Origin: Planctomycetaceae bacterium
Lineage (GTDB): Bacteria > Planctomycetota > Planctomycetia > Planctomycetales > Planctomycetaceae
DNA: 44,953 nucleotides
Direction of reading: 5' to 3'
Assembly (NCBI GenBank): GCA_021732845.1
Contig: JAKFUF010000066.1
Location: forward strand, 1 to 44,953
A model generated the notes under the pieces. That model was not told the DNA's origin, ran no database searches, and saw nothing but the letters and a program-made list of their open reading frames with translations. Within the stretch, counting starts at the first letter, position 1. Each line of letters opens with the position of its first letter. Below are positions 1 to 44,953 of this stretch, piece after piece. Both the position numbers and the translations under genes were made by a program.

Positions 1-87
1 CAGCTTTCGAGCGGCCTTGACAACGATCTCAGAGCCACTTAGGACATCGGAACCGACTTCCAGAATTTTTCTGGCGGCGTGAGCCAC
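1..87 (-). CDS. Possible 5' end of a thiamine-pyrophosphate enzyme (partial)
   Basis: A minus-strand reading frame opens at a GTG (85-87), just after an in-frame TAA, and runs off the left edge of the window. The 29 visible residues end with SGSEIVVKAARKL. This resembles the N-terminal segment of acetolactate-synthase-type thiamine-pyrophosphate enzymes, which usually begin with a [ST]GAEI.V.AL-like stretch before the first TPP-domain strand. There is no clear Shine-Dalgarno sequence and only a few residues to judge from, so this is a weak call. The other two minus frames here end at 29 and 39. If it is not a gene, the first 415 bases hold only the hairpin repeat at 317-373. Confidence 0.28.
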   Translation of the reverse strand, partial: MAHAARKILEVGSDVLSGSEIVVKAARKL

Positions 88-316
88 CGAGAAGCGGAAT
101 TACGAGGGTACTTTTGTCGGACACGTCGACCGTACGATTCCCGCACCGTTTTGCCAGGCCTGTCGACTTCACCACCAACTTCATTCGTTGTCCTTGATGG
201 CGTTCGCTGCTGGAGAGGGAGACAAATCTCACAGTTATTTTCGCTGCGATCCTTACATTTGAAAATGGCTTTTGTCGCCATTCCGGCAATTCGTACGGGG
301 TTGTGTTCCACAACAT

Positions 317-373
317 CCGAAAGGATGGAAAGGAGTTGTCGGCCGGCGGCCCACCCCTTTCCATCCTTTCCGG
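317..373. repeat. Long inverted repeat downstream of the first exported gene
   Basis: The arms are ccgaaaggatggaaagg (317-333) and its reverse complement with one extra G (356-373), giving a stem of about 17 bp around a GC-rich loop. It lies 43 bases past the stop of the minus-strand gene ending at 416. It could act as a transcription end or mRNA-stabilising hairpin, although no T-run follows. The core ggatggaaagg also appears, slightly altered, in the inverted repeat near 44.2 kb, so it may belong to a dispersed repeat family. Apart from this I see nothing in 88-415. Confidence 0.6.
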
Positions 374-415
374 CCTGAAGCCGCTGATGGATGGTGACCT
401 GAACGCCCTGCTCCA

Positions 416-2563
416 TTACGGCTTGGCGTCCCACAGGGAGTCTTCCAGGAACAGGTTTTCTTCCGTCAGCCCGGTCAGTTTCGGTCTGGGAATTGAGGCC
501 CCGGTCTGCGGGAAGACGCGGACTTCCAGATCGTACTTGAGAGCCAGGCCGGTGGATGTCGGCGGCAGCAGGAACACCAGCGGCGAAGCGGCGCCGGCCT
601 TGACCGTCACGGACTGCGAGCGGTCGACGGGCTTGACCGTTCCGCGGCTGTCCTTGGTGCTCCACTTGGCGGAGACCTTGATGAGGACCTGTTTGTTGTC
701 GCCCAGGATCCCCTCCGGGTCGAGCGTGATCACGCGGATGTTGGCCGTGGGCGAGGCCAGTGAACTCTCGCCCGCCTCCAGCGGAACCAGGTAGTCATAT
801 TCCAACTCGCCGCCGCCTCCCTTCTGCAGGATCTTGACGCTGACGCGGTATTGCAGCTTGTCAAACGCCTCCTTGCCCAGTTCTTCGTACTTCGCCGCGA
901 GCAGGAACTCGAGTTTTTGGACTTCGTCCATTTTGCCGCCGATCCGCTTCCAGCCGGCACCGGCATTGCGAACGCCCTGCTTGCCGCTGGTGAGCTGCGT
1001 CTTCCCGCTGGCGTCGATGACATCGACAAACAGGTCGACGCTGGCAATCTTCAAGCTTTCCAGTTCCGTGAGGCTCGGGAGGGCGAAGATCGCCTTGGAC
1101 CAGTTCCCTTCGCCCACGGTGCGGACCATGCCCTCGCGGGTCTCCTTGGGAAAGCCGCCGATGCCGATGAAGCCCCCGACCACCGTCGACTGTTCCTCAT
1201 AATTCTGGAACTGCATGTCGAACCGCAGTTTGGTCTTGTTGATGTCCTTGACCGACTTCATGGCGATGTTCGTCTCGGAGCGGATCACGGGAATGATGCT
1301 GGGCGAGTTGCCATCGGCCTCGGAACTCTCCTTGGCGTCGGCCCCTTCGGCCTTGGGATCATCCCCCTTGGGCTGATCTTCCGTCGGTTCGTCCTTGGGC
1401 TCATCATCCTTGGGCCTGTCTTCTTTGGACTTGTCTTCCTTTTTCTCGTCGCCTTTCTCGGGCTCTTTTTTCCCGTCACCCTTTTTGGGATCGGTTTTCT
1501 TCTTTTCCGTCCGCGCGCCGGCGATGGTGGCGTCTTCCTTTTTGATGTCGTCTGCTTTGGCGGCGTCTTTGATCTCCACCTTTTCAATCGGCGGGGCGTC
1601 GAAAATCCGCTTGTAGATCTGCTGCAGCAGCGGATCCATATACTTTGCAATGTCCTCCTTGTTGAAGTCTTTGGAAGCGACCACGGTCAGCTTCAACGAA
1701 CCGTCTTCAACCATGGAGTTGACAATCTCGGTGTTCTTCACGCCGACCGCCCCCTCCAGGTCCACGCCCATGATGTTGGCGGCAAAGCTGGTGCGGTGGT
1801 TCACCGACTTGCTGAAGTGCTCGTAGGTCTTCTCCCAGTCGACTTCAATGGAAAAGCCCGCCGGAGGAGTCACCCCGATGTAGCTGACTTCGTACATGAC
1901 CTGCAGTCCGGCGTTGCCTTCCGTGGTCAGCGCCTTGTAGACATCGGTGCCATTTTTGGTCAGCAGCAGCGTGAAGGGCATCGACTGCGTCCCGAATTTG
2001 GGGCCGGCCCCCTTTTCGACCGACGCGGTGGCGACAAACTTCCCCGGACCACCTGTCTCGCTGGGGGCAAACAGCGAGACCTTGCAGTCGCTGAAGGGCA
2101 CGCCCGAGAGTTGAATGGAGTCCTCGCCGAAGGGCACGCTGCCACGGGCCTTGACCACCACCGGATCACGGCTGCTGTTGAGCGCGGTCGCGATCTTCGT
2201 CCGCAGTCCCCGGGCCTCCTGCTGCTGCAGATCGAGCGTGGTGGCGAACTGCAGGATGCCCCCTTCGGCGGCGCCGTTCTCGTCGCCCGGGAGCTGGTAG
2301 CGGAGCAGCGAAAAGACCGGCTTGGCGCCGTTCATCATGATCCGCGGGTCGCTGGGGAAGTAGTACCACCGCAGCGGATCCTTGTGATCCATGATCACGG
2401 TGTAGCGGATGTCCTGCTCGATGTTGTCGTTCCCCTTCCGGGAAACGGTGAACGTTCGCGCGGCGGCCGGGTCGAGACTGGGGGCGGCCTTCGTGTGGGT
2501 GGCACTCGTCAGCAGCAGCGTCAGACAGGCCACGCTTCTGGCGAGCCTTGTGCGGGAGAACAT
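416..2563 (-). CDS. Exported beta-rich protein with charged linker, tandem paralogue of the next upstream gene
   Basis: This 715-residue protein has a signal peptide of about 27 residues ending THTKA. I chose the ATG at 2563 rather than the in-frame ATG at 2602 because AGGAG lies eight bases upstream and the signal peptide then starts at residue 1. No family is recognised. It is homologous to the neighbouring gene at 2653-4611: both share an N-terminal region of dense short strands, a segment of the type AGF.I.V.W.K...H.SK, and a C-terminal part with similar order. Unlike the paralogue it carries, at about residues 340-418, a disordered Lys/Asp/Glu-rich linker (KKxD, KEDRPKDDEPKD-like repeats). 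It is the last gene of a four-gene same-strand run of exported proteins, 89 bases after its paralogue. A structural or surface role is possible but is inference. Confidence 0.85.
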   Translation of the reverse strand: MFSRTRLARSVACLTLLLTSATHTKAAPSLDPAAARTFTVSRKGNDNIEQDIRYTVIMDHKDPLRWYYFPSDPRIMMNGAKPVFSLLRYQLPGDENGAAEGGILQFATTLDLQQQEARGLRTKIATALNSSRDPVVVKARGSVPFGEDSIQLSGVPFSDCKVSLFAPSETGGPGKFVATASVEKGAGPKFGTQSMPFTLLLTKNGTDVYKALTTEGNAGLQVMYEVSYIGVTPPAGFSIEVDWEKTYEHFSKSVNHRTSFAANIMGVDLEGAVGVKNTEIVNSMVEDGSLKLTVVASKDFNKEDIAKYMDPLLQQIYKRIFDAPPIEKVEIKDAAKADDIKKEDATIAGARTEKKKTDPKKGDGKKEPEKGDEKKEDKSKEDRPKDDEPKDEPTEDQPKGDDPKAEGADAKESSEADGNSPSIIPVIRSETNIAMKSVKDINKTKLRFDMQFQNYEEQSTVVGGFIGIGGFPKETREGMVRTVGEGNWSKAIFALPSLTELESLKIASVDLFVDVIDASGKTQLTSGKQGVRNAGAGWKRIGGKMDEVQKLEFLLAAKYEELGKEAFDKLQYRVSVKILQKGGGGELEYDYLVPLEAGESSLASPTANIRVITLDPEGILGDNKQVLIKVSAKWSTKDSRGTVKPVDRSQSVTVKAGAASPLVFLLPPTSTGLALKYDLEVRVFPQTGASIPRPKLTGLTEENLFLEDSLWDAKP

Positions 2564-2652
2564 GGAGATGACTCCTGAGAGGGATTCCTGAAAATGCTTC
2601 ATCGTGGACTGGGTGCCGGCCGGGACATGGCCCGCCGGCCGGACGGACGCGA

Positions 2653-4611
2653 CTATTCTCCAGCGCTTTCCTGGGCCGGCACCGGCGTCTCGGTTTCCTG
2701 CTTTTTGAACCAGTCGGGATCGTTGACCAGTTCGGAATCGAGGTACAAGCTGCCCTGGGTGAGCGTCCCCGTGCGGTTGATGCTGGTCACCTTCCCGTTG
2801 GCGCGGCCCACGAGCTTGGCGGTCACGGTGTATGATGGCATGCCGTCAGTCACCTTGACGGGAAACTGGTAGGCCGAGCCGTCCTTGAGAAACTTCTTAG
2901 TCAACCGGTTTATCTTAAGATGTTGTGGCTCAAACGCGCCGGTGGGGGTGACAATTGTCAGATCGACAATCGAAATCCCCTCCTCCTTGTTGCTGACGAT
3001 GTCCATCAACGCGGGATCGATTTCCACCATCCCCAGGTGATTGAGCGGCTGGAACAGCGGGACATTGCCGTTGAACATGGGGACGATCGCTTTGTGGTAG
3101 ATCGTGCCGGAATCGGTGCCGATCTTGTAATCCACCGTGCTGATCACCCGGAAACCCATCTTCTGCTTGAACGCATCCCCCAGCTTGTTGCGGAATGTTT
3201 CCAGGCCAAACGTCAACTGATCGGTCTCCATCCCCAGTGCCGCCTTGCTGCTCCCATACCTCCAGGCGCCCAGGCCCCCTTCCACCTTGTCGTTGGGGGT
3301 CCACGTCACCATTTCATTTTTGCCATCGGTCGTTTTGCCGTCGGTGGCCATCACCTGCAGCGTGACGCTGGTGATCCCCTGCGCCTTGCTGGTCGACAGC
3401 ACCGGCAGCGAAATCCGCGCGGATTCGTAGTTTTCATCGGTGACGGTGTCGGGAACCAGCAGCCGCTTGATGGCCGGGTCCTTCATGAACGCCCCGACCT
3501 CGATGAAGCCGGAGGCGGGCTGGGTGATGGAGAAGACTTCGCGGGCGTTGAAGTTCCAGGTCCGCGTCCCGGACGTGGTGATCTTGATCGTCTTTTCCAC
3601 CGTGTTGGTATTTTTGGTCAAGCCCCCTTGGTTGCTCTCGGCAGTGGCCGCGTCCGCTTTGGCCGGATCGACCTTCGGGGTGGCGTCGCCTCCCAGCTCC
3701 TTGGTGATCGCATCCAAAACCGGCTGCATGTAGCCGTTCAACTTGTCCGCCGGAAACGCCTTGCTGGAGGTCACATCGACCACCACGGCACTCGAATTCA
3801 CCAGCGATTCCGTCAGGGTGGTGGTGGATGTCTTTTTGTCTTCGCTGTTGGAGCTGAAGATCCACCAGCCACTGCGAATCTTCTCCGCCTCTTCCGTGTG
3901 CTTGCTGTAGTGATCGAACACCTTGCTCCAGTTCACGGTGATCTTGAAGCCCGCCGCCTCGCTGATGACATCGTAGTTGTAGACGAACGCGCAGGAGATG
4001 CCGGTGGTTCCCTCGGTCAGCTTGTTGGCCAATTGCGCGCTGATCACGTCCATTTTCACCGTGAACGGAATGTCCGCGTTCAGCGTTGTCGGCGACAGCG
4101 CCGGCGGCAGCCCCTTGCCCAGCTTCTCGCCCGTGACCGGGTCGTACACGCTCAGCACCGAATCGCGAATCGGAATCTGCTTGAGATTGATCTCCATCAG
4201 GTCGATGGGGCGGGTGATGGTCGGATCCTTGGGATCCGGGATCATCACCTGGGACTTGATGCCGTTCTTGATCTCGTCAAGTTCGGCGCCGCTCATTGCC
4301 AGGTTGACGGCAAACTGCATCACCGCCCCCTCCAGCAGGCCGTTGGCGTTTTCGGGGTCCTTGAACTGGAACCGCTGGAAGCGGTATTGCGGGACCGGCT
4401 TGCCATCCCGCATGGTCATCGTCAGCCGTGGCTTGCGCGGCAGGTAGAAAAATGTCTTCGGGTCGGCGTGGTCCTGATGAACGGTGACGCTTTGCACGGT
4501 GCCATTGAAGTTCACCGGAACGGAGTAGACTTTTTCAAAACTGGGGGTGGCCTGGGCGGCCCCTCCCAGCAGCAGCATGGCGAGCAGCGACAGCGGTAAG
4601 CGACGGCACAT
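2653..4611 (-). CDS. Exported beta-rich protein, paralogue of the 416-2563 product
   Basis: The 652-residue product starts at the ATG at 4611, where GGAG sits ten bases upstream and the encoded protein begins with a classical signal peptide (MCRRLPLSLLAMLLLGGAAQA). The longer frame to 4674 adds an N-terminal tail that would bury the signal. No known domain is recognised. The protein looks beta-rich and aligns along its length with the downstream gene, including FDHYSKH versus YEHFSKS and the EAAGFKITVNW versus PAGFSIEVDW strands. It lacks the long charged linker of that paralogue and has only a short Ala/Asp/Lys-rich segment near residues 330-345. The gene lies 76 bases after the kinase-like gene and 89 bases before its paralogue, so the group is probably one transcript. 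The function is unknown. Confidence 0.85.
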   Translation of the reverse strand: MCRRLPLSLLAMLLLGGAAQATPSFEKVYSVPVNFNGTVQSVTVHQDHADPKTFFYLPRKPRLTMTMRDGKPVPQYRFQRFQFKDPENANGLLEGAVMQFAVNLAMSGAELDEIKNGIKSQVMIPDPKDPTITRPIDLMEINLKQIPIRDSVLSVYDPVTGEKLGKGLPPALSPTTLNADIPFTVKMDVISAQLANKLTEGTTGISCAFVYNYDVISEAAGFKITVNWSKVFDHYSKHTEEAEKIRSGWWIFSSNSEDKKTSTTTLTESLVNSSAVVVDVTSSKAFPADKLNGYMQPVLDAITKELGGDATPKVDPAKADAATAESNQGGLTKNTNTVEKTIKITTSGTRTWNFNAREVFSITQPASGFIEVGAFMKDPAIKRLLVPDTVTDENYESARISLPVLSTSKAQGITSVTLQVMATDGKTTDGKNEMVTWTPNDKVEGGLGAWRYGSSKAALGMETDQLTFGLETFRNKLGDAFKQKMGFRVISTVDYKIGTDSGTIYHKAIVPMFNGNVPLFQPLNHLGMVEIDPALMDIVSNKEEGISIVDLTIVTPTGAFEPQHLKINRLTKKFLKDGSAYQFPVKVTDGMPSYTVTAKLVGRANGKVTSINRTGTLTQGSLYLDSELVNDPDWFKKQETETPVPAQESAGE

Positions 4612-4687
4612 GAGAAGTCGACTCCGGGTGGGTTGGTAAAGGGACTGCGCCGCCACACGCGGTGTGGATGGCAATCGTGGTGGTTAA

Positions 4688-6484
4688 TCAGGGATCGACG
4701 AAGACGAGGTCATCCAGAACGTCCGTGTCGCCGGTGCGATAGAACTCCAGTTTCAGGTTGTAGTTGAAGGGCGCGACCTTGGCCGGATCGGCCGGCAACA
4801 GGGAGTTCAGCGCGTCGGCGGCGCTCTTTCCCGCCCGGCGCGATTTCCAGTACGCGCGGCGGATGGCGAACCCCTCCGCCCAGGGGCCGGAAAGCGTGCT
4901 GCCCACCGGCCTGAAGGCGGCATCGTCCGTGATGCTGGCCAGGGCCGAGTCGATCCCGGCCTGCACCCGGGTCTGGAACACCTGCCAGTCGATCGTGGTG
5001 GCGCTGGTCTCGGCCTTGAGCCGGCCCTGGCCCTCGTCCTTCAGCGTCATCATGATCAGCAGCGGCCACTTGGACGAGGTGGGGCTGCACCTGTTTGTGT
5101 CGGCCGTGAGCCCGTTGGTCTCCTTCTGATCGGCGTCGCCCATCCTCGGTGCCAGCCGGTTGTTGACGGCACGCATCGACTCGACCATCTGCCGGACGGC
5201 ATCCTTGAACACCGCCGTCACCTTGGCGGCGGTGCCGGTCCCGGCATCCCGCGCCAGGACGCTCTCCAGCGCGGGGGTCAGCATGCCGGTGTCGAGCTTG
5301 CAGCCGTTGACGACGCTGGTCACCCAGTCGGCCCGGGAGAGGGGTGTCGACGGCCCCTCCAGCCGCTGCACCGAGAACGGCGGAGAATTGTCGGCCTGGG
5401 TGCGGCACTGCTCATATCTTGACTCGCGGAAATCCCGCAAGGCGAGCATCCGCGGATCGGCCGGGTCAGCCTGGTTGTCGATCGCCACCAGCGTGGCGTC
5501 CGGCGTCAGGATGAGATTGCCGGAATTGAGACCGAACTGGGTGCCGTCGGCCGACGGCTTGAAGCGGTCTTCATTCCCGAGAAACGCATCCAGCACGATC
5601 AGCCGGCCCAGAAACTGGGCCTGGCCGCCGTCTGTCGCCGCCAGCGCCTTGAGCAGCAACCGGGTCCCCTGCATCCGCGGTCCGTAGACCGTGGTCCAGT
5701 ATTTCACCAGCACCGCGCTTTTCTGCTCCACCACTTGATCCGCCAGCAGCGGGGTGCCGGGAGCCCGGCCCCTCAGATACGTCGCGGTCGGGCTGGTGTC
5801 GGACGCCGGCATCGCCTTGAGCAGCGCGGGTGCCAGCGACTCGACGTTGAAGGCCCCAAAGAGCTGCGAACAGGAACCGATGTCCGCCGCCGAGGGGATG
5901 AACTTCATGATCAGCAGGAACTTGCCATCGACCGCCTGCGGCGTGGGGGTGACCACGGGGGCCAGCCCCAGCGCGGTCGAATAGACCTGCTGCACGCGGT
6001 TGAAATCCGGATCGGTCGCCGGCTTGGCCAGGGCCGCCTGGCGGACGAGGTCCAGCGTGCCGGCGAACGTCAGCGGCTGCTTCGATTCAACCCGCTTGTT
6101 GCCGGAGTCGAGCACCAGCGACTGCGCCGCGGGAACACCCAGCTTCGCCAGCGCATAATCGGCGAAGGTGCCTCCGAACATGTTTTCGCCGGTGATCTTG
6201 ACGACCAGCTTGACCCCGGCCGAGTCCGTCAGAATCAGGACGCCGCCGCGCCCCTCACCCGGAGAATTCACGGCCCTGATGGCTTTCCATCGGAACGCCG
6301 GCTCGGGCGACGTCGCTGGCACCGCCGGTTGCCCGACCGGGCGGCGGATGCGGATCGAGGAAGATCGTCGCCGTGCCTCCTGTCCCGACGCGGGATTCGT
6401 CCACGGCAGCCCCGCCAGCACGACAAGGTACGCAAGGAGCGGGATGACGGAATTCCGTCGTGCAAACGAGCCGAGAAACCTCAT
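4688..6484 (-). CDS. Exported protein with actin-fragmin-kinase / PI3-4-kinase-like core
   Basis: The 598-residue protein begins at the ATG at 6484 (GAGG six bases upstream), with a signal peptide ending near NPASGQ (residues 30-35). Residues about 80-340 carry an ordered motif set resembling the actin-fragmin kinase family, a distant PI3/4-kinase fold: VKLVVKI with Lys96 (candidate ATP-anchoring lysine), LLIMKFIPS (about 191-198, hinge-like), LGRLIVLDAFLGNEDRF (292-308, with Asn304 and Asp306 as a candidate catalytic loop), NSGNLIL (320-326) and LVAIDNQ (332-338, candidate metal-binding Asp336). The C-terminal 250 residues are not recognised. What is seen is the motif order; kinase activity is inference, and a pseudokinase or non-kinase relative is possible. 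A signal peptide on such a fold is unusual. It lies between a coiled-coil protein gene and two paralogous exported protein genes. Confidence 0.8.
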   Translation of the reverse strand: MRFLGSFARRNSVIPLLAYLVVLAGLPWTNPASGQEARRRSSSIRIRRPVGQPAVPATSPEPAFRWKAIRAVNSPGEGRGGVLILTDSAGVKLVVKITGENMFGGTFADYALAKLGVPAAQSLVLDSGNKRVESKQPLTFAGTLDLVRQAALAKPATDPDFNRVQQVYSTALGLAPVVTPTPQAVDGKFLLIMKFIPSAADIGSCSQLFGAFNVESLAPALLKAMPASDTSPTATYLRGRAPGTPLLADQVVEQKSAVLVKYWTTVYGPRMQGTRLLLKALAATDGGQAQFLGRLIVLDAFLGNEDRFKPSADGTQFGLNSGNLILTPDATLVAIDNQADPADPRMLALRDFRESRYEQCRTQADNSPPFSVQRLEGPSTPLSRADWVTSVVNGCKLDTGMLTPALESVLARDAGTGTAAKVTAVFKDAVRQMVESMRAVNNRLAPRMGDADQKETNGLTADTNRCSPTSSKWPLLIMMTLKDEGQGRLKAETSATTIDWQVFQTRVQAGIDSALASITDDAAFRPVGSTLSGPWAEGFAIRRAYWKSRRAGKSAADALNSLLPADPAKVAPFNYNLKLEFYRTGDTDVLDDLVFVDP

Positions 6485-6629
6485 GAAGCACCTCTCTGGA
6501 GAACGGCCTGCAGCGCATCCACCAACCACATGACACTGCGGGAGGACATTTCGCCCGCGACCCAACCTGCACCCGTCCGAGCCACGCCGGGCATCAGCCC
6601 CGGAGTGGCGTGCACGCAGCGGCAGCCGA

Positions 6630-7805
6630 CTACTTCTTGCGGGTCAGTTCGTTCACGATCTCGTCCGCTGCCTTCTCCAAGGCGCCGAGCGCCACGGCCA
6701 CGGGATCGGTGACGGAGGCCAGCGTCAATGTCAGGTCGACGGCAGCCGTGACCTTCTTGCCATCGCGCGTCCGCTTGTCCGCGAGGTTCTTCTGGAAAAC
6801 CGTGGCCTGGGCCCGCCCCTGACTCAGGATCTGCCCGCAGACGCCGGTGAACTGCCGGCCGGCTTCGAGCCGCTCCTGGTTCAACACCACGATCCTGTCA
6901 ATCATCGCCGCGCACGCGCTCTCATAGGCCATCCTCTTCTTCTCATCGGTGTTCGCGGCGGCGGGAAACTTGTCCAGCTTCACCTCCAACTGCCGGGACA
7001 TCGCTTCGAGAGACAACTGCAGGGAGGTGAGCTTGTACTGATAGAGCAAAAGTTTCTTCTCGAGCGAGGCGTCCTTGGAGTCGGTGAACAGATCCTTGAA
7101 CCGCTGGGCGGTCGTCGGCGCGGCGGCGGGCTTCACCGCCGAAACCTGGTCGACATACTTCAGGAGCGACTCCTCGAGTTCGCAACGCGCCGTGACCTCG
7201 GAGATCAAACAGTCCTTCAGGTTCAGGATGATTTGCTTCGACCGCTTCACGAAGTCGATGACCTCCACCGGACCGGTGGCCCCCTGGCTGGCAATCGTGG
7301 TGGCCAGGGCGAACGTGTTGAAGGCCGTATCCCTGATGATTTCGTAGGCCATCTTGATCTTCCACTTCCTCAGCTCCTCCTTTTCCTTCAGCAGGGCGTC
7401 GAATTTCTTCTGCAGTTCATACTCGACGGCCGACTTCGAGAATTCCGCGAGGACCTCGTACTTCGTGTTCAAAGCGAAAATCGCCTGCTGCTTCTCATCA
7501 TTCGTGGCCCCCTTTTTGGCGATGATCTTGTCGGCCGCCGCCACGAGCTTGACGATCTCCCGGTTGATCTCGCCAATGACCGGCGAAGCCTGGTCGCGCA
7601 GTTGCTGCTCCAGCAGGGGAGACATCGTGGATGCCTTCTGATCGGAGGAGATCGTGATTCGAAATTTAGAAACCGCCTCGTTGATGCGGTTGTCCTTGAT
7701 GTCCTGGCTCAGCACAAAATCGATGTAGATCTCATCCGCGTGGACCAGGGAATGCGAGAAAATGAGGCAGAGAATCGCACCCATCATTCCGGACTTGAAT
7801 GGCAT
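6630..7805 (-). CDS. Exported alpha-helical coiled-coil protein, unknown function
   Basis: The 391-residue product starts at the ATG at 7805, which has AAGGA eight bases upstream. The ATG at 7814 would place that site too close. Residues 1-23 form a signal peptide (GMMGAILCLIFSHSLVHA). The rest is almost entirely helical, with long charged heptad-like stretches (for example KFDALLKEKEELRKWKIK around residues 135-152 and LEKKLLLYQYKLTSLQLS around 250-268) and a short hydrophobic segment near residues 165-180 (TAFNTFALATTIASQG). It ends ELTRKK. No family is recognised. It is the first gene of the four-gene exported-protein group, 145 bases ahead of the kinase-like gene. A periplasmic scaffold role would fit, but nothing proves it. 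Confidence 0.8.
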   Translation of the reverse strand: MPFKSGMMGAILCLIFSHSLVHADEIYIDFVLSQDIKDNRINEAVSKFRITISSDQKASTMSPLLEQQLRDQASPVIGEINREIVKLVAAADKIIAKKGATNDEKQQAIFALNTKYEVLAEFSKSAVEYELQKKFDALLKEKEELRKWKIKMAYEIIRDTAFNTFALATTIASQGATGPVEVIDFVKRSKQIILNLKDCLISEVTARCELEESLLKYVDQVSAVKPAAAPTTAQRFKDLFTDSKDASLEKKLLLYQYKLTSLQLSLEAMSRQLEVKLDKFPAAANTDEKKRMAYESACAAMIDRIVVLNQERLEAGRQFTGVCGQILSQGRAQATVFQKNLADKRTRDGKKVTAAVDLTLTLASVTDPVAVALGALEKAADEIVNELTRKK

Positions 7806-8277
7806 CAGTGGCATCCTTCAATGTGGAGATCTGGATGACCCGCGAAAAGACGACGGCGGCGGCGAACAACCCCGGTGCCCAACCCGTACGATTCGGGCGG
7901 CGCAAGGATGTGGCGGCGATAATCCATGGCAGATGACCGCCCGCTGACGGCGGTTTTGAGCCAGCGGCTCATCTCTACAATCGCGGCCACCGTGCGAAAC
8001 CGTCGCGCAACTTGCCGACTTTCAATTCCGCGCTGGTCCGTTTCGTGTCATTCACGGTAGTAGCGGGTGGAACAGCCACGACTCATTTTGCCGATCGGCT
8101 GTCCGTGACAGAAATGTGGCATCTGCCCATCGAGTCAATCTCGGATTCCGCATGGCGTTGACCGCGCCCTCAAAATGACCATGAAAGCGGATCGTTGCAT
8201 CGGCTTTAGCATTCCGATGCTTCATCGATCGAATCATTGAGCCAGCGTCGTTATGGGAATCCGGTGTTCCAGCCGGC
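7806..8277. other. Intergenic region with no gene seen
   Basis: These 472 bases separate the end of the prepilin peptidase gene from the start of the coiled-coil protein gene, both on the minus strand. The short ORFs in either strand have no coding look and no ribosome binding sites. The region should contain the promoter of the four-gene exported-protein group, but I could not pick a convincing -35/-10 pair. Confidence 0.6.
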
Positions 8278-9357
8278 TTACGTTGAACTTGAAGGACCTT
8301 TTTCCCGCGCCTGCGCGGGGATCATCCGATACAGCCGGATGGCTCCCAGCAGCACGATCAGCCCGGTGAGGGTGATGCCGCCCAGTTGGGCCAGCATCCA
8401 GGGGTCGCCAAATGCCTTGCGGGTGGGCAGCCACAGCCAGCGCCAGGTGCAGAGGACGATCACCGTGGCCGCACAGAGGTACGGTCCGTAGGGGACGGCA
8501 CGGCGGGCGCTGGCCAGTTGCAGGGTCAGCCCGATCACCAGGCCGCACAATGGGGCGATCAGAAACACGCAAACAATCGGTTGCCAGCCGAGGAAGCTGC
8601 CGATCATCGCCATCAGTGTCACGTCGCCGAACCCCAGGGCTTCCATCCCCAAAATCCAACCGGACAAAACACGGACGAGCCACGTGAGCCCGCCACCCAC
8701 CGTGGCTCCCGCCAGACTCCACGCCAGGCCATGCCAGTGGGCGTGCAGCTTGATCCATTGCGGGATCAGCGGCCCGTTGAGGGGGACCATGGGATCGTTC
8801 CAGTCGATCCAGGCGGGGATGAACTGAATATGTCCGAAGAAACAGGCGGTGCTCACGCCAAGGATCGCACCGGTCAAGGTGATCTCATCGGGGATCAGAT
8901 AGTGCTGCAGATCGATGACCGTGGCCGCCATCAGCACCACGATCAGCAGCAGTTGCACACCCATGCGGGCATGAAACCAATCAATGCTGCCGCCTTCCGT
9001 CAGGCTCTGCCCACCCCAGTGGGTCAGTGAGCCACACAGGAGTAGAAACAACCCGGCGGTCGCGAGTTCCGTCGCCAGCCGGCCGCCACCGGCCCCTCTC
9101 CATTCCGCGCAGGTGGCACAGGGCGGGGTTCGCCTCCACAGCGTGGAGAGCGGCAGCCACTGCCAGCCCGCGGTGGCTCCGCAGGCCGGACAGACCCGTT
9201 GGCTCAGCAACGGCTGCTCGGCCGCCAGCCGCTGGCACCATTCCCAGACCCAGCCGCCGGCGAGCAGCCCCATCGGGACCAGGACCAATGCCTGCAGGCC
9301 CAGGGACCCTTCTGTCGCGAAGTCGAACAGCCAGCGGTTCAGTTGCGTCAACAGCAT
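8278..9357 (-). CDS. Type IV prepilin peptidase (aspartic, A24 family)
   Basis: This is a 359-residue polytopic membrane enzyme that cleaves the leader of type IV prepilins or pseudopilins and usually N-methylates the new N-terminus. The visible motifs are two zinc-type cysteine pairs in the N-terminal cytoplasmic loop (CPAC at 56-59 and CATC at 80-83), the first catalytic aspartate in VIDLQHYLIPDE (Asp149), and the GFGD motif with the second catalytic aspartate (Asp245), surrounded by about eight hydrophobic segments. The insertion between the two aspartates (about residues 175-210) is longer than usual. The start ATG overlaps the TGA of the upstream DUF1501 gene in a TGATG arrangement, so translation is probably coupled; a GTG three bases earlier is an alternative. 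No pilin or pilus assembly gene is in the window. Confidence 0.93.
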   Translation of the reverse strand: MLLTQLNRWLFDFATEGSLGLQALVLVPMGLLAGGWVWEWCQRLAAEQPLLSQRVCPACGATAGWQWLPLSTLWRRTPPCATCAEWRGAGGGRLATELATAGLFLLLCGSLTHWGGQSLTEGGSIDWFHARMGVQLLLIVVLMAATVIDLQHYLIPDEITLTGAILGVSTACFFGHIQFIPAWIDWNDPMVPLNGPLIPQWIKLHAHWHGLAWSLAGATVGGGLTWLVRVLSGWILGMEALGFGDVTLMAMIGSFLGWQPIVCVFLIAPLCGLVIGLTLQLASARRAVPYGPYLCAATVIVLCTWRWLWLPTRKAFGDPWMLAQLGGITLTGLIVLLGAIRLYRMIPAQAREKGPSSST

Positions 9358-10772
9358 CACGCCAGAATTTCCTGCACAACGCGACCATGCACATCGGTCA
9401 ACCGGTAGTCGCGCCCCGTGTGTCGATAGGTGAGCCGCTCGTGGTCGAGCCCCATCAGATGCAGAATCGTGGCATGGAAATCATGCACATGGACCGGATC
9501 GCGGCCAACGTTGATGCCATATTCGTCGGATTCTCCATAGGTGATCCCCGGCTTGACCCCGGCACCGGCGAGCCACGACGAATAGACCCAGTGATGATGT
9601 TCGCGTCCGCGGGCGTCGGCCGCCGCATTGAACGGCGTGCGGCCAAACTCACTGGTCCAGACGACCAGCGTGTCGTCCAGCATCCCCCGGCTCTTCAAGT
9701 CGCGCAAAAGGCCGGCCACGGCCTGGTCGACGTTCTTGGCCAGCGGCGCGTGGGTCTGCATGTCTCCATGGGCATCCCAGTTGCTGGACGAGCCCACGTC
9801 GATCAGTTCGACGAACCGCACGCCCCGTTCCGCCAGCCGCCGCGCCACCAGGCACTGCCAGGCGAACCCCTTGGTGCTGCCGCGTTCCAGCCCATAAAGC
9901 TGCAGCGTGGCGTCGCTTTCGTGGGAAAGATCAAACACTTCTGGCATTTCGGCCTGCATGCCGAAGGCCGTCTCGTAGGACTTGATGCGGGCCGCGAGCA
10001 GCGGGTCTTGTGACCGGGGTGCCAGATGCCGCTGATTCATCCGCGACAGCATGCCCAGTTCGAGTTCCTGCAGACGACTTGTCGGCGTGCGGCGCTGGAT
10101 GTTGGCCACCGGTTCAGGGCCAGGGACCACCAACGTCCCCTGGTGAGAACCCGGCAGAAAATCACTACCCCAGACCTGTCCGCCGGCGTAGGGCGAGTGC
10201 GGCGCGATGACCACAAACGACGGCAGATTGCGGTTCATGGTCCCCAGGCCGTAGCTCACCCACGAGCCGATGCTGGGACGGGCGAAGGTGAACGAACCGG
10301 TATGAATGCCGAGCGTGGCTTCGTAGTGATTCGTGTGGTCCGACTTCATGGAGCGGATGACGCACAGGTCGTCGGCACAGGCGGCCATGTGCGGAAAGAG
10401 TTCGCTGACTTCCGTCCCACACTCGCCGCGGGGCTTGAATTCCCATTCCGGCCGCTTCAAGAACATCTTGAAGTCGCCCTTGCGCCCCTGAAACTCGTTG
10501 ACGGGAATCGACTTGCCGCCATCCGCAACCAGTTTGGGTTTGGGATCCCACGAATCGACGTGAGACACCCCGCCGCTCATGAACAGAAAGATCACCCGCT
10601 TGGCTTTGGCCGGAAAATGCGTTGCCCGCGGCAGCAGAGGATCGCTGTTCCCCGAAGGACCTGCATCGCCAGCCAGCAATTGCGAGACGATTCCGGGCAA
10701 CAGCAGCGAGCCGCCGATCATCGAACGCAGCACTCCGCGACGAGTGGAGTCATACACGCGGTCTGGGCTCAT
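9357..10772 (-). CDS. DUF1501 family exported protein
   Basis: The product has 471 residues with a twin-arginine leader (DSTRRGVLRSMIGGSLLLPG, residues 8-27), so export by Tat is likely. The DUF1501 domain belongs to the alkaline-phosphatase/sulfatase-like superfamily. Visible family features include VIFLFMSGGVSHVDSWDPKP near residues 60-80, SDHTNHYEA, WDAHGDM, and VVWTSEFGRTPF with the downstream GREHHHWVYSSWLAG. In planctomycetes these genes usually sit beside DUF1549/DUF1553 cytochrome-type genes. That partner is missing here, and the next gene downstream, in TGATG overlap, encodes a prepilin peptidase. The substrate is unknown. Confidence 0.92.
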   Translation of the reverse strand: MSPDRVYDSTRRGVLRSMIGGSLLLPGIVSQLLAGDAGPSGNSDPLLPRATHFPAKAKRVIFLFMSGGVSHVDSWDPKPKLVADGGKSIPVNEFQGRKGDFKMFLKRPEWEFKPRGECGTEVSELFPHMAACADDLCVIRSMKSDHTNHYEATLGIHTGSFTFARPSIGSWVSYGLGTMNRNLPSFVVIAPHSPYAGGQVWGSDFLPGSHQGTLVVPGPEPVANIQRRTPTSRLQELELGMLSRMNQRHLAPRSQDPLLAARIKSYETAFGMQAEMPEVFDLSHESDATLQLYGLERGSTKGFAWQCLVARRLAERGVRFVELIDVGSSSNWDAHGDMQTHAPLAKNVDQAVAGLLRDLKSRGMLDDTLVVWTSEFGRTPFNAAADARGREHHHWVYSSWLAGAGVKPGITYGESDEYGINVGRDPVHVHDFHATILHLMGLDHERLTYRHTGRDYRLTDVHGRVVQEILA

Positions 10773-10916
10773 GGATTTCCCGTGTGCTTATGCAGCGAAA
10801 AACAAGGGTCGCGCGGTGAAGGGTAAGTTCAAGTCTTCAGGTGCATTGTGTCCTTCAGACCATAATATCACCCCGCGATCCGCTTGCCATCGCGCTGACG
10901 GCGATCACACAACCCC

Positions 10917-10934
10917 GCGCGCCGATTGGCGCGC
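10917..10934 (-). terminator. Perfect hairpin downstream of the protease-propeller gene
   Basis: The arms gcgcgcc and ggcgcgc form a 7-bp all-GC stem with a GATT loop, 33 bases past the stop of the minus-strand gene ending at 10967. No U-tract follows on the minus strand, so it is a terminator-like hairpin rather than a canonical intrinsic terminator. Confidence 0.4.
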
Positions 10935-10966
10935 AGGATTCTCGTGACCGCAGCGGGGTCTGGCCG

Positions 10967-13900
10967 TCACTTCGTTCCCACGGCCGTCGCCTCCTCTAGA
11001 AACTTCCGCAGGCCCTTCACCGGGACCGCGAAGGCCGTGGCCTCGTTGGTGGTCGCCTTGAGTACAACCAGTCCAATGACCCGACCGGAAGAGTCGAACA
11101 TCGGGCCGCCGCTCGTCCCGGCATTGATCGGTGCCGAAGTTTGAATGTACTCCTGCCCCTCAAACATTCGGCTCACGCTGCTGATGACTCCGGTGGTGAG
11201 GGTCCGCGAGAGAATCTCGTCGCCCAGACCCGGATTGCCGATGACAGTGACAGACTCGCCCGCCGCTCCTGCACTGGCCACGCCGAGGACAACGCACGAC
11301 AGCGGGGGCGATTTGATCTTGAGCAGGGCGAGGTCGCGGTCGGTGTCGACCCGCACGAGTGAGGCTACGGCAGTCTCTGGCTTTTCCTTCCCCACAACGC
11401 TGTAGGTCACCGAAATCTCCCCCTCATCGGCCAGGACATGTGCGCAGGTGAGGACCAAGCCGTCCTTGCCGACGGCAAAGCCGGTCCCAGTCCCTTTGGA
11501 TGTGGTGATCAGCACGATCGAATCGGCATAGAGCGTGTTGATCTCGCGGGCGCTCAACGATTCCGTCTTGCCAGCCTGCTTGAGGGCGTCGACCTCGGAG
11601 CGGAGGATTCTGACCAGATTCTGCTTTTGTTTGGGCGGGCCGGCGGCATCCACCGGCACGGCGGCAGCCACTTCCGCCGCCTTAGCCACCCCCTTGGCGG
11701 CGGTCGCTTGCTCCTCCTTGGTGAGCCTCAGGCCGACTCGTCGCAAATAGCGCCCATCCAGATCATTGCAATCAAAAATCAGCCCCGTTCCGTCAGCGGA
11801 GAAGAACAGCTCTTCCACTTTGACCTCGCCGAGCCCCTGGCTGGTGAGCTGCAGTTTGTCCTTGAGTTCGGTGCCCTTTTCCCGGTCGAACAGCACTGCC
11901 GAGCCGCTCCCAGGGATCGCGACAATCGGAAGCGTGGGGTGGAACGCCAACAGCTTGGTGGTACCCCGGCCTTTGACCGCATAGGTCACTGGAGTGTCCT
12001 TCAGCCTCATCGGATTCCAGGCAACGAGGTTTTCTGAATGCACGGGAGTACCAACATGCGACAGATAGGTGATGCGTTTGCCGTCTGCCGACAGGACGAT
12101 GCCCGCCCCGTTGCCACCGGCCTGCGCCTGGATGTCCACCGGCTTCAGCCGCGGGGTTTTCAGGTCGTAGGTGATCACCCAGTCGATGTTGTCGTACTTG
12201 GGGGATTCGATGATCTGAAAGCCGGGATTGACGTGAAAATCCGTTCCAATCCGGTAGAGGTCTTCGAAGCCCGAATACAGGTATCGGCCGGCAGGATCGA
12301 TCCTGAGCCACTTGGCGATGGCGCTCTCCGGTGCCTCAAGCTTGCCGGTCGACTCATTCACAATCATGAACCGGTAGCGTGGCACCTCTGTGCTGTGCCT
12401 GAACGCGATGTAGCTCACCGGCTTGGTGGGGTGCGGCACCATGTCCGTGATTTCCAGAATGCGGACCACCCCCAGGTCGAGCTTGATGCTTTTCCGCACC
12501 TTGTTCGTCTTGCGGTCGATGATGTCGAACTGGTTCGGATCGTTCGAAACCGCCAGCAGGTCGGTGCCACGCGTGGCGATTAGTTGGTAACGCTTCGGAA
12601 GCGTCTGGTCGCTGACCACCTTCAGGCCGGTGCCTCCCAGCTCGCGCAGCCGGTCTCCCTGCAGCAGCAGGAGCGAGGCGTGATTTTGCGAAGGAACCAG
12701 GACGACGTTGTCGACCTCCAGCGGCAACCGTTCCCCCTTGTCTGCGGCGGCGAGTGAACCGGCCGAGGCAATCAGTTCCTTGTCGACCACCTCCAGCCGT
12801 GGACGGACAATGTTGATCTTCGTCCCGGCCTTGATGCGGACCTTGAGTTCATGCGGGCCGATCTGCTCTTTGGTGGTGGCCCAGGTGAGCCGGCCCGCTT
12901 TGGTCAACTGCAACCCCTCGGGACCGCCCAGCAGCTCAAATTCCGCGCCCGCTTCAGCCGTCATGGTCGTGTCGAGCTTCGTCCCGTCGGCAATCCGCTT
13001 AGGCAGGCCCCATTCGTCCAGATCGGCCACTGGTGCGCCAGGCTTGGTGCCGGCGATGGCCGACGGGGCAAGTTGGACGCCGCTGGCTGGCGGCGTGACG
13101 ATGGCGGCGGTGCGTGCCGCCACGATGCAGTTCTTGGCACCGTCGAGCATGAACAGGTGCAGATTTGGCCCGTGCGTGTAGGCCTGCGGAGTGTCCAGCG
13201 TGTAATGCCTGTGTCGTTCAATGACTTTAATGATGCCCGCGTAATCTTCGTTCCTGGGCTGCCATTGGATGGGACGCTCGCCGATCACCGCCAGGGTCGC
13301 ATCCAGACGGTGGGCACGAACGGCCTTCTCGTTAATGGAATACAGGACCCGCTGGGAAAGGTCGGGAATGATCCGCCCCCCCAAGTCACCGGGGATCTTG
13401 ACGCAGTTGGGAACACCGCCGACCACGACATTTCCGCCGTACCACAAGGGACCAGGATGCTCCTGAGAAACGTATCCCAAACTCTCTCTGTCTCCCCGAA
13501 AGATCGGCGACGCATTCCGGCCCACATAGGCGGCTTGGGGAAAACCGCCGATACCGCCCGCCGGACTGAGGTTAAAGGAGCCCTGCGTGACAACGATTTT
13601 TCCGTCGTAGCTGTAGGTGGCGACCGAGTCGGCCCGCGCCAGTTTGCGGTGTTTGTCCAGCTTCGTGTCAACGAGGATGTTGGCGACGTCACTATACGAA
13701 CCAGTGGGGCCTTGGCCGTGGGACGTGGCCAGGAGTTCGTCCTTGAAAAACTCACCGCGCGGGGCAGAGATGTGAACGATGTTCTTGCTGCCGGTTTCGA
13801 ACTGGTTGACGAGTTCCCAGTTCTTGTCGCGGGCAAACAGGCTGATGGTGCCCTCGCCATTGTTGATGACAAACACCTTGTTGCCGCGGCACATCACAAA

Positions 13901-15931
13901 CCGCGGCGCCGGCGTCTCAATCGTCTTCACCACCTTGTCCGCCAGCACATCCCACACGGAAAGCGAATTCGACCCTTGGTGAGCCACAATGAGGTGCTTT
14001 CCGTCCTCGGTCAGCGCCATCGCCGATGCCAGGTCCGCCAGTTCCAAAACTCGTGGCTCAATCACATTTGGGTCCGGCTTTTCGGTACCAGCGGGCATTG
14101 GCGAAGTGGCTGGATTCGCCGGCTGTTCCGATGGAGTTAGTGTCGGCAACGAGGATACACCCGCCAGGAGAACGCCGCCCGCCGGGGGCGTGGCGAGGGC
14201 GGCGGTCCGTGCCATCAGGATGCGGTCCTTGGCCCCGTCGATCATGAACAGGTGCAGGTTCAGTCCATGGGTGTAGGCCAGCGGAATGTCGAGCGTGTAA
14301 TGCTTGTGTCGTTCGACAACGTTGGCGATGCCTGTGTAGTCCTCTTTCTTGGGCTGCCAGCGGATGGGTCGCTCGCCAACGAGTGCCAGGGTCGGGTCGA
14401 GACGGTGCGCACGAAGAGTCTGGTCGTTGATGGCATAGAGCACCCGCTGGGAAAGGTCGGGGATGATTCGTCCCCCCAACTCCGCCGGAATGTTCACGAA
14501 GTTGGGAGCACCAGCCATCACCACATTCCCGCCGTACCACAGCGGCCCCGGATGCTCCTGGGAGATGTAGCAGCCACGCTCCATTGCCCCGGCAAAGATC
14601 GGGGTGGCCTTGCCGCCCACGTAGGCCGTCTGGGTAAAACCGCCAATTTCCCCGCTCGAACGGAAGGGACTCTGAGTGAGAATCACTTTGCCATCGTAGC
14701 TGTAGGTCGCAACCGCCGCGGCCTGTGCGAGGTTGCGGTATTTGGCCAGTTTGGTGTCCACGAGCACGTTGGACACTCCTCGTTCAGAGCCATCAGCCCC
14801 CGGCCCGTGACAGGTGGCGATCAGTTCATCCTTGAAGAATTCGCCGCGCGGGGCGGAAATGTGGACAATGTTCTTGCTGCCGGTTTCGAATTTTTTGACG
14901 AATTCCCAGTTCTTGGCCCGCGAAAACATGCTGATGGTGCCCGCCCCGTTGTTGACGGCAAACACCTTGTCGCCGCGGCACATCACAAACCGCGGGGCGG
15001 GCGTGGCGACGGTCTTCACCAGTTTTTCCGCGAGTACGTCCCAGACAGAGAGCGTGCTGGTCACCTGGTGAGCCACGATGAGATATTTTCCGTCTTCGGT
15101 CAGTGCCATCGCCGAGGCCAAATCCGGCAACACCATCACCCGGGGCTCAATCAAGTTCGCGTCCGCACTGCCGGCTTTTCCAGGCGCAGTTGCGACCGGG
15201 GCGGGTGTCGTCGTCATGGGGGTGGAAGTTGGTTTCGTCCCCTCAAGCGGAATGAGCCGCGGGTTTCCCCAAAAGGCCCAGGCAAAGTTCGCCATTCCGG
15301 CGCAGTGGCATTCCAGCCGCAGTTGGTCGACCCCTTCAACCGATACATCGCACTCCACCGCGTCGCCGTGTTTCTGCAGTGGCTTGGATTCCCACAGCAC
15401 CTTGCCGTCGCCGACAACGCGGAACCGCAGTGGTGCCAGCGCCTTGCCCGTCCAGCCGAGCCTCATCGCCAGCGCCAGGCCATCGTCGGGCGTTGGGTAC
15501 GTCAGTGCCGCCAGAGTCAGCAGACGCCGGTATTTCTTTCCCAAGCCATAGGCGACGACGGCATCCTTTTCCTGTGTCGGATGGGTCGACAGGGCATGCT
15601 TCAATTCCGTTGAGCCAATCCGGCAGTGTTTGACATCCTCGCCTGGATAAGATGTCTCGCCGTGCTTTCCCAATTTCTGGTTGAGTGTGGTGTAGCCCGT
15701 TTCCTGAAGGTCGTCCACAAAGACAGCGTTCGGCTCCTCGGCTGTGGCTGCGGCCTCCAGCTTCCGGGATGGCCGCTGTGCCTGAGCCGCTGGCGAGCAA
15801 CAAACCAACACGGCGGTTATCGCCAGGCAAGTCCCGATCCAACGGCCCCGGCCGAAGCCGCGCTTCGCCTTCAATTCCAACCGTGCCACCGACAAGAATG
15901 GGTTCACGTTCCGGGCTCCCAGGAGGATCAC
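10967..15931 (-). CDS. Giant exported NPCBM / tandem beta-propeller / trypsin-like serine protease
   Basis: The 1654-residue protein starts with a basic N-region and a signal peptide ending CSPAAQA|Q (about residue 51). Residues about 75-230 resemble an NPCBM/NEW2 carbohydrate-binding module. Residues 258-590 and 622-950 are two near-identical propeller-like units sharing DLASAMALTEDGK, LSVWDVLA and SAPRGEFFKDEL. A cadherin/Ig-like linker (about 970-1050) leads to a further propeller-like region. The C-terminal domain (about 1465-1654) is an HtrA-type trypsin fold with a complete triad: His1498 in TCAHVL, Asp1533 in DRDLALLK, Ser1607 in GTSGGPMF. No PDZ domain is visible. The frame opens with GTG at 15931; a GTG at 15907 with GGGAG eight bases upstream is an equally good start. 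It is probably a secreted or surface protein with a regulated protease. Confidence 0.88.
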   Translation of the reverse strand: MILLGARNVNPFLSVARLELKAKRGFGRGRWIGTCLAITAVLVCCSPAAQAQRPSRKLEAAATAEEPNAVFVDDLQETGYTTLNQKLGKHGETSYPGEDVKHCRIGSTELKHALSTHPTQEKDAVVAYGLGKKYRRLLTLAALTYPTPDDGLALAMRLGWTGKALAPLRFRVVGDGKVLWESKPLQKHGDAVECDVSVEGVDQLRLECHCAGMANFAWAFWGNPRLIPLEGTKPTSTPMTTTPAPVATAPGKAGSADANLIEPRVMVLPDLASAMALTEDGKYLIVAHQVTSTLSVWDVLAEKLVKTVATPAPRFVMCRGDKVFAVNNGAGTISMFSRAKNWEFVKKFETGSKNIVHISAPRGEFFKDELIATCHGPGADGSERGVSNVLVDTKLAKYRNLAQAAAVATYSYDGKVILTQSPFRSSGEIGGFTQTAYVGGKATPIFAGAMERGCYISQEHPGPLWYGGNVVMAGAPNFVNIPAELGGRIIPDLSQRVLYAINDQTLRAHRLDPTLALVGERPIRWQPKKEDYTGIANVVERHKHYTLDIPLAYTHGLNLHLFMIDGAKDRILMARTAALATPPAGGVLLAGVSSLPTLTPSEQPANPATSPMPAGTEKPDPNVIEPRVLELADLASAMALTEDGKHLIVAHQGSNSLSVWDVLADKVVKTIETPAPRFVMCRGNKVFVINNGEGTISLFARDKNWELVNQFETGSKNIVHISAPRGEFFKDELLATSHGQGPTGSYSDVANILVDTKLDKHRKLARADSVATYSYDGKIVVTQGSFNLSPAGGIGGFPQAAYVGRNASPIFRGDRESLGYVSQEHPGPLWYGGNVVVGGVPNCVKIPGDLGGRIIPDLSQRVLYSINEKAVRAHRLDATLAVIGERPIQWQPRNEDYAGIIKVIERHRHYTLDTPQAYTHGPNLHLFMLDGAKNCIVAARTAAIVTPPASGVQLAPSAIAGTKPGAPVADLDEWGLPKRIADGTKLDTTMTAEAGAEFELLGGPEGLQLTKAGRLTWATTKEQIGPHELKVRIKAGTKINIVRPRLEVVDKELIASAGSLAAADKGERLPLEVDNVVLVPSQNHASLLLLQGDRLRELGGTGLKVVSDQTLPKRYQLIATRGTDLLAVSNDPNQFDIIDRKTNKVRKSIKLDLGVVRILEITDMVPHPTKPVSYIAFRHSTEVPRYRFMIVNESTGKLEAPESAIAKWLRIDPAGRYLYSGFEDLYRIGTDFHVNPGFQIIESPKYDNIDWVITYDLKTPRLKPVDIQAQAGGNGAGIVLSADGKRITYLSHVGTPVHSENLVAWNPMRLKDTPVTYAVKGRGTTKLLAFHPTLPIVAIPGSGSAVLFDREKGTELKDKLQLTSQGLGEVKVEELFFSADGTGLIFDCNDLDGRYLRRVGLRLTKEEQATAAKGVAKAAEVAAAVPVDAAGPPKQKQNLVRILRSEVDALKQAGKTESLSAREINTLYADSIVLITTSKGTGTGFAVGKDGLVLTCAHVLADEGEISVTYSVVGKEKPETAVASLVRVDTDRDLALLKIKSPPLSCVVLGVASAGAAGESVTVIGNPGLGDEILSRTLTTGVISSVSRMFEGQEYIQTSAPINAGTSGGPMFDSSGRVIGLVVLKATTNEATAFAVPVKGLRKFLEEATAVGTK
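13082..14068 (-). repeat. Second copy of an internal gene duplication
   Basis: This codes for residues about 622-950 of the propeller-protease and matches the block at 14162-15160 both in protein and clearly in DNA (for example the segments coding SAPRGEFFKDEL and ISQEHPGPLWYGG, here VSQEHPGPLWYGG). The two copies are separated by a Pro/Ala/Ser-rich linker of about 30 residues. Confidence 0.85.
14162..15160 (-). repeat. First copy of an internal gene duplication
   Basis: This codes for residues about 258-590 of the propeller-protease. It aligns with the 13082-14068 block over its whole length with only small gaps, which indicates a fairly recent tandem duplication of a roughly 1-kb exon-like unit inside one gene. 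Confidence 0.85.
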
Positions 15932-16159
15932 ACCGCGGGGCTGTCAAGAATTCAGCAGCCATGCACCAGAAGATTGGAGCTAGATGATACCACTGTGGAA
16001 GAGTCGCGCGCAGTCAAAGTCAGAGTAGCTTGCTCCACGAGATTGAAAGAGATGTCAGTGGTGCCATCCGTTTGTTAGTGGCGGCCACAGCGGCATGCGT
16101 GGGGCGAACAAGCGTCGCCATTTGTCATGGGGTGTCCCGCTACTTCATGCGGTGGGCTG

Positions 16160-16176
16160 GTGCGTATAATTCGCAC
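16160..16176 (+). promoter_or_regulatory. Possible -10 box within a short palindrome upstream of dps
   Basis: The sequence GTGCG-tataatt-CGCAC carries a perfect TATAAT (16165-16170) between 5-bp inverted arms, 43 bases before the dps start codon. The matching -35 region is poor (acttca at 17-bp spacing), which would fit a promoter needing an activator or an alternative sigma factor. The palindrome could be an operator. Both are inference. Confidence 0.4.
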
Positions 16177-16212
16177 ATCACTCCCCCAAACATCTTCAAC
16201 CCGACAAGAACC

Positions 16213-16740
16213 ATGCTCCACAAGACAAAGATCGACCTTCCCGCCGGCAAGCGCGAGCTGCTGGTCAACCTGCTGAATGCACAACTGGCGCACCTCATCG
16301 ACCTGCAGTTGCAGACCAAGCAGGCTCACTGGAACGTGAAGGGGCCGAGTTTTATCGCCCTGCATGAACTGTTTGACGACATCAGCGAGGAGATCCTCGA
16401 GCATATCGACAGTGTGGCCGAGCGGATCACGGCGCTGGGTGGAATTGCCGAAGGCACGCTGCCGGCCGTTGCCAAGCGGAGTGGACTGGAGGCGTACCCG
16501 CTGGACATTTCCGAGGGGCTGGATCATGTCGCGGCGCTCTCCAGCGCTTTGGCAGCAACGGGGACGGCCATGCGGGCGTCGATTGACGAAGCCACGGCTC
16601 ACGGCGATGCCGGGACGGCCGACTTGTTCACCGGCGTCTCCCGCGACCTCGACAAGCAACTGTGGTTTGTCGAGGCGCACCTTCAGGGCGGACCGCCCGA
16701 CAAGAACGCCTGTAGCGTGTCGGACGCGACGAATTCTTGA
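16213..16740 (+). CDS. dps: Dps family ferritin-like DNA-protecting protein
   Basis: The 175-residue product is a ferritin-like four-helix protein of the Dps family. Such proteins form dodecamers that oxidise Fe(II) with peroxide, store iron and shield DNA. The signature is seen in QAHWNVKGP (His39-Trp40) and LHELFDDISEEILEHIDSV (51-68), which hold the inter-subunit ferroxidase residues His39, His51 and the Asp/Glu set. The frame is open further upstream (to 16030), but the ATG at 16213 is chosen because Dps proteins start a few residues before this helix and the upstream part does not look coding. The ribosome binding site is weak. The C-terminus (NACSVSDATNS) is short and not basic, so DNA binding by a Lys-rich tail is not evident. 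Confidence 0.93.
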   Translation: MLHKTKIDLPAGKRELLVNLLNAQLAHLIDLQLQTKQAHWNVKGPSFIALHELFDDISEEILEHIDSVAERITALGGIAEGTLPAVAKRSGLEAYPLDISEGLDHVAALSSALAATGTAMRASIDEATAHGDAGTADLFTGVSRDLDKQLWFVEAHLQGGPPDKNACSVSDATNS

Positions 16741-16815
16741 AGGCTGGCCTCACACTTCCGAGCGTCTGGCGACAAAGATTCGATTGAAGAATCCGCATCG
16801 CCAGCCGCTCGCCGC

Positions 16816-17397
16816 TCATGCCGGTGGCTCGATGATGTCTCCGGCATTCGTTCCCGGCGCAAGTGTCGGAGCCGACTCGATGAACGTCTTCAAGGTGAGG
16901 TACATCGGTTGGTATTGTGCCTGGGCGGTGCCCACAAGCGGGCCGAATGGCACGAATCCGAGGTGCCGGTACAGTCGCAATTGGCGGGTTGTGCCACTGA
17001 TGAGCGCCAGGTCGCAACCGCGCTTGTGAAAGTGCTGCGCGAGCTGCCGCACCAAGCCGCAAAACACGGCCCCCTGCCGGTAAACGGGCTCCACCGCGAG
17101 GAGCCGCACTTCAACCAGCATCCCGCCAGCCGGAAGATACTGGTCGAGATTGGGCAACTTCTGATCCAGCGAAAACGGCCGCGCCGTGCGCCCGCAGATC
17201 ATTCCCGCCAGTTCGAGGCCATTGAGGCAGATGACGTAGACATTCTCGGCATGAAAGCGGTCAATCAAGCGGCCCTGGGTGTTGGTGGCGTGCTGGGGAA
17301 TTTCTTCCACGAAGGTTCGGTAATTGAGCCGAAAGATGGCCTCAAACTCTTCTGGGATCGCGGCGATTTTGAACTGCAGGCCAGGTTTGGTGGGCAT
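16816..17397 (-). CDS. GNAT-like N-acyltransferase
   Basis: The 193-residue protein has the layout of an N-acyltransferase of the GNAT/autoinducer-synthase-like superfamily: an N-terminal FRLNYRTFVEEIPQH segment typical of N-acyl-amino-acid or LuxI-like acyltransferases, a central strand pair (VYVICLNGLELAGMICGR), a beta-4 strand with MLVEVRLLAVEPVYRQG (the acyl-donor-binding edge), and the C-terminal LYRHLGFVPFGPLVG seen in many GNATs. The donor and acceptor cannot be told from sequence; acetyl-CoA or an acyl-carrier-protein thioester are both possible. It is convergent with dps, 75 bases apart, and a TAGGT element lies seven bases before its start. Confidence 0.75.
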   Translation of the reverse strand: MPTKPGLQFKIAAIPEEFEAIFRLNYRTFVEEIPQHATNTQGRLIDRFHAENVYVICLNGLELAGMICGRTARPFSLDQKLPNLDQYLPAGGMLVEVRLLAVEPVYRQGAVFCGLVRQLAQHFHKRGCDLALISGTTRQLRLYRHLGFVPFGPLVGTAQAQYQPMYLTLKTFIESAPTLAPGTNAGDIIEPPA

Positions 17398-17470
17398 TTC
17401 GGCGACCTAAGTCATTCGCAATATTGCCGTTGGCGTCCCCGCAATCGAAGCTTGCCATGCCGCTCTTCTG

Positions 17471-17725
17471 TCAGTTCGGAATCATCTGCAACTGCTTCAT
17501 GCCCCACAAAAGCGGCGAATAGACCACGCGGATCACCTGTCCCACTTGATCGGCCAGAGCCGGATTGGCTTGGCGGAGCGGATTTTCGATCATGCCGCCC
17601 TTGAACGCGAAGTGATCACACAACAGCAGGGCAAACGAACCGAAGTACAAGAAAGCCAGGACGCTGAGCGTCCAGAACATCATCTCGACAATTCCCATCC
17701 GCCGATGTGTGTCGATCTCGGACAT
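17471..17725 (-). CDS. Small single-pass membrane protein
   Basis: The 84-residue product has one hydrophobic segment (VEMMFWTLSVLAFLYFGSFA, residues 13-32) and a soluble tail ending QLQMIPN. No family is recognised. It lies 73 bases upstream of the GNAT gene on the same strand and may be cotranscribed with it. Its upstream side (17726-17989) is shared with the divergent substrate-binding protein gene and has an AT-rich patch near 17745-17780 that could hold promoters. Confidence 0.65.
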   Translation of the reverse strand: MSEIDTHRRMGIVEMMFWTLSVLAFLYFGSFALLLCDHFAFKGGMIENPLRQANPALADQVGQVIRVVYSPLLWGMKQLQMIPN

Positions 17726-17989
17726 GGTTCAATCCCGACAAGCTCAGACATTTTGTATGGAGAATATAGCATGTTTTGTCGGCCCCTGAGCCACGGGAGT
17801 GGGCGGCAATGACGCGAAACGCGTCGGACTTGGTCGGGTTCGGTCATGGATGGCAATTGGGTCTGAACTCGCATTGTGGGACACTGATGTTTATTCTGGG
17901 ACTCGCCGCCCTGCACTGCCTTGATGCGCCTCAAGCGGGTGTGCAACGGTTTCCGCGAAGAAGTCCCGATTCCACTGGCCGAGGTCTGT

Positions 17990-19222
17990 ATGCCGTTGTT
18001 TCGTCGTGTCGCTGTGGTTCTCTGGGCAGTTGCCGCGACTCTGACCATCACTGGGTTTTCAGGATGCAATTCGGCCACCACCAGCACCGCCGGCCCCAAG
18101 GTGATCAAGATCGTCTCCAGCCTGCCGCGGACAGGCAGTGCCAAGGCTCAGACAGACACAATCGTCAACGGCATCAAGCTCGCCTTTGATGAAGCCAGCC
18201 ACAAGGCCGGCGAATTCACCATCGAGTACTCCGACCTGGATGATGCCACGGCGGCTGCCGGGCAATGGACCGCGGAGGCCGAAACGGCGAACGCCCAGCG
18301 GGCGGTCAAAGACCCTGATGTGATGATCTACATCGGCACCTACAACTCCGGCGCGGCAAAAATCTCCATGCCGATCCTCAACCAAGCGGGATTGATGATG
18401 CTCAGCCCCGCGAACACCTGGCCCGGCCTCACCAAGCCCGGCAAGGGCGACCCGGGGGAACCGGAAATCTACCGTCCGACGGGCAAGGTGACCTACCTTC
18501 GCGTCGTTCCCGCCGATGACCTGCAGGGTCCGCTGGGGGCGAAGTGGGCCCAGGAAATGGGCGTCAAAAAAGTCTTTATTCTCGACGACAACGAGGTCTA
18601 TGGCCGGGGCATCGCCCAACTGTTTGAAGAGGCCTGCGAAGACCTGAAGATCGAGGTCCTGGGGCACGAGAGCATTGATGCCAAGGCGCAGGAGTTCAAA
18701 TCGCTGATGACCCGCATCAAGGGGTTGAAGCCGGACATGATCTATTTCGGCGGCACCACGCAGTCCAAGGGCGGGCAGGTCGCCAAGGACATGGTCTCCG
18801 CCGGGCTCGAGTGCAAGCTGATGGTGCCGGACGGCTGCCGGGAAGATGCATTCATCCAGTCGGCCGGGGCCGAAAACCTCAACGACCGCTGCTTCGTGAC
18901 GTTTGGCGGCCTGCCGCCGGAAGAACTGACCGGCTCCGGCAAGGAATTCGTCGAACGCTATACCAAGAAATATGGGGGCCAGCCGGAAGCCTACGCGATC
19001 TATGGCTATGAATGCGCCAAGGTCGCCCTGGCGGCCATTGCGAAGGCCGGCAAAAAGGACCGTGCCGCGATTCTGGAAGCCGCGATCTCGATGAAGGATT
19101 TCAAAGGCGCGCTTGGCGAATGGACCTTCGACGCCAACGGCGACTCAACGCTCACCACGCTCAGCGGCAGCGTCGTCAAGGACGGCAAGTTCGAGTTCGT
19201 GAAGGTGCTGGGAGAGAAGTAG
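17990..19222 (+). CDS. Branched-chain amino acid/amide ABC transporter substrate-binding lipoprotein (LivJ-like)
   Basis: This 410-residue periplasmic-binding protein is of the type I, LivJ/UrtA/FmdD-like class. The start ATG at 17990 has GAGG five bases upstream. It begins with a lipoprotein signal whose lipobox is FSGC (Cys26), so it is probably tethered to a membrane. Typical features are KVIKIVSSLPRTGSA at the mature N-terminus, YIGTYNSGAAKISMPILNQ, and VFILDDNEVYGRGIA followed by the MIYFGGTTQSKGG strand. The ligand could be a branched-chain amino acid, another amino acid or an amide. Two permease genes follow on the same strand, 105 bases downstream, separated by an AT-rich inverted repeat. 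Confidence 0.92.
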   Translation: MPLFRRVAVVLWAVAATLTITGFSGCNSATTSTAGPKVIKIVSSLPRTGSAKAQTDTIVNGIKLAFDEASHKAGEFTIEYSDLDDATAAAGQWTAEAETANAQRAVKDPDVMIYIGTYNSGAAKISMPILNQAGLMMLSPANTWPGLTKPGKGDPGEPEIYRPTGKVTYLRVVPADDLQGPLGAKWAQEMGVKKVFILDDNEVYGRGIAQLFEEACEDLKIEVLGHESIDAKAQEFKSLMTRIKGLKPDMIYFGGTTQSKGGQVAKDMVSAGLECKLMVPDGCREDAFIQSAGAENLNDRCFVTFGGLPPEELTGSGKEFVERYTKKYGGQPEAYAIYGYECAKVALAAIAKAGKKDRAAILEAAISMKDFKGALGEWTFDANGDSTLTTLSGSVVKDGKFEFVKVLGEK

Positions 19223-19230
19223 GCGAGGTC

Positions 19231-19330
19231 ATTTTCGATTTTCGATTGAGGATTTTCGATGGCCTCATCGAATTCGCTGCCGCTTTTTTCCAATCGAAAA
19301 TCAAAATTCGAAAATCGAAAATCGAAAATG
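19231..19330. repeat. AATCGAAAAT-type inverted repeat spanning the livH start
   Basis: The left part (19231-19260) is made of attttcgat units and the right part (19291-19330) of their reverse complement, aatcgaaaat, repeated four times with small changes. The two parts could pair into a long hairpin. The last unit supplies the ATG of the downstream permease gene. The composition is far more AT-rich than the surrounding coding DNA. Confidence 0.75.
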
Positions 19331-20254
19331 TGGGAAACCTTTCTCCAGCACTGTCTCATCGGCCTGACCAACGGGTCGCTGTTCGCGCTGATCGCGCTCG
19401 GCTACACGATGGTCTATGGCATCATCGAACTGGTCAACTTCGCCCACGGTGACCTGTTCATGCTGGGGTGCTTTCTGGCCTTCACGCTGTTGGCGTGGCT
19501 CGGCCTGCAAGGGGCCGGACCGGTCTGGACGCTCGTGGGAATCGGCTTGATTCTCATCATCGTCCCGATCTTCTGTGGCTCACTCAACGTCGCCGTCGAT
19601 CGGATCGTCTATCGGCCCCTGCGTGGGGCTCCCAAGTTGGCTCCGCTGGTCTCCGCCATCGGTGTGTCGTTTGTGATGATGAATGTCGGGCTGTTCTGGG
19701 GTGGAGCGGCGGACCTCAACTTTCCAGATCTGATCTCACAGAACCTGTCGAACCACAACCTGCTGGGGAACTCGCCGATTCAGTTCACACCCAAGGATCT
19801 GATGGTGATCGCCACGACCGTGCCGATCATGATCGTGCTGACGCTGTTCGTGCAGTTCACGAAGCTGGGCAAGGCGATGCGCGCCACGGCTCAGAACCCG
19901 GTCGCCGCGCAGCTCATGGGCATCAACGTCGATCGCGTGATTGGAGCCACGTTCGCCATCGGCGGCGGACTGGCCGGCGCGGCCAGCGTGATCTATGCCC
20001 TGTACATCAACACCATCAGTTTTCAGATGGGATTCCAAAACGGGCTGTACGCCTTCACCGCGGCGGTGCTGGGCGGTATCGGCAAGATTCCCGGCGCGGT
20101 GCTGGGCGGACTGGTGATCGGCCTCGTCCGCGCGCTCGGCAGTGGCTACATCGGCGAAAAGTGGACCAGCCCGCTGATCTTCATGATCCTGATCGTGATC
20201 CTCGTGTTCCGCCCCACCGGCCTGCTCGGTGCCCAGACGCGGGAGAAGGTGTGA
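19328..20254 (+). CDS. livH: Branched-chain amino acid/amide ABC transporter permease, LivH type
   Basis: The 308-residue membrane protein belongs to the LivH permease family. It has about eight hydrophobic segments, the family start LIGLTNGSLFALIALGYTMV and the loop YGIIELVNFAHGDLFMLG near residues 28-45, and the cytoplasmic coupling motif TKLGKAMRATAQNPVAAQLMG (EAA-like) near residues 178-198. The ATG at 19328 fits the usual LivH N-terminus; the longer frame from 19259 would translate the repeat DNA. There is no Shine-Dalgarno sequence, because the repeat runs up to the start codon. The stop overlaps the start of livM (TGATG). No ATP-binding subunit gene is next to it. Confidence 0.93.
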   Translation: MWETFLQHCLIGLTNGSLFALIALGYTMVYGIIELVNFAHGDLFMLGCFLAFTLLAWLGLQGAGPVWTLVGIGLILIIVPIFCGSLNVAVDRIVYRPLRGAPKLAPLVSAIGVSFVMMNVGLFWGGAADLNFPDLISQNLSNHNLLGNSPIQFTPKDLMVIATTVPIMIVLTLFVQFTKLGKAMRATAQNPVAAQLMGINVDRVIGATFAIGGGLAGAASVIYALYINTISFQMGFQNGLYAFTAAVLGGIGKIPGAVLGGLVIGLVRALGSGYIGEKWTSPLIFMILIVILVFRPTGLLGAQTREKV

Positions 20255-21405
20255 TGGCCAAGGACGAGAAACAGCCGAAGAAGTCTTCAGCAAATTCAGA
20301 CCTTCGCCTGCAGGGTGCCGCGCTCTTGCCGGATTATGCACAACAGGTCTCCAAGCGATCTCCAATCAGCCCGAATTCTGTCTTTCGCGCTGAGATCATT
20401 CTGCCGCTGCTGTTCCTGCTCTACCCGCTCATCCCCGGTCTGGACAACTGGCTGTTCAGCCGGACGAACACGTCGATGGGGTCGCAACTGACGCTGATCT
20501 TCATCTTCTCGATTTTGGCCATCGGCCTGAATGTCGTGGTTGGTTATTCGGGCCTGTTGCATCTGGGCATTGCCGCGTTCTTCGGGATCGGCGCGTACAT
20601 CACCGGCATTCTCACGGTGCCGTCGTATCCGTTCCAGTTTGGCTTCTGGATTGCCCTGGCCATCGCCACCTTCGGGGCAGGCTTGCTGGGGGTGATCCTC
20701 GCCGCTCCGACACTGCGGCTGCGGGGCGATTATCTGGCCCTGGTGACGCTGGGGTTTGGCGAAGTCGTGCGGTTTTCGATCCGCAACTTGGAAGAGATCA
20801 CCGCCGGCACACGGGGGCTCAACCCGCTTCCGTCGCCGGTGCTGCCCTTTGTCTCCGAAGCCTCCTGGAAGATCGACTACCGCTGGTTCTACTACCTGAC
20901 CCTGGCGATGCTCCTCGCCATCTTGTGGCTCATGCGAAACCTGGAACGGTCGCGTCTGGGCCGCGCCTGGATCGCGGTGCGTGAAGACGAACTGGCTGCC
21001 ACCTGCATGGGCATCAACGCCGCCCGCGTCAAACTGTCGGCCTTCGCCCTGAGTGCCGCCCTGGCAGGACTAGCGGGCGGCCTCTATGCGACCAAGCTCA
21101 CCTCCACGGCCGGCCCCGATGCGTTCGACTTCAACCGCTCGATGATCATGCTGTGCTGCATAATCCTCGGCGGCCTGGGAAGCCTGCGCGGCACGCTGCT
21201 GGGCGTGCTGATCCTGATCGGCTTCGACAATGTTCTGGCACCGATTCTGGATGGCGTGATCCAGCAGTCGGGCATCAACGCCAGCAACAGCCGCTTTCTC
21301 GTCTTCAGCAACTGGCGGATGTTCATCTTTGGAATGACGCTGATTTTGATCATGCGCTACCGGCCCATGGGGCTTTTGCCAGCCAGAATGGCCAAGGCCG
21401 CGTAG
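20254..21405 (+). CDS. livM: Branched-chain amino acid/amide ABC transporter permease, LivM type
   Basis: The 383-residue LivM-type permease starts inside the livH stop (TGATG) with AAGG four bases upstream. A charged N-terminal tail of about 45 residues precedes the first membrane segment. Family features are GYSGLLHLGIAAFFGIGAY (around 103-121), RLRGDYLALVTLGFGEVVR (around 151-169) and the coupling segment RSRLGRAWIAVREDELAATC (around 231-250). Together with the LivJ-like protein and LivH it forms the outer and membrane parts of an ABC importer. The LivG and LivF ATPases that should power it are not encoded before or after it in this window. Confidence 0.93.
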   Translation: MAKDEKQPKKSSANSDLRLQGAALLPDYAQQVSKRSPISPNSVFRAEIILPLLFLLYPLIPGLDNWLFSRTNTSMGSQLTLIFIFSILAIGLNVVVGYSGLLHLGIAAFFGIGAYITGILTVPSYPFQFGFWIALAIATFGAGLLGVILAAPTLRLRGDYLALVTLGFGEVVRFSIRNLEEITAGTRGLNPLPSPVLPFVSEASWKIDYRWFYYLTLAMLLAILWLMRNLERSRLGRAWIAVREDELAATCMGINAARVKLSAFALSAALAGLAGGLYATKLTSTAGPDAFDFNRSMIMLCCIILGGLGSLRGTLLGVLILIGFDNVLAPILDGVIQQSGINASNSRFLVFSNWRMFIFGMTLILIMRYRPMGLLPARMAKAA

Positions 21406-21467
21406 AATTGGCTTGGAGGTCAGCAGCGGCGACCGTGATGACTGTTTCGTTGGGTGCGAATTCCGGC

Positions 21468-22715
21468 ATGAAACACAACTGCGCCAGGTTCTGGTTTGCC
21501 GCATTGCTCTGCCTCGCCTGTGGCGCTTCGACCTTTGCCCAGGATGCCTCGCACCAGGTCATTGTGCTTGATGCCACCGGCAAGGCCATAGAGGGCCGGC
21601 TCGACTCTTGGGAGAAGGGGAAGCTTGCCCTTCAGACCAAGTCAGACCGCTGGGACACCACGAATGTGGTCCTGATTCGCTGGCCCGGTCAGCCGGTGAA
21701 TGCAGCCGAGGCCGACCCCGCGCTGGTGCTGGCCAATGGTGACCTGTTGGTGGCGGCACCGCTCAAGTTTGACGAACGCACCCTGACCGCCCGCTGGACA
21801 CGGTTTTCCGGCTGGCCCGAGGCAGGGATCCCGTTGGAAGTGGTGCGGACGGTCCTCGTCCAGCCGGCCGAATCGATCGTGCAGAAAGAACAGTGGCTCG
21901 ATCAGTTGTTACGTTCAACCGACAAAAGCGACACCGCGTGGCTCCGGAACGGCGACAGCCTGACCGGCCAGTTCGTCACGCTGGGCACCCGCGGCGGCGA
22001 ACCGGCCGCCGGCGGCGAAGCCACGCTGAACATCAAGATCGCCAAAAGCGAGCGGTCGCTGCCGCTCTCCAGTCTGCGGGCCTTCAGCTTCAACCCCGAA
22101 CTCGTCGTGATGCCGAAGCGGCAGGGCGAATGGGCGCTGTTGCAGTTCGTCGATGGCAGCCGGCTGCACGCCCGCGACTTGCGGCTCACCATGCGGGACA
22201 CACTGGCCATGAAGACGGCGTTTCAGGCCGAACTCGATGTGCCCCTGGCCGCTCTGTCCTCGGTGCAGTTCCTCGGCGGAAACGTGGTTTATCTTTCTGA
22301 CCTGAAGCCCCAGGCCGACCGGTCGCAGCCGTATCTGAGCCTGAACTGGCCCTGGCGGGCCGACCGCAATGTCCGCGGTGGGCCGCTGCGAATTCACGGC
22401 CAGAGCTTTGCCAAAGGTTTGGGAGTCCACAGCCACAGCGAACTGGTGTATGCCCTGGATGGCAAGTTTCGCAAATTTCAGGCGACTGTCGGGGTCGACG
22501 ACGATGCCGAGGGAAAGGGCAGCGTCATCTTCCGCGTGGTGGTCGACGGCAAGCCGGCGTGGTCGAGCCCACTCCTGACCGGCCGGGCGGAACCGGTGAC
22601 CATCGAGCCGATTGACATCAGCCGGGCCAAGTCGCTGACGCTGATCGTCGAGTTTGCCACGATGGGCGACATTCTGGACCATGCCGACTGGGGCGACGCA
22701 CGGCTCATCAAGTAA
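21468..22715 (+). CDS. Exported NPCBM-domain protein
   Basis: The 415-residue protein starts at the ATG at 21468, directly before a signal peptide (MKHNCARFWFAALLCLACGASTFAQ, given here as residues 1-25; an ATG at 21438 is possible). The N-terminal half looks beta-rich with several short barrel-like repeats and is not recognised. Residues about 275-415 form an NPCBM (novel putative carbohydrate-binding module) domain, with YLSLNWPWRADRNVRGGPL, the signature SFAKGLGVHSHSELVY and the C-terminal DHADWGDARL. A role in binding cell-surface or environmental polysaccharide is inferred. It follows livM by 62 bases on the same strand and may be read through, but has no obvious functional tie to the transporter. 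Confidence 0.88.
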   Translation: MKHNCARFWFAALLCLACGASTFAQDASHQVIVLDATGKAIEGRLDSWEKGKLALQTKSDRWDTTNVVLIRWPGQPVNAAEADPALVLANGDLLVAAPLKFDERTLTARWTRFSGWPEAGIPLEVVRTVLVQPAESIVQKEQWLDQLLRSTDKSDTAWLRNGDSLTGQFVTLGTRGGEPAAGGEATLNIKIAKSERSLPLSSLRAFSFNPELVVMPKRQGEWALLQFVDGSRLHARDLRLTMRDTLAMKTAFQAELDVPLAALSSVQFLGGNVVYLSDLKPQADRSQPYLSLNWPWRADRNVRGGPLRIHGQSFAKGLGVHSHSELVYALDGKFRKFQATVGVDDDAEGKGSVIFRVVVDGKPAWSSPLLTGRAEPVTIEPIDISRAKSLTLIVEFATMGDILDHADWGDARLIK

Positions 22716-22798
22716 GGATCGCAGCAACCTATCCAGCAGCGAACGCCATCAGGAACAACGAGTCAAGGTGTTCGCTGCCCGTTAAATAGGCGTACAAA

Positions 22799-23404
22799 AT
22801 GAAGTCGCCAAGCACGCCTCTCAGAATGTGCGCACTCCTAGGTCTATTTGCTGTGCTGCCGACTGGTTGCCGCGAAGTCGCTTCGCCAGTCAACCAAACC
22901 ACCGCATCTACAGACAAGCGTCAGGATTCGGCATCCGGAATGGACCATCAAACGAGCCCGCTCCGTGCTCCATTTGCTGATCGATCGATTGCTGGACGTG
23001 CCATTCGCGTTTATACCATTGAATCTCTAAGTGGTTTTGAAGAACTGGATCGTGTTGCAATCCACCGAGGTGTAAACTTCAGTTGGGCATCAAAAAATGG
23101 TCTGCCAATCCCTACGGAAGCAATGTTGGCATCGCTGATTGTCTCATCTTCACCAGTTCCGCCGGATAGCCCGCAACTTGAGGCGTGGCACTACGCACCG
23201 TGGTTCGACGCGACTTTTGTCTCGAAAGAACGCGAATGGTCTCTTGACATGTATCTGGGAGGGCTCGGGTTTCTAACCGATTCTTCCGGGAAAACTGCGG
23301 CGCTTCTCTGGACGCAGGTCGACGACGGCAGCGAACAAACGCATGCACCAGAGCCGGCGGCCGGGCCGGTTTCAAATGGAGAGCTTTCACCGCTGGCCCG
23401 GTGA
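22799..23404 (+). CDS. Hypothetical lipoprotein
   Basis: The 201-residue product has a lipoprotein signal with lipobox PTGC (Cys24), followed by a Ser/Thr/Gln-rich linker and a small domain of about 140 residues with many aromatic residues (AWHYAPWFDATF, WSLDMYLGGLGF). It is not recognised. Base composition is lower in GC than its neighbours, which may point to a lineage-specific or acquired gene. No strong ribosome binding site is seen before the ATG. Confidence 0.6.
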   Translation: MKSPSTPLRMCALLGLFAVLPTGCREVASPVNQTTASTDKRQDSASGMDHQTSPLRAPFADRSIAGRAIRVYTIESLSGFEELDRVAIHRGVNFSWASKNGLPIPTEAMLASLIVSSSPVPPDSPQLEAWHYAPWFDATFVSKEREWSLDMYLGGLGFLTDSSGKTAALLWTQVDDGSEQTHAPEPAAGPVSNGELSPLAR

Positions 23405-23470
23405 TGCAGGTCGTTGGTCAGATCGGAAGGTCCAGCAAAGCGGCGCGTGGATCGTAGGGTCAGAAATTTG

Positions 23471-23580
23471 ACCACGAATCTTACGAATCTTCACGAATCA
23501 TCAACGGGCATGGCTTCGCGGGCGATGGAATCCTGCTCGTTGCCATTCGTGACATTCGTCCTATTCGTGAAAATCGTAGT
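23471..23580. repeat. ATTCGTGA-type inverted repeat in intergenic DNA
   Basis: The left part (about 23471-23500) contains repeated cacgaat/acgaatc units and the right part (about 23540-23580) the complementary attcgtgacattcgtcc and attcgtgaaaa units, so the block can fold back on itself. It resembles the AT-rich dispersed repeat at 19.2 kb in design but not in sequence. It lies in the 368-base gap between the small lipoprotein gene and the solute-binding protein gene, where no other feature is seen. Confidence 0.6.
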
Positions 23581-23772
23581 TCCCCCTTGTCGTTGCCTAA
23601 GTCCGGCCTTCGGTCAACATCTTGATGCGTGCTTTTATTCTTTGTCCGGTCCCCAGGGTGGCAATTGGCCGAGCTTTGATTTGCGTCGCAGGACATTCTG
23701 GCGTACAGAAGCCAGAGAAGCCGCAGGAAACTTGGCTGACGTTCAACGTGCTTGATTCTGGAATCGAAACCC

Positions 23773-25263
23773 GTGGTCCGCAAATTCATCGTCTGGTTTC
23801 CCCTGTTGTGCGTCCTCGGATTTGGTCTGCCGGGCTGCCCGGGTTCGACGCAACAGGCTTCCACCAGCACGTTGACTGGGCAAAAGGTCATATTGGCCGC
23901 TCCGGAAAAGTTCAAATTCCGAGATTCCCTGGAAGTCAGTTTGAATGACTGGTCAGCCGAAACCGGTGCGACGGTCAGCGTCGAAGAGGTCAACTGGGAA
24001 GAGAAATCAGACCCCCTCGCGGCAATTGATGCGAATGAGGCCACCGCGAAAGTCGTCGTGTTCCCGCTCACCCACATGGCGGACGTTCTGGCCCAGCAGC
24101 GGCTGGCACCGGTCCCGGTGGAGGAACGCGTCACGGAAGCCGAGTCGGCGGCCAACGGCAACCGCGCGAGTCTGGATTGGGAGGAGTTGCTGCCAGGCCT
24201 GCGGGAGCGGGTGGGGACGCCGGGGAAGGTCGCCACGGTGCTGCCAGTCTGTGCTCCGGTTCTTGTGCTGTACTACCGCGCCGACCTGCTCGAACAACAC
24301 GGTCTCAAGCCGCCAGCGACGTGGGACGAATACCGGACGTTGCTGGAATCGCTCGGGACATGGGCTCCGGGGCTCACGGCTGTCGAGCCGTGGAACGAAG
24401 AATTCCGAGCCACGATGTTTCTGGCCCGCGCGGCCTCGCTGGCTTCGCATCCCGCCAACTATTCCCTGTTTTTCGATGTCGACAATGCCTATCCGCTGAT
24501 CGACGGGCCGGCCTTCACCCGCGCGTTGGGCGAGATGCAGAAGTCACGCCCGCTTCTCGCCAAAGACTGTTTGAAGTATTCGCCCTGGGACTGCCGGGCC
24601 GAGATCCTGGCCGGACGGGCCGCCATGGCGATCACGCTGGAATCCAGCGAAAACGGCGTGCGGCTCCCCTTTGGTCCTGGCGGTGAAGGCAAAGCCGCGC
24701 GGAAGGACGGAATCACGCTGGGCTTCACGCCGCTGCCCGGCTCGCTGGAGGCGTTCAACCCTTCGAGAAATGACTGGGAAACACTCGTGGCTCCACAGCA
24801 GGTGACATTGACCGGCTTTGCGGGCCTGGCGGTGGGCGTCCGCAAGGGAGAAGAGCCATCGACGATCGCCGCCTGGAACCTGGTGGCTCGGTTGTGGGGC
24901 ACCGACCTGGGTGCCACGCATCCCGAGGGAACGGTGTCCTTCTTTCGGGAATCCCAGTTGGCGGATGCGCAGCGGTGGGTCGGCAGGGAGTTGAAAGGAA
25001 GCGAACCGGGGGCCTATGCCTCGGCCGTCTCCACCAGCCTGCGGGACGCCCGTGTGGTGCTGGAGTTGCCTGTCCTGCATCGGGACGAGTTCCGCGCGGC
25101 ACTGACCCGCGGATTGACGGCGTTTCTGGAGAGTCCCGGTGAGCCACGGGAGGCGTTGACGAAGGTCGCGACGGAGTGGAGTGCCCTGATCGAGAAAGTC
25201 GGCGCGGACAAGATCCGGGACAGCTACCGCCACTCGCTGGGGTTGGCCCCGTTGACGCGCTAA
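23773..25263 (+). CDS. Extracellular solute-binding lipoprotein, family 1-like
   Basis: The 496-residue protein resembles the binding proteins of sugar-type ABC importers. Visible features are KFRDSLEVSLNDWSAETGA at the mature N-terminus, VCAPVLVLYYRADLLEQHGL followed by PPATWDEYRTLLE (a classic family 1 segment), GRAAMAITLES, and the later FAGLAVGVRKGEEPSTIAAWNL. The chosen start is a GTG at 23773 with GGAA nine bases upstream, giving a lipoprotein signal with lipobox LPGC (Cys22); a TTG at 23752 is the alternative. No permease or ATPase gene is adjacent, so the partners are elsewhere or it has another role. It is tail-to-tail with the ThuA gene, with two bases between the stops. Confidence 0.88.
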   Translation: MVRKFIVWFPLLCVLGFGLPGCPGSTQQASTSTLTGQKVILAAPEKFKFRDSLEVSLNDWSAETGATVSVEEVNWEEKSDPLAAIDANEATAKVVVFPLTHMADVLAQQRLAPVPVEERVTEAESAANGNRASLDWEELLPGLRERVGTPGKVATVLPVCAPVLVLYYRADLLEQHGLKPPATWDEYRTLLESLGTWAPGLTAVEPWNEEFRATMFLARAASLASHPANYSLFFDVDNAYPLIDGPAFTRALGEMQKSRPLLAKDCLKYSPWDCRAEILAGRAAMAITLESSENGVRLPFGPGGEGKAARKDGITLGFTPLPGSLEAFNPSRNDWETLVAPQQVTLTGFAGLAVGVRKGEEPSTIAAWNLVARLWGTDLGATHPEGTVSFFRESQLADAQRWVGRELKGSEPGAYASAVSTSLRDARVVLELPVLHRDEFRAALTRGLTAFLESPGEPREALTKVATEWSALIEKVGADKIRDSYRHSLGLAPLTR

Positions 25264-25265
25264 AA

Positions 25266-26078
25266 TCACTTCTCGATGCGTGTCAGCAGCTCCGCCGGCA
25301 CATCGACCGCCACACCCTCTTTGGCAATCGGCAGCTTCAAGGTCCACAGGATGCCCTGGGTGGTCAGGCGGCGATATTCCACCCTGCGCCAGTTCTCATG
25401 AAAGTGCAGTCCGCTGAAGCCAAACGAGCGGCCGCCGTCGGCACGGTCCCACGCCCAGGCCACCGTTTCCGGCTGCTGGTCGATGAGCGCCCGCACGACC
25501 GGCTGTGGCCCATGCGGTGCCTCGGCGAACTTTAGGCGAAAATAAAACTCATCCTTGATGTCGAACGGTGCGATTCCCTGCGAGATCGGGTGGGGCTCGG
25601 CAGGGAAGTCCAGCCGTGTCTCCAGAACGCGGTATTTGCGATCGGGTCCACCGTGACAGCCACCGAACAGTTTGACGAAGCCACCGATCGGCTCGGCGCT
25701 TTTGGTACCGATCGCCCAGTGCAGCGCGGCCAGTCCCCCCTTCCGCGCGGCGAGATCTTGAAAGGCCTGCTTGCGGGCTTCATCCCGATCGATCCACTTG
25801 GCACCTTCAGCCAGATACAGCACCGCGGCATCGGTCTCCGCCAGCTCCAGCGGTCCGCGCGGCCACGGGTCATCGGCCTGGACCACGCGGACTTCAATGT
25901 CCGGCTGAGCCTTCAGGCAGGCTTCAAGAATCCTGGCTCCCGCGATGAACTCGTGCGACCCGGCCGGGTGGCCGTCCGGTCCCTGGCAAAGGATCAGCAC
26001 CCGCTTTGGCGTCGCAGCCTGTGCGTGCGATGAAGCAATGCAGGCGATCGAGATCAAACAGACTGTGAGCCACCGCAT
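25266..26078 (-). CDS. Exported ThuA-like domain protein
   Basis: The 270-residue product has a signal peptide (MRWLTVCLISIACIASSHAQA) and then a ThuA-like domain, a class I glutamine-amidotransferase-like fold common in planctomycetes and linked to sugar metabolism. Seen are KRVLILCQGPDGHPAGSHEF, LAALHWAIGT (the usual ALHWA motif at about 120-130), FGGCHGGPD, HPISQGIAPFDIKDEFY and the C-terminal GRSFGFSGLHFHENW. The ATG at 26078 is chosen over the in-frame start at 26111, which would put 11 extra residues ahead of the signal. The exact reaction is unknown. Confidence 0.9.
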   Translation of the reverse strand: MRWLTVCLISIACIASSHAQAATPKRVLILCQGPDGHPAGSHEFIAGARILEACLKAQPDIEVRVVQADDPWPRGPLELAETDAAVLYLAEGAKWIDRDEARKQAFQDLAARKGGLAALHWAIGTKSAEPIGGFVKLFGGCHGGPDRKYRVLETRLDFPAEPHPISQGIAPFDIKDEFYFRLKFAEAPHGPQPVVRALIDQQPETVAWAWDRADGGRSFGFSGLHFHENWRRVEYRRLTTQGILWTLKLPIAKEGVAVDVPAELLTRIEK

Positions 26079-26250
26079 GGCCGTCCCATTTCCGAGGCTG
26101 GAGATTCTCAAAAAACGGCGAGGACGCTTCGCGCCGATTCTGACATTCGCCGCAGGAATTTGCAGCCTCGCCTGATCTCATTTCAACTCGCTGGCGATTT
26201 TCCCCAAAGTCGCCGAGTCACTCCGTGACTCCATCCGCTTCCATTTGAGT

Positions 26251-26324
26251 GGCACGGCGTAAGCCGTTCGGTGAATGAGGATCGACCGCTGCTTCGTTCT
26301 CCGAATTGAAAAACTGGCCAGCCC
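26251..26324 (+). repeat. Dispersed repeat: GGCACGGC hairpin plus CTGGCCAG core
   Basis: The block ggcacggcgtaagccgttcg (start 26251) matches, with two changes, one arm of the cruciform at 40550-40575 (opposite strand). Some 35 bases later aaaaactggccagcc (about 26308-26322) matches the cores found at 40.5, 40.65 and 42.1 kb. The gap between the ThuA start and the DUF3500 start (26079-26423) holds only this repeat plus presumed promoters. Confidence 0.65.
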
Positions 26325-26423
26325 TGGGCAGGCGGGTCCTGTCCATTGTCAGACCGGACCCTCTGAGCGATGCTATGCGGATCGGCAATCGAAGATCCTC
26401 GTCTGTTTTCAGGAACGGCAACC

Positions 26424-27422
26424 ATGGACAATCGACCCCGCCCACTGACCCCAGCCGCGAATTCGTGTGGCGACTGCGACGCGGTCGACCGCCGCAACTT
26501 CCTCCGCACGGTGGGAGCCACGGCTCTGGCCGCAGGCATTTCGCCGCTGCTGCAGACCCGCCTGTTTGCCGCGCCGACTCCACAAAGCGGAGCCGAGTCG
26601 GTCGTCGGCCAGTTGTATCAGTCACTGTCTGACACGCAGAAAAAGACAATTGCCTTCCCCATCGAGCACGAGCTGCGGAAGAAGATCAACGCCAACTGGC
26701 AGATCACCAAGCCCCGGATCCAAGACGACTTCTACACCGATGCCCAGCGGGCGCTGGTCGAGCAGATCGTGCAAAAGGTCACGACGCCGGAAGGGTTCGA
26801 GAAGCTGAAGCAGCAGATGGAGGATGACTCCGGCGGAATCGGCGACTACAGCATCGCCCTGTTCGGAACTCCGGGGTCCGGCGCGTTCGAGTGGGAGCTG
26901 ACGGGCCGGCACCTGACGCTGCGCGCCGACGGGAACACGATCGACAAGGCGGCCTTTGGCGGACCGCTGATCTACGGTCACAGTCAAGAGGACCCCAAGA
27001 AGAACCTGTTCCACAACCAGACGATCAAGGTCAACGAGGTCTTCAAGGCGCTGGATGCCAAGCAGGCGGAACGGGCCCTCATCGCCAAGGCACCGCCCGA
27101 AGCCGCTGTGCAGCTCCAGGGCGCTTCGGGGAAGTTCCCCGGTCTGGCCGTTGGCGAACTGAGCAGCGATCAGCGAACGCTCTTCGAAACGACCTTGAAG
27201 GCACTGCTCGCCACCTACCGCAAGGAAGATGTGGACGAGGTCTTCGAGGTGATCAAAGGCGGCGGTGGCCTGGAGAAGCTGCATCTCGCCTACTATCGCC
27301 AGGAAGATATCGGCAACGACAAAGAATGGGACATCTGGCGGGTTGAAGGCCCGTCACTCGTGTGGCACTTCCGCGGTGCCCCTCACGTCCATGCCTACAT
27401 CAACATCGGCATGGTTGGTTAA
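26424..27422 (+). CDS. DUF3500 family Tat-exported protein
   Basis: The 332-residue protein starts at the ATG at 26424 (AGGA nine bases upstream) and carries a twin-arginine leader, VDRRNFLRTVGATALAAG. The body matches the DUF3500 layout: IAFPIEHELRKKINANWQIT, an internal YSIALFGTPGSGAFEWEL, TGRHLTLRADGNTIDKAAFG and a C-terminal WDIWRVEGPSLVWHFRGAPH with VHAYINIG. The biochemical role of this family is not established. A strong hairpin follows the stop. Confidence 0.85.
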   Translation: MDNRPRPLTPAANSCGDCDAVDRRNFLRTVGATALAAGISPLLQTRLFAAPTPQSGAESVVGQLYQSLSDTQKKTIAFPIEHELRKKINANWQITKPRIQDDFYTDAQRALVEQIVQKVTTPEGFEKLKQQMEDDSGGIGDYSIALFGTPGSGAFEWELTGRHLTLRADGNTIDKAAFGGPLIYGHSQEDPKKNLFHNQTIKVNEVFKALDAKQAERALIAKAPPEAAVQLQGASGKFPGLAVGELSSDQRTLFETTLKALLATYRKEDVDEVFEVIKGGGGLEKLHLAYYRQEDIGNDKEWDIWRVEGPSLVWHFRGAPHVHAYINIGMVG

Positions 27423-27433
27423 TCGTGGTCGCT

Positions 27434-27469
27434 GCCGGCGGGCCGGGCATTCACCGCCCGGTCGCCGGC
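27434..27469 (+). terminator. Strong GC hairpin after the DUF3500 gene
   Basis: The nested arms gccggcg...cgccggc and ccgggc...gcccgg form a 13-bp stem with a small internal bulge and a 7-base loop, starting 12 bases after the stop codon. No T-run follows, so termination would be of the non-canonical hairpin type. Confidence 0.5.
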
Positions 27470-27503
27470 ACCTCTGACTCGACATCGTTTATTGGGACAC
27501 TGC

Positions 27504-27887
27504 ATGCCGACGGCTGTGTTGTTAATTGCGCATGGCAGCCGGCGTGCGGCGGCGAATGCCGACCTCGACGAACTGGCCGCGATGCTGCGGGCCAAAAACG
27601 TCGCCCCCATCATTGAGACGTCGTATCTGGATGTTGCCGCTCCTGACATTCCCACGGGCGCGAAAGCATGCATCGCCCGCGGGGCGGACATCGTGAAGAT
27701 GTTCCCATACTTCCTCTCGGCGGGGGCTCACGTCGTCGACGATCTCCAGCACTACCAACGGGAGCTTTCCACAGAATTTCCCGCGGTCGAGTTCGTGGTC
27801 TGCCCGCACCTGGGCCTGCATCCGCTGATGGTGCAGATTGTTCTGGACCGCTTGGGCGAAGCGCTGAGTCCATCGGCCGTGGATTAA
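27504..27887 (+). CDS. Small single-domain CbiX/SirB-like chelatase
   Basis: The 127-residue protein is of the size of single-domain CbiX-type chelatases, which insert cobalt or iron into sirohydrochlorin for cobalamin or siroheme synthesis. The two metal-binding histidines are visible: His10 in LLIAHGSRRAAAN and His76 in PYFLSAGAHVVDD. The ATG at 27504 places AHGSR at the standard distance from the N-terminus. It lies 81 bases after the DUF3500 gene, with a hairpin in between. No other corrin or siroheme gene is near, so the metal and pathway cannot be fixed. Confidence 0.88.
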   Translation: MPTAVLLIAHGSRRAAANADLDELAAMLRAKNVAPIIETSYLDVAAPDIPTGAKACIARGADIVKMFPYFLSAGAHVVDDLQHYQRELSTEFPAVEFVVCPHLGLHPLMVQIVLDRLGEALSPSAVD

Positions 27888-27908
27888 TCGGTTCGCACGT
27901 GATGCGCG

Positions 27909-28862
27909 TCAGGGGACATCGATTTGGTAAAGATCGTGTCGCCCCTCGCGCTCGGACACGATGACGAGATGCCTGCCATTGGGGTGCCAGGCGGGATAGT
28001 CATCGCGTTCCGGGTGATCGGTGACGCGTTCCAATCCCGAACCGTCCGTGTTGATGACATAGATCTCGTAGTTATTGTCGCGGTTGCTGACGAAGGCGAT
28101 CCGCTTGCCATCCGGTGAGAATTTCGGGCGAATATCCTGCTGCGGGCTGTGAACAACCCGTCGCGGCTGGGTGCCATCGGCATTCACAAGGTAGATGTCG
28201 TAGTCGCCCGCGCGCGTCGAGCTGAACACGATCTGCTTTCCGTCGGGCGAGAAGCTCGGCCAGTTGTTGATCCCGTCGCTGTCAATCAGCACCTTACGCT
28301 CCGTGGCTTGCAGCGAGACCGAGTAGATTCCCTGGCGTCCACCTGATCCATCCGGAAAGGCATAGAGCACCCGAGTGCCATCCGGTGAGAAGGCCGGGCT
28401 GCGGACTCCGGAAAATCCGCCGGAGGGCGGCACTTCCGCATCTTTGTTCTGCTGGGTGTCGCGGATCACAAGGGCGAGGCTGAGATTGCCGCGGCTCTGC
28501 ACAAAGGCGAGGTGCCGGCCGTTGGCGGAGACGGCCGGTTCAAACTCGGACCGGTTGGAGGCGGCGTGCAGTGGCTCGGACATAGCGTCCAGACGTTTCC
28601 AACGCATCAGGCGGAAGAGCGCCGGCGTCTCCTGCACCGCGTAGACGATCTCCTCCCCTTGTGCGACAACGACCGGATCACGCTTGAAGCGTCCATCAGT
28701 CGTCAACCGCACTGGCTCACCAGCGAAGACATTGGATGCTCCAGGCAGGAAAGTCTGCAGGAGCGTGAGTGTGAAACACAGCCACAACGCGGATTGCAGC
28801 TTGGCTCCCGCGTTGGCCGGCCGTCCCACAGAATTTCCCCGCTCTGGGTCACAACAGTTCAT
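27909..28862 (-). CDS. Exported TolB-like WD40/PD40 beta-propeller protein
   Basis: The 317-residue protein has an internal hydrophobic segment near residues 24-45 (LQSALWLCFTLTLLQTFLPG) that acts as a signal peptide or anchor, then a six-bladed-type propeller built from TolB-like PD40 repeats: SPAFSPDGTRVLYAFPDGSG, NWPSFSPDGKQIVFSSTRAG, IRPKFSPDGKRIAFVSNRDN and the last blade DDYPAWHPNGRHLVIVSERE. The start ATG at 28862 has GGAGG 11 bases upstream and lies inside the 3' end of the upstream DUF1501 gene (14-base overlap), so translation is probably coupled. It is not the Tol-Pal TolB gene by context. Confidence 0.85.
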   Translation of the reverse strand: MNCCDPERGNSVGRPANAGAKLQSALWLCFTLTLLQTFLPGASNVFAGEPVRLTTDGRFKRDPVVVAQGEEIVYAVQETPALFRLMRWKRLDAMSEPLHAASNRSEFEPAVSANGRHLAFVQSRGNLSLALVIRDTQQNKDAEVPPSGGFSGVRSPAFSPDGTRVLYAFPDGSGGRQGIYSVSLQATERKVLIDSDGINNWPSFSPDGKQIVFSSTRAGDYDIYLVNADGTQPRRVVHSPQQDIRPKFSPDGKRIAFVSNRDNNYEIYVINTDGSGLERVTDHPERDDYPAWHPNGRHLVIVSEREGRHDLYQIDVP

Positions 28863-30186
28863 CGATGACCCGGCCTCCATCCAGCACGTTGAGTTCGGCG
28901 CGGGCCTGGGTGTCCAGCCCGGCCAGGTGCGTGATCGTCGTGCCGACCATCAGCGGCGTGATCGGGCTGGTGACTGGATTCTCTCCGTACTTGTCGCTCT
29001 CGCCAATGACCCGGCCCGTTTCCAAACCGGCACCGGCCCACACCGAAAAGTAGCACGATGGCCAGTGATCGCGCGAGGCCCGGTTGTTGATCTTCGGAGT
29101 CCGGCCAAACTCCCCCATGGCGACAACCAGCGTGGAATTCAGCAGACCCCGGTCGTCGAGGTCATCCAGCAGCGCGGAAAACGCCCGGTCGAAGACCGGC
29201 CCATGGTAGTCCTGCAGCAGTTCGAAGTTGTAGATGTGCGTGTCCCAGCCGAAGTCACAGTTCGGCGTCATGCACTCCACGTACTGGCTCCAGTTGACCT
29301 GAATGTACGGGACGCCCGCCTCCACCAGCCGGCGGGCCAGCAGGCAGCTCTGGCCGAACGTCGTCTGCCCGTACGCGGCACGCCGCGCTTCCGGCTCGGC
29401 CGTCAAATCAAAGGCGTTTCGCGCGGCTGGGTTGGTCAGGAGGCCATAAGCCGACTGATACGTCCGGGTCCAGTCCGCGTATCCGTGGCTGTCGAGCGCG
29501 TGCCGCGAGGCATCCAGGGACGTGAGCAGGGTGCGACGGTCGCTGACTCGGTCTGGCGACAGCCCTTCCAGCAGTTGCAACGCCGGGATTTCAACAGCCC
29601 CCGTCTCCGAACAGCTCACCATGAACGGGTCGTAGGTCTTGGACAGCGTGCCGCCGCCATAGCCGTCGATCCGGCGGACGATGTCGCAGGGAATGCCCCG
29701 TCCGACCGCGACGAACGGAGGCAGAGTACTGCGATGGCCCCGGTGGCGCGCGATGATCGAGCCAAAGCATGGCTTGACCGGCTCGGGGCGATCCTTGAAA
29801 CCCGTCAATCCCACGGTTCCCGCGTCGGGATGCCCGGACTCGGTCGTTACATGCGAACGGATCAGCGTGAATTTGTCGCTGCGATGGGCCAGGCGCGGCA
29901 GCAGCTCCGAGTAACGCACCCCCGGCGTCTGGGTGGCCACCGTGCCAAACGGACCCCGGTATTCCCCGGGGGCCAGTGGCTTCGGATCGAAGGTGTCGAG
30001 GTGGCTGGGGGCACCCCACAGCCAGACAAAAATCACCGACTTCGCTCTCACCGCCTCAGCCGCGCCCAGCGTGCCCGTCAGGCCCGGTAACGCCCCCATC
30101 AGTGGCAGTGACGCTCCGACCCTGAGAAAACCGCGCCGGGACAAGCCACCGCAATCCCGCGATCGGAATTTCCCAATGTCGAACAT
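28849..30186 (-). CDS. DUF1501 family exported protein, second copy
   Basis: The 445-residue protein carries a Tat leader (CGGLSRRGFLRVGASLPLMG, residues 12-31). The DUF1501 features are VIFVWLWGAPSHLDTFDPKP, LPRLAHRSDKFTLIRS, WDTHIYN, LVVAMGEFGRTPKIN, and RDHWPSCYFSVWAGAG. It is clearly different in sequence from the copy at 9.4-10.8 kb. The ATG at 30186 is preferred over the frame start at 30219 because GGGAG lies nine bases upstream and the leader then has a normal length. It overlaps the TolB-like gene. No DUF1549/DUF1553 gene is beside it. Confidence 0.92.
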   Translation of the reverse strand: MFDIGKFRSRDCGGLSRRGFLRVGASLPLMGALPGLTGTLGAAEAVRAKSVIFVWLWGAPSHLDTFDPKPLAPGEYRGPFGTVATQTPGVRYSELLPRLAHRSDKFTLIRSHVTTESGHPDAGTVGLTGFKDRPEPVKPCFGSIIARHRGHRSTLPPFVAVGRGIPCDIVRRIDGYGGGTLSKTYDPFMVSCSETGAVEIPALQLLEGLSPDRVSDRRTLLTSLDASRHALDSHGYADWTRTYQSAYGLLTNPAARNAFDLTAEPEARRAAYGQTTFGQSCLLARRLVEAGVPYIQVNWSQYVECMTPNCDFGWDTHIYNFELLQDYHGPVFDRAFSALLDDLDDRGLLNSTLVVAMGEFGRTPKINNRASRDHWPSCYFSVWAGAGLETGRVIGESDKYGENPVTSPITPLMVGTTITHLAGLDTQARAELNVLDGGRVIDELL

Positions 30187-30473
30187 TTCCTGACGCTCCC
30201 GTTCAAGACGCTGTTGCACGCAGATGTTTCAAACAATGTACCAAGCGATTCAGGGTACGAATCCAAGCCAGAGTCAGATCACCCTACCATTGGTTGCGGC
30301 GTGTGTCGAGGTGTTGCACCGGGCCGGTTCATCCGCCGGTTTGATCGTCGGCTTGTCGGAGGCGATCCGTGGACGGTGAACGGTGGACGAGTCTTGGTTC
30401 GACGGGGAGCATTTTCACTGGGTATGCTGTTGCAGGAACAAATTCCCTCATCTGATTCCCTGTGGGAGCCACC

Positions 30474-31763
30474 ATGTCGAATGTGTCGCGGCGGCAGTTT
30501 CTGGGTTCAACGTTGGCGATGGGTGCGGCGGGGTTGATCAATCGTCCGGCCAAGGCCGGTCCGAACGAGACGGTGGGAGTGGCAGTGCTGGGGGCGAGCC
30601 GCGGAGCCTCGCTGGCGACGCACTTCGAGAAGCTTGCTGACAGTCAAGTCGTGGCGATCTGCGAAGTCGATGAAGCCCGCGGCAACAAGCTCGCCGATGA
30701 AATCGGGAAACTGGCGGGCAAGCGGCCGCCGGTGGTCAGCGACTTTCGTACGCTGCTCGACAAGGCCGATGTCGACGCGATTGCCATTGCCACGCCCGAC
30801 CACTGGCACGCCCCCGCGACCATCATGGCCTGCGTGGCCGGCAAGGATGTTTACGTCGAGAAGCCAGCCTCGCACAACATCGCCGAAGGCCGTCTGGCGA
30901 TCAACGCCGCCCGCAAGCACAAGCGGATTGTGCAGCACGGCACGAATCTGCGGGGAGCCACGCACTATCAGGAGGCGTGGAAGCTGCTCAAGGATGGGGT
31001 GATCGGGAAGGTGCTGATGGTCAAGGCGATCAACAACCAGCGCCGCGGCCGCCTGGAGGCCCGCACGGACGAGCCAGTTCCAGCCGGGGTCAACTACAAC
31101 ATGTGGCTCGGCCCTGCGGCCGAGCGGCCCTTCAACCGCAATCGCTTCCATGGCGCGTGGCACTGGCACTGGGAGTACGGCTGTGGCGACCTGGGCAACG
31201 ACGGCATCCATCAGATCGACCTCGGCCGGTGGGCGCTGGGGCTCAAAGCGCCCAAGGCTGTCTCCTGCAGCGGTGCCAAGCTCGGTTCGCGCGGCGATGC
31301 CCAGGAGACGCCCGACACCATGATCGTCACCTGGGAATACGATGATCTGCTCTATGTGTTCGAGCAGCGCGACTTCACCCCGTACCGGATGCAGGGACAC
31401 CGTCAGGACAACGACAACATCTTTTATGGCGAGAACGGCTACCTGATGATCGACCGCGACGGCTACCGTGTCTTCCATGATCGCGGCAAGCCGGGGGTGG
31501 TCGTCACGAACCAATGGAATGACCCGCCGCACCACTTCCAAAACTTCATCGACTGCATCAAGAGCCGCCAGCACGAGAACCTGCTGGCCGACATCGAAGA
31601 GGGGCACTATTCGTCGCTCTTGTGCCACATGGGCAACATCGCCTACCGGGTCGGCCGCAAGCTGGAATTCGACGCGGCGACCGAGACATTCAAGAACGAT
31701 AAGGACGCCAATCTGCTGCTGAGCCGCGAGTACCGCAAGGGGTTTGAGCTGCCTTCAATTTAG
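30474..31763 (+). CDS. Tat-exported Gfo/Idh/MocA family oxidoreductase
   Basis: The 429-residue protein begins with a twin-arginine leader (SRRQFLGSTLAMGAAG) and then a Rossmann-fold NAD(P)-binding domain: TVGVAVLGASRGASLATHFE, CEVDEARG and AIATPDHWHAPAT, with the catalytic-region EKP motif (DVYVEKPASHN, around 128-138). The C-terminal domain carries GNDGIHQIDLGRW, the usual H-x3-D-type active-site helix. Such enzymes oxidise or isomerise sugars and related polyols. In planctomycetes they are often exported with the cofactor bound. GGGAG lies five bases before the start. It is divergent from the DUF1501 gene, with 287 bases between them and no clear promoter picked. Confidence 0.92.
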   Translation: MSNVSRRQFLGSTLAMGAAGLINRPAKAGPNETVGVAVLGASRGASLATHFEKLADSQVVAICEVDEARGNKLADEIGKLAGKRPPVVSDFRTLLDKADVDAIAIATPDHWHAPATIMACVAGKDVYVEKPASHNIAEGRLAINAARKHKRIVQHGTNLRGATHYQEAWKLLKDGVIGKVLMVKAINNQRRGRLEARTDEPVPAGVNYNMWLGPAAERPFNRNRFHGAWHWHWEYGCGDLGNDGIHQIDLGRWALGLKAPKAVSCSGAKLGSRGDAQETPDTMIVTWEYDDLLYVFEQRDFTPYRMQGHRQDNDNIFYGENGYLMIDRDGYRVFHDRGKPGVVVTNQWNDPPHHFQNFIDCIKSRQHENLLADIEEGHYSSLLCHMGNIAYRVGRKLEFDAATETFKNDKDANLLLSREYRKGFELPSI

Positions 31764-31795
31764 AGGCGGGACATACCCTTCAACAGAATTGCGGT

Positions 31796-31821
31796 CAGGT
31801 TGCTCCATGCGGGGCAACCTG
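31796..31821. terminator. Hairpin between the oxidoreductase and LRR-like genes
   Basis: The arms caggttgc and gcaacctg make a perfect 8-bp stem with a 10-base loop, 33 bases after the oxidoreductase stop and 25 bases before the next ATG. With no T-run it could end transcription weakly or act in the leader of the next gene. Confidence 0.35.
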
Positions 31822-31846
31822 TTGGTGATGCAGCCGGAGCCATTCC

Positions 31847-32638
31847 ATGTCGAAAATTGCCGCGCGGCTCGAATCGCTTCGCCAAAGAATCGCTGACTCC
31901 AATGAGCCGGACACCGCGCCCGGCTACCTGGAGCGCGTGGCCATCACGCCGACAGGGAGCGTTTTCAATTTTGACTTCCATGGTGACCACGCTGGTGACT
32001 CCATTGCCGATCTGATGCAGACCTTGGCGCAGCCAACCATCGCTCCCTACGTTCGCTCAATTGTTCTTCGAGGTCCTGACGAAGGCGCAAATGGAACGCG
32101 AAACTGGGATCTTGAACCGCTGCTGGCCAAGGACGCGATGTTCTCGCAGTTGAAGGTGTTCTCGATCCAACTGAATCAGCCGGGGGACCACAACCGCTCG
32201 ATCGTCGCCTCGGACTATGAGGAAGACGGAATCCTGGCACGGCTCCTAGCCAAAGCGCCGGGAATCGAGGAATTGACCGCCCCATCCGCCCCCAGCGCCG
32301 CATTCTTCGGGGTGGGAGTTCGACCGATTCGGCTCCTGAGCATTGATGCCGGGTACGACACTCAACACTTCATCTTGAACCTCGCCAAGTCTTCATGCTT
32401 CCCCAACCTGCAATGCCTTCAATGGGGTGAGTATCACGAAACCTACATACCAGACTATCAGGAAAAGTGTACTCTCAGGCAGGATTATCGACTGCTGTTC
32501 GGGTCGAATGCGTTTGCTTCGGTCAGATTCTTCCAGTGGCGCAATCCAACATACACCGACGAGGAGATTCGAGAATTCAAGGCCATGAAACCGGCACTGC
32601 AGCTTCTCGTCGTGCGTGATTCGAGTCGCTACGTGTAG
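31847..32638 (+). CDS. Hypothetical LRR-like cytoplasmic protein
   Basis: The 263-residue product has no signal peptide. Its spacing of hydrophobic residues (IEELTAPSAP, PIRLLSIDAGYDTQHFIL, FPNLQCLQWGEYHE, ALQLLVVRDSS) hints at irregular leucine-rich repeats like those of STM4015-type proteins. That likeness is from memory and weak. It reads as a normal coding sequence, and it lies convergent to the epmB gene. Confidence 0.6.
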   Translation: MSKIAARLESLRQRIADSNEPDTAPGYLERVAITPTGSVFNFDFHGDHAGDSIADLMQTLAQPTIAPYVRSIVLRGPDEGANGTRNWDLEPLLAKDAMFSQLKVFSIQLNQPGDHNRSIVASDYEEDGILARLLAKAPGIEELTAPSAPSAAFFGVGVRPIRLLSIDAGYDTQHFILNLAKSSCFPNLQCLQWGEYHETYIPDYQEKCTLRQDYRLLFGSNAFASVRFFQWRNPTYTDEEIREFKAMKPALQLLVVRDSSRYV

Positions 32639-32682
32639 GTTCCCTTGCAGGACCAACGCAAGCGCCGACGAACGTGAGAAAT

Positions 32683-33693
32683 TCACACCACCGGCGTTTT
32701 GTGCAGCTCGCCGGGGATCTCCTGGACATACGACGGCACGGCATAGCCCGGCAGGCGGCGGCGAAGTTCGGCAATCAGCGCTTTGCCTGTCTCCACAGGA
32801 ACTTCGAAGTGGCTCGTCCCAGCCACGCGGTCGAGCTGGTTCAGGTAATACGGCAGCACCCCCAGATTGACGAGATCTTCACACAATCTCGTCAATGTGT
32901 CCGCATTGTCGTTGACGCCGCGAAGCAGGACCGCCTGGTTCAACACGGTCATGCCGCCGCGCACGAGGTGTCGCAGTGCCAACCGGCAGTCCTCGGAAAG
33001 CTCGCGGGGATGATTGGCATGCACCACCATGTAGGTGGCCCACGAGTGTTGCGTCAGCAGTTCGATCAGCGGCGGTGTCACCCGGTCGGGTAGGACGATC
33101 GGCAGCCGCGAATGGACGCGCAGCCGGCTGAGATGCGGAATCTCCGCCAGCCTGCCAAGCAGTTGCGAAAGCCGCGCGTCGGTCAGCATCAGCGGGTCGC
33201 CGCCGCTGAGGATGATCTCGTGGATCGAACTGTCCGCGGCCAGTTCACGCAGTGCCGGTTCCCAGTCCTCCATTCGGCGTGGCTCGATGCCATACGGATA
33301 GTGCCGGCGGAAGCAGTAACGGCAGTTGATGGCGCAGACCCCGGCGGCAATGAGCAGCGCCCGTCCCGCATATTTGTGCAGCATCCCTGGCGCCCGGCGG
33401 GCAGACTGGTCGCCGACGGCGTCGTGGCTGAAACCTGCCGCGTCCACCAATTCGGCGCTCAGTGGCAGGACCTGTCGCAACAGCGGGTCCGCGGGGTTCT
33501 GGGGTTCCATCCGCGCGAGGTAGCTGCGGGGAACCATCAGTGGAAATGTCCCCGCGCCGGCCTGCGCGGCGGGCAGCAGCGAACGTGGGAGTCCAAGCGA
33601 CTGGAGCAGCACGAGTGGATCGCGAATGGCTTCGGCCAGCGACCGGTGCCAGTCGGAGTGACTTGCCATCAGCAGTGGATCGCGGCTCGGCAC
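32683..33693 (-). CDS. epmB: EF-P (R)-beta-lysylation aminomutase, EpmB/YjeK-like
   Basis: The 336-residue radical SAM enzyme belongs to the lysine 2,3-aminomutase family. EpmB turns (S)-alpha-lysine into (R)-beta-lysine for attachment to elongation factor P. Seen are the 4Fe-4S/SAM motif CAINCRYCF (Cys120, Cys124, Cys127), SGGDPLML, and the C-terminal HKTP with Lys332 at the place of the PLP lysine. The length and N-terminal SDWHRSLAEAIRDP fit the short EpmB type rather than the longer KamA. The start is a GTG at 33693 with GGAGG nine bases upstream; an ATG at 33669 lacks such a site. Neither epmA nor efp is in the window. Confidence 0.88.
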   Translation of the reverse strand: MPSRDPLLMASHSDWHRSLAEAIRDPLVLLQSLGLPRSLLPAAQAGAGTFPLMVPRSYLARMEPQNPADPLLRQVLPLSAELVDAAGFSHDAVGDQSARRAPGMLHKYAGRALLIAAGVCAINCRYCFRRHYPYGIEPRRMEDWEPALRELAADSSIHEIILSGGDPLMLTDARLSQLLGRLAEIPHLSRLRVHSRLPIVLPDRVTPPLIELLTQHSWATYMVVHANHPRELSEDCRLALRHLVRGGMTVLNQAVLLRGVNDNADTLTRLCEDLVNLGVLPYYLNQLDRVAGTSHFEVPVETGKALIAELRRRLPGYAVPSYVQEIPGELHKTPVV

Positions 33694-33720
33694 GAGCCTC
33701 AGCCTCCCAGCCGGCGGACC

Positions 33721-33765
33721 AAAAAATACGCCGGGCAGTCGCGCGAATCGCGTGAGTGCCCGGCG
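33721..33765 (-). terminator. Intrinsic terminator of fae
   Basis: Read on the minus strand, the arms cgccgggca and tgcccggcg (33757-33765 and 33729-33737) form a perfect 9-bp stem, with a second cgcg/cgcg pairing inside the loop. The stem is followed by TATTTTTT (33721-33728). It lies 32 bases past the fae stop and just before the epmB start. This is the clearest intrinsic terminator in the window. Confidence 0.85.
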
Positions 33766-33796
33766 GAGTGAATTATCACAGCGTCCTGCCTGAAAA

Positions 33797-34294
33797 TTAC
33801 ACGCCGGAGAACGGGTGCTTGGCGGTGTCTTTCTTGGCGAGCATCTCGGCCACGGCGGGTTCGCCCTTCATGGCGCGGGAGATCGAGAGCTTGGTGGCTT
33901 CGTAGTTGAATTCAAAAATCTTCTTGTCGTCGGCCGCTTCCCAGTGAATGAACACACCGCAGACGATGACGAGGTTTTCGCACTGATCCTTGGGAATCAC
34001 ACCGGCTTCGACGCTGTCGGCCACGGCTTTGGCCACGGCGTACTGGGCTGGGCCAAACATCTGCACGGCCTGACGGGCACCGCCAATGGTGACCTTGGTG
34101 ATCATCACGGTGGCCGGCTTGACGGCCAGATTGGGGGTGAGGACGGCCAGCAGGTTGCTGTGTCCCTTGGACTGATTGGCCAGCGCGGTGGCAAATGCCG
34201 TTCCGACCGGACCTGACTTGTCGCCGATCAGCAGGTCAATGTGGGCGATTTCATTGCCGTCACCAACCAGCGCTTCACCAATGTACATCGACAT
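33797..34294 (-). CDS. fae: Formaldehyde-activating enzyme Fae
   Basis: The 165-residue cytoplasmic enzyme condenses formaldehyde with tetrahydromethanopterin to methylene-H4MPT, the first step of H4MPT-linked C1 oxidation. The family core is plain: YIGEALVGDGNEIAHIDLLI with the catalytic-type histidine at residue 18, DKSGPVGTAFATALANQSKG, TPNLAVKPATVMITKVTI and AVAKAVADSVEAGVIPKDQC. The length matches stand-alone Fae. The ATG at 34294 is set by AGGAG six bases upstream; the frame continues to 34921 but that part is not coding. An intrinsic terminator follows. The gene is divergent from the ATP-grasp gene. Other H4MPT genes (mch, mtdB, fhc) are not in the window. Confidence 0.95.
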   Translation of the reverse strand: MSMYIGEALVGDGNEIAHIDLLIGDKSGPVGTAFATALANQSKGHSNLLAVLTPNLAVKPATVMITKVTIGGARQAVQMFGPAQYAVAKAVADSVEAGVIPKDQCENLVIVCGVFIHWEAADDKKIFEFNYEATKLSISRAMKGEPAVAEMLAKKDTAKHPFSGV

Positions 34295-34431
34295 GCGGCT
34301 CTCCTGAATACCTGCTACGGACTTCTGGCCTGAACGTGTTAATATAGACAGACCCGGGACGGTGCCTTGATAACACGTCGTGTCGCTGAATGCCAGTTTC
34401 GGGGGTGAAAAACCGTGAGTCCGAGGATTCG

Positions 34432-35745
34432 ATGGCAGAGCTGTATGCGGAAGGCAAAGAAGACCGGCGGCGCGGGCCGCCCCGCGTGCTGATCGTGGGG
34501 GCCAGCACCCGGGCAGCCGCGCATGCCGCCATCCGGGCCGGCTACATGCCGATCTGTGCCGATTCCTTTGCCGACGCCGATCTGCGGGCCTGCGCGGAAA
34601 CGGTTCCCGTTTACGATTATCCGCAAGGGTTGGTCGAGGCGGCCAGTATCCGGGTGAAGTCGTCCAAGGTCGTCTCCGCCGACAAACTGGCGGACACGGC
34701 CCGGATTCCCCGGAAGTTCGAGAGTCCGTGGATGTACACCGGGGCCGTGGAGAACCATCCGGACATTGTGGCGGCCATCCAACAGGACGAATCGGCAGGC
34801 CGGAGGGCGCTTTGGGGCAACCCTCCGGAGGTTCTGCGCCGCGTTCGTGATCCGGCCTACCTGGCATCGATCCTCGACTCCGCCAGCATCCCCGCGCTTG
34901 CCGTTCGCCCCGCGACCTCACCGCCCCTCGAAGGCGCGTGGCTCATCAAGCCTCTGGCCAGCGGCGGCGGCCGTGGCATTGAGATCTGGAACGGCTCGGA
35001 CAGCCACACACGCGCCGAGCCACATTATTTCCAGCAATATCGTCCGGGGCTTCCGCTGACCGGCCTGTTTCTCGCCTGCAAGGATGGGACGCACTGCCTG
35101 GGGGTCAGCCGGCAACTGGTCGGTCTGCCGATGGTCAACGCCTCGCAGTTTGGCTACTGCGGGTCCATCGCGCCCTGGTCGTTGCCGCCGGAACTGGCCC
35201 AACAAGTTGTCAAAATTGGGGAGCTGATCGGCTCGGTCTTCATGCTCCGCGGCCTGTTCGGTGTCGATTTTGTCCAAGACGAGGCGGGCTTGTGGGTCAC
35301 CGAAGTCAACCCCCGCTACACCGCTTCGGCGGAGGTGGTCGAGTTGTGGCTGCGCTATCCGCTGATGCAGTGGCATCGACTCGCCTGTGAGGGCTTTCTC
35401 AACGGGAAGCCGTTTGTGCCTCGGCTGCCGACGAACGACCCGGCGCATGTCCCGACGACTGACTGTATTGGCAAAATTGTGTTGTTTGCCGCCCAAGAGT
35501 CTCTGTGCTTTGACGCCACACGCTGGATTCATGTGCCGAACGACTTTCGCATGCCGGAAGTAGCGGACATCCCACTCCCTGGAATGCGCATCGCGCGGGG
35601 CCAACCGGTCTGCACGCTGTTCGCGCAGGGAGCCTCGCCGCCGGAATGCACACAGGCCCTGCTGGAGAAGGCCGCGTGGTTCCAGCGAGACTACCTGCGG
35701 ATTCTGGAACCAGCCCTTCTTGAATCACTGGCTGGCAAGCGATAA
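34432..35745 (+). CDS. ATP-grasp family enzyme, probably linked to H4MPT-type C1 metabolism
   Basis: The 437-residue protein starts at the ATG at 34432 (GAGG five bases upstream). It has an N-terminal Rossmann-like domain (RVLIVGASTRAAAHAAIRAG, residues 18-37) and an ATP-grasp domain with the ATP-binding lysine segment AWLIKPLASGGGRGIEIW (about 170-188) and the metal-binding EVNPRY (about 290-295). Such enzymes join an acid and an amine or thiol through an acyl-phosphate. ATP-grasp proteins of this general kind neighbour H4MPT-dependent C1 genes in methylotrophs (the orf17 type). Head-to-head placement with fae, 137 bases apart, supports a role in that cofactor system, but the substrate is unknown. 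Confidence 0.8.
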   Translation: MAELYAEGKEDRRRGPPRVLIVGASTRAAAHAAIRAGYMPICADSFADADLRACAETVPVYDYPQGLVEAASIRVKSSKVVSADKLADTARIPRKFESPWMYTGAVENHPDIVAAIQQDESAGRRALWGNPPEVLRRVRDPAYLASILDSASIPALAVRPATSPPLEGAWLIKPLASGGGRGIEIWNGSDSHTRAEPHYFQQYRPGLPLTGLFLACKDGTHCLGVSRQLVGLPMVNASQFGYCGSIAPWSLPPELAQQVVKIGELIGSVFMLRGLFGVDFVQDEAGLWVTEVNPRYTASAEVVELWLRYPLMQWHRLACEGFLNGKPFVPRLPTNDPAHVPTTDCIGKIVLFAAQESLCFDATRWIHVPNDFRMPEVADIPLPGMRIARGQPVCTLFAQGASPPECTQALLEKAAWFQRDYLRILEPALLESLAGKR

Positions 35746-35804
35746 CATCCGAAGCGACAAAAGCTTCTATATTTCCCGGCACCCGCGGACCTCCCCAATC
35801 CATC

Positions 35805-37157
<1,353 letters not shown>

Positions 37158-37351
37158 GTGATTGACGACAGCCATTCGGCAACGCCAGTCAATCAGCGTT
37201 CCCGATCTGGGATGTGGATCAAGACATGGAGATCGGCCTTCCAGCAGATGCTCGGCAACCCCGACCATCCGGCGGTCACCATTCACTTCCTGAATGCAGT
37301 CCTCGGAGGGCAACCGAGGATCGTCCACGCCCCTTTGCGAGCGCCCTTCCC

Positions 37352-38593
37352 GTGAAAACTGATCGACCGTTTCTCGTCTCGGTGATCGCGGTGTTGATCG
37401 GCCTGTTGACCGCGGATTGCTGTTCGGCCGCCGCTCCTCAGCCGCCGTCAAACGTGGTCGCCAACGATCGTCCGAATGATCCCGGTCAGGCGATCGACCT
37501 CGAATGGCAACTGTCGCCGGGCGACACCGGCAACCGGGAATCGACAGCGGTGCTGCGGTATCGGATTCAGCGGATGCCCGGTTTGCCGAAGGCCGAGGAG
37601 AACCAAGACGCCGCGAAGATTCCTCCACCGCCCGAATTCGAAGATGTGGGGGATGTGGCCTACAGCAAGACGTCCTTCACGGACACGCGGTGCGAGCGCG
37701 GGACGACCTATGCCTACCGCATTCTGGCGGTCGGCCCGGATGGCACGGTCTCCAAGCCCTCCGTGGAAGCCACGGCGACGGCGGTCAGGCAGTGGTTCAA
37801 CCGGGAGAAGGGCTGGTATGCGGTGCTGCTGGGAATTGTCTGTGCGGCGATTGTCGGCAACATCTTTTGGGCGCGGCGCGGGCGGGCGCTGTGGCTGCGG
37901 CCCATTCCCGCGCTTTCAGCCATTGATGAGGCAATTGGCCGGGCCACGGAAATGGGTCGACCCTGCCTGTTCATCCCCGGCATTGTCGACCTCGACGTGA
38001 TGCCGACCGTAGCCGGACTGGCGGTTCTCGGCCGCGTGGCGCAGACCGTGGCTGAATATGATGCCGAACTCATTGTTCCCACGGCGCGGTCGCTCGTCAT
38101 GACCGCCGCCCGCGAAACGGTGCAGGCCGCCAGCCTGGCGGCCGGCCGCCCCGAATCCTATCAGCCGGAATCGGTCTTTTATCTGACCGACGAGCAGTTT
38201 GGCTTCGCCTCGGCCGTTGCCGGCGAGATGGCCCGCAACCGGCCGGCGGCGTGCTTTTACTTTGGTCAGTTTTACGCTGAGTCGCTGTTTCTCGCCGAAA
38301 CCGGGCAGTCGGTTGGCGCCATTCAAATCGCGGGGACGTCCGAGCCCTCGCAGTTGCCGTTCTTCGTGGCCGCCTGCGACTACACGCTGATCGGCGAGGA
38401 ATTCTTCGCCGCCTCCGCCTACCTGTCGCGCGAGCCACAGCAGTTGGGCAGCATCGTGGGGCAGGATTTGGGGAAACTGCTGGGTGTCGGCCTCTTGGCA
38501 CTCGGGGTGGCGCTGGTGACCGTTCAACAACTGCTGCCGGATTCGACTTGGATCAGGTCGGCCAATGCATTCGTTCAGAGTGTTTTGAGTTGA
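37352..38593 (+). CDS. Fn3-domain membrane protein with DUF6754-like cytoplasmic domain
   Basis: The 413-residue product is taken from a GTG at 37352, just before a signal-like segment (PFLVSVIAVLIGLLTADCCS). The frame extends to an ATG at 37214, but those 46 residues do not look coding. Residues about 30-150 form a fibronectin type III-like domain (PPSNVVAND, YRIQRM, FTDTRCERGTTYAYRILAVG). A membrane segment follows (WYAVLLGIVCAAIVGNIFW, about 153-171), then a domain of about 190 residues resembling DUF6754 (CLFIPGIVDLDVMPTVAGLA, YLTDEQFGFASAVAGEMARN, CDYTLIGEEFFAASAYLSRE) and a C-terminal membrane helix (LLGVGLLALGVALVTVQQLL). The role of this domain is not established; the family name is from memory. 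Confidence 0.75.
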   Translation: MKTDRPFLVSVIAVLIGLLTADCCSAAAPQPPSNVVANDRPNDPGQAIDLEWQLSPGDTGNRESTAVLRYRIQRMPGLPKAEENQDAAKIPPPPEFEDVGDVAYSKTSFTDTRCERGTTYAYRILAVGPDGTVSKPSVEATATAVRQWFNREKGWYAVLLGIVCAAIVGNIFWARRGRALWLRPIPALSAIDEAIGRATEMGRPCLFIPGIVDLDVMPTVAGLAVLGRVAQTVAEYDAELIVPTARSLVMTAARETVQAASLAAGRPESYQPESVFYLTDEQFGFASAVAGEMARNRPAACFYFGQFYAESLFLAETGQSVGAIQIAGTSEPSQLPFFVAACDYTLIGEEFFAASAYLSREPQQLGSIVGQDLGKLLGVGLLALGVALVTVQQLLPDSTWIRSANAFVQSVLS

Positions 38594-38654
38594 AGACCAT
38601 TTCGTGGGACAGTCTTCTCTGGCCGTGGGCTTCTCGACAAGGCGGGAGTCGCCG

Positions 38655-39446
38655 TCACGCCCGCGCCATCCGCTGCCCCACCAGGTCCAGCAGCGGCAGC
38701 GTTCCGCCATAGGTCTTTTTCAGGTTCTCGGTGGTGAAGACCGTTTCCGTGGGTCCGGCGGCGACGATCCGCAGGTTCAGCAGAACGACTTGGTCGAAAT
38801 ATTCATGGACCGTCTGCAGGTCGTGATGCACGACCATCGCCGTTTTTCCTGCGGCTCGCAGGTCGCGCAGGATGCCAACGATGGCCCGTTCGGTGGCGGC
38901 GTCGACTCCCGCAAACGGTTCGTCCATCAGGTACAGGTCGGCCTCCTGGGCCAGGGCGCGGGCCAGAAACACCCGCTGCTGTTGTCCGCCGGACAACTGG
39001 CTGATCTGCCGCTGGGCATAGTCGGCCAGGCCGACGCGGTCGAGGGCCTGACGGGCCTTCTCGCGGTAATGGCGGGTGACGGGAAAGAACCAGCCGATTT
39101 TGCGGTACATCCCCATCGCCACCACATCCAGGGCGCTCACAGGGAAGTCCCAGTCGACGCTGCTGCGCTGGGGGACGTAAGCCACGCGTGAACGTTGGCG
39201 GGCGTAGGGCTGACCGAAAAACCGCACCTGCCCGCTGGCCATGGGCGTGAGGCCCAGCACCGCCTTGATCAGCGTGCTTTTGCCGGCACCATTGGGACCG
39301 ATGATCGCCGTCAGCGAGGCGGGGACGGCGTTGTAGTCGACATCCCACAGGACCGGACGGCGGTGGTAAGCCACGGTCATGTCGTGAATGGAGAGCGGCG
39401 CGCTGGCGGGGTGTTCCTGTTCGCGGGCCGGCATCTCGGCAGTCAT
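38655..39446 (-). CDS. Metal ABC transporter ATP-binding protein (ZnuC/MntB/TroB-like)
   Basis: The 263-residue ATPase powers uptake of a metal such as zinc, manganese or iron. Seen are Walker [10 protein letters not shown] (50-58), the Q-loop region [15 protein letters not shown] (typical of the Mn/Zn subfamily), the signature [18 protein letters not shown], Walker [13 protein letters not shown] and the switch histidine in MVVHHDL. Its ATG overlaps the stop of the binding-protein gene (ATGA), so the two are translationally coupled. A permease of the ZnuB type would be expected next, but the neighbour on that side is a plus-strand Fn3/DUF6754 gene, so the permease is elsewhere. Confidence 0.93.
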
Positions 39447-40450
39447 TCGTGGCTCCCACCCTTCAGTTTGCCGTTGCAGCCGCCAGCGGGGGCCTCGCCT
39501 CCCAGCGCCCGGGCAATGGTCGTGGCGTTGGCATCCAGCATGCCGATGTAGGTTCCCTCGTATGTGCCGTGGGCACCCATTGCGTCGGAGAACAGTTCGC
39601 CCGTCTTCACTTTGACGCCATGCTGCGCCGCCCCCTCAACAATCGCCTGAATCGCCTTGGCGTTGGTTGAGGTCTCCATGAAGACCGCTGGGAGCTTCCG
39701 TTCGGCCAGGAATTCCACCAGATCGTTGATGTCCTTGGCCCCCGCTTCAGATTCCGTGCTGACACCTTGTGGCGACTTCACGGGGATCGAATACCGCCGG
39801 GAAAAATACTCGAAGGCGTCGTGCGAGGTGACCAACACCCGTTGCTTCTCGGGAATCGAGGCGATCACCTTGAGGATGTACTTGTCCAGCAGTTCAAGTT
39901 CCTGACGTTGGTCTTTTGCATTCTTAAGGTAGTCTGAGGCGTGTGGCGGATCGTACTTGGCCAGCGTCTCGGCCACATGCTGGACACACTCGCTCCACAG
40001 CGAGACGTCCATCCACACATGCGGATCGAAATGTCCCGCCAGGCCAGGCAGTTCGCGGAGCTTCTCTGGAGCCAGCCCGGCTGTCACCGGCACGACGGGT
40101 TTGCCCCCCCGCGCGACGCGCTCAAAGACGTCGACCATTTTTCCTTCAAGGGTCAAGCCGCCGTAGAAAATGACGTCCGCCTTGTTGAGACGCGCCACGT
40201 CATCCCGCGTCGGTTTGTAAAGGTGGGGGTCGACACCTTCACCCATCAGTCCCGTCACGTTCGCATGCGGGCCGGCCACTTGTCGGACGATGTCCGTCAC
40301 CATCCCGCAGGTGGTGACGATTTCGTACGGTTTTCCGGTTGGCGGCGAGGTCGCGGGCGTCGTGGGGGTGCATCCCATCGCCGCCAATAGAGCGAAGAAG
40401 AGGGCCAGGAGGGAGACGCGGCGCGGAAATTTGTGGTGGGTCATGTTCAT
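39443..40450 (-). CDS. Metal ABC transporter substrate-binding lipoprotein (TroA/ZnuA-like)
   Basis: The 335-residue cluster-9 binding protein delivers zinc or manganese to an ABC importer. The ATG at 40450 is chosen (another at 40444), because the frame to 40552 runs into a dispersed repeat. A lipoprotein signal ends in the lipobox AAMGC (Cys27). Family features are [20 protein letters not shown] (first metal His), [20 protein letters not shown] (second His), [15 protein letters not shown] (His and a Tyr-rich helix), [13 protein letters not shown] and the final metal carboxylate in [18 protein letters not shown]. No His-rich loop is visible, which fits manganese or iron at least as well as zinc. 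Confidence 0.93.
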
Positions 40451-40515
40451 GATTTTGATTGACCAAAAATACGCTGGTATCGGTCCGGGGTCAAGGGGAG
40501 GTGATTCTTGCATGA

Positions 40516-40549
40516 AGGCTGGCCAGTTTTTGACGATGGCGAACCCAGA
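40516..40549 (-). repeat. Left copy of inverted CTGGCCAG-type repeat
   Basis: On the minus strand this reads tctgggttcgccatcgtcaa followed by aaactggccagcc. It matches the plus-strand copy at 42074-42107 over about 32 bases with three differences. The two copies face each other across the helix-turn-helix gene. Translated, both give SGFAI[VF]KNWPA, which explains the odd N-terminal tails of the long frames at both places. Confidence 0.75.
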
Positions 40550-40612
40550 CACCGGACGGCTTGCGCCGTGCCGCTACAAATTCTGTAGCGGAAGGGCGCG
40601 AGCCCTCCGGTG
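40550..40612. repeat. Cruciform-forming dispersed repeat
   Basis: The outer arms caccgg/ccggtg enclose two small hairpins with four-base loops (acggc-ttgc-gccgt at 40556-40569 and agggc-gcga-gccct at 40593-40606) and a central stem ccgctaca/tgtagcgg (40571-40578 and 40584-40591). This folds into a three-armed cruciform. A related half is at 26251-26273. A further gctggccagccctg core lies at 40644-40657. The rest of the 339-base gap before the HTH gene holds an AT-rich promoter region. Confidence 0.8.
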
Positions 40613-40715
40613 CGTGATCCTTTTTCCGAGTTGGCACTGGAAAGCTGGCCAGCCCTGATTCTTAAGCATGCCTTGGTCGAAATTACTAAAAACTAAATTT
40701 TTACAATTCAATGTA

Positions 40716-40760
40716 TTGACATGCCACTCTGCCGCGAATATAGGTACTGTACTTGAGTAC
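40716..40760 (+). promoter_or_regulatory. Near-consensus sigma-70 promoter with palindromic operator-like site
   Basis: A perfect -35 TTGACA (40716-40721) is followed, at the optimal 17-base spacing, by TATAGG (40739-40744). Directly after comes GTACTGTACTTGAGTAC (40744-40760), which contains the arms GTACT/AGTAC and would lie over the transcription start. The surrounding 60 bases are strikingly AT-rich. The HTH gene starts 29 bases after the palindrome, so self-repression is a reasonable guess. Confidence 0.7.
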
Positions 40761-40789
40761 AACTTCTCTGGAAGGCCGGGAGCGGGGCA

Positions 40790-41863
40790 ATGAGCGAGTG
40801 TCGTCAGGACTCGGCGGGTGTGGACCCGAAGGAGTTACCGGGGGAGGGCGTGCCGCCGGAGGCACGGGCATCGGCAGGCCGGGCCCGGAAATTGCGCAGC
40901 GACTGCAAGTTCACCGACTTGCAGATCTACATCGAGATCATCTCGCACATGGGGATTCTCTCGTATGTCGCCCTGTCGCTGGGGATCAGGCGGCCGGCAC
41001 TCTATAGGCGGATTGACCGCGCACCGCTGTTGCAGGCTGCGCGGGATGCGGCACGCGCTGTCGTGGTGAAGGTGGCCTGGGAACAACTCGGCCAGGCGAT
41101 CGATGCCAAGGCTCCCTGGGCCTTGATGTTCAGCATGGATTGCCTGCTGGGTGTGCCCGCGTCGTCCTCTGTGCCACGCGAATCCGGCTCGGATCAGGCC
41201 TCCACACAGTCCAAGACTCCGAAGGAACTCGTGCCTCAACCTGAGAAGGCGGACGCATCGACGCTCCGTCTGATTCGGGCGGTGGAACGCGGCGAACCGT
41301 GGGCGATCAAGTACTGTTTGAAACACCTGGAACCAAACGGCTATTGCGGCATCAACCGGATTCGCCGGGGCGAGGAGAACGACGGTGATGGTAACTTCGA
41401 GGCTGATGCCCCAGAGCCACTGACGGAAGTGCCACAAAAACTCCCCGGTTATGATCAAGCGACCGAACATGCCATCGCGCGTTTAGGCGACCTGGTCGGA
41501 ACGATCAAGGCACCAGCCGCGCCCCCTGTTCTGAAGCCGGTTCCCGCCCCTCAAACGGCCGCCGAAGCCGTCGTCCAAACCGCGGTTGAATCGGCATCTT
41601 CCGCGCCCCCTGTCTCGAACCCCGAATCGTCCACGCCGGTCCTGCCGACGATCGAGGCGATCCATCGTGCTTCACCCCCTGGATCGAGTGCGAATCGGAC
41701 GGTGGCGGACTTCGCGCCCCCCGTCTTGGAGCTGAAGCATCCGAGGTTGCCTGAATCGTCGTCGCCGGACGATCGGCCAGAGGTTCAGATCAAGGATTCC
41801 CAGTTCGACTGGGACTTTCCAAGTGGCCCAAGCGGCGGACCGCCGCCGACGGGTTTCGGTTGA
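40790..41863 (+). CDS. Orphan helix-turn-helix protein, TerS-like
   Basis: The 357-residue product starts at the ATG at 40790 (GGGAG seven bases upstream). A homeodomain-like HTH is visible at about residues 53-76 (HMGILSYVALSLGIRRPALYRRI). It is followed by two similar segments, WEQLGQAIDAKAPWALMFSM and IRAVERGEPWAIKYCLKHLE, of the A.xGxxxAxxFxLK type found after the HTH of phage terminase small subunits and related DNA-binding proteins. The C-terminal third is Pro/Ala/Ser-rich and disordered. No phage or transposase gene is near. It is bounded by inverted CTGGCCAG repeats and has its own strong promoter. The true role is unknown; a repressor, a TerS relic and a mobile-unit protein are all possible. 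Confidence 0.7.
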   Translation: MSECRQDSAGVDPKELPGEGVPPEARASAGRARKLRSDCKFTDLQIYIEIISHMGILSYVALSLGIRRPALYRRIDRAPLLQAARDAARAVVVKVAWEQLGQAIDAKAPWALMFSMDCLLGVPASSSVPRESGSDQASTQSKTPKELVPQPEKADASTLRLIRAVERGEPWAIKYCLKHLEPNGYCGINRIRRGEENDGDGNFEADAPEPLTEVPQKLPGYDQATEHAIARLGDLVGTIKAPAAPPVLKPVPAPQTAAEAVVQTAVESASSAPPVSNPESSTPVLPTIEAIHRASPPGSSANRTVADFAPPVLELKHPRLPESSSPDDRPEVQIKDSQFDWDFPSGPSGGPPPTGFG

Positions 41864-42262
41864 TCGTGGATGGTGATTCAAACGCCGATCGCGCCAAGTC
41901 CGCAGTTGTGATTTTTAATCCCGCCGAGTTCATCTCGATGGTCACCGGACTTTGACTCGACGGACGCAGGTCTTTTCGGATTAATAGGCGTCCGGTCACC
42001 CCGAAATCGATCGAGCCGAGCAGGGTGGCATCAAAGAATGGCGCAACTTCAAAACGTAGGCATCGGGTTACAATCTGGCTTCGCCATCTTCAAGAACTGG
42101 CCAGCTCTGGTTCGGACAGGAAATCGTGTGGCCGCGTTGCTCTCGCATTTGAAACCCGCGACTGCATTCCGGGGTACTCGCACTGACAACATCGTCGGTA
42201 TAGTGTCATGGTCGCGCACTGGTGCAGTCCATGTCGTTCCTGTCACCCAAGGATCTCCCATC
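41864..42262. other. Intergenic region with one repeat and no gene
   Basis: This 399-base gap between the HTH gene and the C45-like gene contains an imperfect inverted repeat (ggtcaccggac near 41940 and gtccggtcacc near 41991) and the right CTGGCCAG repeat. The upstream extension of the C45 frame through this region is not coding, since it would translate the repeat. Confidence 0.55.
42074..42110 (+). repeat. Right copy of inverted CTGGCCAG-type repeat
   Basis: The copy reads tctggcttcgccatcttcaa followed by gaactggccagctctgg. It is in opposite orientation to the copy at 40516-40549, about 1.5 kb away, with the HTH gene and its promoter between the two. Confidence 0.75.
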
Positions 42263-44077
<1,815 letters not shown>

Positions 44078-44108
44078 GCCACCGACTTCGCCACGATTCT
44101 TCATCAGC

Positions 44109-44148
44109 GGCGTGCCCCCTTCGTTGGCGGCACGCCGTTCGGCTTTTA
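44109..44148 (+). terminator. Probable intrinsic terminator after the C45-like gene
   Basis: The arms cggcgtgcc (44109-44117) and ggcacgccg (44130-44138) make a perfect 9-bp stem with a 12-base loop, 31 bases after the stop, followed by ttcggctttta. The T-run is short, so it is a moderate candidate. Confidence 0.65.
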
Positions 44149-44171
44149 TCGCGTTGTGCGGCGTGTGAAGA

Positions 44172-44282
44172 ATTGGACAGGATGAAACGGATCGGACAGG
44201 GTGAGACAGGATGTTGCTGCTGGAACCGCTCGAAACAGATCCTCTCTTATCCTTTTCCATCCTTTTTTATCCTGTCCAATCC
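44172..44282. repeat. Inverted repeat of TCCTGTCC/GGACAGGA units
   Basis: The arms attggacaggat (44172-44183) and atcctgtccaat (44269-44280) are perfect complements. They extend inward as imperfect gaaacggatcggacagg versus ccatccttttttat repeats. The block lies between two convergent genes. The unit ccttttccatcc is close to the hairpin arm at 356-373, suggesting a common repeat family at both ends of the window. Confidence 0.7.
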
Positions 44283-44353
44283 TCCTGATGCGCTTTGCAT
44301 GCTCCCGGCAACTTCCCGCCCCAAAATCGGTGTCGGTCAGCAAATTGCAGGCG

Positions 44354-44953
44354 TCACGCCGTGAAGTTCTTCCACGATGCCGCCTCCTCGCCATCCAGCC
44401 GCAGCGTCAGGCATTTGGCACTGCCTCCCGCCTTCACAAACTCGCTCAGTGGAGTTTCATGTGGCTCAAAACCCAGCGCACGAAGCTGCTCGTGCAGATG
44501 CGGACAACCGGTGTTGGTCACCACATGCCGGCCGACGATGACCGCATTGGCCGCGAAGCTGGCGGCTTCGGCCTCTTCCAGTTCAATCAGATGAGGCACA
44601 TTGCTCCGCACGACCTGCTGGCCATAGTCATCGAAGGCGGCGGGAAACCACAGCGCGGTCGTGGGGTTGAGCGGGCAGAAACAGGTGTCGAGGTGGTAGA
44701 ACCGGCCATCCACCAGTTCCAGCGGCATGATCTGCACGCCAATCAGCGCCGCCACATGCTGCAGGCTAATGGCCGTGCTGCGAATCCGGTAGCCGGCAAA
44801 CAGAGTATCGCCGCAGAACAGGGCGTCTCCCGCCCCTTCGAAATACTCGTCATCCGGCAACCGCAACACCTCGCAGCCAAGCTGTTCGAGCCGCTCGGCA
44901 AAATGAGGTTCCTCCCCCTGCCGCTGCGGATGCCGGAACCGCGACAATACGGC
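44354..44953 (-). CDS. Amidinotransferase-fold enzyme (DDAH/arginine-dihydrolase-like), 5' truncated
   Basis: The 199 visible residues form the C-terminal two thirds of a guanidine-modifying-fold protein, and the frame runs off the right edge of the window. Seen are EGAGDALFCGDTLFAGY (substrate-binding acidic segment), the next conserved core FYHLDTCFCPL with its His-x-Asp, and near the end SEFVKAGGSAKCLTLRL with the candidate nucleophilic cysteine. This pattern fits dimethylarginine dimethylaminohydrolases and related arginine- or ornithine-forming hydrolases. Which guanidino substrate is used cannot be said. It is convergent with the C45-like gene across the inverted repeat at 44.2 kb. Confidence 0.87.
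   Translation of the reverse strand, partial: AVLSRFRHPQRQGEEPHFAERLEQLGCEVLRLPDDEYFEGAGDALFCGDTLFAGYRIRSTAISLQHVAALIGVQIMPLELVDGRFYHLDTCFCPLNPTTALWFPAAFDDYGQQVVRSNVPHLIELEEAEAASFAANAVIVGRHVVTNTGCPHLHEQLRALGFEPHETPLSEFVKAGGSAKCLTLRLDGEEAASWKNFTA

Follow-up and report, generated by a model that had tools for sequence, protein, structure and literature searches.

The four consecutive genes g1 to g4 are best viewed, with a probability of about one half, as a lineage-specific cluster of predicted exported proteins, built around a rare and patchily distributed family (family B, to which g3 and g4 belong) and an orphan actin-fragmin-kinase-like protein (g2) that is probably active. They lie at one end of the window, i.e. 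the whole stretch of 44,953 bases analyzed here, which corresponds to contig C50:1-44953 of a 9.25-Mb genome assembled in 262 contigs (G000). The contig starts at base 1 of the window, 415 bases from the end of g4, which limits the view 3' of g4. The genes are:

7805-6630, minus strand: g1, 391 aa, predicted exported, probably mostly helical, orphan; a further ATG lies at 7814
6484-4688, minus strand: g2, 598 aa, actin-fragmin-kinase-like, predicted exported
4611-2653, minus strand: g3, 652 aa, predicted exported, family B paralogue without the charged linker
2563-416, minus strand: g4, 715 aa, predicted exported, family B paralogue with the charged linker; a further ATG lies at 2602

GC content at the third position ranges from 0.83 to 0.87 across the four genes (0.85 for g1) and they therefore look coding. 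Each N-terminus begins with basic residues and has a hydrophobic stretch and a credible cleavage site, as judged by eye and with a crude hydropathy scan. All four proteins are thus probably exported, in agreement with the signal peptides proposed in the initial annotation. The latter also described a same-strand run with gaps of 76-145 bases, and the coordinates bear this out: the g1-g2, g2-g3 and g3-g4 gaps measure 145, 76 and 89 bases, the last one being reduced to 50 bases if g4 starts at 2602.

The four genes could form a true operon for a single secreted system, with g2 phosphorylating g3 and/or g4. The consecutive arrangement on one strand, the signal-peptide-like starts of all four proteins and the three gaps, none of which contains a terminator-like site, favor this view, which we nevertheless consider somewhat unlikely. 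The gaps are of moderate size, and the four genes did not occur together in any other genome searched, including three genomes that carry family B without a match to g1 or g2 (two of these genomes are incomplete). The gaps are also longer than in the neighboring pair 10772-9357 / 9360-8278, whose genes overlap by 4 bases and form a clear operon pair. Promoter- and terminator-like sites within positions 1-8400 show no excess over shuffles. Co-transcription of g1 to g4 is possible; gaps of 76-145 bases are no proof of a single transcript.

The kinase-like nature of g2, already proposed by the initial annotation, gains support from sequence motifs. The actin-fragmin kinase profile (PF09192) matches the 625-aa open reading frame of g2 with 17.0 bits (E 0.0041) and its 293-aa kinase region with 19.6 bits (E 6.6e-4), under the curated cut-off of 24. 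When a 61-aa catalytic segment was compared with the PDB (177,635 distinct sequences), the sole match at E<=10 was 1CJA, with E 1.3 (3.4 for the aligned stretch). This alignment covers 54 residues (187-238 of 1CJA) with short gaps only, and NxDR, N and D are all aligned. NEDR of g2 stands opposite NSDR of 1CJA, N320 and N323 opposite both asparagines of NLDN, and D336 opposite the aspartate of PIDS. Key residues of the protein-kinase-like superfamily are K72, E91, D166, N171 and D184 (excerpt of PMC1821047). According to the alignment with 1CJA, the equivalents of D166, N171 and D184 in g2 would be D306, N323 and D336; the candidate for K72 is K96, recognized by eye alone. The helix-C segment FADYALAKLG (107-116) contains no glutamate, and D109 is a possible counterpart of E91. 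The corresponding stretches are:

6194..6205, minus strand: VVKI, residues 94-97 of g2, with candidate ATP-binding K96 (by eye, by analogy to the key residues of protein-kinase-like proteins)
5561..5602, minus strand: LIVLDAFLGNEDRF, residues 295-308 of g2, candidate catalytic loop with D306 (aligned with NNSDR of 1CJA)
5513..5527, minus strand: NSGNL, residues 320-324 of g2, with candidate metal-binding N323 (aligned with NLDN of 1CJA)
5471..5488, minus strand: VAIDNQ, residues 333-338 of g2, with candidate metal-binding, DFG-equivalent D336 (aligned with PIDSK of 1CJA)

Other comparisons did not recover this match. A PDB search with a 45-aa catalytic piece failed to retrieve 1CJA, and the 293-aa kinase region matched none of the PDB sequences. 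With the 625-aa open reading frame, the single match (E 0.41) was unrelated, 1CJA again not being returned. The AF2 model of residues 55-480, computed from the single sequence, has a pLDDT of 34.9. Foldseek run with this low-confidence model gave nothing at E<=0.001; among the 50 matches shown, 11 are kinases or phosphotransferases by title, all with E of at least 0.45. Overall, no single match is significant by strict standards and the evidence is weak but concordant; we judge it highly probable that g2 is kinase-like.

Alternatively, g2 could be catalytically dead or no kinase at all, its likeness to the actin-fragmin kinase loop being due to chance, and the cluster would then gather unrelated orphan secreted genes. 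The sub-threshold PF09192 score, the E-value of 1.3 for 1CJA and the loss of this match with the shorter piece, the pLDDT of 35 and the lack of convincing homologues would all fit such a scenario. It appears improbable, however, in view of the alignment of NxDR, N and D over 54 residues with short gaps, of 1CJA being the only PDB match of the segment at E<=10 and of the plausible K96 upstream. Most likely, g2 is an active, predicted exported protein-kinase-like phosphotransferase with a catalytic segment of the actin-fragmin kinase type, although its predicted export speaks against a normal supply of ATP.

Apart from short partial matches, g2 was not found in the 392 genomes of the phylum and the 170 genomes of the family that were searched, and is regarded as an orphan. 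It was detected in six of the 392 phylum genomes at E<=0.01 (its own and five short pieces), in three of the 170 family genomes (its own and two short pieces, including one of 54 aa in G492 with E 0.009) and in two of 59 relatives (its own and a 47-aa piece in G007). Realignments of the pieces from G007, G213, G305 and G071 end at g2 residues 68, 99, 154 and 93, respectively; none of them therefore reaches the catalytic segment (295-338), and these four were rejected as kinase relatives. The G172 piece was also discarded: it is a 69-aa open frame with a stop, and frames of at least 60 aa gave a best E of 0.35. A search for PF09192 in 149 phylum genomes found none, even in the genome of g2, nor in any of 14 controls, so that it is uninformative. 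Furthermore, tblastn of g2 against plasmids and phages and scans of viral contigs with g2, alignment A2 and alignment A5 yielded no relatives.

Compared with known systems, g2 resembles the actin-fragmin kinase of Physarum polycephalum (1CJA, PF09192) by its NxDR...N...D arrangement and its partial profile match, but differs from it by its score below the PF09192 cut-off, by its predicted export and by the restriction of the match to 1CJA to the catalytic segment. Kinases of the Fam20C/CotH kind are secreted. g2 shares with them the idea of an exported kinase but has no Pfam match to those families. HipA-type proteins are bacterial kinases of the protein-kinase-like kind, and their assignment to toxin-antitoxin systems relies on an adjacent antitoxin gene, usually encoding a DNA-binding protein (excerpt of PMC8262856). 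Unlike them, g2 has no HipA Pfam match, no recognizable adjacent antitoxin gene and a predicted export; its neighbors g1 and g3 belong to no Pfam family above cut-off and look exported, orphan antitoxins remaining conceivable. A literature search, mostly outside subscription journals, found no publication pairing planctomycetes with a secreted kinase. Should g2 prove to be an active exported kinase, an actin-fragmin-kinase-like enzyme would occur in an unexpected setting, i.e. in a bacterium and outside the cytoplasm, and g3 and g4 would be ready candidate substrates.

The tandem paralogy of g3 and g4 was correctly recognized by the initial annotation: the two proteins are 27% identical across 344 aa (E 5e-26), and a further segment aligns with E 2e-6. 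A charged linker is present in g4 but absent from g3:

1259..1573, minus strand: Lys/Asp/Glu-rich linker, about residues 331-435 of g4 (21 K, 17 D, 14 E; 6 S, 5 T and no Y in 105 aa)

A degenerate 15-base repeat occupies positions 1351-1415, within the stretch encoding this linker. The initial annotation recognized no standard name for any of the four proteins. g1, g3 and g4 match no family above the curated cut-off in any library scanned, and the PF09192 match of g2 lies below its cut-off. For PHROGs and PADLOC, listed without curated cut-offs, the best E-value among the four proteins was 0.079.

An AF2 model of g3, built from four sequences, has a mean pLDDT of 48.4; ten-residue blocks over residues 21-240 span 46-89, the better ones (70-89) being N-terminal. 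Foldseek against the PDB gave nothing at E<=0.001 with this model. The best VIA-align result (Z 5.8) is within the stated noise range of the tool, and the best match of a family B profile to PDB sequences (E 2.6) was rejected. In a viral library, the sole Foldseek match at E<=0.001 was protein A0A7S7YF07 of Medusavirus stheno (E 1.5e-6, probability 1.00), a likeness of the predicted model that we regard as a lead only. Since Medusavirus stheno is a virus of amoebae, and actin-fragmin kinase is a slime-mold enzyme (excerpt of PMC3415841), the proteins encoded by g1 to g4 might act on eukaryotic microbes, either predators or partners. This appears highly improbable: the viral match has TM scores of 0.19/0.27 and an rmsd of 12.6, on a model with a mean pLDDT of 48, and no delivery machinery was noticed, without a dedicated search, beside the genes.

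Family B is rare, patchy and predicted secreted, and its partners differ between genomes. It was found in 3 of the 392 phylum genomes (its own, G108 and G145, a result repeated with a profile), in two of the six genomes from the order of G108 and in two of the 170 genomes from the family of the window (its own and G525). Distribution searches of this kind scored only some first-look candidates for part of the genomes and may therefore have missed weak relatives. A scan of genome contigs with g3 detected no relative, and a contig scan with an alignment of g4 and its G525 relative returned the G525 contig itself only. Moreover, tblastn identified no relative of g3 in plasmids and none of the G525 copy in plasmids or phages. 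The relatives from G145, G108 and G525 possess the same predicted exported N-terminal domain, with about 22-28% identity to g3 or g4 in pairwise BLAST.

Neither g1 nor g2 had a match in G145, G108 or G525 (the g2 search did not itemize unmatched genomes). phmmer with both proteins found nothing in the frames of the B-bearing stretches of G145 and G108 or in those of the initial 16 kb from the G525 contig, and the best E-value over the whole G525 contig was 0.37. The G145 and G108 genomes are fragmented and 79% and 84% complete, their B-bearing contigs measuring 8,114 and 13,976 bases, respectively. In both, the family B gene adjoins genes for proteins A, C and D, with A and C homologous between the two genomes; most of these neighbors look exported, the C frame of G145 having no clear signal peptide. 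In G108, this run comes after a diversity-generating retroelement that includes a variable FGE-sulfatase-domain protein, an HRDC protein, bAvd and a reverse transcriptase. The 118-base template and variable repeats of this retroelement differ only at template adenines (15 of 15 mismatches), and the family B gene lies 206 bases beyond the template repeat. An FGE-sulfatase-domain protein is also encoded upstream of the run in G145, where bAvd had no match. bAvd had two matches on other contigs of G525, one of them above the cut-off, and none in G000, so that no retroelement link was found for the window, which also shows no sign of a mobile element.

The B-bearing contig of G525 (G525:C74, from MAG SZAS-6, JAFEBS010000077.1) measures 48,577 bases. 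Its left edge holds the family B gene (a 454-aa frame, shorter than the copies of the window) and a gene whose 673-aa product looks exported. This contig also carries a RepA-family gene (PF10134), a ParA-like ATPase gene and a phage integrase gene, and a 22-base direct repeat is located near both ends (positions 4 and 48,552). We infer that this contig, and this one only, is an integrative element. By eye, the 22-base repeat looks like the 3' portion of a tRNA gene; ARAGORN predicted no tRNA within the stretches at either end. Family B, whose members are predicted exported and match no scanned library above cut-off, is thus located in two other genomes next to DNA that appears to be mobile or diversifying.

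These data do not support a conserved, self-contained secreted system, the reading put forward by the initial annotation. The co-occurrence of the four genes, which it proposed to look for in other planctomycetes, was not seen in any further genome searched: none of the three other B-bearing genomes, two of them incomplete, gave a match to g1 or g2, and family B has other neighbors there. The annotation considered that homologues lying apart in most genomes would speak against a common system; the family of g3 and g4 leans this way, and for g1 and g2 no homologues were found by which to judge. Its suggestion that g2 modifies the charged linker of g4 fares no better, since g3 has no such linker and the G108 relative possesses its own acidic and lysine-rich tract at another site of the protein, although no relative of g2 is encoded next to it. 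Even if g1 to g4 are an ordinary lineage-specific set, the self-contained-system reading is thereby corrected.

In the lineage-specific cluster that we favor, g3 and g4 would be accessory envelope or surface proteins, g2 would phosphorylate a protein that shares its compartment, possibly one of its neighbors, possibly an outside target, and g1 may serve as a helical partner or scaffold. A bolder proposal, quite improbable at present, would make g2 an exported bacterial kinase of the actin-fragmin type, acting outside the cytoplasm on secreted partners or eukaryotic neighbors, in association with a secreted family spread by integrative elements and able to sit beside a diversity-generating retroelement.

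Concerning g1, no Pfam, NCBIfam, PHROGs or PADLOC family was found above cut-off or at a convincing E-value. For the coiled coil proposed by the initial annotation, the composition fits, but the helical moment does not exceed that of shuffles (z 0.9) and this assignment was not retained. A pore-forming role was also rejected, no strongly hydrophobic 19-residue stretch being present, and an internal repeat was unsupported. Searches for g1 covered 170 family genomes and seven chosen genomes; the seven gave no match, in a search that had no positive control, and the 170 yielded its own genome and one 74-aa piece with an internal stop (G023, E 0.009).

Family B, to which the probably exported paralogues g3 and g4 belong, has a member on a 48,577-base contig of genome G525 (G525:C74, JAFEBS010000077.1; stretches L021, L033 and L034). 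This contig, which also carries a RepA-family gene and encodes a ParA-like ATPase, a phage integrase and a Ser/Thr kinase domain protein, has a 22-base direct repeat close to both ends and looks like an integrative element harboring the B gene.

In genome G108, a diversity-generating retroelement (L008, contig G108:C519, 1139-6629) comprises an FGE-sulfatase-domain variable protein, an HRDC protein, bAvd and a reverse transcriptase. Its variable/template repeat is 118 bases long, and all 15 mismatches between the two copies fall on adenines of the template. The family B gene starts 206 bases beyond the template repeat.

In both G108 and G145, the B run also encodes an exported-looking protein, called D:
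L008 11618-12766, D of G108
L007 7626-8114, D of G145
Judged by eye, their layout is reminiscent of B; phmmer found no relation between D and B.

Other genes of the window include:
10967-15931, minus strand, 1654-aa protein that combines an NPCBM domain with two beta-propeller-like stretches and, at the C-terminus, a trypsin-like protease domain
17921-21405, plus strand, periplasmic binding protein (PF13458), then branched-chain-type permease (PF02653), whose 645-aa frame has a long N-terminal part
33797-34921, minus strand, formaldehyde-activating enzyme domain (PF08714, E 8.8e-73) preceded by a 213-aa N-terminal extension
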